From Paramicrobacterium fandaimingii (GTDB lineage: Bacteria; Actinomycetota; Actinomycetes; Actinomycetales; Microbacteriaceae), in assembly GCF_011751745.2 (NCBI RefSeq), contig NZ_CP061170.1, positions 744,001-808,000 of the forward strand: 64,000 nucleotides of DNA. The letters are read 5' to 3'. A program made the position numbers and the translations under genes. The notes under the pieces were generated by a model. That model was given only the letters and a program-made list of their open reading frames with translations. It searched no databases and was not told the DNA's origin. This document shows, piece by piece, positions 1 to 64,000 of the stretch (position 1 is the stretch's first letter; each line of letters starts with the position of its first letter).

Positions 1-462
1 TCCGTCGTCGACGAGCTTTTCGATGTGTCGCTCATGGGCCCGAAAGATGTTTTCATCATTGCCTCAAACTCTGGCGTCAACGGCTCCATCGTCGGTGTCG
101 CGCTCAAGGCGAGAGAACTGGGACACCCGGTGATCGCGGTGACGAGCCTGCAGCATACGGCCGCTGTCGAGCCGAAGCACTCAAGCGGCAAGCGTCTCAG
201 CGAGATCGCCGATGTTGTCATCGACAACCTCGCGCCATACGGCGATGCGACCCTCGAACTGAGCGGAGGCGTGAGCGCGGGCGCGATTTCGTCGATCACT
301 GCGGCGTTCATCGCCCAGCTGCTGACGCTCGGCGTCGCCCAGAGGCTCTCTGAGTCGGGGGATGTTCCCCCGATGTACATCTCGGCGAACATCCCTGGAG
401 GTGACGAGCACAACCATGCACTGGAGGATCTGTATCGCGATCGGATCCGCCGCAGCGCCTGA
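1..462 (+). CDS. SIS-domain sugar isomerase-like protein (5' end outside window)
   Basis: The reading frame is open from base 1, so the start lies upstream of the window. About 153 residues are visible. The stretch VFIIASNSGVNGSIVGVALK followed by GHPVIAVTSLQH is the phosphosugar-binding loop and following strand of the SIS fold (sugar isomerase family, SIS_2 type, near the UPF0309 proteins). Such proteins act in the cytoplasm on phosphorylated sugars or amino sugars, or bind them as sensors. It lies 81 bases upstream of an NgcE-like transporter operon on the same strand, which suggests a role in handling imported amino sugars. The exact reaction cannot be read from the sequence. Confidence 0.8.
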   Translation, partial: SVVDELFDVSLMGPKDVFIIASNSGVNGSIVGVALKARELGHPVIAVTSLQHTAAVEPKHSSGKRLSEIADVVIDNLAPYGDATLELSGGVSAGAISSITAAFIAQLLTLGVAQRLSESGDVPPMYISANIPGGDEHNHALEDLYRDRIRRSA

Positions 463-543
463 GCGCGCAACGCCGAGTCACAGCATCAGTATTCGGCACA
501 TCGCATTCCGAACCACCCGATAAATTGGAAGGTAGACACGACG

Positions 544-1959
544 ATGAACATCGAAAATGTCTCTGTTAATCGCAGGAACATCCTGCGTGGAGCGGTTGCA
601 GCAGCGGTGCTGATTCCGTTCTCCACAACACTCGCTTCATGTGCCACCGGCGGCGGTGGAGGCGGAGGCGGCGGCGGCGCAAAGGGCGACGTCACCGCCG
701 ACAACCCGTTCGGCATGGCGGCCGATTCGAAGGTCGACGCCGTCATCTTCGACGGCGGCTACGGCGTTGACTACGTTGAGTATGCAGCGAAGATTCTCGA
801 CAAGAACCACGACGGCGCCACGACGAAGATCTCGGCATCGACGAAGATCACGCAGGAGCTTCAGCCGCGGTTCGTCGGTGGAAACCCACCCGACCTGATC
901 GACAACTCCGGCGCTGACAGCATCGGGTTCAGCACAATCATGGATCAGATCGAAGACCTCACCGATGTGATAGACGCCAAGAACCTCGAGGGCGACACGA
1001 TTCGCGACACGCTCTACGCTGGTGCGCTCGACCCGGGCACCTTTGGAGACAAGTTCGCTGCGGTGAACTACGTCATGACGATTTACGGCGTGTGGTACTC
1101 CGCAAGCCTCTTCAAAGAGAAGGGCTGGGACGTCCCCACAACGTGGGCGGATCTCAAAGATCTCGGTGCCAAGGCAAAGGAAGACGGCAAGTACCTGTTC
1201 TGCTGGGGCAAGGAAGCCGCCACCTACTACCAGACAATGTCGATCGGTGCCGCGATCAAGCAGGGCGGCGACGAAGTGCGTCTTGCCCTGGAGAACCTTG
1301 AGGAGGACTGCTGGTCGAAGCAGGCGATTCAGGATGTCTTCTCCGCCTTCAAGGAGATCATCGATGCCGGGTACGTGAAGCCGGGCGGTGCTGGAACGCA
1401 GTTCACTGCCGCGCAAGCACAGTGGAGCCAGGACCAGGCGGCGATCCTTTACCCCTCGGGCTCGTGGATTGAGAACGAGATGAAGGATCAGACGAAGGAC
1501 GGCTTCGAGATGACGGGGTTCCCCACTCCGGCTCTCGACTCAAATTCGTCGATGCCGACTGAATCTGTGCGTGCAACGGCCGGTGAGCCGTTCATCGTGC
1601 CGTCGCAGGCAAATAACCCCGCGGGCGGCAAGGAACTCCTGCGGGTGATGCTCTCGAAGGATGCCGCAACGAACTTCGCGAAGAAGAAGCTGGCGCCGAC
1701 GGTCGTGAAGGGCCTTGTTCCCGACGACGGCTTCGGTTCAACGGCGCTCGTGTCGCAGACCAAGATGCTGGATGCCGCGGGTTCCAACATCTACAACTGG
1801 AAGTTCGTCGACCTCTACGGCATGAACGGTGACCAGCTGACGCTGTGGAACCAGTTCCTCGCCGGAAAGATGAGCGTCGCCGACCTGACAGCGGGTCTGC
1901 AGAAGATCACAGACAAGGTTCGCAACGACGACTCCATCGACAAGGTGGAAGTCAAGTGA
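544..1959 (+). CDS. ngcE: NgcE-like N-acetylglucosamine/chitobiose ABC transporter binding lipoprotein
   Basis: The 471-residue product is the extracytoplasmic binding lipoprotein of a carbohydrate ABC importer. The N-terminus has a twin-arginine pair (RR at 10-11), a hydrophobic stretch and a lipobox LASC with Cys33, so export may be by the Tat route. Segments such as VIFDGGYG, LQPRFVGGNPPDLIDNSGA, YGVWYS, GSWIENEM and GEPFIVPS match what I recall of Streptomyces NgcE, which binds N-acetylglucosamine and chitobiose. The ATG follows a GGAAGGT ribosome site. An uninterrupted run of ten glycines (36-45) sits just after the lipid Cys. The stop overlaps the next gene. The substrate is inferred from similarity only. 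Confidence 0.85.
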   Translation: MNIENVSVNRRNILRGAVAAAVLIPFSTTLASCATGGGGGGGGGGAKGDVTADNPFGMAADSKVDAVIFDGGYGVDYVEYAAKILDKNHDGATTKISASTKITQELQPRFVGGNPPDLIDNSGADSIGFSTIMDQIEDLTDVIDAKNLEGDTIRDTLYAGALDPGTFGDKFAAVNYVMTIYGVWYSASLFKEKGWDVPTTWADLKDLGAKAKEDGKYLFCWGKEAATYYQTMSIGAAIKQGGDEVRLALENLEEDCWSKQAIQDVFSAFKEIIDAGYVKPGGAGTQFTAAQAQWSQDQAAILYPSGSWIENEMKDQTKDGFEMTGFPTPALDSNSSMPTESVRATAGEPFIVPSQANNPAGGKELLRVMLSKDAATNFAKKKLAPTVVKGLVPDDGFGSTALVSQTKMLDAAGSNIYNWKFVDLYGMNGDQLTLWNQFLAGKMSVADLTAGLQKITDKVRNDDSIDKVEVK

Positions 1960-2972
1960 CAGCCGCCGGTGCCGACCCAGGGCGGGCAATAGCCGCGACC
2001 ATGGGTAAGGCGGGGGGTCAAAAGACTCCCCGCCGGCGCCGGCGTAAGCTCACGTTCGATTATGTGAGCTTCATGGCGGTGTTTCTCGGACTACCTTTGG
2101 CGATCTTCATCATCTTCGTCATCTCGCCGTTCGTCCAGGCCGCGTATTACTCCCTGACCGACTGGTCCGGTTTCTCGCAGACGATGAACTTCATCGGTGT
2201 GCAGAACTACATCAACCTTTTTCAGGACGATCAGTTCTTGAAAGCGATGGGGAACAACATTTTCCTCGCGATCCTCGTCCCCCTCATCACGCTTTCCCTC
2301 GCCCTGCTCTTCGCGACGATGATCACCGTCGGAGGGCCAAGCCATGGTCAGACGCGTGGGCTCAAAGGCTCGAGCTTCTACCGCGTTGTCTCGTTCTTCC
2401 CGTATGTCATTCCCGGAATCATCATCGGATTGATGTGGGCGCAGATCTTCGGTCCAGACGGGCTCGTGAATGGGTTTCTGCAAATGTTCGGGCTCAACAT
2501 GTTTGAGTCATTCCCCTGGCTTGGAGACGAGCGCACGGCGATGGGGGTTTCCATCTTCGTGATCATTTGGGGATTCGTCGGTTTCTACATGGTGCTCTTC
2601 ATCGCGTCGATCAAGGGAATCCCCGCCGAGACGTTTGAAGCAGTTCGACTCGACGGTGCCGGGCGGTTCCGCACGGCTGTCTCGATCACGATCCCGCTGA
2701 TTCGCGACAACATCCAGACGGCATACATTTACGTCGGCATCATGGCGCTGGATGCCTTCGTGTACATGGCGGCGCTCAACCCGAACGGTGGCCCCGCCAA
2801 CTCAACGCTCGTGATGAGCCAGTACCTGTTCGAGGCGGCATTCTCACACGGCAAGTTCGGCTACGCCAGCGCCATGGGTGTCATTCTCGCCATCATCACG
2901 CTCTTGTTCGCCGCCATCGTGTTCACAGTGAACCACCTGGCCGGAGGTAAGGAAGACGGGGGCAAGCGATGA
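1956..2972 (+). CDS. ngcF: NgcF-like sugar ABC transporter permease
   Basis: This is a membrane permease of the MalF type, 338 residues from a GTG that overlaps the ngcE stop as GTGA, with an AAGGTGG ribosome site 8 bases upstream. An ATG at 2001 is an alternative start, but it lacks a better site. A basic N-terminal tail (RRRRR) precedes about six hydrophobic segments. The cytoplasmic EAA loop that docks the ATPase reads EAVRLDGAGRF followed by ITIPLI. The partner permease follows with a 4-base overlap. No ATPase gene is present in this operon, as is usual for NgcEFG-type importers that share an MsiK-like ATPase encoded elsewhere. Confidence 0.87.
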   Translation: MTAAGADPGRAIAATMGKAGGQKTPRRRRRKLTFDYVSFMAVFLGLPLAIFIIFVISPFVQAAYYSLTDWSGFSQTMNFIGVQNYINLFQDDQFLKAMGNNIFLAILVPLITLSLALLFATMITVGGPSHGQTRGLKGSSFYRVVSFFPYVIPGIIIGLMWAQIFGPDGLVNGFLQMFGLNMFESFPWLGDERTAMGVSIFVIIWGFVGFYMVLFIASIKGIPAETFEAVRLDGAGRFRTAVSITIPLIRDNIQTAYIYVGIMALDAFVYMAALNPNGGPANSTLVMSQYLFEAAFSHGKFGYASAMGVILAIITLLFAAIVFTVNHLAGGKEDGGKR

Positions 2973-3877
2973 CTCACATCACTGAGACTCGAAAACAGAC
3001 GGTGAAGCCAGAAGATCTCTCCCGGTCGCTGCGTAAGACGCAGCTCAGCCGCGGTGACCGGTCGGTCGGAACCGTATCTCACGCGATGCTGATCATCTGG
3101 TCGATCATCGTCGTTGTGCCGATGCTCTGGACTCTCATGACGTCGTTCAAGACGACGCGCGAGATCTTTGCGTCGCCGTTTGCGCTCCCTGCTGAGTGGA
3201 ACTTCAACAACTACGTGTCGGCGTGGACGGAATACGACATTGGCGGGATGTTCCTGAACACCGTTCTCGTCGTCGGATCCGCGCTGGTGATCGTGATGGT
3301 GCTCGGGGCGATGTGCGCATACGTGCTTGCACGATTTACGTTCCCCGGCAGCCGAGCGATCTACTATCTGATGCTCGCAGGCCTCACCTTTCCGGTGTTC
3401 CTTGCGATCGTGCCGTTGTTCTTCATCTTGAAGAACATGGGGCTCTTGAACACGCTTCCCGGTCTGACGCTGACATACGTTGCCTTCGCGCTTCCCTTCA
3501 CCGTCTTCTTCCTTTTCGCGTTCTTCAAGGGGCTTCCCGACGAGATCCAAGAGGCGGCCTACGTTGACGGGGCAAGCGAGTGGCGCACGTTCTTCCAGGT
3601 CATGCTGCCCATGGCACGGCCGGGAATGGCGTCGGTTGCGATCTTCAACTTCCTTGGGTTGTGGAACCAGTTCCTTCTGCCGATCGCGTTGAACACTGAC
3701 AAGGACAAGTACGTGCTCTCGCAGGGAATGGCCTCGTTCGCGTCATCCGCGGGTTATGCGGTGAACTTCGGAGCGCTTTTCGCTGCAGTGATCATCACGA
3801 TCACGCCGGTGCTCATCGTGTACGTGATCTTCCAGCGTCAGCTGCAGGGTTCCGTGTCGCAGGGCACGATGAAGTAG
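2969..3877 (+). CDS. ngcG: NgcG-like sugar ABC transporter permease
   Basis: This is the second permease (MalG type) of the NgcEFG-like importer, 302 residues. The ATG overlaps the ngcF stop as ATGA. The sequence has an N-terminal transmembrane segment, a periplasmic loop and a core of about five further helices. The EAA loop reads EAAYVDGASEW followed by VMLPMARPG. It should pair with NgcF to form the membrane channel. It is the last gene of its operon: a strong palindromic terminator lies 19 bases past the stop and separates it from the convergent minus-strand transporter genes. Confidence 0.87.
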   Translation: MTHITETRKQTVKPEDLSRSLRKTQLSRGDRSVGTVSHAMLIIWSIIVVVPMLWTLMTSFKTTREIFASPFALPAEWNFNNYVSAWTEYDIGGMFLNTVLVVGSALVIVMVLGAMCAYVLARFTFPGSRAIYYLMLAGLTFPVFLAIVPLFFILKNMGLLNTLPGLTLTYVAFALPFTVFFLFAFFKGLPDEIQEAAYVDGASEWRTFFQVMLPMARPGMASVAIFNFLGLWNQFLLPIALNTDKDKYVLSQGMASFASSAGYAVNFGALFAAVIITITPVLIVYVIFQRQLQGSVSQGTMK

Positions 3878-3896
3878 CGCAAATAGCCCCTAGCGC

Positions 3897-3930
3897 AGCT
3901 TCGCCCCGGCCAGATGGCCGGGGCGAAGCT
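3897..3930. terminator. Bidirectional hairpin between two convergent transporter operons
   Basis: A perfect 15-bp stem (AGCTTCGCCCCGGCC and its complement) encloses the 4-base loop AGAT. It lies in the 71-base gap between two convergent operons, and no T tract is seen on the + strand. The position suggests it ends transcripts from both sides. Confidence 0.8.
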
Positions 3931-3948
3931 GTGTGCGGAGAGAGGCGG

Positions 3949-4881
3949 CTAGCTCTTGACCGACCCGCTCATGAGACCGCCGATGAAGTACTTCCCGAGA
4001 ATGATGTACACGAGAAGCGTCGGGAAGGAGGCAATGAGCGCTCCGGCCATCGCCGCACCGTAGTTGGCGAGCTGGGCACCCTGCGCAAGGTTGTTCAACG
4101 CGAGCGATACAGGGCCGCCCTGAACGTCGGTGAGGAAGAGCGCGAACAGGTAGTCATTCCACGCACTCGTGAACTGCCAGATGATCGTCACGACGAAGCC
4201 GGGCATCGACAGCGGCAGGATGATGGACGCATAGCTGCGCAGCATCCCCGCGCCGTCCATTCTCGACGCCTCAAGAAGCTCGATCGGAACACCTTCGTAG
4301 TAGTTGCGGAAGATGAGCGTGCAAATCGGCAGGCCATAGATGACGTGAACGATCAGAAGCGTCGAGATGTTGCTCGGAAGGCCGAGTTCGGTCTTCATCT
4401 GCACAAGCGGCGTCAGAACAGCCTGATATGGAATGAACATGCCGAAGAGGATCAGCGTGAACACGAGGCTCGCGTGCGGGAACCGCCAGCGTGAGAGAAC
4501 AAAGCCGTTCATCGAGCCGAGCATCGCGGCAATGAGCGCCGCCGGAATGGCCAGCAGGAATGTGCGTCCGAGCGCGGGAGCGAGGGCGTCCCACGCGGTC
4601 ACCCAGTTGTCGAAGCCCGTTGGCCCGCCGTTGATCGACTCCCACGGCCACCGCACGGGGAACCCCCACGACGTTTCGGGGTTGACGTCGGCCGGTGGCT
4701 TGAAGCTCGTAACGAGCAGCACGTACACCGGCATGAGCACGATGATGACGAAGAACAGCAGGAGCGCGTACTTCGCCGTGCGGCCGAGCACGAACGTCGT
4801 GCCCTTCGCCTGCGGCGTACCGCCGGCCCGGGTTTTGTGAGCGATGCCATTGGAGAGGTCGGACTGCGTTGCCTGGCTCAT
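3949..4881 (-). CDS. Carbohydrate ABC transporter permease (MalG type)
   Basis: The 310-residue inner-membrane permease has about six hydrophobic segments after a 30-residue polar N-terminus. Its EAA loop reads LEASRMDGAGML followed by IILPLSMPG. The start overlaps the preceding permease by 4 bases (ATGA). It is the distal gene of a minus-strand transporter unit (binding protein, permease, permease) that lies downstream of xylA, xylB and a LacI-type regulator. A pentose, xylo-oligosaccharide or xyloside substrate is therefore plausible, but that is inferred from context. No ATPase gene accompanies it. Confidence 0.85.
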   Translation of the reverse strand: MSQATQSDLSNGIAHKTRAGGTPQAKGTTFVLGRTAKYALLLFFVIIVLMPVYVLLVTSFKPPADVNPETSWGFPVRWPWESINGGPTGFDNWVTAWDALAPALGRTFLLAIPAALIAAMLGSMNGFVLSRWRFPHASLVFTLILFGMFIPYQAVLTPLVQMKTELGLPSNISTLLIVHVIYGLPICTLIFRNYYEGVPIELLEASRMDGAGMLRSYASIILPLSMPGFVVTIIWQFTSAWNDYLFALFLTDVQGGPVSLALNNLAQGAQLANYGAAMAGALIASFPTLLVYIILGKYFIGGLMSGSVKS

Positions 4882-5768
4882 GACGACCTCTTTTCTTCAC
4901 GCATCGTATGAATCAGGTACGGAATGATGAACAGCGACGCGAGAATGAGCAGCACCGTGGCGATCGCCGATGCCTTTGCATAATCGTTCTCCGTCAGTGC
5001 GATCCACATGTACGTGGCGGGCACTTCCGTCTGGTAGATCGCCTTCGTGACCGCCATGATGAGGTCGAAGACCTTGAGCGACATGTGACTGACGATGATG
5101 AGCGCCGACAGCGCGATGGGGCTCAGCTGGGGGAAGATGACGTGGCGGTAGAGCTTCCACTCGCTCGCGCCGTCCATGCGTGCCGCCTCGCGCAGTTCAT
5201 CGGGGATGCCGCGGAAGCCGGCGAGGAACAGCGCCATGATGTAACCGGAAAGCTGCCAGATTGCCGGCATCGCGATCGCGGCCATGCCCCAGATCGGCTC
5301 GTTCCACCACGAGTTCTGCAGAAAATCGAGCCCGAATGTCTGCAGCATCCGATTGAGGCCTGACGCCCTGTCTCCCTCGGCGCTGTTCAAGAGCCAGCGC
5401 CACACGACACCGGATGCCACAAAGGAGACGGCCATGGGGAAGAGGTAGACCGAGCGGAAGATTCCCTCGGCTTTGACACCCTTGTCGAGCAGCCAGGCCC
5501 AGATGAAGCCGAAGACCATGGTGCCGACGATGAAGACGACGGTGAACACGGCAAGGTTCAGCAGCGAGTGCAGAAACCGGCTCTCGGTGAGCAGCGTGAT
5601 GTAATTCTCAAAACCGACAAAAGCGCCCTCAGAGGCGAGGGAGTGCCTGTCGGTCATCGACGTCTGGATGTTTGCGATGATCAGTCCGTAGACGAAGATC
5701 GCGACAAGAATGAGGCTTGGAGTCAGCAGCAGTACCGGCGGACCCCAGTTGCGTATGCCTTTGCGCAC
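4878..5768 (-). CDS. Carbohydrate ABC transporter permease (MalF type)
   Basis: The 296-residue membrane permease has an N-terminal helix (VLLLTPSLILVAIFVYGLII) and about five further helices. Its EAA loop reads REAARMDGASEW followed by VIFPQLSPI. It pairs with the overlapping downstream permease. It is separated from the upstream binding-protein gene by a 72-base gap that contains a strong hairpin, so its expression is probably lower than that of the binding protein. The sugar transported is unknown; the xylose genes in the same strand block point to a pentose-containing glycoside. Confidence 0.85.
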   Translation of the reverse strand: MRKGIRNWGPPVLLLTPSLILVAIFVYGLIIANIQTSMTDRHSLASEGAFVGFENYITLLTESRFLHSLLNLAVFTVVFIVGTMVFGFIWAWLLDKGVKAEGIFRSVYLFPMAVSFVASGVVWRWLLNSAEGDRASGLNRMLQTFGLDFLQNSWWNEPIWGMAAIAMPAIWQLSGYIMALFLAGFRGIPDELREAARMDGASEWKLYRHVIFPQLSPIALSALIIVSHMSLKVFDLIMAVTKAIYQTEVPATYMWIALTENDYAKASAIATVLLILASLFIIPYLIHTMREEKRSS

Positions 5769-5788
5769 GGTAGTAGTTCTCCTTGCGG

Positions 5789-5830
5789 CCCTCGGGGCCC
5801 GGATGCTGTGACGCAGCCGGGCCCCGAGGG
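5789..5830 (-). promoter_or_regulatory. Intercistronic hairpin after binding-protein gene
   Basis: A perfect 14-bp inverted repeat (CCCTCGGGGCCCGG and complement) with a 14-base loop fills most of the gap between the binding-protein stop and the next permease. Hairpins in this position usually stabilise the upstream mRNA or terminate part of the transcripts, giving more binding protein than permease. Confidence 0.65.
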
Positions 5831-5840
5831 ACAGGTTGGG

Positions 5841-7118
5841 TTAGGACAGCGCTGATTCCGCCGCGGCGACGAGCGCGGTGATCAGAGCTTCCTGGTCGCG
5901 ATCGCTGCCGAACTTTCCGACGGCAGACGAGATGTCACTCGACCAGGCGATCGGAGCGGCCGCGCCGTGGGCGAGTGAGCTGACGATCGTGTCGTCAGCG
6001 AACGACGTCATCGCGCTCTGCTGGTACTCGCCGTAGTCAGCCGGGTCCGCATCCGTGCGGGCGGGAATCGAGCCCTTCACCGTGTTGAAGGCCTTCTGCC
6101 CTTCGGCCGAGCTGATCGTCGTCAGCCAGTCCTTCGCCGCCTGCTCGTGCGGGGCCCCGACGGGGAGCGTGAACGAGTCGGCGAGGAAGTCGAAGATGCC
6201 GTCGGTTCCCGGCGTCGGCCAGGTGGTGTACTCCGTGCCCCAGGTCTGTCCGGCCTGCGTGAAAGCGGCCTCGGCCCAGTCGCCCATGACGTTGTAAGCA
6301 GCATTGCCATCGATGACGATCTGCGACGCGGCATCCCAATCAAGGCCCGCGTAGTCCTGGTTGACGAATTCCATCAGCTGAGCGTAGTGGTCAACGGCGG
6401 TTTTCACGCCGTCGCTGTCCCATGCCGCCGAGCCATCCCAGAGACCGGCATAGCCGTCTGCTCCAAGGTCGGCGATCAGCACGTTCTCGAGCAGCTGCAT
6501 CTGCGTCCACTCGGTGCCGATGGCCAGCGGGGCATCAACACCGGAGTCCTTGACCTTCTGCAGGTCGGAGATCCACGCATCGATGTCTTCGGGAGCCTTC
6601 GTCGGGTCGAGCCCGGCATCCTTGAGCACCTGCGTGTTCACCCACGTGACGTTCGCGCGGTGGATGTTGCTCGGCACCGAGTAGATCTTGCCGTCAACGG
6701 TCAGTCGGTCGATGAGGTCTGCGGGGAAGACATCCGTCAGCCCCAGTTCCTCGTACAGTCCGCTGAGATCCTGGATCTGCTCGGCGGCGATGTAGTCAGA
6801 AAGCTCGGCGCCGGCGTGAGCCTGGAACGTGTCGGGCGGGTTGTCCGACTCGAGGCGGGACGCCAGTGCTGCCTTGGCGTTCGAGCCTGCGCCGCCTGCG
6901 ACGGCGGCGTTGATGAACTCGATGTCGGGATACTGAGAGTTGAATTCCTTGACTAGCGAGTCAAGACCGGCCTTCTCAGAGCCCGAGGCCCACCACGTGA
7001 ACACCTCGACCTGGTCTGGGTTCTCGGGGTCGGATTCGCCGCCGCCTCCCGACGAGCACCCCGTGAGTGCGAGGCCGACGGCGAGCGCGCCGGCCAGAAT
7101 GGACATCCTCTTGCGCAT
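5841..7118 (-). CDS. Extracellular sugar-binding lipoprotein of ABC importer
   Basis: The 425-residue solute-binding protein is family 1 in character. The chosen start, at 7118, has a GGAGG site 7 bases upstream and gives a clean lipoprotein signal (MRKRMSILAG to LTGC, Cys21). An upstream ATG would add 26 non-signal residues. A Gly/Ser linker follows the Cys. The mature part shows the typical pattern VEVFTWWASGSEKAGLD and later AYNVMGDWA. It captures a sugar outside the membrane for the two downstream permeases. A LacI-type operator candidate lies about 60 bases upstream of the start. The ligand is not evident from the sequence; linkage to xylAB suggests a xylose-containing sugar. Confidence 0.85.
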   Translation of the reverse strand: MRKRMSILAGALAVGLALTGCSSGGGGESDPENPDQVEVFTWWASGSEKAGLDSLVKEFNSQYPDIEFINAAVAGGAGSNAKAALASRLESDNPPDTFQAHAGAELSDYIAAEQIQDLSGLYEELGLTDVFPADLIDRLTVDGKIYSVPSNIHRANVTWVNTQVLKDAGLDPTKAPEDIDAWISDLQKVKDSGVDAPLAIGTEWTQMQLLENVLIADLGADGYAGLWDGSAAWDSDGVKTAVDHYAQLMEFVNQDYAGLDWDAASQIVIDGNAAYNVMGDWAEAAFTQAGQTWGTEYTTWPTPGTDGIFDFLADSFTLPVGAPHEQAAKDWLTTISSAEGQKAFNTVKGSIPARTDADPADYGEYQQSAMTSFADDTIVSSLAHGAAAPIAWSSDISSAVGKFGSDRDQEALITALVAAAESALS

Positions 7119-7176
7119 GGTGCTTCCTCCATTGGAACTGTGCAGTGCCGAACTCTCGGCTTTCATATTCAAGTCT

Positions 7177-7188
7177 GAAAACGTTACC
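7177..7188. promoter_or_regulatory. Candidate LacI-family operator upstream of binding-protein gene
   Basis: The 12-mer GAAAACGTTACC is an imperfect version of the CG-centred palindrome GGTAACGTTACC, typical in form for LacI-family sites. It lies 59 bases upstream of the binding-protein start. A 12-base segment (AAACGTTACCAA) recurs exactly upstream of the LacI gene at 8319-8330. Confidence 0.6.
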
Positions 7189-7254
7189 AAATGCAAGTCG
7201 AGTTGTGTGGTCCATATCGAATCGTGATGTCAGACGGGCGCAGCCGCCATGAGA

Positions 7255-8292
7255 TCAACGCGGACGGCCCCGCTCTGCCGAGCCGCGAGAGATGAGCGTC
7301 GCCGGAAGCCTCGTCGTGCGGGCCGGCCCGCGATAGCCGTCGATGCGCTGGAAAAGCTGCTCTGTGGCGATGCGTCCCATGGCAAAGGGGTCTTGCGCGA
7401 TGACCGAAAGGCCCGGGGTGAGCGAACCCGCGAGTTCGAGATCGTCAAAGCCGAGCAGCGCCGGTTTCTCGTCTCGAAGGCTGAGGCCCTTCAAGACGCT
7501 GATCGTCGCGCGGTTGTTACAGGTGAAGATCGCGGTGGGTGGGTCGGCCGCGTCGAGCATGCGGGCGAGCGCCACTTTGTGCTGGCCGTCGTCGGGAACC
7601 GAGGAATGCACGAGGGCCGGGTCGTACGTCTGGCCGGCGGCCTCAATGGCGTCGCGATACCCGGCGAGCCGTTCGAGGGTCGTATAGAGGTGTGCTCGGT
7701 CACTCAGACAGGCGATGCGTCGGTGGCCCTGAGCGATGAGGTGGGCGACGCCGTCGCGGCAGCTTGCCCGGTTGTCTGTGATGACGGCATCCGCGATGTG
7801 CCCCGGCGCCGGACGATCGACAAACACCATCTGCAGCCCTGAGTTGAGCTCTGAGGCGTAGTAGCTCACGTCGCCGCGTTCCGACGGCGTGACGACGATG
7901 CCTTCAAGGCGTCGGGCACTCAGCGAGTGGATGATCTGGCGAGCGCGATCGTTCTCGCGCCGGTAGGAGGCGACGAGCAGCATGGACCCGCGGTCGCGAG
8001 CGACGTCTTCGACAGACTGGGACAGCTGGGAGAAGAACGGGTCCGTGACGTCCTCAATCACCAGGCCGACCGTCTCGGTCGCGCCGGTGCGAAACTGCCG
8101 AGCCGATTCGTTGCGCCGGTAGCCGAGTTCTTCAATCGCCTGCTGCACAGCTGCGCTCTTCGCCGCGCTCACGTGCGGATCGCCGTTGACGACGCGAGAC
8201 ACCGTCGAAAGGCCGACGCCGGCACGTGCTGCAACGTGATTCATCGTCGGCTGTGTTCGGCCGGTTCGGCCGCGTTCTTCGTCGGGCGCCAT
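7255..8292 (-). CDS. LacI-family transcriptional regulator of sugar/xylose genes
   Basis: The 345-residue repressor-type regulator starts at 8292, with an AAGGAGAG site just upstream; a longer reading would add 46 unlikely residues. The N-terminal helix-turn-helix reads MNHVAARAGVGLSTVSRVVNG, the standard LacI DNA-binding head. A periplasmic-binding-like sensor domain follows. It lies between xylB and a sugar transporter operon, all on the minus strand. Two similar near-palindromes, one before its own gene and one before the binding-protein gene, suggest autoregulation and control of the transporter. The inducer is probably the transported sugar or a product of it. Confidence 0.87.
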   Translation of the reverse strand: MAPDEERGRTGRTQPTMNHVAARAGVGLSTVSRVVNGDPHVSAAKSAAVQQAIEELGYRRNESARQFRTGATETVGLVIEDVTDPFFSQLSQSVEDVARDRGSMLLVASYRRENDRARQIIHSLSARRLEGIVVTPSERGDVSYYASELNSGLQMVFVDRPAPGHIADAVITDNRASCRDGVAHLIAQGHRRIACLSDRAHLYTTLERLAGYRDAIEAAGQTYDPALVHSSVPDDGQHKVALARMLDAADPPTAIFTCNNRATISVLKGLSLRDEKPALLGFDDLELAGSLTPGLSVIAQDPFAMGRIATEQLFQRIDGYRGPARTTRLPATLISRGSAERGRPR

Positions 8293-8316
8293 CGCTCTCC
8301 TTGGGACAATGCTTGA

Positions 8317-8328
8317 GGAAACGTTACC
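8317..8328. promoter_or_regulatory. Candidate LacI-family operator upstream of the LacI gene
   Basis: GGAAACGTTACC differs from the perfect palindrome GGTAACGTTACC at one position. It lies in the 59-base gap between xylB and the regulator, 25 bases before the regulator start, so it fits autoregulation. Confidence 0.6.
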
Positions 8329-8351
8329 AAGCAAGGGTTCCCGGCACGCAA

Positions 8352-9746
8352 TCAGGCCCGTGCGCTGTATTGCTCTCTGATGATCTCGCGGTAGTCGGGA
8401 GTCGGGGTTGCGCTGATCGACAGAGGCCATGACGGGCGTTTGCCGTTCAGTGCCCAGGCCGCCTGCACCGCGGCACCGTCGGCAACGTATTCGCCCGGTT
8501 CCGGCACGATGACGGGTGCATCGAAGACCTGCGCGGCAATGTGCTGAACAGCGGTGTTCTGGGCCGCGCCGCCCACCATGAGGATGCGGTCAGAGCCCAC
8601 GCCGTGACGGCGCACGGCGTCGAGCCCGTCAGCGAGGCCGCAGAGCAGCCCCTCGACGGCGGCACGGGCAAGATTGGGGCGCGTTGCAGCGCCCAATGTC
8701 ATGCCAAACAAGGTAGCCGTTGCATCCGGGAGGTTCGGGGTTCGCTCTCCCTCGAAGTACGGCTGCAGCACGAGCCCGTTCGCGCCCGCCTTCGACTGAA
8801 GGGCCAACGTTCCGAGCGTGTCGTGGTCGACGTCGAGCAGGCGGGCGATCGCGTCGAGAATGCGCGCGGCGTTGAGCGTCGCGATGAGGGGAAGATACGC
8901 GCCATCTGCCGATGCGAACCCGGCAACGGTTCCCGAGGCATCGTGGGTGGGGGTGTCCGTGACGGCGAAGACCGTTCCCGACGTTCCGATCGAGACGACG
9001 ACGTCGCCTGCGGCAGCGCCGAGGCCGAGAGCGGCCCCCGCATTGTCGCCCGCGCCCACGCCGACGATGACGCCGGTCGGGGTCGTTCCCGCCCGGTCGC
9101 CAGGATCGAGCACGCGGGGAAGGATCGCGCTGTGTCCGAGCGCGAGCGTGAAGAGCTCGTCATCATAGGTGTTGCGTTCGGCAGACCAGTACGCCGTTCC
9201 CGAGGCATCGGAGCGGTCTGTCGTGAGCTGGCGAAGGTCGGGGCCGAGCGGTGAGTCGTCAGCGGGCCCGTATCCGCGCAGCCGCCACGTCAGCCAGTCG
9301 TGGGGCAGCGCGACGGCCGCCACACGTTTCGCATTCTCTGGTTCGGCGTCACGCAGCCAGCGCAGCTTCGATGCGGTGAACGAGGCGACGGGAACGATGC
9401 CGACGCGGCGCGCGTATTCCTCAGCGCCGACCTCGGAAATGAGATCGCGGGCCGCATCGGCGCTGCGCGTGTCGTTCCACAGCAGCGCGTCACGGATGAC
9501 CTCACCGTCGGCGTCGAGTGCCACCATTCCGTGCTGCTGGCCGGCAACGGAGATCGCCGAGACGTCGTCGATGCCGCCGGCTGAGGCAATTGCCGTCTGC
9601 AGGGCGCTCCACCACGCTGCCGGAGCGACTTCAGTGCCCTCGGGGTGCGACGCTCGCCCGCGGCGCGCGACGGCGCCCGTCGCGGCATCCCGAATGACGA
9701 TCTTGCAACTCTGCGTTGATGAGTCGATGCCCGCAACCAGCGTCAT
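8352..9746 (-). CDS. xylB: Xylulokinase
   Basis: The 464-residue FGGY-family kinase phosphorylates D-xylulose to xylulose 5-phosphate, feeding the pentose phosphate pathway in the cytoplasm. The N-terminal ATPase-fold motif [10 protein letters not shown], the segments [11 protein letters not shown] and LLWNDTRS, and the later phosphate motif [12 protein letters not shown] identify the family. The length is within the usual range for XylB. It follows xylA on the same strand after an 87-base gap with a long stem-loop and precedes the LacI-type gene. The pairing with xylA makes xylulose the most likely substrate. Confidence 0.92.
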
Positions 9747-9774
9747 CTGATGCCTCTCGTGCCGAACTGGATGC

Positions 9775-9819
9775 CGCGCATGACCGCCTTGGTCGCTCGC
9801 CCGGAAGCGGTCATGCGCG
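9775..9819 (-). promoter_or_regulatory. Stem-loop between xylA and xylB
   Basis: A 13-bp perfect inverted repeat (CGCGCATGACCGC and complement) with a 19-base loop occupies the 87-base xylA-xylB gap. It may be a partial terminator or an mRNA-stabilising element that favours xylA over xylB. Confidence 0.6.
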
Positions 9820-9833
9820 ACACGTGGATGCTG

Positions 9834-11027
9834 TTAGCTCCGAGCTCCCATGAGGTGCTCGACCATCAGCTGCTGCAGTCGGACGAATCCGAATCCCTTG
9901 CCGTTGAAGTAGGCGTCAGAGTTGAAGTCCTCGTACGACGCACGGTCGGCGAGCAGAGAGTCATAGCTCTCGCCGTCGCCGAGCGTCGGCGTCGACAGCT
10001 CATCGACGCGGGCAGCGGCGAGTGCCTCCTGCACCTCGGGGTCGGCGCGGAATGCGGCAGCCCGCTCCTTGAGCAGCAGGTATGTGCGCATGTTCGCCGC
10101 AGCGGAGTCCCAGACGCCCGACTCGTCTTCTGTGCGGCTCGGCTTGTAGTCGAAGTGCCGAGGGCCGTCGTAGGACGGGCCGCCGTTGGGGCCGCCGTTT
10201 TCGAGCAGGTCGACGAGCGAGAACGCGTTCTGCAGGTCGCCGTGACCGAACACGAGGTCTTGGTCGTACTTGATTCCGCGCTGGCCGTTGAGGTCGATGT
10301 GAAAGAGCTTGCCCTGGTAGAGCGCCTGCGCGATGCCGGCCGTCATGTTGAGTCCAGCCATCTGCTCGTGCCCGACCTCGGGGTTGATGCCGACGAGTTC
10401 CGGGCGCTCGAGCGTCTCGATGAAGGCGAGCGCGTGGCCGAGCGTCGGCAGCAGAATGTCGCCGCGCGGCTCGTTCGGCTTCGGCTCAATGGCGAAGCGA
10501 ATGTCGTAGCCCTTGTCTGTCACGTACTGGCCGAGCAGGTTCACTGCCTCGCGGTAGCGCTCGAGGGCCGCCTGAACGTCTTTCGCCGAGTCGTACTCAG
10601 CGCCCTCGCGGCCGCCCCACATGACGAATGTCTTTGCGCCGAGCTCTGCTGCGAGGTCGAGGTTGCGCAGCACCTTGCGCAGGGCAAAGCGGCGAACCGC
10701 GCGGTCATTTGACGTAAAGCCACCGTCCTTGAAGACGGGGGCGGAAAACAGGTTCGTCGTCACCATGGGAACGATGATTCCGGTGTCGGCGAGCACCTGC
10801 TTCAGGCGGTCAATCTGAGTCTGGCGCTCGGCATCCGTCGAGCCGAAGGCAAACAGGTCGTCGTCGTGGAATGTGAGGCCGTATGCGCCGAGTTCGCTCA
10901 GCTTCTCCACGCCGTGAACGACGTCGAGGGGAGCGCGGGTCGGGCCGCCGAAGGGGTCGGTTCCGTTGTACCCGATCGTCCAGAGTCCGAACGAGAACTT
11001 GTCGTCGCGTGTGGGTGTGAGGCTCAT
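9834..11027 (-). CDS. xylA: Xylose isomerase
   Basis: The 397-residue TIM-barrel isomerase converts D-xylose to D-xylulose using two divalent metals. It is of the shorter actinobacterial class. The catalytic segment TFHDDDL, the metal segments [25 protein letters not shown] and FHIDLNGQ, and the GHGDLQ region are all present. The N-terminal stretch reads [15 protein letters not shown]; the first Trp is kept but the usual second Trp of WTVGW is Tyr. The start has a CGGAG site 6 bases upstream. It is the first gene of the minus-strand xyl block; a dyad at 11066-11087 may be its control site. Confidence 0.95.
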
Positions 11028-11065
11028 GAAAACTCCGTCTGTGTCAGCACCATCGATGATTTGTC

Positions 11066-11087
11066 GATCTATACAACATATTAGATC
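11066..11087. promoter_or_regulatory. Dyad upstream of xylA
   Basis: GATCTA and its complement TAGATC are spaced by 10 bases in an AT-rich stretch 39-60 bases upstream of the xylA start. This is the kind of symmetry expected for a regulator site overlapping a promoter. It does not match the CGTTACC sites, so a different regulator would be needed. Confidence 0.35.
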
Positions 11088-11120
11088 ACGGATGCTGATC
11101 GCGAAAGCCCGGCAGGCGAA

Positions 11121-11651
11121 TCAGAGAAGTTTTCGCAACGTGCGCAGATTGCGTGTCGTCGTGAACGGCTTGTACCTGCTCTTCGCAAGCAGCGTCGCGA
11201 ACGGCGTGGATGTCGACGATCCCACCGGAACCTCCCAGTAGAGAACGCCGCCACCGCGAGTGACGTGCTCACCAGCCGAGTCCGCGGCCTCGTCGCTGAG
11301 TTCGTCGAGCGTTTCGTCGCTCGAGCAGAACACGACGTACGGCTGCCTGTCGTCGCGTTCCTCGTAGGGGAAGGCGTCGATGATGCCGTCAAGTCTCTCG
11401 AAGGGCAGCAGCACGATCCACGCGTCGTATCCGAACTCGTCTTCGAGGGCGCTTTCGATGCGCCGTTTCAGCTGCGCCTGATCACCGGATGCCGTGAAGA
11501 CGACGTTTCCCGTCGCCAGCACCGTGCGTACGGCGTCGAAGCCGAGGCGATGAAACAACGCGCCAAGCTCGGCCGAGCGCACGGTGATGCCGCCGACGTT
11601 GACGCCGCGCAAGAGAGCAACCCAGTGAAGGGGCCCCGCTGACGATGGCAT
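11121..11651 (-). CDS. DUF1697 family protein
   Basis: The 176-residue cytoplasmic protein begins MPSSAGPLHWVALLRGVNVGG. The opening ALLRGVNVGG and the later ATGNVVF are the hallmark segments of DUF1697, a widespread family of unknown function. The start at 11651 has an AGGAG site 6 bases upstream; the open frame extends 31 codons further without support. It is transcribed away from the chvE operon and is not obviously part of either sugar block. Confidence 0.85.
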   Translation of the reverse strand: MPSSAGPLHWVALLRGVNVGGITVRSAELGALFHRLGFDAVRTVLATGNVVFTASGDQAQLKRRIESALEDEFGYDAWIVLLPFERLDGIIDAFPYEERDDRQPYVVFCSSDETLDELSDEAADSAGEHVTRGGGVLYWEVPVGSSTSTPFATLLAKSRYKPFTTTRNLRTLRKLL

Positions 11652-11754
11652 TTCAGCTCCTTTGGTGTGTCGGGCAACGAATCTCGATTTCGCAGAAACT
11701 CGCGGCACGTGCCGTGTCGTTAGCATATAACTCGCGAAACTCATTGGTGTATGT

Positions 11755-11777
11755 CTTTGTTTGCGGCGTAGACAAAG
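11755..11777. promoter_or_regulatory. Candidate ROK (XylR/NagC-type) operator upstream of chvE
   Basis: CTTTGT and its complement ACAAAG are spaced by 11 bases. The arrangement resembles the TTTGTT...ACAAA operators known for ROK-family sugar repressors such as Bacillus XylR. It overlaps the candidate -35 box of the chvE operon, whose last gene encodes a ROK regulator. Confidence 0.55.
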
Positions 11778-11797
11778 CGCGATTTTTCCGTTATGTT
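11769..11797 (+). promoter_or_regulatory. Candidate promoter of the chvE-mmsA-mmsB operon
   Basis: TAGACA (11769-11774) and TATGTT (11792-11797) are separated by 17 bases, close to the primary sigma-factor consensus. The -35 lies inside the inverted repeat at 11755-11777. The leader to the chvE start would be about 118 bases. Confidence 0.55.
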
Positions 11798-11921
11798 TTC
11801 TCCGTCAACAAAGCCGCGCCGCAGCAAACACCGACGCGACGGGGCGAGAGCGAAGAGAACTTTCGTGAATCGCCTTGGCACGGCTGGCGACGTGATCGCA
11901 TTTCAGAGAGGAAATCAGCAC

Positions 11922-13031
11922 ATGTCCATCACCAAGAAGGTCCTGGCTCTTGGAGCCGTCGGGCTCATGGCCGCGGGACTCGCGGCGTGTTCATCCGAGG
12001 CAGAGGGCTCGACCGAGGGCAGCGACGTCGAGTGCAACGTCGGCATCTCGATGCCCACACGCTCGCTCGAGCGCTGGATCAACGACGGCGAGCAGCTTGA
12101 GGCGCAGCTCAAAGACCACGGGTGCACCGTCGACCTGCAGTACGCAGACAACAAGACAAACAAGCAGATCAGCCAGATTCAAAACCAGATCGCGGCCGGT
12201 GCGAAGATTCTCGTCGTCGCTCCGATCGACGGTGAGGTTCTCTCTCCTGTTCTCAGCGAGGCGAAGAAGACACAGGATGCTGTCGTCATCTCGTACGATC
12301 GCCTCATCAACGGCACGGAAGACATCGACTATTACGCCACCTTCGACAACGCGAAGGTTGGCAAGATGCAGGGCGAGTTTATTGTTGACAAGCTCGGCCT
12401 CGCCGACGGCGAGGGCCCCTTCAACCTCGAGCCGTTCGCTGGCAGCCCCGACGACAACAACGCGAAGTTCTTCTTCTCTGGTGCCTGGGACGTTCTGCTT
12501 CCCTACGTCGAGAACGGCCAGCTCGTCGTTCCGAGCGGCAAGGCACCGAAGTCCAACGATGAGTGGGCATCGATCGGCATTCAGGGCTGGGCCTCAGACA
12601 AGGCGCAGGCCGAGATGGACAACCGACTGACCTCGTTCTACTCGGGCGACGAAAAGGTCGACGTCGTTCTCTCCCCGAACGACAGCCTCGCCATCGGAAT
12701 CGAAGCGTCGCTCAAGTCGGCTGGCTACACACCGGGCGAGGACTACCCGCTCATCACCGGTCAGGATGCCGACAAGGCAAACGTCAAGGCGATCCTCAAC
12801 GGCGCGCAGGCGATGACGGTGCTCAAGGACACGCGCAAGCTCGGCGACACCGTGTTCGAGATGATCAAGCAGATCGTCGCCGGTGAAGACGTCGATACCA
12901 ACGTCACCTACAACAACGGTGAGTTCGACGTGCCGACGGCTCAGCTTGACCCCGTTGTCGTCACGAAAGACAACGTTCAGAAAGAGATTGTCGACAGCGG
13001 CTTCATCGACGGGTCTGAACTCGGCCTGTGA
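11922..13031 (+). CDS. chvE: ChvE-type multiple-monosaccharide-binding lipoprotein
   Basis: The 369-residue binding protein of a CUT2-type importer belongs to the ChvE group, which binds D-xylose, L-arabinose, glucose and related monosaccharides. A lipoprotein signal ends LAAC (Cys23). The mature part begins VGISMPTRSLERWINDGEQ and includes YADNKTNKQISQIQNQI and VISYDRLI, typical of this group. The start at 11922 has a GAGAGGAAAT site; the longer open frame lacks support. It is first in an operon with an ATPase and a permease. A 13-bp GC hairpin just past the stop suggests it is made in excess over them. Confidence 0.9.
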   Translation: MSITKKVLALGAVGLMAAGLAACSSEAEGSTEGSDVECNVGISMPTRSLERWINDGEQLEAQLKDHGCTVDLQYADNKTNKQISQIQNQIAAGAKILVVAPIDGEVLSPVLSEAKKTQDAVVISYDRLINGTEDIDYYATFDNAKVGKMQGEFIVDKLGLADGEGPFNLEPFAGSPDDNNAKFFFSGAWDVLLPYVENGQLVVPSGKAPKSNDEWASIGIQGWASDKAQAEMDNRLTSFYSGDEKVDVVLSPNDSLAIGIEASLKSAGYTPGEDYPLITGQDADKANVKAILNGAQAMTVLKDTRKLGDTVFEMIKQIVAGEDVDTNVTYNNGEFDVPTAQLDPVVVTKDNVQKEIVDSGFIDGSELGL

Positions 13032-13035
13032 CCTC

Positions 13036-13065
13036 GTGCGGCCGGCGCGGGAGCGCCGGCCGCAC
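13036..13065 (+). promoter_or_regulatory. Intercistronic hairpin between chvE and mmsA
   Basis: A perfect 13-bp stem (GTGCGGCCGGCGC and complement) with the 4-base loop GGGA starts 5 bases after the chvE stop. There is no T tract. It resembles the hairpin after the other binding-protein gene and probably limits read-through or protects the chvE mRNA. Confidence 0.7.
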
Positions 13066-13100
13066 CCGGCATGTCATCGACGACACTGAAAGAATTCCCT

Positions 13101-14633
13101 ATGCAGTCACCAAGCATCCTGACGATGTCTGACATCGCCATCAATTTCGGGCCGGTGAAGGCCCTCGACGGCGTCTCCCTCGAAGTGCACCGCGGTGAGA
13201 TCCACGGCATCTGCGGTGAGAACGGCGCAGGCAAGTCCACACTCATGAAGGTGCTGAGCGGCGTCTACCCGGCAGGAACATACACCGGCAGCATCGAGTT
13301 CGACGGCCACGACGTCGGCTATAGGTCGATCAACGACAGCGAGCGCGATGGAATCGTCATCATCCATCAGGAGCTCGCACTCAGCCCGTTCCTCTCGATT
13401 TCTGAGAACATCTTTCTCGGAAACGAACAGCAGACCCGCGGCGTCATCGACTGGAACTCGACGAACGCCGAAGCCGCCCGGCTGCTGAAGCGCGTCGGCC
13501 TCCGCGAGAACCCCTCAACTCCCGTCCTCGAACTCGGGGTGGGGAAACAGCAGCTCGTCGAGATCGCGAAGGCGCTGTCGAAGAACGTGAAGCTACTCAT
13601 CCTCGACGAGCCGACGGCGGCGCTCAACGATGAGGACTCGGCGCACCTGCTCGGACTGATCGAGCAGTTGCGCGAGCAGGGAATCACGAGCATCATCATC
13701 TCTCACAAGCTCAAAGAGATTAAGCGCATCGCAGACAGCGTCACGATCATCCGCGACGGCAAGACGATCGAGTCGTTCTCGATGTCTGAGCCGACGGCCA
13801 CAGAGAATCGGATCATCCGTTCGATGGTCGGCCGTGACCTGAACAACCTGTTCCCTCCGAGGGATCCCGATATCGGCGAAGAAGTTCTGCGGGTCGAGGA
13901 CTGGACCGTGTACCACCCGGTCGATACCGCGCGAAAGGTCGTCGACGGGGCATCGTTCACCGTGCGTTCGGGTGAGATCGTCGGGTTTGCCGGCCTTATG
14001 GGAGCCGGGCGCACCGAGCTGGCCATGAGTGTCTTCGGGCATTCCTACGGCACCAAGATCTCCGGTCGCATCTATAAGAACGGAACAGAGATTCAGGCGC
14101 GCTCTGTGGGGGAGGCGATCTCCCACGGGCTCGCCTACGCTACGGAGGACCGCAAGCGCTACGGGCTCAATCTGATCAAGGACATCGCCGAGAACATCTC
14201 GTCTGCGGCGCTGTCGAAGCTCGCACGCGGCGGTGTCGTCGATCGCTATCGAGAGCACAAAGTTGCGGACTCGTACCGCGAGAAGATGAACATCAAGGCA
14301 CCGTCTGTCTCGGCGATCACGGGCAAGCTCTCTGGTGGAAACCAGCAGAAGGTCGTGCTCTCGAAATGGATCTTCACCGGACCGGACGTGCTGTTTCTCG
14401 ACGAGCCGACCCGTGGAATCGACGTGGGCGCGAAGTACGAAATCTACGGAATCATCAACGAGCTGGCGGCGCAGGGCAAGGCCGTCGTCGTCATCTCGTC
14501 CGAGCTGCCCGAGCTGCTGGGGCTCTCGGATCGTATCTATGCAATATCTGAAGGACGGCTGACGGGCGAAGTCGCTCGAGCCGACGCAACGCAGGAAGTG
14601 CTCATGGAGTACATGACAGCGGGAAAGGACTGA
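13101..14633 (+). CDS. mmsA: Multiple-monosaccharide ABC transporter ATPase (MmsA/GguA)
   Basis: The 510-residue protein has two fused ATPase cassettes, as is normal for CUT2 importers. The first cassette has Walker [10 protein letters not shown] (39-47) and Walker [12 protein letters not shown], with a degenerate signature (GVGKQQ). The second has the signature LSGGNQQK and Walker [13 protein letters not shown]. An ATG at 13101 with a GAAAGAA site is preferred; an in-frame ATG at 13071 would start inside the shoulder of the hairpin. It energises sugar uptake through the permease encoded 4 bases downstream. Confidence 0.92.
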
Positions 14634-14637
14634 CGTC

Positions 14638-15858
14638 GTGAGCACATCGACAACCACAGCCCCCACAACACCGGCACCGCAGAAGAAGCCGCGCAAGCGG
14701 CCGACCATCTCGGTGAACCTGAGACAGTACGGAATTCTGGCGGCCCTCGCCATCATCATCGTGCTATTCGAGGTGATGACCGATGGTCGTCTGCTCTTGC
14801 CGGGAAACATCAATAACCTGATCCAGCAGAACGCCTACGTGCTGATTCTGGCCGTCGGAATGGTGATCGTGATCATCGGCGGGCACATTGACCTGTCTGT
14901 CGGCTCGGTCGTCGCCATGGTCGGAGCGATATCTGCCATCGCGATGCAGCACTGGGGGCTTCCCTGGTGGGCGGCCGTCATCGTTGCCCTTCTCGTCGGC
15001 GCTCTCGTCGGCGCGTGGCAGGGATTCTGGGTCGCCTTCGTCGGCATCCCGGCCTTCATCGTCACGCTCGCGGGCATGCTGCTCTTCCGCGGCCTCACTC
15101 TCGTGCTGCTCACGGGCGGAACGATCAGCGGGCTCTCCGAGAGCTTCGTCGCGATCGGCGCTGGCTGGTTCCCCGGTTGGCTGGGCGAACTCGGCGGACG
15201 AGACGTGCTCACCATCGTCTTCGGAATCGTCGCTGTCGTTCTGCTGGTCTTTCAGCAGTCGCGGGCGCGCTCCGTGCAGCGGCGTCTGGATCTCGTGCGC
15301 GAGCCGCTCGTGTCGTTCTGGATCAAGCTCGGCATCGCATCGGTGGCCATTCTCGCTCTCGCGTGGCTCCTCAGCGACTATGCGGGCACGCCGTACATCC
15401 TCATCATTCTCGCCGTGCTGATTCTTGCCTACACGTTCGTTCTGCGGAACACGGTGTTCGGCCGTCACGTGTACGCCATCGGCGGCAATCGCTTCGCGGC
15501 CATGATGAGCGGTGTGAAGACCAAGTGGATCGACTTCTTCATCCTCACCAACATGGGTCTTCTCGCCGGTCTTGCCGGTGTCGTGTCAACGGCGCGTGCC
15601 GGCGGCGCAGTCGCCTCGGCCGGAACCAACTACGAGTTGGATGCCATTGCCGCTGTGTTCATCGGCGGCGCGGCTGTGACCGGTGGCGTCGGAACGGTCG
15701 TCGGCGCCGTCATCGGTGCGCTCGTGATGGGCGTGCTCAACATGGGGCTGTCGATTCTCTCGGTGGATGCCGCATGGCAGATGGCCATCAAGGGTCTTGT
15801 TCTGCTTCTTGCCGTTGCGTTCGATATCTTCAATAAGAAGCGCGGCAGCGCCGGATAG
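14638..15858 (+). CDS. mmsB: Multiple-monosaccharide ABC transporter permease (MmsB/GguB)
   Basis: The 406-residue membrane protein has about ten hydrophobic segments after a 35-residue Thr/Pro-rich cytoplasmic tail. It starts with GTG, preceded by GGAAAGGA. The segments VILAVGMVIVIIGGHIDLSVGS and GGNRFAAMMSGV are typical of RbsC/XylH/MmsB permeases. It forms the channel for the ChvE-like binding protein and the MmsA ATPase. The ROK regulator gene follows 47 bases later, in the same direction. Confidence 0.92.
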   Translation: MSTSTTTAPTTPAPQKKPRKRPTISVNLRQYGILAALAIIIVLFEVMTDGRLLLPGNINNLIQQNAYVLILAVGMVIVIIGGHIDLSVGSVVAMVGAISAIAMQHWGLPWWAAVIVALLVGALVGAWQGFWVAFVGIPAFIVTLAGMLLFRGLTLVLLTGGTISGLSESFVAIGAGWFPGWLGELGGRDVLTIVFGIVAVVLLVFQQSRARSVQRRLDLVREPLVSFWIKLGIASVAILALAWLLSDYAGTPYILIILAVLILAYTFVLRNTVFGRHVYAIGGNRFAAMMSGVKTKWIDFFILTNMGLLAGLAGVVSTARAGGAVASAGTNYELDAIAAVFIGGAAVTGGVGTVVGAVIGALVMGVLNMGLSILSVDAAWQMAIKGLVLLLAVAFDIFNKKRGSAG

Positions 15859-15905
15859 TCCCACACGGGATGTATGCAGAACAGTGAACAGAGGGGAGTG
15901 ACGCG

Positions 15906-17126
15906 ATGACCCGTCGCGATGATGTCGTGTCGGAACGCGTCGCTCCCTCACCCGGCTCCCGCACGAGCAATGACCAGCTCAGACGCTTCAACCTCTCGAT
16001 GCTCATGCAGATTCTGCACCGCAACGGCGGCTGCAGTCGTGCAGAGCTGACACGCAAGACGGGGCTGAACCGCTCGACGATCGCTGTGCTCGTCGCGGAG
16101 CTCGTCGAGGCGGGGCTCGCCTACGAGGGAGAACCCGAGACGGTTGTCGGGCAGATCGGCCGCCCAAGCCTTCGCGTTCATCCCGAGCCGCGGCTGTCGG
16201 CGATCACTGTCAACCCCGAGCACAACAGCGTTGCGATCGGACTGATCGGGCTCGGGGGAGAGATCATCCGAAGCGTTCGCTTCGACAGCTCTCGCGTTCC
16301 CAGCCCGGCAGAAGCTGTTCGCGTCGCGCATTCGATTGTCGAGGGGATGCGCGGAGAAATCGAGCAGTCGTACGACCTCGTCGGGGTGGGAGTCGCGGTT
16401 CCCGGCCTCGTGAGTGCGGCGACGGGTCGCATTGTGAACGCGCCGCAGCTGCATTGGAAAGATGTCGACCTGGCTACGCCCATGGCGCAGGCGTTTCAGC
16501 TTCCGGTCTTCATCGCCAACGACGCGACGGTCGGCGCGATTGCCGAGAACCTCTTTGGTGCGGCAAAGGGCGCGAAAGACCTCGTCTTCGTCGACGGAAG
16601 CGGCTCCGGCATCGGCGGCGGCGTCATCATCGACGGTCAGCCGCTGCGCGGAACATCCGGCTTCGCAGGCGAACTCGGTCACATCATGGTGAACAGCACA
16701 GGAACGCGCTGCCACTGCGGACGCATCGGGTGCCTCGAGACCGAGGTGAATCTGGAGCGGCTGTTGCGGCTGATCGGACTCACCCGCGCCGATGAGCACG
16801 AGCTCGACATCGAACTCGGTGTGACGCGCGATCACGCGGTGCTCGACGAGGTGCGCCGCCAGCTGGAGTTTCTGTCGATCGCGCTCACCAACCTCGTCAA
16901 CATCTTCGATCCCGAGGTCGTGGTGCTCGGCGGTTTTCTTGGCGCGCTGCTCACGGTGTCAGATGAACGCCTCGGCGGAGAGCTCAAGCTGCGCTCGATG
17001 TCGGGGCACTCGCGCTCGGTCGTTCTTGCTCGAGCGCGGCTGCGCTCCAGGCGGGTGATGATCGGCGCAGCTGAGTTGGCGTTTGCGCCGCTGCTCGCCG
17101 ATCCGCTGGCATTCAGACGCGACTGA
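15906..17126 (+). CDS. ROK-family (XylR/NagC-type) transcriptional regulator
   Basis: The 406-residue regulator has an N-terminal winged helix (FNLSMLMQILHRNGGCSRAE, then LTRKTGLNRSTIAVLVAEL) and a C-terminal sugar-kinase-like ROK domain. The ROK domain shows DGSGSGIGGGVIIDG, the conserved GELGH and the zinc motif CHCGRIGCLE. The ATG has a GAGGGGAG site. Its position directly after chvE-mmsA-mmsB makes that operon the likely target, with binding at the repeat at 11755-11777 relieved by a monosaccharide. Its stop abuts the stop of the convergent SprT gene with no gap. Confidence 0.9.
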   Translation: MTRRDDVVSERVAPSPGSRTSNDQLRRFNLSMLMQILHRNGGCSRAELTRKTGLNRSTIAVLVAELVEAGLAYEGEPETVVGQIGRPSLRVHPEPRLSAITVNPEHNSVAIGLIGLGGEIIRSVRFDSSRVPSPAEAVRVAHSIVEGMRGEIEQSYDLVGVGVAVPGLVSAATGRIVNAPQLHWKDVDLATPMAQAFQLPVFIANDATVGAIAENLFGAAKGAKDLVFVDGSGSGIGGGVIIDGQPLRGTSGFAGELGHIMVNSTGTRCHCGRIGCLETEVNLERLLRLIGLTRADEHELDIELGVTRDHAVLDEVRRQLEFLSIALTNLVNIFDPEVVVLGGFLGALLTVSDERLGGELKLRSMSGHSRSVVLARARLRSRRVMIGAAELAFAPLLADPLAFRRD

Positions 17127-17618
17127 TCACGACGCGTTGAGAGCCGCCTTTGCCCGCTCCGCGGGCGTGATCGTGCGCTTCGTCCACACGATCTCAAAAT
17201 TCGGGTCGAAGCGTCTCGAGCATTCGCCGCACGAGACGCGCCTCGTCGGCGCACGGTAGCGATAGAGACGATGGCCCCGCGGGCAGGCTCCGATCCATGG
17301 TGCGAGCTCATCGGCGATCTTGCCGTGGTGAAGGCGCTGCCCTTCATAGCCGATCTCGCGCGCGACGCGCACCCATGCGGGGCTGTGCCCAGCCTTCGGG
17401 CCGGCCATGGCATGGGCGACCTCGTGCAGCAGCACTTGGTGAATCTCGTCGTCGTCGTAGCGCGACGCCAGATACCGTGACACCGAAATGCGCTTCGTCG
17501 AGTAATTGCACAGCCCGGCACGCTTTTTCGCGTTGTCGAACGCGAACGTCCACGACGCGTCGAGGTGGAGGGAGATGAGCGCGTGCGCCCACACTCTCAC
17601 TCGAGCCAGATCTGCCAT
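17127..17618 (-). CDS. SprT-like zinc metalloprotease-fold protein
   Basis: The 163-residue protein carries the SprT-like active site HEVAH (65-69) with a further His at 78 (AGHSP). A C-terminal zinc ribbon is built from the Cys/His of CPRGH and the Cys pair of SCGEC. Relatives include the DNA-protein crosslink protease SPRTN, but the role of the short bacterial forms is not established. The start lies 6 bases after a TACATT hexamer and has no ribosome site, so the mRNA is probably leaderless. The gene meets the ROK gene tail to tail. Confidence 0.85.
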   Translation of the reverse strand: MADLARVRVWAHALISLHLDASWTFAFDNAKKRAGLCNYSTKRISVSRYLASRYDDDEIHQVLLHEVAHAMAGPKAGHSPAWVRVAREIGYEGQRLHHGKIADELAPWIGACPRGHRLYRYRAPTRRVSCGECSRRFDPNFEIVWTKRTITPAERAKAALNAS

Positions 17619-17624
17619 GTCTTA

Positions 17625-17630
17625 AATGTA
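17625..17630 (-). promoter_or_regulatory. -10 element of a leaderless promoter (SprT-like gene)
   Basis: TACATT on the minus strand fits TANNNT and lies exactly 6 bases before the ATG. This spacing places the transcription start at the start codon. Confidence 0.6.
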
Positions 17631-17669
17631 GGACAGGTCACTGACGTTCGGCGAGCGCACTCGCGGCGG

Positions 17670-18170
17670 CTACGCCGAAATGCGTGCCTCGGCAACGGCA
17701 ATCGCGACCAGCGACGACTCGATCTGGCTCTCTGATGCACCAGCGTCTCGGCGAATGTGAATCGCCGCCCGGAAGTCAGCGAGCGCCAGCTCGTATTCCT
17801 CCTGGTCGAAGTACACCTTGCCGCGATGCTGCAGCGCGAATGCCTCGTACAGCTGCCATTCGTGGGTGTGTGCCTCTTCGATGAGGGAGTTCAGCTCGTG
17901 AAGGGCCGGCTCGAATTCGGCGCGGAATTGCAGCACCTGTGCGCGCAGCATCCGAGGCCTCATGAGATCGCGACGATTGCCGGTGAACCGGGCGACCCTG
18001 ATGGCGGCATTTGCGGAGTCGAGGGCGTCGTCGAGCTGGCCGGCAACCTTCAGCAGCCATGCCTTCTCGCACATCGCCTCGAGGCTTCGCATGCTGCCGA
18101 GCTCGTCGAGGCGCTCGCCGACGGCCTTGAGATCCACCTTCTCGCGAAGGGTGGCGGCATCATAACCCAA
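17670..18170 (-). CDS. TPR-like hypothetical protein
   Basis: The 166-residue soluble protein is mostly helical. Helix pairs such as EKAWLLKVAGQLDDALDSAN and FALQHRGKVYFDQEEYELAL have the spacing of tetratricopeptide repeats; about three are visible. It could be a protein-interaction adaptor. The start is unsure: the frame opens with TTG at 18170, while the purine-rich AGGAGGGAGAG lies about 20 bases upstream, nearer to a CTG at 18182. No partner is evident from the neighbours. Confidence 0.65.
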   Translation of the reverse strand: MGYDAATLREKVDLKAVGERLDELGSMRSLEAMCEKAWLLKVAGQLDDALDSANAAIRVARFTGNRRDLMRPRMLRAQVLQFRAEFEPALHELNSLIEEAHTHEWQLYEAFALQHRGKVYFDQEEYELALADFRAAIHIRRDAGASESQIESSLVAIAVAEARISA

Positions 18171-18245
18171 GATGATTCCCAGGGCTCTCTCCCTCCTCGT
18201 TTTCCAGGCCGCGTGTTGTGCGCATCGCAGCTTCTGACATCGAGG

Positions 18246-19373
18246 CTAACCCGCGCCGCTCTCGTTGACGTGCACCGTGATCAGCCTGTCGTCATCCGGG
18301 CCGGGGTTTCCCCGTCCGTCTGTGTTGTTCGTGACGAGCAGGAGCGATCCGGATGCCGTTGCCACGACGTCGCGAATGCGGCCGAGCTCGTCTTCGAAGA
18401 ACGCGGCGGCGTGCGCGTCGTCTGCCGTGGTGGTGATCACCCACAGCCGCTCACCTCCGAGTCCGGCCATGTACAGCGTGTCACCGAGCGCGGTGAGGCC
18501 GCTCGGGCTCGCCTCGTCTGTCGACCACTGCAGCACCGGATCGGTGAAGCTCTCGTCGTGGGCAATGCCCTCGACCGTTGGCCACCCGTAGTCGGCGCCG
18601 GGTTCGATGAGGTTCAGCTCGTCCCACGTGTTCTGGCCGAACTCGCTTGCCCACATTCGTCCGTCTTCCGTCCACGCGAGTCCCTGCGGATTGCGGTGGC
18701 CGAGGGAATACACGAGAGATCCGTCAAACGGATTGTCGACCGGGACGCCGCCGTCAGGCGTCATGCGCAGAATCTTACCCGCGAGAGAATCCACGTCGTG
18801 CGCGATATCGTCGCCTGTCGCATCGCCTGTCGTCGCGTACAGCATCCCGTCTGGTCCGAATGCAAGGCGGCCGCCGTTGTGAATTGTGGCTTTGGGGATG
18901 CCGGTGAGAACCTCGACTGCCGAGCCCAGCTGTGGGTCGTGAGGCAGCCCCGTGACGGAGTAGCGCACGATGCGGTTATCTGTCGCCGTCGTCACATACG
19001 CGTAGAGCCACGCGTCGTCTGTGTCTTCGCTGTGCAGGGCAAGGCCGAGAAGCCCGCCCTCGCCCGCGGGAGCGGCCGCGTCGACGGTGCCGATCACCTG
19101 TCGATCGCCCTCGTCGGTGAGATGCACGATCTGGGCGCTGTCGCGCAGAGAGAGGAGAACGCCGGATTCGAGGGGCACGATCGACCATGGCGCGTCGAGC
19201 TGCGTCGCGAGCACGTCGTATTCCCCATTGGGCATTGCCGGTGCCGTCGTGTTTGCGGGAGCGGAGTTCTGGGCGCGAGGCTGAGCCGGGGAGCAGGCGC
19301 AGAGCAGAAGAGCGGATGCCGCTGCGACGGCAGCGAGCCGCAGCATCCGTCTGGCATATGCGTTTGCGGGCAT
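18246..19373 (-). CDS. GSDH-type PQQ-dependent sugar dehydrogenase-like lipoprotein
   Basis: The 375-residue exported protein has a signal peptide that ends at a lipobox-like LCAC (Cys27). The mature chain shows a six-bladed propeller pattern of the soluble glucose/sorbosone dehydrogenase family: LDAPWSIVPLESG, GEGGLLGLALHS, FGPDGMLYATTGDA, GHRNPQGLAWTEDGRMWASEFG. Family members oxidise aldoses with PQQ, but many bacterial relatives have no proven substrate. The gene starts 2 bases after the preceding spermidine-synthase-like gene, so the two are probably co-transcribed. No ribosome site is obvious. Confidence 0.83.
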   Translation of the reverse strand: MPANAYARRMLRLAAVAAASALLLCACSPAQPRAQNSAPANTTAPAMPNGEYDVLATQLDAPWSIVPLESGVLLSLRDSAQIVHLTDEGDRQVIGTVDAAAPAGEGGLLGLALHSEDTDDAWLYAYVTTATDNRIVRYSVTGLPHDPQLGSAVEVLTGIPKATIHNGGRLAFGPDGMLYATTGDATGDDIAHDVDSLAGKILRMTPDGGVPVDNPFDGSLVYSLGHRNPQGLAWTEDGRMWASEFGQNTWDELNLIEPGADYGWPTVEGIAHDESFTDPVLQWSTDEASPSGLTALGDTLYMAGLGGERLWVITTTADDAHAAAFFEDELGRIRDVVATASGSLLLVTNNTDGRGNPGPDDDRLITVHVNESGAG

Positions 19374-19375
19374 GA

Positions 19376-20227
19376 CTACACGTCAAACACGTTTCGCGAC
19401 GGCAGCGGAGACGGCTGAGCCTCGCTGTCGACAACGGGGCGGGCGCCGGCGATGAAGTCCCTCAGCTCCCTGCCCGCGACGAGCTTCGCCGGGTACGGAC
19501 CTCCGGCGAGCAAGCGGGGAACCATGTCGAGCGGCAGCATCGAGCGGGAGGCGACGAGCACGACGTTGCCGAAGCGGCGTCCCTTGAGAATCTGCGTGTC
19601 CGCAAGAGCGGCGACCTCCCCGAACACCTCGCTCAGCGTTGCCGCTTGGCTGCGTGTGAAGGCGAGTCCGGGTCCGTCGGCGACGTTGACCGCGAGCATC
19701 CCGTCTGGTGAGAGGAGAGTCGCTACCCGCTCGTAGAACTCCGTGCTCGTCACATGTGCCGGCGTCTGGGAGCCGCTGAAGATGTCGCTGATCACCAGGT
19801 CGACTGTGCCGTTCAGGCCGGCAGGAAGTCGGCCGAGCATGTCGCGGGCGTCACCGTACCGCACGCGAATCTGGGCCTTCTTCGACCAGGGAAGGTGCTC
19901 TCGCACGAAGTCGACGAGGTCGCGCTCCAACTCGATCACCTGCTGGCGTGAGCCCGGGCGAGTGGCATCGACGTAGCGCGGAAGCGTGAGCGCACCCGCT
20001 CCGAGGTGCACGGCGGTGATCGGCGTGCCTGTGGGACGCACAAGGTCGACGACGTGGCCGATGCGGCGCACGTACTCGAAGAACAGCTCGCGCGGATCGC
20101 CCATGTTCACGTGCGACTGCGGAGTGCCGTCGACAACGAGTTGAAAGGCGCCGTCTTGAAAGGTATCGGGCTCGATGCGCGCGGCCAGGCCGCTGCCCGA
20201 CAGCACGATCGACGGAATCTCGCTCAC
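19376..20227 (-). CDS. Spermidine synthase-like (SAM-fold) protein
   Basis: The 283-residue protein has a Rossmann methyltransferase-like core: AVHLGAGALTLPRY (motif I), VIELERDLVDF, VRYGDARDML and DLVISDIFSGSQTP. These match the spermidine-synthase-like family common in actinobacteria. Whether it makes polyamines is doubtful, since many such proteins stand alone without a decarboxylase partner, as here. A GTG start lies exactly 6 bases after a TAGACT hexamer, with no ribosome site, so translation is probably leaderless. The divergent pxpA gene has the same arrangement. Confidence 0.75.
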   Translation of the reverse strand: MSEIPSIVLSGSGLAARIEPDTFQDGAFQLVVDGTPQSHVNMGDPRELFFEYVRRIGHVVDLVRPTGTPITAVHLGAGALTLPRYVDATRPGSRQQVIELERDLVDFVREHLPWSKKAQIRVRYGDARDMLGRLPAGLNGTVDLVISDIFSGSQTPAHVTSTEFYERVATLLSPDGMLAVNVADGPGLAFTRSQAATLSEVFGEVAALADTQILKGRRFGNVVLVASRSMLPLDMVPRLLAGGPYPAKLVAGRELRDFIAGARPVVDSEAQPSPLPSRNVFDV

Positions 20228-20233
20228 GTGCCG

Positions 20234-20239
20234 AGTCTA
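20234..20239 (-). promoter_or_regulatory. -10 element of a leaderless promoter (spermidine-synthase-like gene)
   Basis: TAGACT on the minus strand, 6 bases before the GTG start. It is back to back with the pxpA promoter in a 57-base divergent gap. Confidence 0.6.
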
Positions 20240-20272
20240 CGGCCGACCCTGCCGCGCGACAGGCACTCGCGC

Positions 20273-20278
20273 TAGCCT
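20273..20278 (+). promoter_or_regulatory. -10 element of a leaderless promoter (pxpA)
   Basis: TAGCCT lies exactly 6 bases before the pxpA GTG, and no Shine-Dalgarno sequence is present. Confidence 0.6.
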
Positions 20279-20284
20279 TGACGT

Positions 20285-21037
20285 GTGCGCATCGATCTCA
20301 ACTGCGATCTTGGTGAGACCGTCGACGGGCAGCCGACGGCAGACGACGCCGCGATGTTTTCGTACATCTCCAGTGCGAACGTCGCGTGCGGTTTTCACGC
20401 CGGTGACGCCGACAGCATGGCGGCGTCGTGCGACATGGCTGTGCAGCACGGGGTCGCGATTGGAGCCCACGTCTCGTATCTCGACCCAGCGCACTTCGGA
20501 CGCGCAGACGTCGACATCGACAGAGCGGCCCTCGTCGGGCACATCGTCGAGCAGATCGGCACGCTCGCAGAGATCGCGGCTGCCGCCGGCACCACCGTGC
20601 GCTACGTGAAGCCGCACGGTGCGCTCTACAACCGCATAGCGTGGGACGCCGAAAGGGCGGATGCCGTCGCAGAAGCCGTCGCCTCGTGCGGTCTGCTGCC
20701 GATCATGGGGCTGCCCGAATCGCGCATCGCCGAGGCGGCATCCGGCCATGGCCTTACCTTCATTCGGGAGGCGTTCGTCGACCGCGGGTATACCGCTCAG
20801 GGTGCGCTCGTTCCGCGCGGTGAGCCGGGGGCGCTTCTGCCGGCGGATGCCGTGGCAGAACGCGCCGTCGCCATGAGCGTCGAGCGAATCGTCGTTGCCG
20901 AGACGGGGGAGCGCATTCGGCTTGACGTCGATTCGCTGTGTGTGCACGGAGACACTCCGGGCGCCGTGCGCATGGCCGCCGAGGTCAGGGCCGCGCTCGA
21001 GGCATCCGCCATCACGATTGCGGCGGTTACCTCGTGA
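20285..21037 (+). CDS. pxpA: 5-oxoprolinase subunit A
   Basis: The 250-residue LamB/YcsF-family protein begins MRIDLNCDLGET, the family signature, followed by FSYISSANVACGFHAGD and VKPHGALYN. With PxpB and PxpC it forms the ATP-dependent prokaryotic 5-oxoprolinase, which opens 5-oxoproline (pyroglutamate) to glutamate in the cytoplasm. The GTG start fits a leaderless mRNA. The downstream genes overlap it, so the three subunits are made from one transcript. Confidence 0.93.
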   Translation: MRIDLNCDLGETVDGQPTADDAAMFSYISSANVACGFHAGDADSMAASCDMAVQHGVAIGAHVSYLDPAHFGRADVDIDRAALVGHIVEQIGTLAEIAAAAGTTVRYVKPHGALYNRIAWDAERADAVAEAVASCGLLPIMGLPESRIAEAASGHGLTFIREAFVDRGYTAQGALVPRGEPGALLPADAVAERAVAMSVERIVVAETGERIRLDVDSLCVHGDTPGAVRMAAEVRAALEASAITIAAVTS

Positions 21038-21660
21038 GTGAGCACCCTGCACGCACCATCCGCGCCGTCGGTGACCTGGCGCTTCTCGTCGAGTGCGAGT
21101 CGCTCAGCGAGGTGATGGCGCTGCACCGGGGGCTCGCTGACAGGCCTGGCTGCGTGATCGACGTTGTTCCGGCTGCGCGCACAATCCTTGTGACTGTCGC
21201 GCGGCACCACGACGTCGAGTCTGTTCGCCGGTGGCTTGCCGATGCAGCGCTCGTCCCGGCCGCGCCGACTGCCGACTCGGAGCCGGTGCACATCGACGTT
21301 CACTACGACGGCGCCGATCTGGCCGACGTCGCACGGCACACGGGGCTCAGCGAGCGCGAGGTGATCGCGTGCCATACGCGGTCGACCTGGCGGGTGGCGT
21401 TCGGCGGCTTCGCGCCGGGCTTCGCCTACCTCGTGACCGACCACGAGCGTCTTGCCGTGCCGCGCCGCGCGTCACCGCGAACGGAGGTGCCTGCTGGCTC
21501 CGTCGCGCTCGCCGGGGCCTTCGCCGGCGTCTACCCGCGCTCGTCGCCCGGCGGATGGCAGCTCATCGGCCGCACCGACGCCGATCTGTGGAACGTCGAG
21601 CGACAGCATCCTGCCCTTCTCGAGCCGGGAGCGGTCGTCGTCTTTCGGGAGGCGTCATGA
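21034..21660 (+). CDS. pxpB: 5-oxoprolinase subunit B
   Basis: The 208-residue protein belongs to the KipI/allophanate-hydrolase-subunit-1 family. The GTG overlaps the pxpA stop (GTGA). The segments GGFAPGFAYL, VPRRASPRTEVPAGSVA, FAGVYP and SSPGGWQLIGRT are the conserved core. It acts together with PxpC in the 5-oxoprolinase complex. A longer open frame upstream would run through pxpA and is not used. Confidence 0.92.
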   Translation: MSEHPARTIRAVGDLALLVECESLSEVMALHRGLADRPGCVIDVVPAARTILVTVARHHDVESVRRWLADAALVPAAPTADSEPVHIDVHYDGADLADVARHTGLSEREVIACHTRSTWRVAFGGFAPGFAYLVTDHERLAVPRRASPRTEVPAGSVALAGAFAGVYPRSSPGGWQLIGRTDADLWNVERQHPALLEPGAVVVFREAS

Positions 21661-22517
21661 CACAGCTCGCCATCGTTGAATCCGGCCCGCTCACTACGGT
21701 GCAGGATCTCGGGCGCCCGGGGTTTGCACACATCGGCGTGCCGTCTTCTGGGGCGCTCGATCGCGGCGCGCTGCGACTGGCCAATCGCCTCGTCGGCAAC
21801 AGTGAGGCCGACGCCGCGCTCGAGATCACGGTCGGCGGCTTCGAGGCCCGCGCGACCGCCGACGTCTGGGTGGCGGTCACGGGCGCGTGGTGCCCCATCA
21901 CCGTCGAGGGCGAGCAGGTCGATCCCAATACTCCGGTGCGCGTGCGGGCAGGGCAGACGCTGCGGGTGGATGCCGCGGCGGGCGGCCTTCGGGCGTATCT
22001 CGGCGTGCGTGGCGGCATCGAGTCGACGCCCGTTCTGGGGTCGCGCTCCCGTGACACGCTGTCGGGGCTCGGGCCTGAGCCTCTCGCGGCGGGTGACGAG
22101 CTCGCCGTCGGCGCGGTGCCCGATTCGCCGATTCCTGCGCTCGAGATCGCGCCGTGGAGCCCGCCGACGCTGGAGCGCGTCGAAATGCCCGTCGTGCTCG
22201 GGCCGCGACGGGAATGGTTCGAGGATGCCGCTGTCGCCGCGTTCTTCGACACGGTGTGGGTGCTCGATGCCGCATCGGATCGGGTGGGCGCTCGGCTTGT
22301 CGGCGACCCCGTGGCGCGACGCATCGATGCGGAGCTGCCGAGCGAGGGCATGGTGGCTGGTGCGATTCAGGTTCCGCCATCCGGTCTGCCGACGGTGCTG
22401 CTCGCCGACCATCCGGTGACGGGCGGCTACCCGGTGATCGCCGTGGTCGCGAGCGAAGCCCTTGATGTGTTCGCGCAGTTGCGGCCGGGGCAGGAGCTCG
22501 CGTTCCGCCGCGCCTGA
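21657..22517 (+). CDS. pxpC: 5-oxoprolinase subunit C
   Basis: The 286-residue protein belongs to the KipA/allophanate-hydrolase-subunit-2 family. The ATG overlaps the pxpB stop (ATGA). Conserved parts include SGPLTTVQDLGRPGFAHIGV, PSSGALDRGALRLANRLVGN, YLGVRGGI and LGSRSRDTLSGLG. It closes the pxpABC operon. A long inverted repeat lies 47 bases past the stop and may serve as its terminator. Confidence 0.92.
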   Translation: MTQLAIVESGPLTTVQDLGRPGFAHIGVPSSGALDRGALRLANRLVGNSEADAALEITVGGFEARATADVWVAVTGAWCPITVEGEQVDPNTPVRVRAGQTLRVDAAAGGLRAYLGVRGGIESTPVLGSRSRDTLSGLGPEPLAAGDELAVGAVPDSPIPALEIAPWSPPTLERVEMPVVLGPRREWFEDAAVAAFFDTVWVLDAASDRVGARLVGDPVARRIDAELPSEGMVAGAIQVPPSGLPTVLLADHPVTGGYPVIAVVASEALDVFAQLRPGQELAFRRA

Positions 22518-22563
22518 CCAGCCCTGCCCCCTGCCCCTGCCCTCCCACCTGCCAACGTGCCCA

Positions 22564-22630
22564 AAAGTGACACGCCGTAAACTGTCGCTCCAGGCCACCA
22601 CCCGAGCGACGTTTTACGGCGTGTCACTTT
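22564..22630. repeat. Large inverted repeat between pxpC and the DUF559 gene
   Basis: AAAGTGACACGCCGTAAA (22564-22581) is perfectly complementary to 22613-22630. Inside it, after a 2x2 mismatch, GTCGCTC pairs with GAGCGAC (22604-22610), leaving a 13-base loop. The 25 paired positions make a far stronger structure than a normal terminator, and no T tract follows. It could be a terminator for pxpC, a protein-binding palindrome or a mobile palindromic repeat. Confidence 0.75.
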
Positions 22631-22733
22631 CATCGCCGCCGACTCGTCGTCCACAAGGCCGCCCCATCGCACGTTGTGCACCGATCGTGCGCCGTTCTGA
22701 ATGCGTCGAGGCGCTGTTCGGCACAGTCGACGT

Positions 22734-23714
22734 ATGCTCACTCCGCTTCCCGATCGCTTCGTCAACCGCGCCTTCACTGTTTCCGAGGCGGCCGAAGCGG
22801 GGCTCAGTCCGCGACGGCTCCGCGCCTCCGACCTCGCAATGCCCTTTCCGCACGTGCGCGTTCCGTCGAAGTGGCTGGCGCACGGCGCAGCGTCAACGGT
22901 CGCCGAGAAGATCGCGGCCAAGCGACGCCGCGTTGTCGCCTTCGCGCGGGCATATCTCACGCGGATGCCGAAGAACGGCGTGTGCTCGGGGATGACCGCG
23001 GCGTACCTCCACAGCATCCCGCTGCCTTTGCGCTTTCTGAACGACGACAGGCTCGACGTCAGTGTTCCGTACGGCGCCCGTGCCCCACGGCATCGTGGGA
23101 TTGTCGGTCACTGCATCTCGGGCACGCGTGATGATATGACGAACGTCGACGGAATTCCCGCGACGACCATCGAGCGCACCTGGTGCGACCTCGCCGCGAT
23201 GCTCGATGTGCCCGACCTTGTGGCCGCGGGCGATGCGCTCATTCACCACCGCAAACCGCGCACGACGACGAGGGCGCTCGCTGATGCAGCGCACAGCTAC
23301 CAGACGACCCGGTGGCGGGCTCGCCGTGCCGAGGCTCTGAGCCTCCTCAACGACCGCGCCGAGTCTCCACGCGAGTCGCGGCTTCGCGTCCATCTGGTCA
23401 CGGCGGGACTTCCGGAGCCGGCGATAAACCCCAGCATCCTCTACCGAGGCGTCTTCCTCGGACGCGTTGACATGCTGTATCTGGCGTGGGGCCTCATCAT
23501 CGAGTACGAGGGGGAACAGCATCTCACCGACGTTCGACAGTGGCGAAAAGACATTGACCGCGTCAACGATTTTGCCGACATCGGTCTGCGAACGATCCGC
23601 GCAACGGCGGCCGACGATCGCGATCCCTCGGCGCTGATCGCGCGGATTCGAGCGTGCGCCGCGGCCCCCGAGAGTGGCGCCGCGCACGATCCGCACCTCA
23701 CAATTAAGTGGTGA
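22734..23714 (+). CDS. DUF559-type nuclease-fold protein
   Basis: The 326-residue protein is a type common in Microbacteriaceae. The N-terminal part resembles a helix-turn-helix (AFTVSEAAEAGLSPRRLRAS), as in AbiEi-like antitoxin heads. The C-terminal part (~210-300) has the Vsr/DUF559 nuclease-fold pattern: ESRLRVHLVTAGLPEP, GRVDMLYLAWGLIIEYEGEQH and a final strand GLRTIRAT. The acidic residues of a PD-(D/E)XK site are present (Asp in GRVDM, Glu in EYEGEQ). Its function is unknown. The start at ATG 22734 is chosen over an in-frame start 33 bases upstream. Confidence 0.7.
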   Translation: MLTPLPDRFVNRAFTVSEAAEAGLSPRRLRASDLAMPFPHVRVPSKWLAHGAASTVAEKIAAKRRRVVAFARAYLTRMPKNGVCSGMTAAYLHSIPLPLRFLNDDRLDVSVPYGARAPRHRGIVGHCISGTRDDMTNVDGIPATTIERTWCDLAAMLDVPDLVAAGDALIHHRKPRTTTRALADAAHSYQTTRWRARRAEALSLLNDRAESPRESRLRVHLVTAGLPEPAINPSILYRGVFLGRVDMLYLAWGLIIEYEGEQHLTDVRQWRKDIDRVNDFADIGLRTIRATAADDRDPSALIARIRACAAAPESGAAHDPHLTIKW

Positions 23715-23944
23715 GCAGCCTGGTTATACCTGAGAGGTTGCCGATCGTCAAGAACCGCAGTGGACACGGCGCGTCAAACGACATACACTTGATCTTTGCG
23801 CTCCCTGACGTTCTACCATGCCTTCATATTGCGGTCGGCCCAGTGCTTCGTGTTTCGCATGACGCACGACTTCACATGGCGTGAGGCGAGTACTCCATTA
23901 CTAACAGTAACTTGGCCCGACGGGGCCCACGGAGGTTATTACCC

Positions 23945-27436
<3,492 letters not shown>

Positions 27437-27480
27437 GCGCCTGGCCACTGTAGAAACTTCAGAGAATTTCAGGAGAGAAA

Positions 27481-30400
27481 TTGCTCGACGTAACAACATT
27501 TGACGAGCTTCGCATTGGCCTGGCTACCGGCGACGACATCCGTCGTTGGTCGTACGGCGAGGTGAAGAAGCCCGAGACCATCAACTACCGCACACTGAAG
27601 CCTGAGAAGGACGGCCTGTTCGGTGAGCAGATCTTCGGACCCAGCCGCGACTGGGAGTGCTCGTGTGGAAAGTACAAGCGCGTGCGCTTCAAGGGCATCG
27701 TGTGTGAGCGCTGTGGAGTAGAGGTCACCAAGTCCTCCGTCCGCCGCGAGCGGATGGGTCACATTGAACTCGCCGCGCCCGTCACCCACATCTGGTACTT
27801 CAAGGGTGTTCCTTCACGACTCGGATACCTGCTTGACATGGCGCCGAAGGACCTCGAGAAGGTCATCTACTTCGCCGCCTACATGGTGATCAACGTTGAC
27901 GAGGAAGCTCGCCACGCTGACATGCCTGGCCTCGAGAACGAGCTCCGGCTCGAGCTCAAGACGCTCTCTGATCAGCGCGACGCGCAGATCGCCGACCGTC
28001 TGAAGAAGCTCGAAGACGCCCTCGCGGCTCTGGAAGAAGAGGGCGCGAAGGCCGACCAGAAGCGTCGCACGAAGGACGCCGCTGAGAAAGAGATGACTCA
28101 GCTCCGCAAGTCGTACGACGAGCAGATCAACCAGCTTGAGCGTGTGTGGGAAGACTTCCGCAACCTCAAGGTGGGCGAGCTCAAGGCGGAAGACGCCGTG
28201 TTCCACGAGCTGCAGGACCGCTACGGTCTGTACTTCGAGGCGCACATGGGCGCCGAGGGCGTGCAGAAGCGTCTTGCAAGCTTCGACCTTGCGGCCGAGG
28301 CCGAGTCGCTTCACCTTCAGATCGCTGAGGGCAAGGGTCAGAAGAAGATCCGTGCAATCAAGCGTCTCAAGGTCGTGAACGCATTCCTGCAGACGAGCGT
28401 TTCGCCTGCTGCGATGGTTCTCGACGTTGTGCCGGTGATCCCCCCGGAGCTGCGCCCGATGGTTCAGCTCGACGGTGGTCGCTTCGCAACGAGTGACTTG
28501 AACGACCTCTACCGTCGCGTGATCAACCGCAACAACCGCCTCCGTCGACTGCTTGACCTCGGTGCCCCCGAGATCATCGTCAACAACGAGAAGCGGATGC
28601 TGCAGGAAGCCGTCGACGCGCTCTTCGACAACGGTCGTCGCGGCCGCCCGGTTACGGGAACCGGCAACCGCGCGCTCAAGTCGCTGAGCGACATGCTCAA
28701 GGGCAAGCAGGGACGTTTCCGCCAGAACCTTCTGGGTAAGCGCGTTGACTACTCCGGCCGTTCGGTCATCGTCGTCGGCCCGCAGCTCAAGCTGCACCAG
28801 TGTGGTCTGCCGAAGCAGATGGCGCTCGAGCTGTTCAAGCCGTTCGTCATCAAGCGTCTGATCGACCTGAGCCATGCACAGAACATCAAGGCAGCGAAGC
28901 GCATGGTCGAGCGCGCACGTCCCGAGGTCTGGGACGTGCTCGAAGAGATCATTCGCGAGCGTCCGGTTCTGCTGAACCGTGCTCCGACTCTGCACCGTCT
29001 GGGCATCCAGGCGTTCGAGCCGCAGCTCGTTGAGGGCAAGGCAATCCAGCTCCACCCGCTCGTCTGTGCAGCGTTCAACGCTGACTTCGATGGTGACCAG
29101 ATGGCCGTGCACCTTCCGCTGTCGGTTGAGGCTCAGGCTGAGGCCCGCGTGCTCATGCTCGCGTCCAACAACATCCTGAAGCCGTCAGACGGACGCCCGG
29201 TGACCCTGCCCAGCCAGGACATGATCATCGGTCTGCACCACCTGACGACACTCACCGAGGGCGCTGTGGGAGAAGGTCGCGCATTCTCGAGCATCGCCGA
29301 GGCGATCCTCGCGCATGACCAGCACTCGCTGCACCTCAACGCGAAGATCCGCATTCGCCTGAATGGTCTGCACTTCCGTGCCGGCGAGGAGCCCGAGGGC
29401 TTCGTGCAGGGTGAGCCGTTCATCTTCGACACGACGCTGGGCCGCGCGATCTTCAATGAAGCAATGCCCGAGGACTACCCGTTCGTCAACGAGGTTGCCG
29501 ACAAGGGCAAGCTCTCGTCGATCGTCAACGACCTCGCCGAGCGTTACTCGAAGACCGACACCGCCACGACCCTTGACAACATCAAGGATGCCGGCTTCTA
29601 CTGGGCGACTCGCTCGGGCGTGACTGTTGCACTGAGCGACATTCTCACTCCGGCGAGCAAGAAGGACATCGTCGCCAAGTACGAGAAGCAGGCGGCGAAG
29701 GTTCAGAGCCAGTTCGATAAGGGACTCACGACAGACGCCGAGCGTCGACAGGAGCTCATTAAGATCTGGACCGAGGCGACGGACGAAGTTGCTCAGGCGA
29801 TGCGCGACGCGTTCCCCGCAGACAACACCATCAACCGCATGGTCTCGTCTGGTGCCCGTGGTAACTGGCTGCAGATTCGCAACATCGCCGGTATGCGTGG
29901 TCTCGTGAACGACCCCAAGGGTGGCATCATTCCGCGCCCGATCATCTCGAGCTACCGCGAGGGCCTCTCGGTTGCCGAGTACTTCATCGCAACGCACGGT
30001 GCCCGAAAGGGTCTTGCCGACACCGCTCTCCGCACCGCGGACTCCGGTTACCTGACGCGTCGACTCGTCGACGTTTCGCAGGATGTCATCGTTCGCGAGA
30101 AGGACTGTGGCACGTCGAAGGGCCTCGAGCTTCCGATCGCGGCGTTCGACTCGCAGGGCACGCTCGTGCGTGACCCGAACGTCGAGAACTCCGTGTTCGC
30201 TCGTTCGCTCGCAGCCGACGTCGTCGACAGCGAGGGCGGAGTCGTCGCATCCGCTGGCGATGACGTGGGTGACGTTCTCATTGAGCGTCTCGTCGAGGCG
30301 GGCATTGAGACGATCAAGGTTCGCTCCGTGCTCAGCTGTGAGTCGAGCATCGGCGTCTGCGCCGCGTGCTACGGCCGTTCGCTGGCAACGGGCAAGCTCG

Positions 30401-31362
30401 TCGACATCGGTGAGGCAATCGGAACGATCGCAGCACAGTCCATTGGTGAGCCGGGAACCCAGCTCACGATGCGCACGTTCCACACGGGTGGTTCGGCATC
30501 GGCTGACGACATCACGCAGGGTCTGCCTCGTGTGCAGGAGCTGTTCGAAGCGCGTACCCCCAAGGGCGCCACTCCGATCGCCGAGGCCGCTGGCCGCGTG
30601 ACGATCGAAGAGACGGACAAGAGCCGAAAGGTCATCCTGACTCCCGACAACGGCGACGAGCCGGTCATCTACCCGGTGCTGAAGCGTGTGACGCTTCTCG
30701 TCGAGGATGGCGAGCACGTCGAGCTCGGGCAGCCGCTCCACGTTGGTGCAACCGACCCCAAGGAGGTTCTGCGCGTGCAGGGTGTCCGCGAGGTTCAGCG
30801 TCACCTCGTCGGCGGTGTGCAGGGCGTCTACCGTTCGCAGGGTGTGCCGATTCACGACAAGCACATCGAGGTCATCGTTCGCCAGATGCTCCGCAAGGTA
30901 ACCGTGGTCGACCACGGCGACACGGATCTTCTGCCTGGTGAGCTCGTCGACCGTTCGCGGTACAACGAGTTCAACCGTGCGGCGCTGGCAGAGGGTAAGC
31001 GCACCGCAAGCGCTCGTCAGGAAGTCATGGGTATCACCAAGGCTTCGCTTGCAACGGAGTCGTGGCTGTCCGCGGCATCCTTCCAGGAGACGACTCGCGT
31101 TCTGACGCAGGCGGCAATGGAGGGCAAGCGCGATCCGCTGATCGGTCTCAAGGAGAACGTCATCATCGGTAAGCTCATCCCGGCCGGCACGGGGCTTGCG
31201 AAGTACCGCAATGTCTCTGTCGAGGCGACAGAAGAGGCGAAGGCCGAGCGCTACCCCAACCGCATCTTCGCGGATGACGGTGCGTTCAGCGAGTCCGACC
31301 TGTCGTTCGTTGACTTCGACAGCTTCTCGAGCGACGACTTCAACCCGGGTACGTACAGCTAA
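27481..31362 (+). CDS. rpoC: DNA-directed RNA polymerase subunit beta'
   Basis: The 1293-residue catalytic subunit. The TTG start has an AGGAG site 5 bases upstream and lies 44 bases after the rpoB stop, so both come from one mRNA. The N-terminal zinc site ([20 protein letters not shown]) is present. The Mg-binding NADFDGD motif is near residue 530, and the bridge-helix/trigger-loop region reads [12 protein letters not shown], then [17 protein letters not shown]. The C-terminus is a short acidic tail. A strong terminator follows 16 bases after the stop. Confidence 0.98.
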
Positions 31363-31378
31363 GTCGTACCGAACGACA

Positions 31379-31408
31379 GCGGAGGGTCTCCTTACGGAGG
31401 CCCTCCGC
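31379..31408 (+). terminator. rpoBC terminator
   Basis: A 13-bp stem (GCGGAGGGTCTCC with its partner, one G-U pair) encloses the loop TTAC. TTCGTTGTCT follows, a T-rich tail by local standards. It lies just past rpoC. Confidence 0.88.
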
Positions 31409-31518
31409 TTCGTTGTCTGGTGTCACTGCGCGACGCTGACTGTCGCTCGTCACCCGAGGTAACAGCGGTCGCGTGGCGAGATAAGATCGGGATGAGCGCG
31501 GCGACGAGGAGACCAGGC

Positions 31519-32178
31519 ATGACGGACGAAGGTGACGGACGCAAAGCCACGCCTCGATGGTTCATCATCTCCACCATCGTCATCGCTGTGCTTGTCGTGG
31601 CAAGCGGCGCATTCGTCGCCACGCTGGTGTCCGGCAGTGCTGACGAAGCTGCTCCGCCGCCGAAACCGCAGCCCGCGGCACCCGACAGGCCGCTTCCCCA
31701 AAATCAGCCGTCTGCCGTGCTTGCGGGGCCGAACCCCACGTCGTGTGAGCAGATCTATTCTGACGAGATGTACGGCTACCTCACCGATACGGGGATGCCG
31801 TTGAACGACGCATCTGTCGACGACAATGTGGGAAGCCGCGACGATGATCTGGCTGCCGTGATCACCGGCGCAGAACACCTGGATTGCAGTTGGGGCTTCG
31901 CCGGTGACTACGGTCTCACGACGAGCGTCACCCGACTGGATGCTGACACGATGCAGGCGGTGCGCGACCGTATGACGGAGCTCGGCTACAACTGCGAAGA
32001 CGAAGACGGCGGAACTCGGTGCCTCACTGCGGCAACGGAAGCTGGCAATCGCTACGGTGAGTCGCACTTCTTGCGCGACGGGCTCTGGCTCGGAACGGCC
32101 TGGGTGAACTTCGCCCCCGATGACTACACTCCCGACATCGTGCACACACTATGGCCTGACACCGCAGACGCTGCCTGA
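31519..32178 (+). CDS. Membrane-anchored hypothetical protein with four extracellular cysteines
   Basis: The 219-residue product starts at 31519 with AGGAG 8 bases upstream. A short cytoplasmic N-terminus precedes one transmembrane helix (WFIISTIVIAVLVVASGAFV), a Pro/Ala-rich linker (PPPKPQPAAPDRP) and a ~140-residue outer domain. The outer domain has four cysteines (TSCEQ, LDCSW, YNCED, TRCLT) that could form two disulfides. I do not recognise the family. It stands alone between rpoC and another membrane-protein gene. Confidence 0.7.
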   Translation: MTDEGDGRKATPRWFIISTIVIAVLVVASGAFVATLVSGSADEAAPPPKPQPAAPDRPLPQNQPSAVLAGPNPTSCEQIYSDEMYGYLTDTGMPLNDASVDDNVGSRDDDLAAVITGAEHLDCSWGFAGDYGLTTSVTRLDADTMQAVRDRMTELGYNCEDEDGGTRCLTAATEAGNRYGESHFLRDGLWLGTAWVNFAPDDYTPDIVHTLWPDTADAA

Positions 32179-32279
32179 GCATCCGCGCCGAAACATCCGA
32201 CACGCCCCGCGAGCCGCCCGGGTGATTCTCACCCGCAGTAGAGTGACCGCAAGTGGACGCGACCGCCGAGGAGGCTGCT

Positions 32280-33335
32280 ATGAGCGACCCCGACTCGACT
32301 TCGAGCGATCCGAAGCCGGAGCACCAGACGGAGACTGAGCCGACGATGCCTGAGCCCTCGTCGGTGGAGCCGAGTACGGCCACTCACGGCGCACCGCAGA
32401 CGCCGCCGGAGGCATCAGAGCAGCCGCCGGCCATTCCCGTGACCGAGCCCTCTGCGCCTTCTGAACGTCATTCTGACGGGCCCGAGCACGCGGCGACTGA
32501 GACTACGGCGCCAGAGCACGCGGCTCCCGCCTCTGCGGCATCAGGGAATGCAGCGCCCGAATCTGCGGCGCCTGAACATGCAGCGCCCGAGCCCACCGCC
32601 TTCGGGAATGCGCAGACGGGCGCGTATCCATACGAACGCGGACAGAACCCGGAGCAGCACCCGTCAGACCACGCCGTGACCGATGCCTATTCTGACTCCA
32701 CACCGACGGAACACGTGTTGACGGGGCCAGAGCCCACTCGCACGTACGAGCAGAACGGAGCCGCTGCTCCCGTGAACGATCCGTGGGCTGGGTCCCCTCA
32801 GCATGTCGAAGTTGCCGAAGCGCCGAAACGCAAGGGCAACCGTTGGGCGAGCATCGCAATCGGAATCGTTCAGGCGCTGATTTTTGCCGCAGCGCTTTTC
32901 GGCGTGCTGATCCTTCTCGACATTCTCGCGGGCGAGCAACTCGACATTCTGGGCACCCTGCTTTCGCCCGCGCTGCTCATCTCGACGGGAATGTTCTTCC
33001 TCGCGCTGATCATCGTGGCGCTCATCGTCAATCGTGCGGGGTGGTGGGCCTGGATTCTCGGAGGTCTGTTCATCGCGGCATTCGCCTACGTCGGTTGGAT
33101 CGGCGGCCTCCTCGTGCAAGAGGCGATGACCGTACCGTCGAATCGCGTGCTCGAGTTCGTCTGGGGCAACCTGCTGACCTGGCCGTCCATCGCCGCATTC
33201 ATTCTTGGTCGCGAAGTGCCGATCTGGTTCGGCGCATGGTCCTCTGCTCGAGGCCGCAAGGTGGCTGCGCGCAACCGCGCAGCGCGAGACGACTATGAGC
33301 GTCAGCTCGACGAGGGCGACGCGGCATATCGCTGA
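32280..33335 (+). CDS. Hypothetical membrane protein with Pro/Ala/Glu-rich N-terminus
   Basis: The 351-residue product starts at an ATG preceded by GAGGAGG. Residues 1 to about 180 are low-complexity and rich in Pro, Ala, Glu, Ser and Thr, with recurring PEHA/PESAAPEH units. Four hydrophobic helices follow (near IALGIVQALIFAAALFGVLI-like, ALLISTGMFFLALIIVALIV, WWAWILGGLFIAAFAYVGWI and a weaker one near WPSIAAFILG). The C-terminus is basic, then acidic. The long disordered head is presumably cytoplasmic. No function is recognised. It ends stop to stop with the convergent EamA gene. Confidence 0.7.
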   Translation: MSDPDSTSSDPKPEHQTETEPTMPEPSSVEPSTATHGAPQTPPEASEQPPAIPVTEPSAPSERHSDGPEHAATETTAPEHAAPASAASGNAAPESAAPEHAAPEPTAFGNAQTGAYPYERGQNPEQHPSDHAVTDAYSDSTPTEHVLTGPEPTRTYEQNGAAAPVNDPWAGSPQHVEVAEAPKRKGNRWASIAIGIVQALIFAAALFGVLILLDILAGEQLDILGTLLSPALLISTGMFFLALIIVALIVNRAGWWAWILGGLFIAAFAYVGWIGGLLVQEAMTVPSNRVLEFVWGNLLTWPSIAAFILGREVPIWFGAWSSARGRKVAARNRAARDDYERQLDEGDAAYR

Positions 33336-34220
33336 TCACGGAAAGATCTCGGCTGTCTCTTGAAGCCTCGACTTCCGTGAAGGCCGCTGCGTGGTTATCG
33401 CAACGCACGCGGCAGCAGACACCAGAATGATGGCGATGATCTGCAGAGCGGTGAACGCTTCCCCGAGGACGAGCCAGCCGAACAGCGCGGCGATCACGGG
33501 TCCGAACGCCGTGATGATGGCATACAGGCGGGCAGATATTCTTCGAAGTATGAACGAGTCAAGACTGTAGGGAAGCGCTGACGAGAGAACGCCGATGAGC
33601 GCCAGCAGCAGAACAATCTTCCACGAGAAGTTCGCGTTCGGCAGGGTGATGAGGGCCCACGGCAGCAGCACAACAAGACTGGTGATGCCCGCGATGCTGA
33701 GCCCCTGAAGGCCGGGGAGAGACAGGGCGACTCGGCGGGCGAGCAGAATGTATGCTGCCCACGATCCCGCAGCGAGAAGTGCGAGCGAGATTCCCCCGAC
33801 GTTGACGCTGCCGTCAAAGCCGGTGAGCATGACAACGCCGACCCCGACGACGATGGCGCAGGCAACATCGACGAGTCGACGTGAGCTGAACAGCGCGACG
33901 GCGAACGGACCGAGAAATTCGATGGTTGCCGCGACGCCGAGACCGAGAAGGTGCACGGACTGGTAGTAGGCGGTGTTCATCGAGACGAGCACCAACCCCA
34001 GAGCGAGCGCTGGCCACAAGCTTCTCCATGTGAGGGAGCGAAAGCGCGGCCGGCTGACGGGCAACACCATCATGAGCATCACGAGCTGACGAGCGGCAAC
34101 GACAATGACGGTGCCCACAGAGGGGATCGCGAGCCCGGCGAATGATGACCCCAGGTTGATGCTCACCTGAGTGCCGAGTTGGGTCGCGGCGCCCGCGGCT
34201 ACCCGCCTGCCATCCGTCAT
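33336..34220 (-). CDS. EamA-family (DMT) metabolite exporter
   Basis: The 294-residue inner-membrane transporter has ten hydrophobic helices in two EamA-type halves. Typical parts include NTAYYQSVHLLGLGVAATIE, FLGPFAVAL and, in the second half, SARLYAIITAFGPVIAALFG followed by WLVLGE. RhtA-like members export amino acids such as threonine and homoserine, but the substrate here is unknown. The ATG at 34220 lies exactly 6 bases after TATGCT and has no ribosome site, so the mRNA is probably leaderless; a longer open frame is not supported. Confidence 0.82.
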   Translation of the reverse strand: MTDGRRVAAGAATQLGTQVSINLGSSFAGLAIPSVGTVIVVAARQLVMLMMVLPVSRPRFRSLTWRSLWPALALGLVLVSMNTAYYQSVHLLGLGVAATIEFLGPFAVALFSSRRLVDVACAIVVGVGVVMLTGFDGSVNVGGISLALLAAGSWAAYILLARRVALSLPGLQGLSIAGITSLVVLLPWALITLPNANFSWKIVLLLALIGVLSSALPYSLDSFILRRISARLYAIITAFGPVIAALFGWLVLGEAFTALQIIAIILVSAAACVAITTQRPSRKSRLQETAEIFP

Positions 34221-34226
34221 CGATCC

Positions 34227-34232
34227 AGCATA
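34227..34232 (-). promoter_or_regulatory. -10 element of a leaderless promoter (EamA gene)
   Basis: TATGCT on the minus strand, 6 bases before the ATG. Confidence 0.55.
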
Positions 34233-34288
34233 CGTCGGGGGCTTCACGCGCGAGATTCCGGGCGACACGCCCGGGCTGTCTCCGTGAT

Positions 34289-34317
34289 TTGTGGCGGGGG
34301 CTCGCTGTGCGTAAAGT
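34289..34317 (+). promoter_or_regulatory. Candidate rRNA promoter P1
   Basis: TTGTGG and TAAAGT are separated by 17 bases. The -35 lies inside a 9-bp inverted repeat (TTTGTGGCG at 34288-34296 with CGCCACAAA at 34328-34336). This is the farthest upstream of three promoter-like pairs in the 600-base gap before 16S rRNA. Confidence 0.5.
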
Positions 34318-34402
34318 ATTCACCTGTCGCCACAAAGGTGCTGAAGAGCCGAAGAGCTCCAGGCCTCAATCGGCGAAATCCTCCGAAGTTCTGATTCAGA
34401 AC

Positions 34403-34431
34403 TTGTTGAGCCGTGATTCACGGCCTAAGAT
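34403..34431 (+). promoter_or_regulatory. Candidate rRNA promoter P2
   Basis: TTGTTG and TAAGAT are separated by 17 bases. The -10 is identical to that of P3. Confidence 0.5.
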
Positions 34432-34518
34432 GGAGAACCCACCTGAGACGCAATGGCCGCGCAGGGATCGGATCGACAACGAGTCTGTCAAGACTTCTTG
34501 TAGCTTCCGGCGTGTGGC

Positions 34519-34546
34519 TTGAACAGCTGCTCGGGTGTGGTAAGAT
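34519..34546 (+). promoter_or_regulatory. Candidate rRNA promoter P3
   Basis: TTGAAC and TAAGAT are separated by 16 bases. It is the best match of the three and the closest to 16S. Tandem promoters are usual for rRNA operons. Confidence 0.6.
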
Positions 34547-34611
34547 TGTAAGGTTGCTCCAGAGTGATGTGCTCCTGTTTTGGGGGTGTTGATTTTGGGT
34601 GCGTCTGGTCC

Positions 34612-34630
34612 TTGAGAACTCAATAGCGTG
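34612..34630 (+). promoter_or_regulatory. boxA-like antitermination element in the rRNA leader
   Basis: TTGAGAACTCAATAGCGTG matches the conserved leader element of actinobacterial rRNA operons that loads Nus factors. A second copy (TTGAGAACTACACAGTG) occurs in the 16S-23S spacer. Confidence 0.65.
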
Positions 34631-34820
34631 CACATGTCAAATGCCAATTATTTGAACCTCGGCCTCGCGTTTTGTGGGGTTGGGATTCCTTTGAAATTGA
34701 TTGATTGATAGCGAATGTCAGCAATGATGTTTGTTTTGTCATGATTGAACTTGTGATTCGCCTCTTTTGGGGTGTTTCGCGTTGATGTTTGCTGGCTGTT
34801 TTTTGGTCAGTTTTTATGCA

Positions 34821-39932
<5,112 letters not shown>

Positions 39933-40027
39933 CACCAACATGCTGCATGTTCGCGTCCACTTTGTGGTTCCTGACGCACGGTCAGAACCAAACAACACAC
40001 ACACGTGTGTTCATAGCGTCACAGACT

Positions 40028-40146
40028 GTTACGGCGGTCATAGCGAGAGGGAAACGCCCGGTCACATTCCGAACCCGGAAGCTAAGGCTCTCAGCGCCGA
40101 TGGTACTGCAGGGGGGACCCTGTGGGAGAGTAGGACACCGCCGGAC
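40028..40146 (+). rRNA. rrf: 5S ribosomal RNA
   Basis: About 119 bases. The 5' GTTACGGCGGT pairs with the 3' ACACCGCCGGAC. The conserved core CGAACCCGGAAGCTAAG and the loop GATGGTACTGC are present. It follows 23S after a 95-base spacer. Ends are approximate. Confidence 0.95.
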
Positions 40147-40165
40147 TTAACTTCAGCAACACAGT

Positions 40166-40197
40166 GTGAAGGCCACCCCAACCAGGGTGGCCTTCAC
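40166..40197 (+). terminator. rRNA operon terminator
   Basis: A perfect 13-bp stem (GTGAAGGCCACCC and complement) with a 6-base loop lies 20 bases after 5S rRNA. The following CAGTTAACC is only weakly T-rich. Confidence 0.85.
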
Positions 40198-40303
40198 CAG
40201 TTAACCCACCAGTGGTTTTGTCGAATCGACGTTCCGTTGTGAATCGGTGCTCTATGCATCTGCATGGGTAGCACTCCCCATCGGCAGCACCCCACAAGCT
40301 CGT

Positions 40304-40309
40304 TAGGCT
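40304..40309 (+). promoter_or_regulatory. Possible -10 element before the PP2C gene
   Basis: TAGGCT lies 8 bases before the ATG, and no Shine-Dalgarno sequence intervenes. The leader would be absent or one or two bases long. Confidence 0.4.
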
Positions 40310-40317
40310 AGTGCCTT

Positions 40318-41151
40318 ATGGCGACCCGTACGACGTACTCTCTACCCCGCTCGCGGGTCGATATCACTGTCACCGGTGTGACAGACGTGGGCAAGCGCCG
40401 ACGCATCAATGAAGACTCGATCATCATGGCGTCGCCGATCTTCGCGGTCGCCGATGGCATGGGCGGGCATCAGCGCGGGGATGAGGCGAGCCGCGTCGTC
40501 GTCGAACAGCTGCAGCTGAGTGTGCGCCCTGGGGAACCGTCGAGCCCTGAAGTGGTGTTCACCGGCATCACAGCGGCGAACGCCCGCATTCTCTCGTGGG
40601 CGGACGAGGGCGGCCTTGCCGGCAGCACCGTCGCCGGCGTTGCGCTTGTGTCGCTTTCTGCTCAGGCCGACAGCCACTGGATGGTCTTCAACATCGGCGA
40701 TTCCCGTGTCTATGTGCTCGATGGTGAGCAGCTTCGTCAGGTCACGGTTGATCATTCGGCCGTCCAAGAGCTCATCGACCAAGGCAGCATCACACCGTCT
40801 GAAGCGGCAACGCACCCGCAGCGAAACGTCGTCACCCGCGCGGTCGGCGTCGAGACCGACGCCGATCCCGACGTGTGGCTCCTGCCGGTAGAAGGACACC
40901 AGATGTTCATCATCTGTTCCGATGGGCTGAGCCGCGAGATCTCCGATGAGGAGATTCGGAGCATCCTGCTCGAGGCGCCACGGGATCCCGCGAAGGCGCT
41001 TGTTGACCGTGCTGTGGAGGCCGGCGCTCGCGACAACGTTTCCGCCGTCGTTGTGGATGCACTCTCCGTTGATATGACGCCGCCAAGCCCGGGCTATCAT
41101 GACACGAGAGGTTTGGGCGCGCTCGAAGAGACTCTGCCGCGCCCGAAGTGA
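40318..41151 (+). CDS. PP2C-family protein Ser/Thr phosphatase
   Basis: The 277-residue cytoplasmic phosphatase has the metal-binding motifs of the PP2C/PPM family in order: RRINEDS (28-34), ADGMGGH (45-51), GDSRVYVLDG near 126, SDGLSREIS near 204 and ARDNVSAVV near 238. It should remove phosphate from Ser/Thr, probably reversing the kinase encoded two genes downstream. It is the first gene of a long co-directional cluster of FHA, kinase, surface-protein and MoxR genes. The C-terminal 25 residues are a short tail outside the domain. No transmembrane segment is seen. Confidence 0.92.
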   Translation: MATRTTYSLPRSRVDITVTGVTDVGKRRRINEDSIIMASPIFAVADGMGGHQRGDEASRVVVEQLQLSVRPGEPSSPEVVFTGITAANARILSWADEGGLAGSTVAGVALVSLSAQADSHWMVFNIGDSRVYVLDGEQLRQVTVDHSAVQELIDQGSITPSEAATHPQRNVVTRAVGVETDADPDVWLLPVEGHQMFIICSDGLSREISDEEIRSILLEAPRDPAKALVDRAVEAGARDNVSAVVVDALSVDMTPPSPGYHDTRGLGALEETLPRPK

Positions 41152-41158
41152 GGAACAT

Positions 41159-42445
41159 ATGACGCAGTTCACCTATACCGCGGCGCTACAGCGCGAATGG
41201 GTCGCCATCGCGGCATCCGGTCGACTTCTGATCGTGCGCATTGACGATGACGCCGACCTGCTGATGCGCGTCAAGCAGCTGGACATTGGTTCACTGACCG
41301 TTCACGAGACACTCGATGCGCTCACCGAGGGCGGACTGGCGCACACGCCGGCTTTCGGACTGTGCTTTTGGGTTGCCGGAACGCTGAGCACTGACGGGGT
41401 CGGTGTGATCGTGTACGGCGACACCGAGATCAGCGTGATCTCGGATGCCGACACCGTGACGGTTCGCGCGGTCGGGATCAGCGGCTGGGGCGAACAGCTT
41501 GTCGAGAACGCGACGGGCATCGAGGTGCACGGCGGCGCAGATACGGCAGACGCGCTGCCTCTGAGCCGGGGTGCAGCATGGATTTCGGGGCTTTCGCTCG
41601 GCACCGACGACGGCGTTGACGCTGCGCGTTCGACCAATGCGGGCAGCGTCGCCGACGCGGAGGCTGATCACGGTTCTGCTGACGACGCTCCGTCGATTGC
41701 ACGTGAGCCGTCGAGTGAGCCCAAGCCGAACACCGTGGCGATCGATGAGCCGCTGCGTGAGGCACCGCCGGTACCGAACGTGGCGCTTGAGAACGTTGGC
41801 GCCGAGCCGAAGCCCGACACCGCTGAGCAGCCGGTCTGGTCCGATGACGCGCCAGCTGAGTCGGTCGGCGAAGACACCGAGGTGCCAGAGATGACGCTTT
41901 TGCCGAGCGACGTTGCCGCACCAGCTCCGCTGCCCGAGCCAGACGAGCAGACGATCATGCGCACGCCAGGGGAGCCGATGGCGCCACCGCGCACCGAGCC
42001 CCTTGGTGACCACGACGGCATGACCGTGCTCGCTGAAGACGTGCGTGCCGCCCGCGATGCCGCACATCTGCCGGAGGGCGCCGTCGGCTCAGCCCTCCAC
42101 GATATTCGTGAGTATGCGTATGCTCTTGAGCTTCCGGGCGGGGGCAGGCAACAGCTGGACGCTCCCGTCGTTCTCGGCAGGGCCCCGAGCGTGTCGAACG
42201 TTCCGGCCTCCGTGCTGCCGCACCTCGTGACGCTGGCTGGAGACGACATCTCTCGCACCCACGTGCGCGTAGCCGTCGAGGGCGATGCCGTCGTCGTGAC
42301 CGATCTGCACTCGAGCAACGGCACGGTCATTGAGGTTCCGGGCCGTTCGCCGCAGCAACTGCGCGGCGGCGAGCCCGTGCCCGTGATCAGCGGAACGGTG
42401 ATCGATCTCGGATCGGGCGTGAAGCTGCGAGTACTCGAGGCATAG
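41159..42445 (+). CDS. FHA-domain protein with long acidic linker
   Basis: The 428-residue protein starts at ATG 41159 with AGGA 5 bases upstream. Residues 1-130 form a folded-looking domain I do not recognise (MTQFTYTAALQREWVAIAAS...). Residues 150-310 are acidic and proline-rich. The C-terminal ~95 residues are a forkhead-associated domain: PVVLGRAPS, ISRTHVRV and VTDLHSSNGT. FHA domains bind phosphothreonine. The linker carries DEQTIMRTP (Thr265), which resembles motifs in the neighbouring kinase and could be a phosphorylation site. It sits between the phosphatase and the kinase genes. Confidence 0.85.
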   Translation: MTQFTYTAALQREWVAIAASGRLLIVRIDDDADLLMRVKQLDIGSLTVHETLDALTEGGLAHTPAFGLCFWVAGTLSTDGVGVIVYGDTEISVISDADTVTVRAVGISGWGEQLVENATGIEVHGGADTADALPLSRGAAWISGLSLGTDDGVDAARSTNAGSVADAEADHGSADDAPSIAREPSSEPKPNTVAIDEPLREAPPVPNVALENVGAEPKPDTAEQPVWSDDAPAESVGEDTEVPEMTLLPSDVAAPAPLPEPDEQTIMRTPGEPMAPPRTEPLGDHDGMTVLAEDVRAARDAAHLPEGAVGSALHDIREYAYALELPGGGRQQLDAPVVLGRAPSVSNVPASVLPHLVTLAGDDISRTHVRVAVEGDAVVVTDLHSSNGTVIEVPGRSPQQLRGGEPVPVISGTVIDLGSGVKLRVLEA

Positions 42446-42446
42446 G

Positions 42447-44057
42447 GTGGCACGGCAGGCAGCTCAGCCGCCGCACATCCGCGGCCTCGAAGCCGAGCGG
42501 CTCCTCGGATCGGGAGGCTTCAGCGATGTCTTTCTGTATCGACAGGACCTTCCCCGTCGTCAGGTCGCCGTCAAGGTGCTCTCGCTCGACGAGGTGACCG
42601 AGAGCTCCCGTGCCGCGTTCGTTGCCGAGGCCAACCTCATGGCGCAGCTGTCTGCACACCCGTACATCGTCACTATCTACAACGCCGCTGTCGCCGAGGA
42701 CGGCCGCCCCTACTTCGTCATGGAGTACTGCCCTGGCCCGAGCTTGTCGCAGCAGTACCGGTACCGGCAGTTCACGATTGCCGACGTGCTTCGCACCGGC
42801 ATCCGCCTGACCAGTGCTGTCGCGACAGCGCATTCCGCGGGCATTCTGCACCGAGACATCAAGCCCGCGAACGTGCTCACGAATGCATACGGCTGGCCTG
42901 CTCTCGCCGACTTCGGCATTTCGTCTGCCGTTGACGCCGACCACAGTCCTGCGGGCGAGGCGCAATCGCTCGGAATGTCGATTCCGTGGTCTCCGCCCGA
43001 GATGTTCGCCGACCACCCGGTGGCCGACGTCAGAAGCGACGTGTTCTCGCTCGCCGCGACGGTCTGCACGCTGCTGGCAGGGCGGTCGCCCTTTGAAGTG
43101 CCGGGCCAGCCAAATGGTGCAATCGACCTGATCGGGCGCATCGAGCGCGGCACGGTGACGCCCATGGAGCGCACGGATGTTCCGCCATCGCTGCTCGCCG
43201 TGTTGCGGCGCGGCATGGCCTCGCGCCGAGAAGACCGGTTTCCCAGCGCCATCGACTTCGGGCGTTCGCTGCAGCGGGTCGAACTCGAGCTCTCGTACTC
43301 GGCCACGCCGCTCGACGTGCCGAACCTCGCGTCGGCCAAACCCCAGAATGACGACACGGGCGAAGATGCGACGCGAATTCGCCCGATGACCACGGTGACC
43401 CCGAGCCAGCAGACGCCCCCGCCGCAGGCGCCGACTGACGACGATGCGACGGTGGCCCGACCAGTGAAGCCCGTGACGGCGCAGCCGCCGCGTGGCGACA
43501 ACTCTCCCGCCCGGCCGCGCCCTGTCACCCCACAGGTTCCCATTCCTGCCGACACCGGTTCGACGGCGCGACGCGGCCCCGTGCCCGTGCACCCCACAGA
43601 GGAGAATGCGGATGCTGCGCCGCAGAGTGAGGCGAGCACGAAGCCCCGTCGGCGCATTCTTCCCATCGTGATCGGAGTGGTTGCCCTCATCGTTGTGGGC
43701 GGCGGGGTGACGGCATCCCTTCTTCTCGGCGGGCAGCAGGGCACAGAAGAGACACAGGCTCCGACCGGCAAACCTCTCATCATCACGGGAGTGCCGACGC
43801 CGGAAGAGCGCGGCATCACGGTGTCGGAGGACGGTTCGAGCGTGACGTTCGAGTGGGCAAACCCGGAGCCAGAAGATGGTGATGTTTTCGTCTGGTTTCG
43901 ATCAGACGGAGCGGAGCCCGGAGACAAGCATGTGGTCGCCGAGCCGACGGTCACCGTTGCCGGCGTGGCAGATGGCGATAAGGTGTGTGTCACGGTCGTG
44001 ATCAGCAGGGCCAACGGCAAGACGTCAACCGATCCATTGGAGATGTGCAGCACGTGA
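42447..44057 (+). CDS. Transmembrane Ser/Thr protein kinase with extracellular FN3-like domain
   Basis: The 536-residue receptor-type kinase starts at GTG 42447, one base after the preceding stop. The kinase domain has GSGGFSDV, the lysine VAVK (Lys43), HRDIKPANVL (Asp137) and DFG (155-157). The activation segment contains no threonine and ends WSPPE instead of the usual APE-type motif. A Pro/Thr-rich juxtamembrane region holds two DAT motifs (Thr309 and Thr335). One helix (~404-425) leads to a ~95-residue outside domain with an FN3-like pattern (VTFEWANPEPEDGDVFVWF, VCVTVVISRANG) and two Cys. It probably senses the outside and phosphorylates cluster proteins. Confidence 0.88.
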   Translation: MARQAAQPPHIRGLEAERLLGSGGFSDVFLYRQDLPRRQVAVKVLSLDEVTESSRAAFVAEANLMAQLSAHPYIVTIYNAAVAEDGRPYFVMEYCPGPSLSQQYRYRQFTIADVLRTGIRLTSAVATAHSAGILHRDIKPANVLTNAYGWPALADFGISSAVDADHSPAGEAQSLGMSIPWSPPEMFADHPVADVRSDVFSLAATVCTLLAGRSPFEVPGQPNGAIDLIGRIERGTVTPMERTDVPPSLLAVLRRGMASRREDRFPSAIDFGRSLQRVELELSYSATPLDVPNLASAKPQNDDTGEDATRIRPMTTVTPSQQTPPPQAPTDDDATVARPVKPVTAQPPRGDNSPARPRPVTPQVPIPADTGSTARRGPVPVHPTEENADAAPQSEASTKPRRRILPIVIGVVALIVVGGGVTASLLLGGQQGTEETQAPTGKPLIITGVPTPEERGITVSEDGSSVTFEWANPEPEDGDVFVWFRSDGAEPGDKHVVAEPTVTVAGVADGDKVCVTVVISRANGKTSTDPLEMCST

Positions 44058-44773
44058 CGGCACCACGTATCGAGTTCTGCGGGGAATGGTACGACGTGAG
44101 CCCCGACGAATTCTTCTACATCGGGCGCGAGGGCGACCTCGTCATCGATGACAATCCGTTTCTGCACCGCCAGTTTCTCGCCATTGGGCTCGAGAACGGC
44201 ATGTACTGGCTCATCAACGTGGGCAACGCGCTTGCGGCGACGGTGACTGACAGCACGGGCCAAGTGCAGGCGTGGCTTGCACCGGGCGCCCGGCTGCCCG
44301 TTGTGTTTCGCGAACTGCAGGTTCTGTTCAGCGCCGGGTCGACGACGTATGACTTCACCGTTCATATGGACTCGGAGTTCTTCGGAACATCACCGCTGAC
44401 GTCGGTGTCGGGAGGCGAGACGACGGTGGGTCCGATTCACCTGACCAGCAACCAGAGGCTGCTGATTCTTGCGCTCGCCGAAGACGTGCTTCGTCAGAAT
44501 TCTCCGGGGCGCGGCGAGATTCCGGCATCCGCTCAGGCTGCGGAGCGGCTGGGGTGGACGCAGACGGCATTCAACCGCAAACTCGACAACGTGTGCGACA
44601 AGCTCGACCGCTTTGGGGTGCCAGGCTTGCGGGGTGGGCGCGGCAAGCTTGCGACAAACCGTCGCTCGCGACTCGTGGAGTATGCGGTGTCGACGCGAAT
44701 GGTCGATCCGAGCGATCTGGTGCTTCTCGATCAGGACACGTCGGCTGCGGGCGTTTCCGCCGCAGATGGCTAG
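44054..44773 (+). CDS. FHA-like protein with C-terminal helix-turn-helix-like domain
   Basis: The 239-residue protein starts with a GTG that overlaps the kinase stop. The N-terminal ~110 residues look like a degenerate FHA fold: FFYIGREGDLVIDDNPFLHRQF keeps the GR and the His region. The C-terminal ~100 residues (SNQRLLILALAEDVL, then ASAQAAERLGWTQTAFNRKL and a basic stretch GGRGKLATNRRSR) resemble a winged helix. If so, it links phosphothreonine recognition to DNA binding and could regulate the cluster. Both domain calls are by eye. Its tight coupling to the kinase gene supports a shared pathway. Confidence 0.65.
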   Translation: MTAPRIEFCGEWYDVSPDEFFYIGREGDLVIDDNPFLHRQFLAIGLENGMYWLINVGNALAATVTDSTGQVQAWLAPGARLPVVFRELQVLFSAGSTTYDFTVHMDSEFFGTSPLTSVSGGETTVGPIHLTSNQRLLILALAEDVLRQNSPGRGEIPASAQAAERLGWTQTAFNRKLDNVCDKLDRFGVPGLRGGRGKLATNRRSRLVEYAVSTRMVDPSDLVLLDQDTSAAGVSAADG

Positions 44774-44799
44774 AACTTTTCTCGTGTGGAATACCATGT

Positions 44800-44805
44800 T
44801 AGGTT
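44800..44805 (+). promoter_or_regulatory. Possible -10 element upstream of the giant surface-protein gene
   Basis: TAGGTT lies in the 104-base gap before the large gene, the longest gap in this part of the cluster. The -35 region is weak. An internal promoter here is only a possibility. Confidence 0.3.
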
Positions 44806-44877
44806 AAGCTCCGGCTCAGTCTGCCTTGGGCGGTGCAAGGCGGCAAAACAACGAGACGGAACGTTTTTGTGGGGAGA

Positions 44878-47800
44878 ATGAAGGGGTGGCTTCGTGGCCG
44901 AAAGGTCACGGCATCCGTTGTCGTCGCATCCCTCATTGTCGCTGTCCCCGTGACATTCGCCGTGCTGCACCCCGGTTACCCCGCCTCAGACGTCGATCTC
45001 GAGGCGCGAGACGTGTGGGTGACGAACGGCAAAGAGCTGCTCGCCGGGCGTCTCAACAAGCAGATTGAAGAGCTGGATGCGTCGGTGGCGACGCTCGCCA
45101 ACGACATCAACATCTTTCAAGACGGCGATCTGGCGCTTCTTCACGATCGCGTCTCGTCGACGGTGCAGACGATCGATGCGGCGTATACGACACTCGGCAA
45201 CAGTGCCGACCTGCCCCCAGGCGCCGAGCTCGCGTATGGGGGAGGGCGCCTTGCCGTTCTCGAACCAGACAGCGGGAGCCTCTGGATCACAACCGTCGCC
45301 GGCGGCCTCGACTTCACGACGGTGAACAACGACCCGCTCCTGAAACTCGGGCCGGATGCCGCGATTGCCGTGTCGAAGGAGGGCGAGGTCTTCGCCGCAT
45401 CCCCGACTGATGGTGTGCTCTATTCGTACCCGCCAACCGGAGGCAAGCCAAGCGAGCAGCAGATTCCGTCGAGCGAGAGCTATCAGCTGACGGCGGCGGG
45501 CGAGACCCCCGCGCTGTTCGACGGCGATGCGAACCGGGTGATCTTTCCCGGCTCGGACCCCATCGAGCTGCCGTCAACGGGCGTCAAGCTTCAGCAGTCC
45601 TCTGCCGATCCAGGCGAGGTTCTCGTCGCGGGCGGCGATTCCCTCATGGCCGTTCCGCTGAACGGCGACGAGGTGATCGAACTCGACGCAGAGATCACCT
45701 CGCCCGCCCAGAATGCCGATGCGGTGGCAGCGCCCGTGAATCTTGAGGGATGCTGGCACGCCGCGTGGGCGTCGGGAAGCCGGTACCTGGCGAAGTGCGA
45801 CGGTGCCGGTGCCACACACGAAGAGATCGAGCCGTCGACAGCGGGCGCCGAGCTGGTGTTCCGCGTCAACAGGGACGTCATTGCCCTCAACAACCTGCAG
45901 ACCGGTGACTCGTGGCTTGTCACCGAGAACATGCGCCTCGTGCACAACTGGGAAGATGTCACACCGCCCGAAGAAGACGACGGCGAAGAGGGCGACGAGA
46001 AGTCGTCTGTTAAATCTTTCGAAGACACCCTTGCCGAACGCACAGATCAGAACCGCCCGCCGATCGCCAATGATGACGAACTCGGGGTTCGGCCCGAGCG
46101 CACGACTGTCTTGCCGCTGCTGAGCAACGACACCGACCCTGACGGCGACGTGCTCACCATCACCGATATCAAGGGCTTCTCTGACAAGTGGGGAACGCTG
46201 CAGCACATCGACGGCGGACGCGCCCTTCAGTTCTCTCCGAAGGAAGGGATCGAAGCGGGGACCTTCTCGTTCCGCTACACCGTGAGCGATGGTCGCCCGG
46301 GCGGCATTGCCGAGGGCGCCGTCAACGTGACGGTTCGCCCGCCGGAGGTGAACGAACCGCCTGAGTCTGCGCGCGTGGGGGCCACCGTCGTCGACGCGGG
46401 GCAGACGATCACGTACGACGCGCTCGCCGACTGGTCTGACCCAGACGGCGACGACATCTACCTGGAATCGGCGGCATCGGATGCCGGCGACCGCGTGAGG
46501 TTCAACCCGGACGGTCGTGTCACCGTCACGCACACCTCGGGTCAGCTCGGGCCCCGCGACATCGTGTTCACGGTGTCTGATGGCCAAGAATCCGTGACGG
46601 GCACGTTCACCCTCGACGTCAAGTCAGCCGGGTCATCGAACCCCGTGGGCACACCGGACTTCGCGCAGACGTTTGTGGGCGAGGCTGTTGACGTTCATCC
46701 GCTCGACAACGACCTGTCGCCCTCGGGTGGGCAGCTTGAGCTGCTCGGCGCCGAAGCGCTCAAAGGCGCGATCTCGGTGGCCGTCGACACCGACCGCGGA
46801 ACCATCACGGCATCCGCGGGCAAGGCCGGGGCGTACTACGTGAAATATTCGCTCGGCGCGGGGGAGCGCACGAGCATTGGGCTGCTGCGAATCGACGTGA
46901 CAGAGAAGGCCGAGGCCGATCTCGCACCGGTTGCGGTTCGCGACACCGGCTACGTGCGCCCGGGCGAGCCCGCCTTGATTCCGGTGCTCGTGAACGACGT
47001 GTCACCGACAGGTGATGTGCTTGCCGTCAAGTCGATTGAAGCGACGGGCGACGCAGCGCAGCTGTCGATCGAGCTGCTGTCGCAGAGCATCATTCGTGTC
47101 ACCGCGACCGCCGCCGTGACCGGGCAGGTTCAGTTTCGCTACACGGTGTCTGACGGGCACAAAGAATCGACGACGACAGCAACCATCGTGATGGTTCCGC
47201 CGCTGTCGAAGCATCAGGCGCCGATCGCGGCTGACGACCACGTGCGCGTGCGTGCTGGAGACATCGCGAGCGTGCCGGTTCTCGACAACGACACACACCC
47301 GGACAACGCGGGAATGGCCGTCGAGCAGGAGCTCGTGCAGGGTGCAGACAAGGGGCTCGCCTTCGTCACGGACGACAAGGTGAGGTACCAAGCGCCCGCT
47401 GAGGCAGGCGTCTACACGGCCGTGTACACGGTCATTGACGACTTCGGGCAGAAGGCGACAGCATCCGTCACGTTCACCGTTGTGGGCATGGACGAAGACA
47501 CAAACCAGGCGCCGACTGCCAAGACGCTCACCACACGTGTCTTTGCAGGCAGCTCCGTCGACATTGAGATTCCGCTTGAGGGACTCGACCCCGACGGCGA
47601 TTCGGTCGTGTACGACGGTCTGGCGAGTGCGCCGATCTTGGGCGCGGTGCGCAATGAGAAGAGCACGAGCTTCTCGTATGTCGCCGGATCGATGGAACTT
47701 GGCACCGACACATTCACCTACAAGATCAAGGACGTGCTGGGCGCCACTGCCGTCGGCACGATCAAGATCGCGGTGATCCCCCGGCCGGAGCAGGCGATGA

Positions 47801-50151
47801 GCCCCGTGGCGGTTGACGACGCCATCGAGGTGAAGCCCGGCCGGGTCGCATCGGTGCCCGTGCTGAAGAACGACTCTGACCCGAACCAGTACTCGTTCGC
47901 GCTCGACAAGAAGCTCGAAGACGTGCCCGAAGACGTCGAGGCAACGGTCGACGGCGAAAGCATTGTGATCGAGGCCCCCGACGTCGAGATGACGTTTGCG
48001 CTGCGCTATACGATTCGCAACGAGAAGGGCGGGTTCGACTCTGCCTATGTGATGGTGCGCGTCAGCGAGAAGGCGACGATTCAGCCGCCGGGCGTGGCAG
48101 ACCAGACCGTGGAGCAAGACGAGGTGATCGGCAAGGAAACCGTCGACATCGACATCTACGATGGCGCGACGAACCCCGGTGGTCGAGTCTCTGACCTCAC
48201 CGCATCGCTCGAGGGCCCGAACGCAGACCAGGCGCAGATTCTCGAGAACGGCAAGGTGCGGGTCACTCTCGGTGACACGCGCATGGCAATCACGTTCCGA
48301 CTCACCAATGACACGGACAAGCTGAGCTCTGCCGCGTTCATCGTTGTGCCTCCGTACTCCGACGGGCAGCCGCCGCGGCTGCGAGAGGATCTGCCCGAGC
48401 AGATCGTCGATATGAACGACACGAAGGAGTGGAAGCTCGACGACATCGCGTATTCGCCGTCGGGCAAAGACATTGAGATCACCGGGGCCGACGGGGTGAG
48501 TGCGTCGCGCGGCGACGGCAAACCATCGTTCGTCGACGAAAAGACGCTGAGATTCACTCCGATCAAGGATTACCGAGGGCCGGCGTCGATCAGCTTTGAG
48601 GTGACGGACGGCACGTCGACGGGCACGACGATGCTTGTGCTGCCGATCACTGTCGGCGACCCCAACTTCGAAGACATCCCGCCAACGTTCACGCCGCCGT
48701 CGATCACGATCGAGGCCGGGGAGGACCCCGTCTCGTTCGATCTGCGCAGTGCGGCGTCGCACCCGAACCCCGACGTCACCGACCAGATCACGTTCAGCGA
48801 TCTGCGCGGTCAAGGCAATGGCATCCAAGGGAACCTCAGTGGGTCAGAGCTCTCGGTGCAGGCGCCGTTCGGAACGACGCCCGGAACGTCTGTGACCCTG
48901 GGCGTCACAATGTCGTTCAAAGATTTCGACGTTGACGGGCAGATCACCGTGACGGTTGTGTCGTCGACGCGGCCGATGCCTGTCGCCGTCGACCATGTGA
49001 ACAATGACGCCCGCAAGGGCAAGAGCTACACGATCGATGCGCTCGCGGGAGCGTTCAATCCGTTCCCCGGGGAAGACCTCACGATCGTGAATGCCGAGCT
49101 GGACTCCGGCGATGCACAAGTGAGCACAGACGGCACGACGGTGACGGTGAAGACCGGCCCGGCGAAGAGCCAGGAGATCAGCGTTCTCTATACGATTCAG
49201 GATGCTACCGGGGACAAGCACAGGCGTTCGACGGCGCGCATCACCGTCGTTGTGAAGGACGTGCCCGATGCGCCGCCAGCACCGAGCGTCTCGGCGAGCG
49301 ATAGCAACACGAGGGTCGTCGTCACGGGGTCGCCCGCAGACAACGGCTCGGCGATCAAGAGCTACACGGTGAAGCGCAGCGATGGGGACACCAGAACCTG
49401 TCAAGCCGGTGTTGCATGTTCGATGTCGGCGAAGAACGGCACGTCGTACTCGTTCCGCGTCATGGCGACGAATGGCGTAGGAGACAGTTCATGGTCCCCT
49501 GCGTCGAAGAGCGTGACGCCCTATGGTGTGCCCGGCGCACCCCGCTCAACCGACATCGACAAGCAGGGGGACTGGGCGAGCACCCCGGTGACGATGCGCT
49601 GGGCCACGCCGAACGACACCGGCGGGAAGATCACCACATACGAGTGGCAGGTTCGTGGAAGCGGCAGCGACAGCGGGTCGACAACGAGCACATCTGCGAA
49701 GAGCAAGAGCATGCCAGCGGGTACCTACAACTTCAGGGTGCGTGCGTGTTCGCCCGCAGGCTGTGGCTCATGGACTGGGTCGGGGAACGTCGTCATCAAG
49801 AACGAACCACCACCACCGCCGCCGGACCCGGTTGTTACCCACGTCTATGGCGTCGATGGGCCCAAAACGCGCTGCTGGCAAGGCAACTGCTCGACCGGTA
49901 CATACCGCATCGCGATCGCCTGGAAGCACTTCACGAGTGGCACGTATCAGGTTCATGCCGAGTATTGCCGAGACGGCGATTGGTCGGCTGTCGCTGACAG
50001 CTGGTACAACGTCAAAATGGACAAGGACGGCAAGGAAGAGAGCAAGATCTCGGCCTGGATTCAGCCCGACCTCTCTCGATGCGGTATTCGAGTGAAAATT
50101 CGCCAGAACGGGTCGCTGGTTTACACGAGCCCAGGTTTTTCGTTCCCCTGA
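44878..50151 (+). CDS. Giant membrane-anchored Ig-like/FN3 repeat protein
   Basis: About 1757 residues from ATG 44878; in-frame GTGs at 44869 and 44833 are alternatives. A basic N-terminus (MKGWLRGRK) and one helix anchor it; it has no lipobox or LPXTG motif. Residues ~35-360 look like a beta-propeller-type domain, followed by an acidic linker (EEDDGEEGDE). About eleven Ig/cadherin-like repeats of ~97 residues then start near bases 46051, 46351, 46634, 46924, 47218, 47506, 47798, 48082, 48364, 48673 and 48967, many with NDTDPDGD-like loops. Two FN3 domains (from ~49264 and ~49525) and a Cys-containing C-terminal cap follow. It should be a long rod outside the membrane. The phospho-signalling genes upstream and MoxR/DUF58 genes downstream suggest regulated assembly. 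Confidence 0.85.
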   Translation: MKGWLRGRKVTASVVVASLIVAVPVTFAVLHPGYPASDVDLEARDVWVTNGKELLAGRLNKQIEELDASVATLANDINIFQDGDLALLHDRVSSTVQTIDAAYTTLGNSADLPPGAELAYGGGRLAVLEPDSGSLWITTVAGGLDFTTVNNDPLLKLGPDAAIAVSKEGEVFAASPTDGVLYSYPPTGGKPSEQQIPSSESYQLTAAGETPALFDGDANRVIFPGSDPIELPSTGVKLQQSSADPGEVLVAGGDSLMAVPLNGDEVIELDAEITSPAQNADAVAAPVNLEGCWHAAWASGSRYLAKCDGAGATHEEIEPSTAGAELVFRVNRDVIALNNLQTGDSWLVTENMRLVHNWEDVTPPEEDDGEEGDEKSSVKSFEDTLAERTDQNRPPIANDDELGVRPERTTVLPLLSNDTDPDGDVLTITDIKGFSDKWGTLQHIDGGRALQFSPKEGIEAGTFSFRYTVSDGRPGGIAEGAVNVTVRPPEVNEPPESARVGATVVDAGQTITYDALADWSDPDGDDIYLESAASDAGDRVRFNPDGRVTVTHTSGQLGPRDIVFTVSDGQESVTGTFTLDVKSAGSSNPVGTPDFAQTFVGEAVDVHPLDNDLSPSGGQLELLGAEALKGAISVAVDTDRGTITASAGKAGAYYVKYSLGAGERTSIGLLRIDVTEKAEADLAPVAVRDTGYVRPGEPALIPVLVNDVSPTGDVLAVKSIEATGDAAQLSIELLSQSIIRVTATAAVTGQVQFRYTVSDGHKESTTTATIVMVPPLSKHQAPIAADDHVRVRAGDIASVPVLDNDTHPDNAGMAVEQELVQGADKGLAFVTDDKVRYQAPAEAGVYTAVYTVIDDFGQKATASVTFTVVGMDEDTNQAPTAKTLTTRVFAGSSVDIEIPLEGLDPDGDSVVYDGLASAPILGAVRNEKSTSFSYVAGSMELGTDTFTYKIKDVLGATAVGTIKIAVIPRPEQAMSPVAVDDAIEVKPGRVASVPVLKNDSDPNQYSFALDKKLEDVPEDVEATVDGESIVIEAPDVEMTFALRYTIRNEKGGFDSAYVMVRVSEKATIQPPGVADQTVEQDEVIGKETVDIDIYDGATNPGGRVSDLTASLEGPNADQAQILENGKVRVTLGDTRMAITFRLTNDTDKLSSAAFIVVPPYSDGQPPRLREDLPEQIVDMNDTKEWKLDDIAYSPSGKDIEITGADGVSASRGDGKPSFVDEKTLRFTPIKDYRGPASISFEVTDGTSTGTTMLVLPITVGDPNFEDIPPTFTPPSITIEAGEDPVSFDLRSAASHPNPDVTDQITFSDLRGQGNGIQGNLSGSELSVQAPFGTTPGTSVTLGVTMSFKDFDVDGQITVTVVSSTRPMPVAVDHVNNDARKGKSYTIDALAGAFNPFPGEDLTIVNAELDSGDAQVSTDGTTVTVKTGPAKSQEISVLYTIQDATGDKHRRSTARITVVVKDVPDAPPAPSVSASDSNTRVVVTGSPADNGSAIKSYTVKRSDGDTRTCQAGVACSMSAKNGTSYSFRVMATNGVGDSSWSPASKSVTPYGVPGAPRSTDIDKQGDWASTPVTMRWATPNDTGGKITTYEWQVRGSGSDSGSTTSTSAKSKSMPAGTYNFRVRACSPAGCGSWTGSGNVVIKNEPPPPPPDPVVTHVYGVDGPKTRCWQGNCSTGTYRIAIAWKHFTSGTYQVHAEYCRDGDWSAVADSWYNVKMDKDGKEESKISAWIQPDLSRCGIRVKIRQNGSLVYTSPGFSFP

Positions 50152-50188
50152 TGGCGACGAACTGCACGGTAACGAGTTGAGGAGACAG

Positions 50189-51157
50189 GTGGAGATTACA
50201 CAGGAGCAGGCGGACTGGTTCAAGGGCGCCTTCACGAGCCTCGTCGACAACGTCGATAAGGCGATCGTCGGCAAGCAGGAGGTCATCAGGCTCGTCATTG
50301 CGTCGTTGCTGACCGGCGGCCACGTGCTGCTCGAGGACTACCCCGGAACGGGTAAGACCGTGCTGGCGAAATCCCTTGCGAACACGCTCGAGGGCGCAAG
50401 CTCCCGCATCCAGTTCACTCCCGACCTGCTGCCGAGCGACGTCACCGGCGTCACCATCTACAACCAGCAGACGCACGTCTTCGAGTTTCACAAGGGGCCG
50501 ATCTTCGCGCAGATCGTGCTGGCCGACGAAATCAACCGCGCATCGCCCAAAACGCAGAGCGCCCTGCTCGAGGTGATGGAGGAAGGTCTCGTCACCGTCG
50601 ACGGCGAGACGCATCCTGTCGGAAGCCCATTCATGGTGATCGCGACGCAGAACCCGGTTGAGCAGTCGGGAACGTACAAGCTCCCTGAGGCTCAGCTCGA
50701 CCGCTTTCTCGTGAAGACCTCGTTGGGCTACCCCGACCGCGACACGAGCGTCAACCTGCTCATGGACGCGGCAAACCGGTCGCGGGCGTCGAGCGTTGAG
50801 GCGATCATCAACGCCGAGTCGGTGAACGCCATGATCGACCTCGCCGGGCAGGTGCACGTGGAGCGCTCGATCATGGAGTACATCACCGACATCATTCAGG
50901 CGACGCGCGCAGACAAGGATGCCGCGCTCGGGGTGAGCATGCGCGGTGCGCTGTCACTTGCGCGCATCGTCAAGGTGTGGGCGCTCAGCCAGGGCCGCAC
51001 CTATGCCACGCCGGACGATGTGAATACTCTCGCCGTTCCCGTGCTCGCGCACCGACTGCTGATGGACCCGGAGTCGGAGTTTGCCGGCACCACCGCAGAG
51101 CAGGTCATCGACCGCATCCTTCTCTCAGTCACTCCGCCGGCGTACCGCGCAGCATGA
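50189..51157 (+). CDS. MoxR-family AAA+ ATPase
   Basis: The 322-residue cytoplasmic ATPase has Walker A DYPGTGKT, Walker B IVLADEINRA and the sensor region ATQNPVEQSGTYKLPEAQLDRF, typical of the MoxR group. Such ATPases act as chaperones, often with DUF58 or vWA partners. The GTG at 50189 is chosen, with GAGGAG 5 bases upstream; an in-frame TTG at 50177 would overlap that site. It starts 37 bases after the giant surface-protein gene and overlaps the DUF58 gene by 4 bases. Confidence 0.92.
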   Translation: MEITQEQADWFKGAFTSLVDNVDKAIVGKQEVIRLVIASLLTGGHVLLEDYPGTGKTVLAKSLANTLEGASSRIQFTPDLLPSDVTGVTIYNQQTHVFEFHKGPIFAQIVLADEINRASPKTQSALLEVMEEGLVTVDGETHPVGSPFMVIATQNPVEQSGTYKLPEAQLDRFLVKTSLGYPDRDTSVNLLMDAANRSRASSVEAIINAESVNAMIDLAGQVHVERSIMEYITDIIQATRADKDAALGVSMRGALSLARIVKVWALSQGRTYATPDDVNTLAVPVLAHRLLMDPESEFAGTTAEQVIDRILLSVTPPAYRAA

Positions 51158-52440
51158 CAACGACCGTCGAGCACGAAAGCCCGCAGTCGACGACCAGGAT
51201 GTCGCCGCTGCGGAACCGTGCTGCGACGACGACTCAGAGAGTCAGGCAGGGGCTCGCGACACTCGTCGTGCCGGTGACAGAGGCCGTGCACCCGTTCTTC
51301 GCCACCGTCAGTTCGACGGGATGGCTCGTTGCCATTGTGGGGATCGTGCTGCTTGCCGTCGGCCTTGTGCTCGGATGGGCCGAGGTGGTGTTTGTCGGGG
51401 CGACGCTCGTCGCCGCGTTCGTCATCGCAGCGCTGTTCACCATTGGCCGTTCGCGGTTCGCCGTCTCTGTGCGGCTGAACCCGCGTCGCGTCACGGTCGG
51501 GGAGCGCGCGGTCGGCGAGATGATCGTCACAAATACGGCGCAACGCAACTCACTGGCGACAACGTTCGAGTTGCCGGTCGGAGACGGTCTTGCCGTTTTC
51601 GACATTCCGGGGCTCGCTCCAGACGACGGATCGGAAGAGCTGTTTGCCGTACCGACGGCACATCGCGCGGTGATCATCGCCGGGCCCGCCCGCTCGGTGC
51701 GTGGCGATCGCCTTGGGCTGTTTCGCCGCAGCGTCGACTGGACAGACCCCATCGAGCTCTTTGTTCACCCGCGCGTCGTGCGACTGCACCCGACCGCCGC
51801 CGGGCTCGTGCGCGATCTCGAGGGCCAGATCACCAAGAAGATCACAAACAACGACCTCGCGTTTCATGCACTGCGTGACTACGTGCGCGGCGACGACGTG
51901 AGGTATGTGCACTGGCGCAGCTCCGCTCGCACGGGCCAGCTGATGGTGCGGCAGTTTGAAGAGTCGCGTCGCTCGCAGCTCACCATCGTGCACAGCACGA
52001 ACAAGCGCTATTACGCCAGTGAAGAAGAGTTTGAGACCGCTGTGTCTGTCACCGCGTCTATCGCGACCCAGGTGATCAGGGATGGTACGGAGATCAGCGT
52101 CGTCACCGAGGGGATGAGACTGCGCACCCACACGATGCAGGCGATGCTCGACGACACCTGCCGCATGCACGGGTTCGATTCGGACGAGTCGGCGCGCACC
52201 TTCGCCCGCGAAGCGACGAAACGGCTTCCGGACCCGAGCGTCGTCGTGATCGTGGCGGGGTCGATGATGGAGCCGTCAGACTACCGCAGCATCCAGAGGC
52301 TCTTTTCGGGCGAGGTTAACGTGATCGCCCTGCGCATCACCGAGGGCGGGCAGCCGCGCGTTCAAGACGTTGCGGGACTGCAGGTGTACACGATCGGCAC
52401 GCTGCGCGACCTTCCGCGCATCATGGAGAAGGCGCAGTGA
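51154..52440 (+). CDS. DUF58 domain membrane protein
   Basis: The 428-residue protein's ATG overlaps the MoxR stop. Two hydrophobic helices (~45-85) precede a beta-rich section and the DUF58 core: ALRDYVRGDDVRYVHWRSSA followed by LMVRQFEESRRSQL. DUF58 proteins are vWA-like partners of MoxR ATPases. The MoxR-DUF58-transglutaminase order is a widespread bacterial arrangement of poorly known function. The C-terminal ~110 residues look like the vWA-like fold. Confidence 0.9.
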   Translation: MTTTVEHESPQSTTRMSPLRNRAATTTQRVRQGLATLVVPVTEAVHPFFATVSSTGWLVAIVGIVLLAVGLVLGWAEVVFVGATLVAAFVIAALFTIGRSRFAVSVRLNPRRVTVGERAVGEMIVTNTAQRNSLATTFELPVGDGLAVFDIPGLAPDDGSEELFAVPTAHRAVIIAGPARSVRGDRLGLFRRSVDWTDPIELFVHPRVVRLHPTAAGLVRDLEGQITKKITNNDLAFHALRDYVRGDDVRYVHWRSSARTGQLMVRQFEESRRSQLTIVHSTNKRYYASEEEFETAVSVTASIATQVIRDGTEISVVTEGMRLRTHTMQAMLDDTCRMHGFDSDESARTFAREATKRLPDPSVVVIVAGSMMEPSDYRSIQRLFSGEVNVIALRITEGGQPRVQDVAGLQVYTIGTLRDLPRIMEKAQ

Positions 52441-54878
52441 GCGAGCGGCGCGCGGCGCGAAAATCGAAGCGGCAGGAGGGGCCCGCGTGGAGACGGGCGC
52501 TCAGCGGCGTCTTTTCGCGGACGCCGCGCGCCACGCGAACCGCATCACCGTCGATGCCAGGCACGGTCAGTGCGCAGACCTGGATTGACATCGCCGTCGT
52601 CGCGGGACTGATTCTTGTCGGCGCGCTCGGCTGGATGCCGGTGTTCGACGGGCGCGCGCACCTGCTCGCCACGGTCGGAGGGCTCGCCGTCGGGCTCGGC
52701 GTCGCGTGGTGCAGTCATCGGCTGCGTCTCAACGCGGTGACGACGCTGCTCATGCTGTTCATCGCCTACTTTCTCTTCGGCAGCGCCTTCGCGCTTTCGG
52801 GCGACGCCCTCTGGTTTGTGCTGCCGACCCTCGACACGGTGCGCGACCTCGCCGTCGGGGCGGTTTTCGGCTGGACCGACGTGGTGACGCTCGCTGCTCC
52901 GGTTGGCGCGCCGCCCCACCTCGTGGTTCTTCCCTACGTGCTGTCGTGCGTGCTCGGCGCGCTCAGCGGCATCCTGCTGATGCGGTGGCTTCCCACCCGC
53001 TATCGCACGCTGTGGCGCTGTGCCGCCTTGCTGCTGCTGCCGCTTGTCGCTTTTGTTCTGCCCGTCGTGCTCGGCACGCGGGAGCCGTACTTCCCCGCCG
53101 TCCGCGGCCTGATCTTCGCGGTGGTCGCGCTCATCTGGCTGGGCTGGCGTCGCCCCGAGGGAAAGAACATCAGCCTCTCTGAGAAGGCCGGCCTGCGGCG
53201 CGCCCGTGTGCTCGGCACCGCTGCTGTTGCCCTCGCGTCCGTCATCATCGGCGGGCTCGCGGCATCCATTCTTCTTCCCCCGGCGGAAAGCCGACTCGTC
53301 GTGCGCGACGAGGTGCAGCCTCCGTTCGACCCCGAGCAGTTCGCCAGCCCGCTCTCGGGCTACCGCATCTACACGAAGACCCTCAACGAGACCGACCTGC
53401 TGTCGGTGACAGGGCTCATTCCGGGCGATCGCATTCGCCTTGCCGTGATGGACACCTACGACGGGCACCTGTGGAACGTCGCCGGCCCCGAGCTCTCGAC
53501 AGACGGCTCGGGACTCTACGAGCTCAGCGGCTCGACTCTGCCGACCGCACCGCTCGCCGACATCGTCGACCAGCGCACCATCGACGTCGACGTCGTGGGC
53601 TATGCGGGCCCGTGGCTGCCCACCATGGGCGTTCCGGAGGTCATCGACCTCGCCGGGCTCGACCGCGAGCGGTCGTCTGGCTTCCGCTTCAACGCGGCGA
53701 CGGGCACGGCAGTGCTGATCGATGGTGTCACGACGCACGTCGAGTATTCGATGCGCAGCGGCATTCAGGCGGTTCCCGGCGACGAGTCGCTCATCGACAC
53801 CCCCGTGGCGTCCGTCGGAATGCCGCCCGTCGAGAAAGTCCCTGACATCGTTGTCGCGACGGCGAAAGAGTACGCGGGTGCCGCCGAATCGCCCATCGAA
53901 CAGCTGCGCGCCATTGAGTCGGCACTCGTGACCAACGGCTACCTCAGCCACGGTCGAGAGACGGATGCCGCGTCATCGCGCGCCGGTCACGGAGCCGACC
54001 GCATGGAAGAGCTGTTCACACGAACGCAGCTGATCGGCGACGAAGAGCAGTATGCATCGGCGATGGCGCTCATGGCCCGGAGCTTCGGCTACCCCGCCCG
54101 CGTCGTCATGGGCTTCGCCCCGAAGACGATCATCGAGGGCTCCCCGACGACGGTGACGGGCGACGACGTGACGGCCTGGGTCGAGGTGCCGTTCGAGGGC
54201 GTCGGCTGGATTCCGTTCTTCCCCACGCCAGACGAGACCGAGATTCCACAGGAGCAGAACCCCAAGCCGCAGAGCGAGCCTCAGCCGCAGGTGCGGCAGC
54301 CACCGCGCTCAGAGAAGCGCCCAGACGACCTGCTGACCGACAGCGAGATCGACGACAAGAAAGACAAAGAAGACGAGAACGCCTTCGCTCTTCCCGGCTG
54401 GGCCATCGCGATCATCGCAACGGTGGGCGGCCTTCTTCTGCTGTACCTCGTGCCGTTTGTGATCATCGCCCTGATCAAGCGCCGCCGCGTCAAGCGCCGC
54501 CGCCGGGCCGGCCAGCCGCACGCCCGAGCGTCTGGCGCCTGGGATGAGTTTCTCGACAGGCATTCCGAACTCGGGTACGAGGTGCCGGTTCGAACCCGCG
54601 CGGGCGTCATCGATGCGCTTTCGGTGCAGAGAGGCACGGATGCCGCGGCGACGGCCACGCTCGACCGCATGGCGTTCGACGCCGACGCCGCCGTCTTCGC
54701 CGATGGAGAGGCCGCAGACGAGACGATCGACCGGCTGTGGACGCAGACAGACGAGCAGGCTCGGCTCTCGGCACGGGCGGTAAGCTGGTGGCGACGTCAG
54801 GTGAGCCGATTCCGGGTCAGTCGTGCGCGACGAGCTCCAAAGCGGCCGACGGTGTCGAGGAGGAAAGATGAGCGCTGA
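52437..54878 (+). CDS. TgpA-like transglutaminase-fold membrane protein, catalytic triad replaced
   Basis: The 813-residue protein's GTG overlaps the DUF58 stop. The N-terminus is basic, then six to seven helices (~45-285) lead to an outside region of ~330 residues. It contains a transglutaminase-like core (DEEQYASAMALMARSFGYPA then RVVMGF). The usual Cys of GxCEHFA is Glu536, the His of HAWxEV is Thr579 and the Asp of FDPTP is Phe595, so the core is almost certainly not catalytic. A Pro/Gln-rich linker, one more helix (~655-675) and a ~130-residue cytoplasmic tail follow. It may bind the surface protein rather than crosslink it. Confidence 0.85.
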   Translation: MSERRAARKSKRQEGPAWRRALSGVFSRTPRATRTASPSMPGTVSAQTWIDIAVVAGLILVGALGWMPVFDGRAHLLATVGGLAVGLGVAWCSHRLRLNAVTTLLMLFIAYFLFGSAFALSGDALWFVLPTLDTVRDLAVGAVFGWTDVVTLAAPVGAPPHLVVLPYVLSCVLGALSGILLMRWLPTRYRTLWRCAALLLLPLVAFVLPVVLGTREPYFPAVRGLIFAVVALIWLGWRRPEGKNISLSEKAGLRRARVLGTAAVALASVIIGGLAASILLPPAESRLVVRDEVQPPFDPEQFASPLSGYRIYTKTLNETDLLSVTGLIPGDRIRLAVMDTYDGHLWNVAGPELSTDGSGLYELSGSTLPTAPLADIVDQRTIDVDVVGYAGPWLPTMGVPEVIDLAGLDRERSSGFRFNAATGTAVLIDGVTTHVEYSMRSGIQAVPGDESLIDTPVASVGMPPVEKVPDIVVATAKEYAGAAESPIEQLRAIESALVTNGYLSHGRETDAASSRAGHGADRMEELFTRTQLIGDEEQYASAMALMARSFGYPARVVMGFAPKTIIEGSPTTVTGDDVTAWVEVPFEGVGWIPFFPTPDETEIPQEQNPKPQSEPQPQVRQPPRSEKRPDDLLTDSEIDDKKDKEDENAFALPGWAIAIIATVGGLLLLYLVPFVIIALIKRRRVKRRRRAGQPHARASGAWDEFLDRHSELGYEVPVRTRAGVIDALSVQRGTDAAATATLDRMAFDADAAVFADGEAADETIDRLWTQTDEQARLSARAVSWWRRQVSRFRVSRARRAPKRPTVSRRKDER

Positions 54879-55443
54879 CGACACGTGGAACGGCGTGCCT
54901 CTTCCGCCTCGCCCGCCGTTGCCTCCGCTCCCTGACCAGCAGGAGGATCCTCCGAGGGCCCCCGACTCCGTCACGCGCCCCGGCTTCATCGGGCTGCCGC
55001 CCGGCATGCAGGCAGACATCGACACCGTTCCGGCATCCGCCGATCGTGTGGCGCCTGCCCCGGTCGGCACGCCGTCGACGCCAGACGGCAATGCGTCAGA
55101 CATCGACATCGAGTTTGCCGATGGCACCCGCATTCCCATCGACGGAATCGTGCTGATCGGCCGAGACCCGAGCGCGCAGACCGCGTTTCCCGACGCCGAG
55201 TTGCGGGCTGTCTCTGACGTCAGTCGCAGCGTCTCGAAGACGCACGCTGCCGTGCAGTGGTCACGCGGCTCGGTGTGGGTGACCGATCTTCACTCGACAA
55301 ACGGAACCCGCATCGTTGATGCAGCGGGGCGTGAAACCGTGTGCGTGCCCGACGCGCCGACCCCCGCGCCCCGCGATGGGGGGATCCTCTTCGGGCGCGC
55401 TCTCGCTTCGCTTCGGGCGAGGAGCGGCGATGGATCCGAATGA
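54868..55443 (+). CDS. Small FHA-domain protein
   Basis: The 191-residue protein starts at ATG 54868 (GAGGAAAG site) and overlaps the preceding gene by 11 bases. A proline-rich head (PLPPRPPLPPLPD) of about 85 residues leads to a C-terminal FHA domain: IVLIGRDPS, SRSVSKTHAAVQW and VTDLHSTNGT. The Arg, Ser, His and Asn expected for phosphothreonine binding are all present. It is the third FHA-type protein of the cluster and a candidate target or scaffold for the kinase. Confidence 0.88.
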   Translation: MSADDTWNGVPLPPRPPLPPLPDQQEDPPRAPDSVTRPGFIGLPPGMQADIDTVPASADRVAPAPVGTPSTPDGNASDIDIEFADGTRIPIDGIVLIGRDPSAQTAFPDAELRAVSDVSRSVSKTHAAVQWSRGSVWVTDLHSTNGTRIVDAAGRETVCVPDAPTPAPRDGGILFGRALASLRARSGDGSE

Positions 55444-55942
55444 GGCACGAGATCCTCGCCTGATCGCTCTTGCGCAGACCGCGTTCGCTGTCGCGCTGTA
55501 TCTCGCGCTCGTGATCGCCTGCTTCGGCATCCTGAGTCTTCTGACCGACACTGACGTCGTTGACATCGACGCGAGCCTGCTGCTCGGACCGGCGATGATC
55601 GGGACGTCCGTCGTGATCGTCGCCCTGCGCATCATCGGTGCCGCCGTGCGACTCGTGCACGAGCGAGAACACGGTGATCTCGCGCTGCGTGTTCCGATCG
55701 TCGGCGGCCTGCTCACGGGGGTTCTCGCGCTTCTCGGCTATGTGGTGATCGGCGGGATGCTGCAGGCCGTCGGCCTTCGCGACCCCGAGGTGCTTGTCGG
55801 CTTCGCGCTGCACGAGCTGTTGCGGCCGTACAGTCTGGCCCTTGGTGCGCTGGCCATGATTGTTCACATTGCCTTCGTCGTGTCGATCGCGCTCGGCGGC
55901 GACGAGCCGAAACGGCCCCTCTGGCCGTGGGAGAAAGACTGA
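55430..55942 (+). CDS. Small four-helix membrane protein
   Basis: The 170-residue product starts at ATG 55430 with GAGGAG upstream and overlaps the FHA gene by 14 bases. It has four hydrophobic helices, near ALAQTAFAVALYLALVIACF, GPAMIGTSVVIVALRIIG, IVGGLLTGVLALLGYVVIGG and ALGALAMIVHIAFVVSIAL. The family is not recognised. Its overlap with the FHA gene suggests a role in the same machine. Confidence 0.75.
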   Translation: MDPNEARDPRLIALAQTAFAVALYLALVIACFGILSLLTDTDVVDIDASLLLGPAMIGTSVVIVALRIIGAAVRLVHEREHGDLALRVPIVGGLLTGVLALLGYVVIGGMLQAVGLRDPEVLVGFALHELLRPYSLALGALAMIVHIAFVVSIALGGDEPKRPLWPWEKD

Positions 55943-55958
55943 CCGCTCCATTGCAGAG

Positions 55959-55964
55959 TACGGT
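55959..55964 (+). promoter_or_regulatory. -10 element of a leaderless promoter (hypothetical gene at 55971)
   Basis: TACGGT lies exactly 6 bases before the ATG. The purine run between them touches the ATG directly, too close for a ribosome site. Confidence 0.5.
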
Positions 55965-55970
55965 TGAGGT

Positions 55971-56609
55971 ATGGAGCGGACCCTCGAGGCCAAGGTCGGC
56001 AGCGCCGTCGACACGTGGATCGCCTGGCTCCCTCGATGGAAGCCAGCGACCCATCGCGTGCGCACGCGCGTGTGCAGGCGGTGCCTCGGCTCGCCGTTTC
56101 TGAAGGCGATCGGGCTTGACTCTGATGTTCCGCACGGCGTTCAGCACGGGCTCACCACGCGCATGAAGTCACTGATCGACGACGTGGTCGATGAGTACAC
56201 AGAGAAGAACCTGCCGCTTCTGTCACGGGAGCTTCGTGAGTCAGAGAGCCGCAAGGCACGCACATACCAGCCTGACGTGGGCCTTGATCCAGAGTTCGAC
56301 GGACTGCAGCTCGACCCCGACCCGGTGCCGGGAGAGCCTTTTCTCTTCACGCTCGGCGAGCTTGCCGAAGGCGGTGTGCCAGAATCTGTGCGGCCGGTCG
56401 AGCTGAGCGACGAAGAGAAGCAGGCGCTGCGCACAGAGATTCGGTTGGCAGATGAATGCGCCGATCACGCGGGACGGCTGATCTGCCAGCACCTGCAGCA
56501 GCATCGAGTGCGTGCACGAGAAGCGATCGCGGTGATGATCGAGCCGCAGGTGAACGCTCTGCTCGACGCGCTTTCAGAGAGTCTCGATGCGCCACCAACC
56601 CGCTGGTGA
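55971..56609 (+). CDS. Hypothetical soluble protein
   Basis: The 212-residue product has no signal peptide or transmembrane helix. The N-terminal part is basic and has a Cys pair (CRRC). The middle has predicted helices and an acidic PDPVPGEPFLF segment, and the C-terminal ~70 residues are strongly helical with a Cys-His group (ECADHAGRLICQHLQQH). I do not recognise the family. It is the first gene after the FHA/membrane pair and may start its own leaderless transcript. Confidence 0.65.
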   Translation: MERTLEAKVGSAVDTWIAWLPRWKPATHRVRTRVCRRCLGSPFLKAIGLDSDVPHGVQHGLTTRMKSLIDDVVDEYTEKNLPLLSRELRESESRKARTYQPDVGLDPEFDGLQLDPDPVPGEPFLFTLGELAEGGVPESVRPVELSDEEKQALRTEIRLADECADHAGRLICQHLQQHRVRAREAIAVMIEPQVNALLDALSESLDAPPTRW

Positions 56610-56691
56610 CGCGGCTCGGTGGAGAGAAGTACCCCTGGACGACCGTCGCGGTTGACGACAAACTAGTACCACCAACGCACGAGGGGGAGAG

Positions 56692-58080
56692 ATGTCGTAC
56701 CCACCCAACGACCCACAGCAGCCGTGGCAGCACGGAAACGCGCAGAACAATGACCCGCAGCAGCCGTACGGCCAGCCGCCTCAGCAGCCGCAACAGCCCG
56801 AGCAGGCTCCCAATGGCCAGCCCTACCAGCAGCCGCAGCAACCACAGCAGCAGCCCTATGGCCAGCCGCAGCAGCAGCCTCAGCAGCCGCCGTATGGCCA
56901 GCCGCAGCAGCAGCCTGCCGCGGCCCCGAACCCGTACCCGCAGACTCCGGGGGAGCAGCAGCCGACTGGCCCGCAGCAGCCCTACACTCAGCAGCAGGAG
57001 TACAACTCTCAGCAGACTCAGGTGTATCCGCCGCAGAACACCGGAGCTTACCCGGCGGGAGGCGGTTACGGGGGTGGTGAACCGCCACGCAAGAAGAAGT
57101 CGAAAGCTGGCTGGATCGCCGGCGGTTCGGTGCTTCTGCTCGTCATCATCGCCGGCGTCGTCGGCGTCTCGATCGGCAATTCAGCGCATGCCCCGCAGAA
57201 CCAGGTGACGGCATACCTCGACCTGCTGAAGGCAGGCAAGGCCGAGCAGGCGCTCAAAGACTCGGGCGTCAAGGTCGAGAAGGGCGATGTGCTTCTCACC
57301 GACGAGGCGTACAAAGCTGCGGACGACCGCATCTCCAAGTACTCCATTTCGTCGACCGAGGTGAGCGGCGACAGCGCAACAGTGACGGCCTCAGTCTCTC
57401 AGGGCGGTGAGACGTACGACCAGACGTTCTCACTCAGCAAGGCTGGCAAGGACTTGGTGATCTTCGACAACTGGAAGCTCGACCCGCCGGACCTCGGTGA
57501 GATCTCGTACGAGCTCACCGGTCCGGAGAGCGCTCAGGTTGCCGTGAACGGGGTGACCGTCGCCGAAGGCGGGGACGCGCTTCGCGCCCTCCCCGGCACG
57601 TACAAGATCGCGATGGCTGACGACCAGAAGGTCTTCCAGGCTGAAGGCGTCTCGACGACGATTCTCGGCTTCGGCAACGACAGCGAAGAGACTCCGGAGC
57701 TGGCCGTCACGCTGTCAGACGAAGGCGTCAAGGCAGCCGAAGGTGCGGTGACCACCTTCCTCGACGAGTGCGAGGCAAAGACCGAGATGGCACCGGATGG
57801 CTGCCCAAACACGGCAAGCGATCGTGGTACCAAGAAGGTCGAGGACGTCGTGTGGACGATCGACCCGAAGCCCGACTTCAGCGTCGGGGACTATGACGGT
57901 TCGGGCTGGGCAGTGACCACCGGCTCGCCAGGTGAAGCAGACATCTCCGCCACGGTCACATGGCCCGATGACAGCGTCGAGAAGGGTGTCAACCTGCAGC
58001 AGCCCGTTGATATCTACGTCGACGGTACCGTCACCTTCGGCAAGGAGGGCAAGGCAACCTTCGAGTGGGACGGACTCTAA
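56692..58080 (+). CDS. Membrane protein with Gln/Pro-rich cytoplasmic head and exported domains
   Basis: The 462-residue product starts after GAGGGGGAGAG. Residues 1-125 are low-complexity (repeated QQP, YGQP), then GGGYGGG and KKKSK precede one helix (GWIAGGSVLLLVIIAGVVGV). The outer part has a segment like the NTF2/DUF4878-type fold (NQVTAYLDLLKAGKAEQALK) and further beta domains that recall TcaA-like proteins (ELTGPESAQVAVNGVTV). This layout is common among actinobacterial cell-envelope proteins. The IS remnant begins at the base after its stop codon, so any original terminator has been displaced. Confidence 0.72.
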   Translation: MSYPPNDPQQPWQHGNAQNNDPQQPYGQPPQQPQQPEQAPNGQPYQQPQQPQQQPYGQPQQQPQQPPYGQPQQQPAAAPNPYPQTPGEQQPTGPQQPYTQQQEYNSQQTQVYPPQNTGAYPAGGGYGGGEPPRKKKSKAGWIAGGSVLLLVIIAGVVGVSIGNSAHAPQNQVTAYLDLLKAGKAEQALKDSGVKVEKGDVLLTDEAYKAADDRISKYSISSTEVSGDSATVTASVSQGGETYDQTFSLSKAGKDLVIFDNWKLDPPDLGEISYELTGPESAQVAVNGVTVAEGGDALRALPGTYKIAMADDQKVFQAEGVSTTILGFGNDSEETPELAVTLSDEGVKAAEGAVTTFLDECEAKTEMAPDGCPNTASDRGTKKVEDVVWTIDPKPDFSVGDYDGSGWAVTTGSPGEADISATVTWPDDSVEKGVNLQQPVDIYVDGTVTFGKEGKATFEWDGL

Positions 58081-58826
58081 GCCGTGATCCACCGATCGGG
58101 TTCTGGTTCGTGCCGGCGCGTTAAATGGAGAATGCCGCTCAGATCAGGGAAAATTGAGCTTGTCTAAGAGTCCAATTTCACCAATCCGAGAGGCACCTCG
58201 TGGATGCAATTCAAGCATGGTTCGGCGGCTGTGTCAGCTTCATTCGATGACCCGAATCTCGTGTCGGCTGCGGGGCTGGTCCCGGCCATGCGTCTCGCGG
58301 TTAAAGCAGGGCTGCATCAGTTCGTGGATCGCTTCTTGACGGTGCCGTCGGACAAGGGCGCGAACGCTGGGTTGAAGGTCGCCTCGCTGGTCGCATGGAT
58401 ATCAGAAGCAGGGATCCGGTTACGGCTATTCCGGAGTGCGTGGCATCAACGCGCTCCTGGCGGCGGTGAAGACGACGGCCAGCGCGCCGGTCGTGGTCGG
58501 CCAACGGCTTCGGAAGGTCTCTTGCGGTTCACCACGCGGCGCCGCCCGGCTGATCGGTGACGCACTCGCCACTTTGAAACGCGTCCCCGACATGGCCGGT
58601 GCGCGCGTGCTGGTTCGCGCGGACTCCGCTTACTACGGGTTCGCCGCGGTGAACGCCGCACTCACCACCGGCGCCGACGTGTCGATCACAGCGCGGATGG
58701 ATCCGGCCGTGAAACGCGCGATCGCCACGATCCCGGACGATGGCTGGGAGACGATCAAGTACCCCGATGCCATTTACGACGAGGACACCGAACGGTGGAT
58801 CTCGAAAGCCGAGGTCGCCGAGGTGC
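58081..58826 (+). mobile_element. IS1380-type insertion-sequence remnant, copy 1
   Basis: It begins directly after the preceding stop codon. Bases 58081-58758 are identical to 63323-64000. It has the 5' non-coding leader and a defective transposase. The IS sequence appears to stop at about 58826, within the codons for AEVAEV, so the right end is missing. The junction with non-IS DNA is inferred from recall of intact IS1380 transposases. Confidence 0.8.
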
Positions 58827-58840
58827 TGGATCAAGGATAA
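58204..58840 (+). pseudogene. Defective IS1380-family transposase, copy 1
   Basis: The frame opens MQFKHGSAAVSASFDDPNLV and runs to VASLVA, as in IS1380 transposases. It then jumps near 58395-58405 to another frame that reads SGYGYSGVRG and continues GINALLAAVKTT to ERWISKAEVAEV. About 110 codons of the middle, with part of the catalytic core, are missing and the frame is shifted. The C-terminal third is also gone. No active enzyme can be made. Confidence 0.85.
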
Positions 58841-58883
58841 GTGGGCGTCCATCACGTGCGATGTTAGCTCCGGATTAAGGGGT

Positions 58884-58919
58884 GAGGCTCCGCTCCCGGA
58901 GGGGAGGGAGCGGAGCCTC
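58884..58919 (-). terminator. Terminator of the LPFTG surface-protein gene
   Basis: A perfect 14-bp stem (GAGGCTCCGCTCCC and complement) with an 8-base loop lies 25 bases past the stop of the minus-strand surface-protein gene. It also faces any read-through from the IS side. Confidence 0.8.
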
Positions 58920-58944
58920 GATCTTGCTTACGTGCTAGGCGTCC

Positions 58945-61900
58945 CTATTCGTTCCCGCCGATCTCCGCGGCCTGACGGCGTCGAGCTGCGAGGAGGAGCC
59001 CACCGCCGAGAAGCAGCGCGAGCAGTCCACCGCCTACTGCCGTCCAGGAAACCGTGCCACCTGTAAAGGGAAGCTCGGCGCTGGCCGGGGTCGGGTCAGC
59101 GGGGTTCTGCGTGCAAAGCGGGTTCGTGTCGACGCACTCAGTCGGCGGTGTCTCACCTGAAGGGGTGAGGAAGTTGCCGAGCTGGTGGTCGCCTTGATCG
59201 TCGTACGCGAACACTCTCACCGTGTACGTGACCGTTCCTGACTGGCCCGGTTCGACAGTACCGGTGACGGTTAGTTCCCCATCTTCCGGACCCGCCGCTG
59301 ATAGACCGTCACTGGTCTCCGGTGAGGCGACGAGTTCCGCATCGTCGAGAACGCCTTCCATGTAGTCGACATAGTTAATCGCTGCTGCACCCTCACCGAT
59401 GTTTTTGAACGTGAGCGTGTAAGTCAGTTCCTGACCAGGCTCCACTGTGGTACCAGATTCCGGGTTCACCGACTTCGATACGACGGTCTCCGGGATCGTG
59501 TTCACTGTGCAGTCGGGGTGCTCTGCGTCCGTGGGCACGCAGTCGGGCGGCGGCGTCTCACCGGGCGCGAGCAGGTAGTTCGCTGCGACGTTGTTGCCGC
59601 GTTCTTTGTCGGAGCGGAGCGTCACTGTGTAGGTGACTGTTGCTGTCGTTCCGGCTGCGACTTCACCGGTGATGGTGATGTTCTCGCCGTCGCGGACAGC
59701 TGTGACGCCGCCCTCCGAAACCGGTTCAACCGTGACATCCGCGTCGTCCAGCACGTCGGTCAGGTTGTCCACCGCCTCAACGACAACGGGGATGTTTCCC
59801 GCGCTCTCGAAGTGGAGTGTGTAGGTGAGTGTGTCACCCGCGACCAACGGTGAGCCCGATGCTTCAACGCTCTTCCACTGGTTCAGTGCAGCACCGGGAA
59901 TGGACACGTTTGCGCACGGGTCAGCGCCCGGAAGTGCGTCATCCTCGGGGACACAGGCTGTATTGTTCAGCAGCTGATCGCCGTCGCCGGTATAGGTCGC
60001 TGTGTACTCGATCGTGACCGACTCACCGGCGGCGAGAGCGCCCGTCCAGGTCAGTTCCGGCTCCTCGTAGGTGAGCGTGCCGTCCACGGTCGAGATGGCA
60101 TCGTCGTTGTACGTGGCATCATCGATGACGTCGGTGAGGTCGTCAGTTACCGCAGCGGGCGCATCGACCGTGAAGTTACCTGGTCCCTCGTTGGTGACAG
60201 TCACTGTGTAGGTGACGTCAGTGCCGGCTTCCGGCAGTTCCGTCTCGCTGGCGGCCTTCTCAACCGTCAGGCGAGGCAGTTCGAAGACATCCTCTGCACA
60301 GGCAATACCGGTCTCCGGGTCAGTGCCGTCCTCATTCGGCGGATCACATACTGGAGTCTCTGTCTCTGGTGGTGCCCCGTACGCGATGTTACGGCCAACG
60401 CCATCGCCACCGGCGATGACTGTCGCTGTGTAGGTCAGCGTGACTGTCTCGCCCGCGGCCAGTGCACCTGTCCACGACAACTTCGGATCGGCGAAAGCAA
60501 TGTCTCCAGGAAGGTCCGTCTCGGCGTCCTCGTTGTAGGTGGCGTCGTCAAGGACGCCGGAAAGATCATCAGTGAAAGTTGCAGGCTGTTCAGCGGTGTA
60601 TTCCGTGTCACCTGTGTTCGTCGCCGACACCGTGTACGTCACCGTGTCACCCACACGCGTTTCCTCATCAGCATCCGAGGTCTTCTCGACGTCCATGCAG
60701 CGACCGCCGATCGCGATCTCTCCCGTGCCGTAGTCGATGGGGCTATATGCCCAGTCATCGATCACACGCGAGTTGCCCCAGCTGTCACCGGCGAAGTCCC
60801 AGCCATGTACGCCACCGGCACTGTCGACACCGGCAGTCCCGTCGAGGACGGGGGTAGTGTTCACACGGTCGTTTGCGAGGTTGGTGTCATCCCAATGAAT
60901 CGTACTATCGGGGGCGCCCGCGCCGTTGGTGCGGGTGATCTCGATCCCGCTCGTTCGGCCTTCGACATCGCCTTGGGTGACGTGGACCTCGCCCACCTTG
61001 TTGAAGAAGATGCGCGCGTTCATCTGCGTGCAATCCTCGATGGCGGTGCCCTCACCATCGAGACCGTCGAAAGTATACGAGTAGCTCTCGGCACCGTCAG
61101 CGCCCAACGTCACCACACGGTCTACTGCATCGGCATAGCTGCCGTTCCCATCAGTATCAATCTGCAGCTCGTATGCACCCTCGAAGCGCTCATTGAGCGT
61201 ATAGGCGAATGTGCCGGAGGCCGCGCTGACCGAATCAGGCGTGAACGCCAAATCTGTGACGGCGAGATCCTCGTCCGTCAACAGCGGGGGCAGGACGTTC
61301 CTGGTTCCCGCGGCAGAAGGGGCAGAGGCCGGGAGATCGGGATCCGGCTGGTCAAAGAAGATACGGAACGGTGTGCCGCAGTTCGTGAACCCGCCACTCT
61401 TGGACTGATACGTCGGGTTACACTCCGCATCCCCATTGCCGAGGCTGTCGGCAATAATGACCGATCCGAAGCCATGATAATCCCGCAGATTGACGTCGTA
61501 CTGGTACCCGGTGTCATTTACCAGAACATAGCTGAGATCACGGAAATCGCCCGTATCTTGCAAGATCTGATAGCGGTTCGTCCACACGCGGCCTGTCTCG
61601 GCAGCCGCAGCGCTGCTAACCGTGATATCCCAGTCGTATGAAGTGTTGCCATCTTCGGCACCAATTTCGGTTTCGATAGTCCACACGCCAGCGGGTCCCG
61701 CGAGGTCGAGGACTTCACAGGTCTCCCCGACCGGCGCATTGACCGGGACCGTACACGACCACACCTCTGTCCCAGCTGGGTCTGTAACGATGAAAGAGTT
61801 CGAGCCTGATCCTCTAGTCGCATCCGCAGCCTTGCTGAAAGTAACGTCCAGAGTCTCCCCGTCACCCACATAGGCGAAAAGGTTGTTCGGGTTATACAAG

Positions 61901-62103
61901 GGCGCGCCGGGCGTGTTCTGCTCGGCGGCCGCTGGGGGCGCCGTCAGCGTTGCCGTCGTCACCGTCAAGCCAGACGCGACAACAGCCGCCGATGCGGCAA
62001 GTGCTCCAACTTTCCTTAACCACGTCGGCCGAAGTGGCCCGTTCCCTAATCTTCGTGAAGCTCTACTCGGCCTTATCCGGCGATCAGCGCGTCCTAATAT
62101 CAA
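58945..62103 (-). CDS. LPXTG-type (LPFTG) cell-wall-anchored surface protein with DUF11-like repeats
   Basis: The ~1052-residue exported adhesin-like protein starts at TTG 62103, the first plausible start. A long signal (LRKVGALAASAAVVASGLTV) ends near AAAEQ. A ~430-residue N-terminal domain with paired cysteines is followed by about four DUF11-like repeats, each with a TYTxTxTNxG-type strand and a VLDDAxY-type motif. The C-terminus has the sorting signal LPFTG (1011-1015), a hydrophobic helix and RRRQ. A sortase should attach it to peptidoglycan; none is in the window. It is divergent from an AraC-type regulator and lies between two IS remnants. Confidence 0.88.
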   Translation of the reverse strand: MILGRADRRIRPSRASRRLGNGPLRPTWLRKVGALAASAAVVASGLTVTTATLTAPPAAAEQNTPGAPLYNPNNLFAYVGDGETLDVTFSKAADATRGSGSNSFIVTDPAGTEVWSCTVPVNAPVGETCEVLDLAGPAGVWTIETEIGAEDGNTSYDWDITVSSAAAAETGRVWTNRYQILQDTGDFRDLSYVLVNDTGYQYDVNLRDYHGFGSVIIADSLGNGDAECNPTYQSKSGGFTNCGTPFRIFFDQPDPDLPASAPSAAGTRNVLPPLLTDEDLAVTDLAFTPDSVSAASGTFAYTLNERFEGAYELQIDTDGNGSYADAVDRVVTLGADGAESYSYTFDGLDGEGTAIEDCTQMNARIFFNKVGEVHVTQGDVEGRTSGIEITRTNGAGAPDSTIHWDDTNLANDRVNTTPVLDGTAGVDSAGGVHGWDFAGDSWGNSRVIDDWAYSPIDYGTGEIAIGGRCMDVEKTSDADEETRVGDTVTYTVSATNTGDTEYTAEQPATFTDDLSGVLDDATYNEDAETDLPGDIAFADPKLSWTGALAAGETVTLTYTATVIAGGDGVGRNIAYGAPPETETPVCDPPNEDGTDPETGIACAEDVFELPRLTVEKAASETELPEAGTDVTYTVTVTNEGPGNFTVDAPAAVTDDLTDVIDDATYNDDAISTVDGTLTYEEPELTWTGALAAGESVTIEYTATYTGDGDQLLNNTACVPEDDALPGADPCANVSIPGAALNQWKSVEASGSPLVAGDTLTYTLHFESAGNIPVVVEAVDNLTDVLDDADVTVEPVSEGGVTAVRDGENITITGEVAAGTTATVTYTVTLRSDKERGNNVAANYLLAPGETPPPDCVPTDAEHPDCTVNTIPETVVSKSVNPESGTTVEPGQELTYTLTFKNIGEGAAAINYVDYMEGVLDDAELVASPETSDGLSAAGPEDGELTVTGTVEPGQSGTVTYTVRVFAYDDQGDHQLGNFLTPSGETPPTECVDTNPLCTQNPADPTPASAELPFTGGTVSWTAVGGGLLALLLGGGLLLAARRRQAAEIGGNE

Positions 62104-62421
62104 TTTTCAGTTCACTTTCCCCTCAACCCACGGCGCAGAACATGCGCCGGAAACGCTCCCCAAGCGGCAACAGAACTCGTGGTAATCACTGTTCCCTCGC
62201 AATTCGCGTTGAGTACCGTGTTCCAACCGACTTGCAAAGGGAACCAAGATCTGACGCGTCCTGCACCGCGCGCGAGCTTCTTCCGAAGCAAGCGTCCAAT
62301 CTCGAAGTGAAAGAGTCCAGCGTGATGCTGCACGATGGCCAGTTTTACGCCCGAATGGCCGGAAATGCGCTAAATCTTCACGTCACGTCGCGAGAGAACC
62401 TGCGAGGCATAGAATCAACGG
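62104..62421. other. Divergent intergenic region between surface protein and AraC regulator
   Basis: This 318-base gap must hold the promoters of both divergent genes. It is more AT-rich than the rest of the window near the surface-protein end. Apart from the TAGAAT element at 62410, I see no convincing operator or RNA gene. Open frames crossing it lack ribosome sites. Confidence 0.6.
62410..62415 (+). promoter_or_regulatory. -10 element of a leaderless promoter (AraC-type gene)
   Basis: TAGAAT lies exactly 6 bases before the GTG start, with no Shine-Dalgarno sequence. Confidence 0.6.
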
Positions 62422-63273
62422 GTGTTCGCTAATCAGAATCAGGAGAGTGCCGAACTCGCTCTCAAACGATTTGGGTGGACTCCAACGTCCTCTACAAGCT
62501 CGCTCCTCATCGAAGGAGTCGGCAGACTGGGTTTCCAAGTTGGTAGAGCATGGTCGCCTAAAGGTGAATACGCATCGATTGCGCAACCCGGTGGTATTTT
62601 CGTTCTGCTCGCTGTTGAAGGCGGCGCGTGGATTGAGTATGGCGGAGAGCCAGTCCCGGTCAGCGCAAGTGAGTTCATCTTCCTCGACGGCGATACGCCG
62701 ATTCGGATCTCATTGCGCCAGCCGACGGCTCGTTATATTTGGCGATTCGACGCTACAGTGCTGCGAAACCCGCTCGTCGAACAACGTATGGGTCAGCCAC
62801 TTCCGCTCTCCTCGGGGGATTGGGGCACAGCGGCAGCTTTGACCAATTCGCTTCTCTCCGCTGACACTAAAGTTGGCGGCTCCTTCCACGCGGCGAAGGC
62901 AAGCGAACATCTACTCAGCGCCTTGTTCGAGAATGCGACTCGATCCCATTCCAGCTCCGCGCCCGGGACAGACCAAGTATTTTCACACGCACTTTCCATC
63001 ATTGAAGAGAGGTTCCAAAACCCCTCCTTTAGAGTCGCTGATTTAGCAAAACAGATGCTCGTTTCCGAGCGAACGCTTCGTCGTTCCTTTGCTTTGATGG
63101 GAACAACAGTGAGGAAAGAAATAGAGAAACGCAGGGTTCAAGAGCTCGGCCTGTATCTTCAGACGCCGACTTTGATAACGAGCAAACTGTTCAAGAGATA
63201 CGCCGAAGCTTCCGGGTTCTCCTCGGCCACGCATGCACGAGCAGCGCTAGAAAGACTCGACGCCCAACGGTGA
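62422..63273 (+). CDS. AraC-family transcriptional regulator
   Basis: The 283-residue protein has an N-terminal cupin-like part (IFVLLAVEGGAWIEYGGEPVPVSASEFIFL) and a C-terminal AraC-type double helix-turn-helix: PSFRVADLAKQMLVSERTL then RRSFALMGTTVRKEI, followed by a second helix pair near EASGFSSATHARAAL. GTG start on a probably leaderless mRNA. Base composition is lower in GC than in the core genes. Being divergent from the surface-protein gene, it is the obvious candidate to control it. Confidence 0.82.
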   Translation: MFANQNQESAELALKRFGWTPTSSTSSLLIEGVGRLGFQVGRAWSPKGEYASIAQPGGIFVLLAVEGGAWIEYGGEPVPVSASEFIFLDGDTPIRISLRQPTARYIWRFDATVLRNPLVEQRMGQPLPLSSGDWGTAAALTNSLLSADTKVGGSFHAAKASEHLLSALFENATRSHSSSAPGTDQVFSHALSIIEERFQNPSFRVADLAKQMLVSERTLRRSFALMGTTVRKEIEKRRVQELGLYLQTPTLITSKLFKRYAEASGFSSATHARAALERLDAQR

Positions 63274-63322
63274 GGGCCGATCGGACTGTGCGCGTCCAAA
63301 CAGCATCCGTATTCCTGCCTTA

Positions 63323-64000
63323 GCCGTGATCCACCGATCGGGTTCTGGTTCGTGCCGGCGCGTTAAATGGAGAATGCCGCTCAGATCAGGGAAAATTGAG
63401 CTTGTCTAAGAGTCCAATTTCACCAATCCGAGAGGCACCTCGTGGATGCAATTCAAGCATGGTTCGGCGGCTGTGTCAGCTTCATTCGATGACCCGAATC
63501 TCGTGTCGGCTGCGGGGCTGGTCCCGGCCATGCGTCTCGCGGTTAAAGCAGGGCTGCATCAGTTCGTGGATCGCTTCTTGACGGTGCCGTCGGACAAGGG
63601 CGCGAACGCTGGGTTGAAGGTCGCCTCGCTGGTCGCATGGATATCAGAAGCAGGGATCCGGTTACGGCTATTCCGGAGTGCGTGGCATCAACGCGCTCCT
63701 GGCGGCGGTGAAGACGACGGCCAGCGCGCCGGTCGTGGTCGGCCAACGGCTTCGGAAGGTCTCTTGCGGTTCACCACGCGGCGCCGCCCGGCTGATCGGT
63801 GACGCACTCGCCACTTTGAAACGCGTCCCCGACATGGCCGGTGCGCGCGTGCTGGTTCGCGCGGACTCCGCTTACTACGGGTTCGCCGCGGTGAACGCCG
63901 CACTCACCACCGGCGCCGACGTGTCGATCACAGCGCGGATGGATCCGGCCGTGAAACGCGCGATCGCCACGATCCCGGACGATGGCTGGGAGACGATCAA
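63323..64000 (+). mobile_element. IS1380-type insertion-sequence remnant, copy 2 (runs past window end)
   Basis: All 678 visible bases are identical to 58081-58758, including the internal deletion. It has the same orientation as copy 1. The right end lies outside the window, so it may be longer than copy 1. Confidence 0.85.
63446..64000 (+). pseudogene. Defective IS1380-family transposase, copy 2 (cut by window end)
   Basis: Same opening (MQFKHGSAAV) and same frame-breaking internal deletion near 63637-63647 as copy 1. The visible part ends within the MDPAVKRAIATIPDDGW region. It cannot encode a working transposase. Confidence 0.85.

What the first reader, a model, noticed from the sequence alone, without database searches (positions are those of the whole stretch)
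40318..55942. Phospho-signalling and giant surface-protein cluster: best candidate for an undescribed system
Ten co-directional genes, most with overlapping stops and starts, encode a PP2C phosphatase, three FHA or FHA-like proteins, a receptor kinase with an FN3-like sensor, a ~1757-residue Ig/FN3 rod, a MoxR ATPase, a DUF58 protein, a transglutaminase-fold membrane protein and a small membrane protein. Seen: gene order, overlaps and motifs. Known: PP2C/kinase/FHA trios signal through phosphothreonine; MoxR-DUF58 pairs act as chaperone machines. Inferred: the kinase senses the wall or the rod and controls MoxR/DUF58-driven assembly or remodelling of the rod. I know of no established function for the set.
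Basis: partly seen in the sequence, partly recalled or inferred. Interest (0 to 1): 0.78.

Follow-up and report, generated by a model that had tools for sequence, protein, structure and literature searches.

The report
Widespread kinase-linked bacterial surface-rod operon
This is a conserved operon of Actinobacteria that makes a giant surface rod together with a membrane machine and a phosphorylation switch; it is the same kind as the PFNA operon described in bifidobacteria and explained there by contact with the host immune system, yet it is common in related bacteria too, and its supposed cross-linking enzyme has lost its catalytic residues.

Summary
Ten co-directional genes fill 99.6% of 40318-55942: PP2C, FHA, receptor kinase, an FHA-fold protein with a helical half, an anchored rod of up to 1,772 residues, MoxR, DUF58, a transglutaminase-fold membrane protein, FHA, and a small membrane protein. 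It is not an undescribed system: kinase-rod-MoxR-DUF58-transglutaminase is the content and order of the Bifidobacterium PFNA operon, and the genes are homologous, down to the kinase's outer domain. The PFNA papers I saw say it occurs only in bifidobacteria. Here it is in 106 of 198 genomes of the order (a few low-scoring hits lack the rod) and in named Microbacterium, Cellulomonas, Arthrobacter and others; Bifidobacterium is one nested branch. New details: the rod starts with a beta-propeller, read as eight-bladed; the 'transglutaminase' has no catalytic cysteine in 98 of 98 rows with a residue there and in the 120 best-listed Bifidobacterium-type homologues, while 14 of 17 alignable controls keep it; the kinase module changes sides of the core. 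Best model: phosphorylated MoxR tunes a MoxR-DUF58-pseudotransglutaminase machine that handles the rod. Kinase-to-MoxR phosphorylation is published for B. longum; the rest is inference.

The parts
40318..41151 (+). PP2C-family Ser/Thr phosphatase, 277 aa
   Evidence: Pfam PP2C_2 7e-11; NCBIfam Stp1_PP2C_phos 1.3e-59, below its cut-off
41159..42445 (+). FHA protein A, 428 aa: own N-terminal domain, C-terminal FHA
   Evidence: Pfam FHA 1.7e-7 at the C-terminus; N-terminal 140 aa found in 14 loci, window included, at E 1e-3
42447..44057 (+). Receptor Ser/Thr kinase, 536 aa, one hydrophobic stretch (404-422), outer domain about 426-536
   Evidence: Pfam Pkinase 1.3e-37; TM; outer domain matches kinases of 43 loci, window included, E up to 0.01, Bifidobacterium among them; no significant Pfam match for the outer domain
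44054..44773 (+). FHA fold plus helical C-terminal half (possible HTH), 239 aa
44833..50151 (+). Giant rod, up to 1,772 aa: N-terminal TM anchor, beta-propeller (about residues 56-377, read as eight-bladed), Big_9/cadherin-like Ig repeats, two fn3, lineage-specific tip
50189..51157 (+). MoxR AAA+ ATPase, 322 aa
   Evidence: Pfam AAA_3 4.9e-63, AAA_lid_2 3.1e-21; DEIN-type and ATQNP motifs in 78 of 78 MoxR hits of the named loci
51154..52440 (+). DUF58 protein, 428 aa, two N-terminal hydrophobic stretches
   Evidence: Pfam DUF58 1.5e-16; TMs; own clade in tree
52437..54878 (+). TgpA-like membrane protein, 813 aa: TM bundle, transglutaminase-fold domain without the catalytic triad, TM, conserved C-terminal tail
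   Evidence: Pfam TgpA_N 2.6e-13, Transglut_core 1.7e-16; alignment to TgpA 6g49 puts E, T and F at Cys, His, Asp; 8 N-terminal and 1 C-terminal hydrophobic stretches
54868..55443 (+). FHA protein B, 191 aa
   Evidence: Pfam FHA 2.8e-8; tblastn match in 18 of 20 loci; an FHA on the same strand in 49 of 65 named loci
55430..55942 (+). Small protein with 4 hydrophobic stretches, 170 aa; accessory
   Evidence: TMs; found only in L017-L020 of the 20 loci

Best explanation
A PFNA-type operon: an ancestral actinobacterial envelope system. The rod is held in the membrane by its N-terminal helix, with a beta-propeller next to the membrane and an Ig/FN3 rod reaching through the wall. MoxR works from inside through the DUF58 membrane adaptor on the TgpA-like protein, whose outer domain is a dead transglutaminase that binds or grips rather than cross-links, and so controls export, anchoring or shape of the rod. 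The receptor kinase reads a conserved outer ligand and, with the phosphatase and FHA proteins, tunes MoxR by phosphorylation; the FHA plus helical protein carries the state to expression or to MoxR. Shown here: gene content, homology, conservation, predicted propeller fold, loss of the triad. Published for B. longum: kinase phosphorylates MoxR; the eight genes are co-transcribed. Inferred: contacts between MoxR, DUF58, TgpA-like protein and rod, and the kinase's ligand.
For: Core order in 19 of 20 picked loci and 56 of 65. DUF58 of giant-rod clusters is a clade (74 rows, 100/99) apart from six ordinary DUF58, with Bifidobacterium nested (12 rows, 100/100). Kinase outer domain shared with Bifidobacterium (37% over 91 aa to L066). 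FHA-helical gene in 68 of 106 genomes with the DUF58 hit against 6 of 92 without, within 20 kb of it in 55 of the 68 (27 upstream, 28 downstream). Cys absent in 98 of 98 rows of cluster TGs with a residue there, 94 distinct, and Ser in the 120 best-listed of 216 Bifidobacterium-type homologues, while 14 of 17 alignable controls keep Cys. Propeller. Pkb2 phosphorylates MoxR: (PMC8430577).
Against: No experiment in the passages I saw shows MoxR or DUF58 acting on the rod. Rods without the rest of the core exist (L025, L130, L134), so some rods may not need the machine. 38 of 106 genomes with the DUF58 hit lack the FHA-helical gene, so it is not essential. Loss of Cys is not confined to rod clusters: 3 of 17 alignable controls and 4 of 5 rodless or weak-rod loci L060-L064 lack it. 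34 of 104 cluster TGs still have both His and Asp, and Ser is invariant in the 120 Bifidobacterium-type proteins, so other chemistry is not excluded. The helical half was not matched to a known DNA-binding fold.
Confidence: 0.5

Rival explanations
1. Host-interaction system, as published for PFNA: the rod is an adhesin and cytokine binder and the kinase senses host immune signals; outside Bifidobacterium it would do the same with other hosts.
For: FN3 fragment binds TNF-alpha in vitro, TNF-alpha raises PFNA expression, positive selection reported.
Against: The operon and the kinase's outer domain occur in many non-bifidobacterial genera, with Bifidobacterium as one nested branch; that many of those genera are not gut or host bacteria is from recall. 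The papers' premise that orthologues exist only in bifidobacteria is contradicted. Host binding may still be a later use of the rod.
Confidence: 0.2
2. The rod plus propeller is itself the sensor arm: tension or ligand binding outside is passed through the TgpA-like protein and DUF58 to MoxR and the kinase module, which report wall state to transcription through the FHA-helical protein.
For: Five of the ten genes are signalling genes; the FHA-helical protein is better conserved than the rod (59-97% against 34-92% identity in the 8 of 20 loci that have it) and shows weak HTH_8 hits; the TgpA-like protein keeps a conserved tail beyond its last TM (54 loci, window included).
Against: No DNA-binding fold established; the protein was not found in the Bifidobacterium clusters fetched nor in the genomes G027 and G189 of that family.
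Confidence: 0.2
3. Neighbouring but separate functions: a general Ser/Thr signalling module that happens to lie by a rod/MoxR module.
For: The FHA-helical gene lies elsewhere in 13 of 68 genomes and occurs in 6 genomes without the DUF58 hit, at times beside another MoxR (one of the six, G258, has a weak-scoring core next to it). In 29 of 55 named loci outside the window's clade no kinase was found on the fetched stretch.
Against: The gene stays near in 55 of 68 genomes although it changes sides; published kinase-to-MoxR phosphorylation.
Confidence: 0.1

Closest known systems
PFNA operon of Bifidobacterium (pkb2-fn3-aaa-atp-duf58-tgm, plus prpC, hypothetical, fha)
   Same: Same five core genes in the same order and direction, homologous proteins, homologous kinase outer domain, transglutaminase site without Cys.
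   Different: Here PP2C and one FHA lie upstream of the kinase, one further FHA-fold gene sits between kinase and rod, and the ~200-aa hypothetical of the B. scaligerum locus has no match in the window better than E 0.31; the host is not a Bifidobacterium; kinase outer domain about 29-37% identical.
Ordinary MoxR-DUF58-transglutaminase (TgpA/DUF3488) operons
   Same: Same three-gene series and domain families, also present elsewhere in this genome (L161).
   Different: 14 of 17 alignable controls keep Cys and His; the DUF58s of the six put in the tree lie outside the giant-rod clade; no rod beside them in the control loci, apart from a rod-like match on the opposite strand in L163.
TgpA of Pseudomonas aeruginosa (PDB 6g49; organism from recall)
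   Same: Transglutaminase core aligned at E 2e-4; TgpA_N by Pfam.
   Different: The window has Glu, Thr and Phe at the places of Cys, His and Asp (which residues are catalytic is from recall).
EmbR of M. tuberculosis (PDB 2fez), FHA plus DNA-binding regulator
   Different: EmbR's DNA-binding part has another layout (recall); the helical half here had no fold match in the list and is barely tested.
MoxR-vWA-beta-propeller ternary systems (Kaur et al. 2020, PMC7159879, passages seen)
   Same: MoxR, a vWA-related protein (DUF58 as vWA-related is from PMC12067865) and a propeller.
   Different: There the set is a conflict system; DUF58 has 0 occurrences in its main text; here the propeller is the foot of a surface rod. 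The Pfam bpMoxR model scores far lower (6e-12) than AAA_3 (5e-63).

Membership tests
PFNA operon | Five core genes kinase, FN3 protein, AAA/MoxR, DUF58, transglutaminase-like in this order, one direction | tested here: met
   one extra gene (FHA-helical) sits between kinase and rod
PFNA operon | Homology of the genes to Bifidobacterium PFNA genes | tested here: met
   Named Bifidobacterium loci; B. scaligerum L065/L048 has kinase-rod-MoxR-DUF58-TG-PP2C-hypothetical-FHA; DUF58 tree; kinase outer domain. B. longum itself was not fetched
PFNA operon | Two FN3 domains near the C-terminus of the giant protein | tested here: met
   fn3, 2 stretches, best 1480-1559
PFNA operon | Cytokine-receptor WS-type motifs in both FN3 domains | tested here: inconclusive
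   The first FN3 reads SSWSPAS; in the second I see no such motif by eye; no motif test was run
PFNA operon | Kinase phosphorylates MoxR; genes co-transcribed | not testable with these tools
   Published for B. longum
PFNA operon | Restricted to Bifidobacterium (stated property) | tested here: not met
   present in many other genera, so the stated restriction fails; it is a claim about range, not a part of the operon
Active transglutaminase (TgpA type) | Cys-His-Asp triad | tested here: not met
vWA domain with metal site (DxSxS) in DUF58 | MIDAS motif | tested here: inconclusive
   0 of 75 cluster DUF58 match a strand-DxSxS pattern, but only 3 of 20 controls do, so the test does not discriminate; a looser pattern matched 5 of 75, all in one stretch that lies ahead of the strand in Bifidobacterium
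FHA-type regulator with DNA-binding domain (EmbR-like) | FHA fold | tested here: met
FHA-type regulator with DNA-binding domain (EmbR-like) | DNA-binding HTH | tested here: inconclusive
   HTH_8 at best E 0.01 in 16 of 47; fold search dominated by the FHA half
MoxR Proper (MRP) subfamily | Placement of the MoxR protein within MRP | not tested
   No MoxR tree was built; the PFNA papers place theirs there

The most novel reading that the evidence does not exclude
PFNA is not a host-immunity invention of bifidobacteria but an old actinobacterial machine in which a catalytically dead transglutaminase serves as the outer grip of a MoxR-DUF58 membrane motor that, under Ser/Thr phosphorylation control, exports, anchors or cocks a giant propeller-footed rod.
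Probability: 0.4. Interest if true: 0.72.

Novelty: new variant of a known kind. Interest (0 to 1): 0.5.

Why it matters
The PFNA operon is studied as a bifidobacterial device for sensing and binding human cytokines, partly because orthologues were said to be absent elsewhere. Finding it in about half of the sampled genomes of one order, with the same kinase outer domain, means its basic job should be sought in bacterial envelope biology and can be tested in free-living relatives. The missing catalytic triad tells experimenters not to assume cross-linking but to look for binding. It also gives the MoxR-DUF58-transglutaminase-fold sets, whose DUF58 role is stated to be unknown, a candidate substrate: the rod.

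Tried and rejected
Considered and dropped: (1) 'DUF58 has lost its metal site' as a special feature: ordinary DUF58 mostly lack it by the same pattern. (2) Defence system: PADLOC matches go mainly to the kinase (34 families), with one weak match for PP2C and four for MoxR; no system emerges. (3) rRNA adjacency as part of the system: the rRNA operon upstream (34821-40146) is also next to the cluster in L017-L019; Rfam finds none in L020-L023, whose fetched stretches reach only about 1.2-1.5 kb upstream. (4) The small membrane protein as a core part: only in L017-L020. (5) The pattern G....GK[TS] hits only 6 of 78 MoxR; the window reads DYPGTGKT there; by recall that is ordinary for MoxR, so I draw nothing from it. 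(6) FHA-helical protein against sequences of solved structures: one match at E 0.056, to a ribosomal protein, not credible. (7) Promoter scan: no + strand sigma-70-like site found, not informative. (8) A paper search for pseudoenzyme, transglutaminase-like and actinobacteria found 0 papers.

Caveats on counts: genome samples include the window's own genome. The 20 loci were picked by me from the places listed. Of the 9 of 65 without the core order, L130 and L134 are rods alone, L082 and L137 lack MoxR in its place, and L100, L102, L108, L115 and L123 have tandem rods, where the best-scoring rod need not be the last. Kinase, PP2C and FHA are all three present in 37 of 65. The 104 TG rows include the window and some genomes twice (at least B. 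scaligerum and a Schaalia); 6 have a gap at the Cys column and one (second ORF of L116) is misaligned; 94 cores are distinct. In one search, hits of G247 and G289 (under 220 bits) lack a rod and G275 has only a weak one, so 106 is slightly high. Of 20 DUF58-centred loci, the 15 with DUF58 above 280 bits all have the rod; MoxR is listed in 12 of those 15 by a one-best-hit-per-frame listing. In the DUF58 tree the joining of Bifidobacterium to the Cellulomonas group carries a long-branch warning and lies at an open fork. Of 20 control loci, two have no TG (L160, L162) and one could not be aligned (L179).

Full report
WHAT IS THERE. The stretch 40318-55942 holds ten + strand genes with almost no spacing: coding covers 99.6%, junctions range from a 59-base gap to a 14-base overlap, and three are 4-base overlaps. 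Order: PP2C; FHA; receptor kinase; FHA-fold protein with a helical half; giant rod; MoxR; DUF58; TgpA/transglutaminase-fold membrane protein; FHA; small membrane protein (Pfam; fold of gene 4). A 16S-23S-5S rRNA operon lies just upstream and RNA polymerase beta and beta' genes further up. The window is part of a 3.62 Mb single-contig genome.

CONSERVATION. The rod has relatives in 28 of 40 genomes of the same genus, family and order, own genome included. I picked 20 such places and searched each cluster protein against them: 19 of 20 have rod-MoxR-DUF58-TG in that order, most with kinase, PP2C or FHA genes nearby; L025 is a rod alone. With a DUF58 profile, 106 of 198 genomes of the order match at E 1e-55; in a sample of the class 12 of 148 match at 1e-70, seven of them from the window's own order and five from one other family (f88); in a sample of the phylum 6 of 149 score as cluster-type (above 280 bits), three of them outside the class, and all three have the rod (L050-L052). 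So it is common in one order and sporadic beyond.

IT IS THE PFNA OPERON. The papers describe in Bifidobacterium a 'species-specific' operon pkb2-fn3-aaa-atp-duf58-tgm, with prpC, a hypothetical gene and fha in some species (PMC8430577: abstract and its sections 3 and 4 read). The same scan returned 80 named loci, from Bifidobacterium, Microbacterium, Cellulomonas, Cellulosimicrobium, Actinotalea, Rathayibacter, Arthrobacter, Pseudarthrobacter, Sinomonas, Agromyces, Cryobacterium, Actinomyces, Schaalia, Brachybacterium, Promicromonospora and a Microthrixaceae genome, among others. Of the 65 with at least 7.5 kb after the rod, 56 carry rod-MoxR-DUF58-TG in order, 47 a kinase, 52 a PP2C and 49 an FHA on the same strand, 37 all three. 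In a DUF58 tree, the giant-rod DUF58s form one clade (74 rows, 100/99) apart from six ordinary ones; the 12 Bifidobacterium rows are one branch (100/100) in a 20-row group with Cellulomonas relatives and Sanguibacter, and the window falls in the 26-row clade (97/94) that holds them. In that clade the kinase lies before the rod in the window and in 23 of the 25 named loci (the other two, L107 and L081, are on contigs that end soon upstream); among the other 55 named loci it follows the rod in 25, precedes it in 1 (L069, a Bifidobacteriaceae genome without a DUF58 row) and was not found on the fetched stretch in 29. The kinase's outer domain, which the PFNA authors call highly variable, is recognisably shared: kinases of 43 loci match at E up to 0.01, window included, among them at least 10 of the 12 named Bifidobacterium loci. 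[quoted passage not shown] I found no paper that reports it elsewhere in searches of the open library, which misses most subscription journals; PMC12067865 (passages) only notes that the mycobacterial moxR operon resembles PFNA in gene order.

THE DEAD TRANSGLUTAMINASE. Against TgpA (6g49) the window has Glu, Thr and Phe where TgpA has Cys, His and Asp. In 104 TG rows from rod clusters, none has Cys: Asp 52, Ser 17, Glu 13, Gly 6, Ala 6, Gln 4, gap 6; yet the neighbouring Gly, Gln and Tyr/Phe are nearly fixed; His is kept in 42 and Asp in 52, both together in 34. Among the 120 listed of 216 homologues of the B. scaligerum protein (those with an organism name are all Bifidobacterium), 120 have Ser at the Cys place, none His and none Asp. 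As a control I took 20 ordinary DUF58 loci: 18 have a TG, 17 could be aligned, and 14 of the 17 have Cys and His, one of them in this genome (L161); L163, L164 and L166 do not. Of the five lower-scoring rodless or weak-rod loci L060-L064 only L064 keeps Cys, so loss is not confined to rod clusters. The literature calls the protein a transglutaminase, presumably a cysteine protease.

THE SIGNALLING MODULE. PP2C, kinase and MoxR keep their motifs in the named loci (PP2C DG[MVLI][GP]G 54 of 54; MoxR DEIN-type 78 of 78; kinase HRD-type 41 of 49, four of the misses being kinases cut by the end of the fetched stretch). Gene 4 is an FHA fold with a helical half, a family with 3785 hits; of the 120 listed, those with a name are mostly 'hypothetical protein' and a few 'FHA domain-containing'. 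It occurs in 74 of 198 genomes of the order: 68 of the 106 with the DUF58 hit and 6 of the 92 without; in the 68 it lies within 20 kb upstream in 27, downstream in 28 and elsewhere in 13. I fetched 6 of those 13 and all 6 genomes without the hit: it often sits with PP2C and FHA, in four cases beside a MoxR of another kind, and one of the six (G258) has a weak-scoring core next to it. So a signalling module is tied to the rod module although it moves around it.

HOW IT MIGHT WORK. See Best explanation. The strongest outside support is the published phosphorylation of MoxR by Pkb2 (as told in PMC8430577; primary paper not read). The steps MoxR-DUF58, DUF58-TgpA-like protein and TgpA-like protein-rod are inference from gene order, topology and the dead active site.

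VERDICT. A real, widely conserved operon; a variant of a known kind, not a new kind. The surprise is in range and in the dead enzyme, which change how the known operon should be studied.

Noticed in passing
L091, L100, L102, L105, L108, L112, L115, L121, L140: Two or three tandem giant rods per cluster, each with its own propeller; possible rod diversification by duplication (reference list).
   Followed up: partly
L110: Whole core duplicated head to tail in Microbacterium galbinum: rod-MoxR-DUF58-TG-FHA-PP2C twice.
   Followed up: no
L152, L153, L154, L147: PP2C-(FHA)-FHA-helical gene beside a different MoxR (with a weak DUF58 in three), without a rod nearby: the regulator may serve MoxR systems more broadly.
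   Followed up: no
window 58945-62103 (-): Another large repeat protein (DUF7927, DUF11) close to the cluster, on the other strand.
   Followed up: no
window 56692-58080 (+): Protein with a proline/glutamine-rich start and a hydrophobic stretch, no Pfam match, just downstream.
   Followed up: no
L060-L063: MoxR-DUF58-TG sets without a clear rod whose TG also lacks Cys: dead transglutaminases are not limited to rod clusters.
   Followed up: partly
L033: In this relative the kinase directly follows the TG gene instead of preceding the rod.
   Followed up: no
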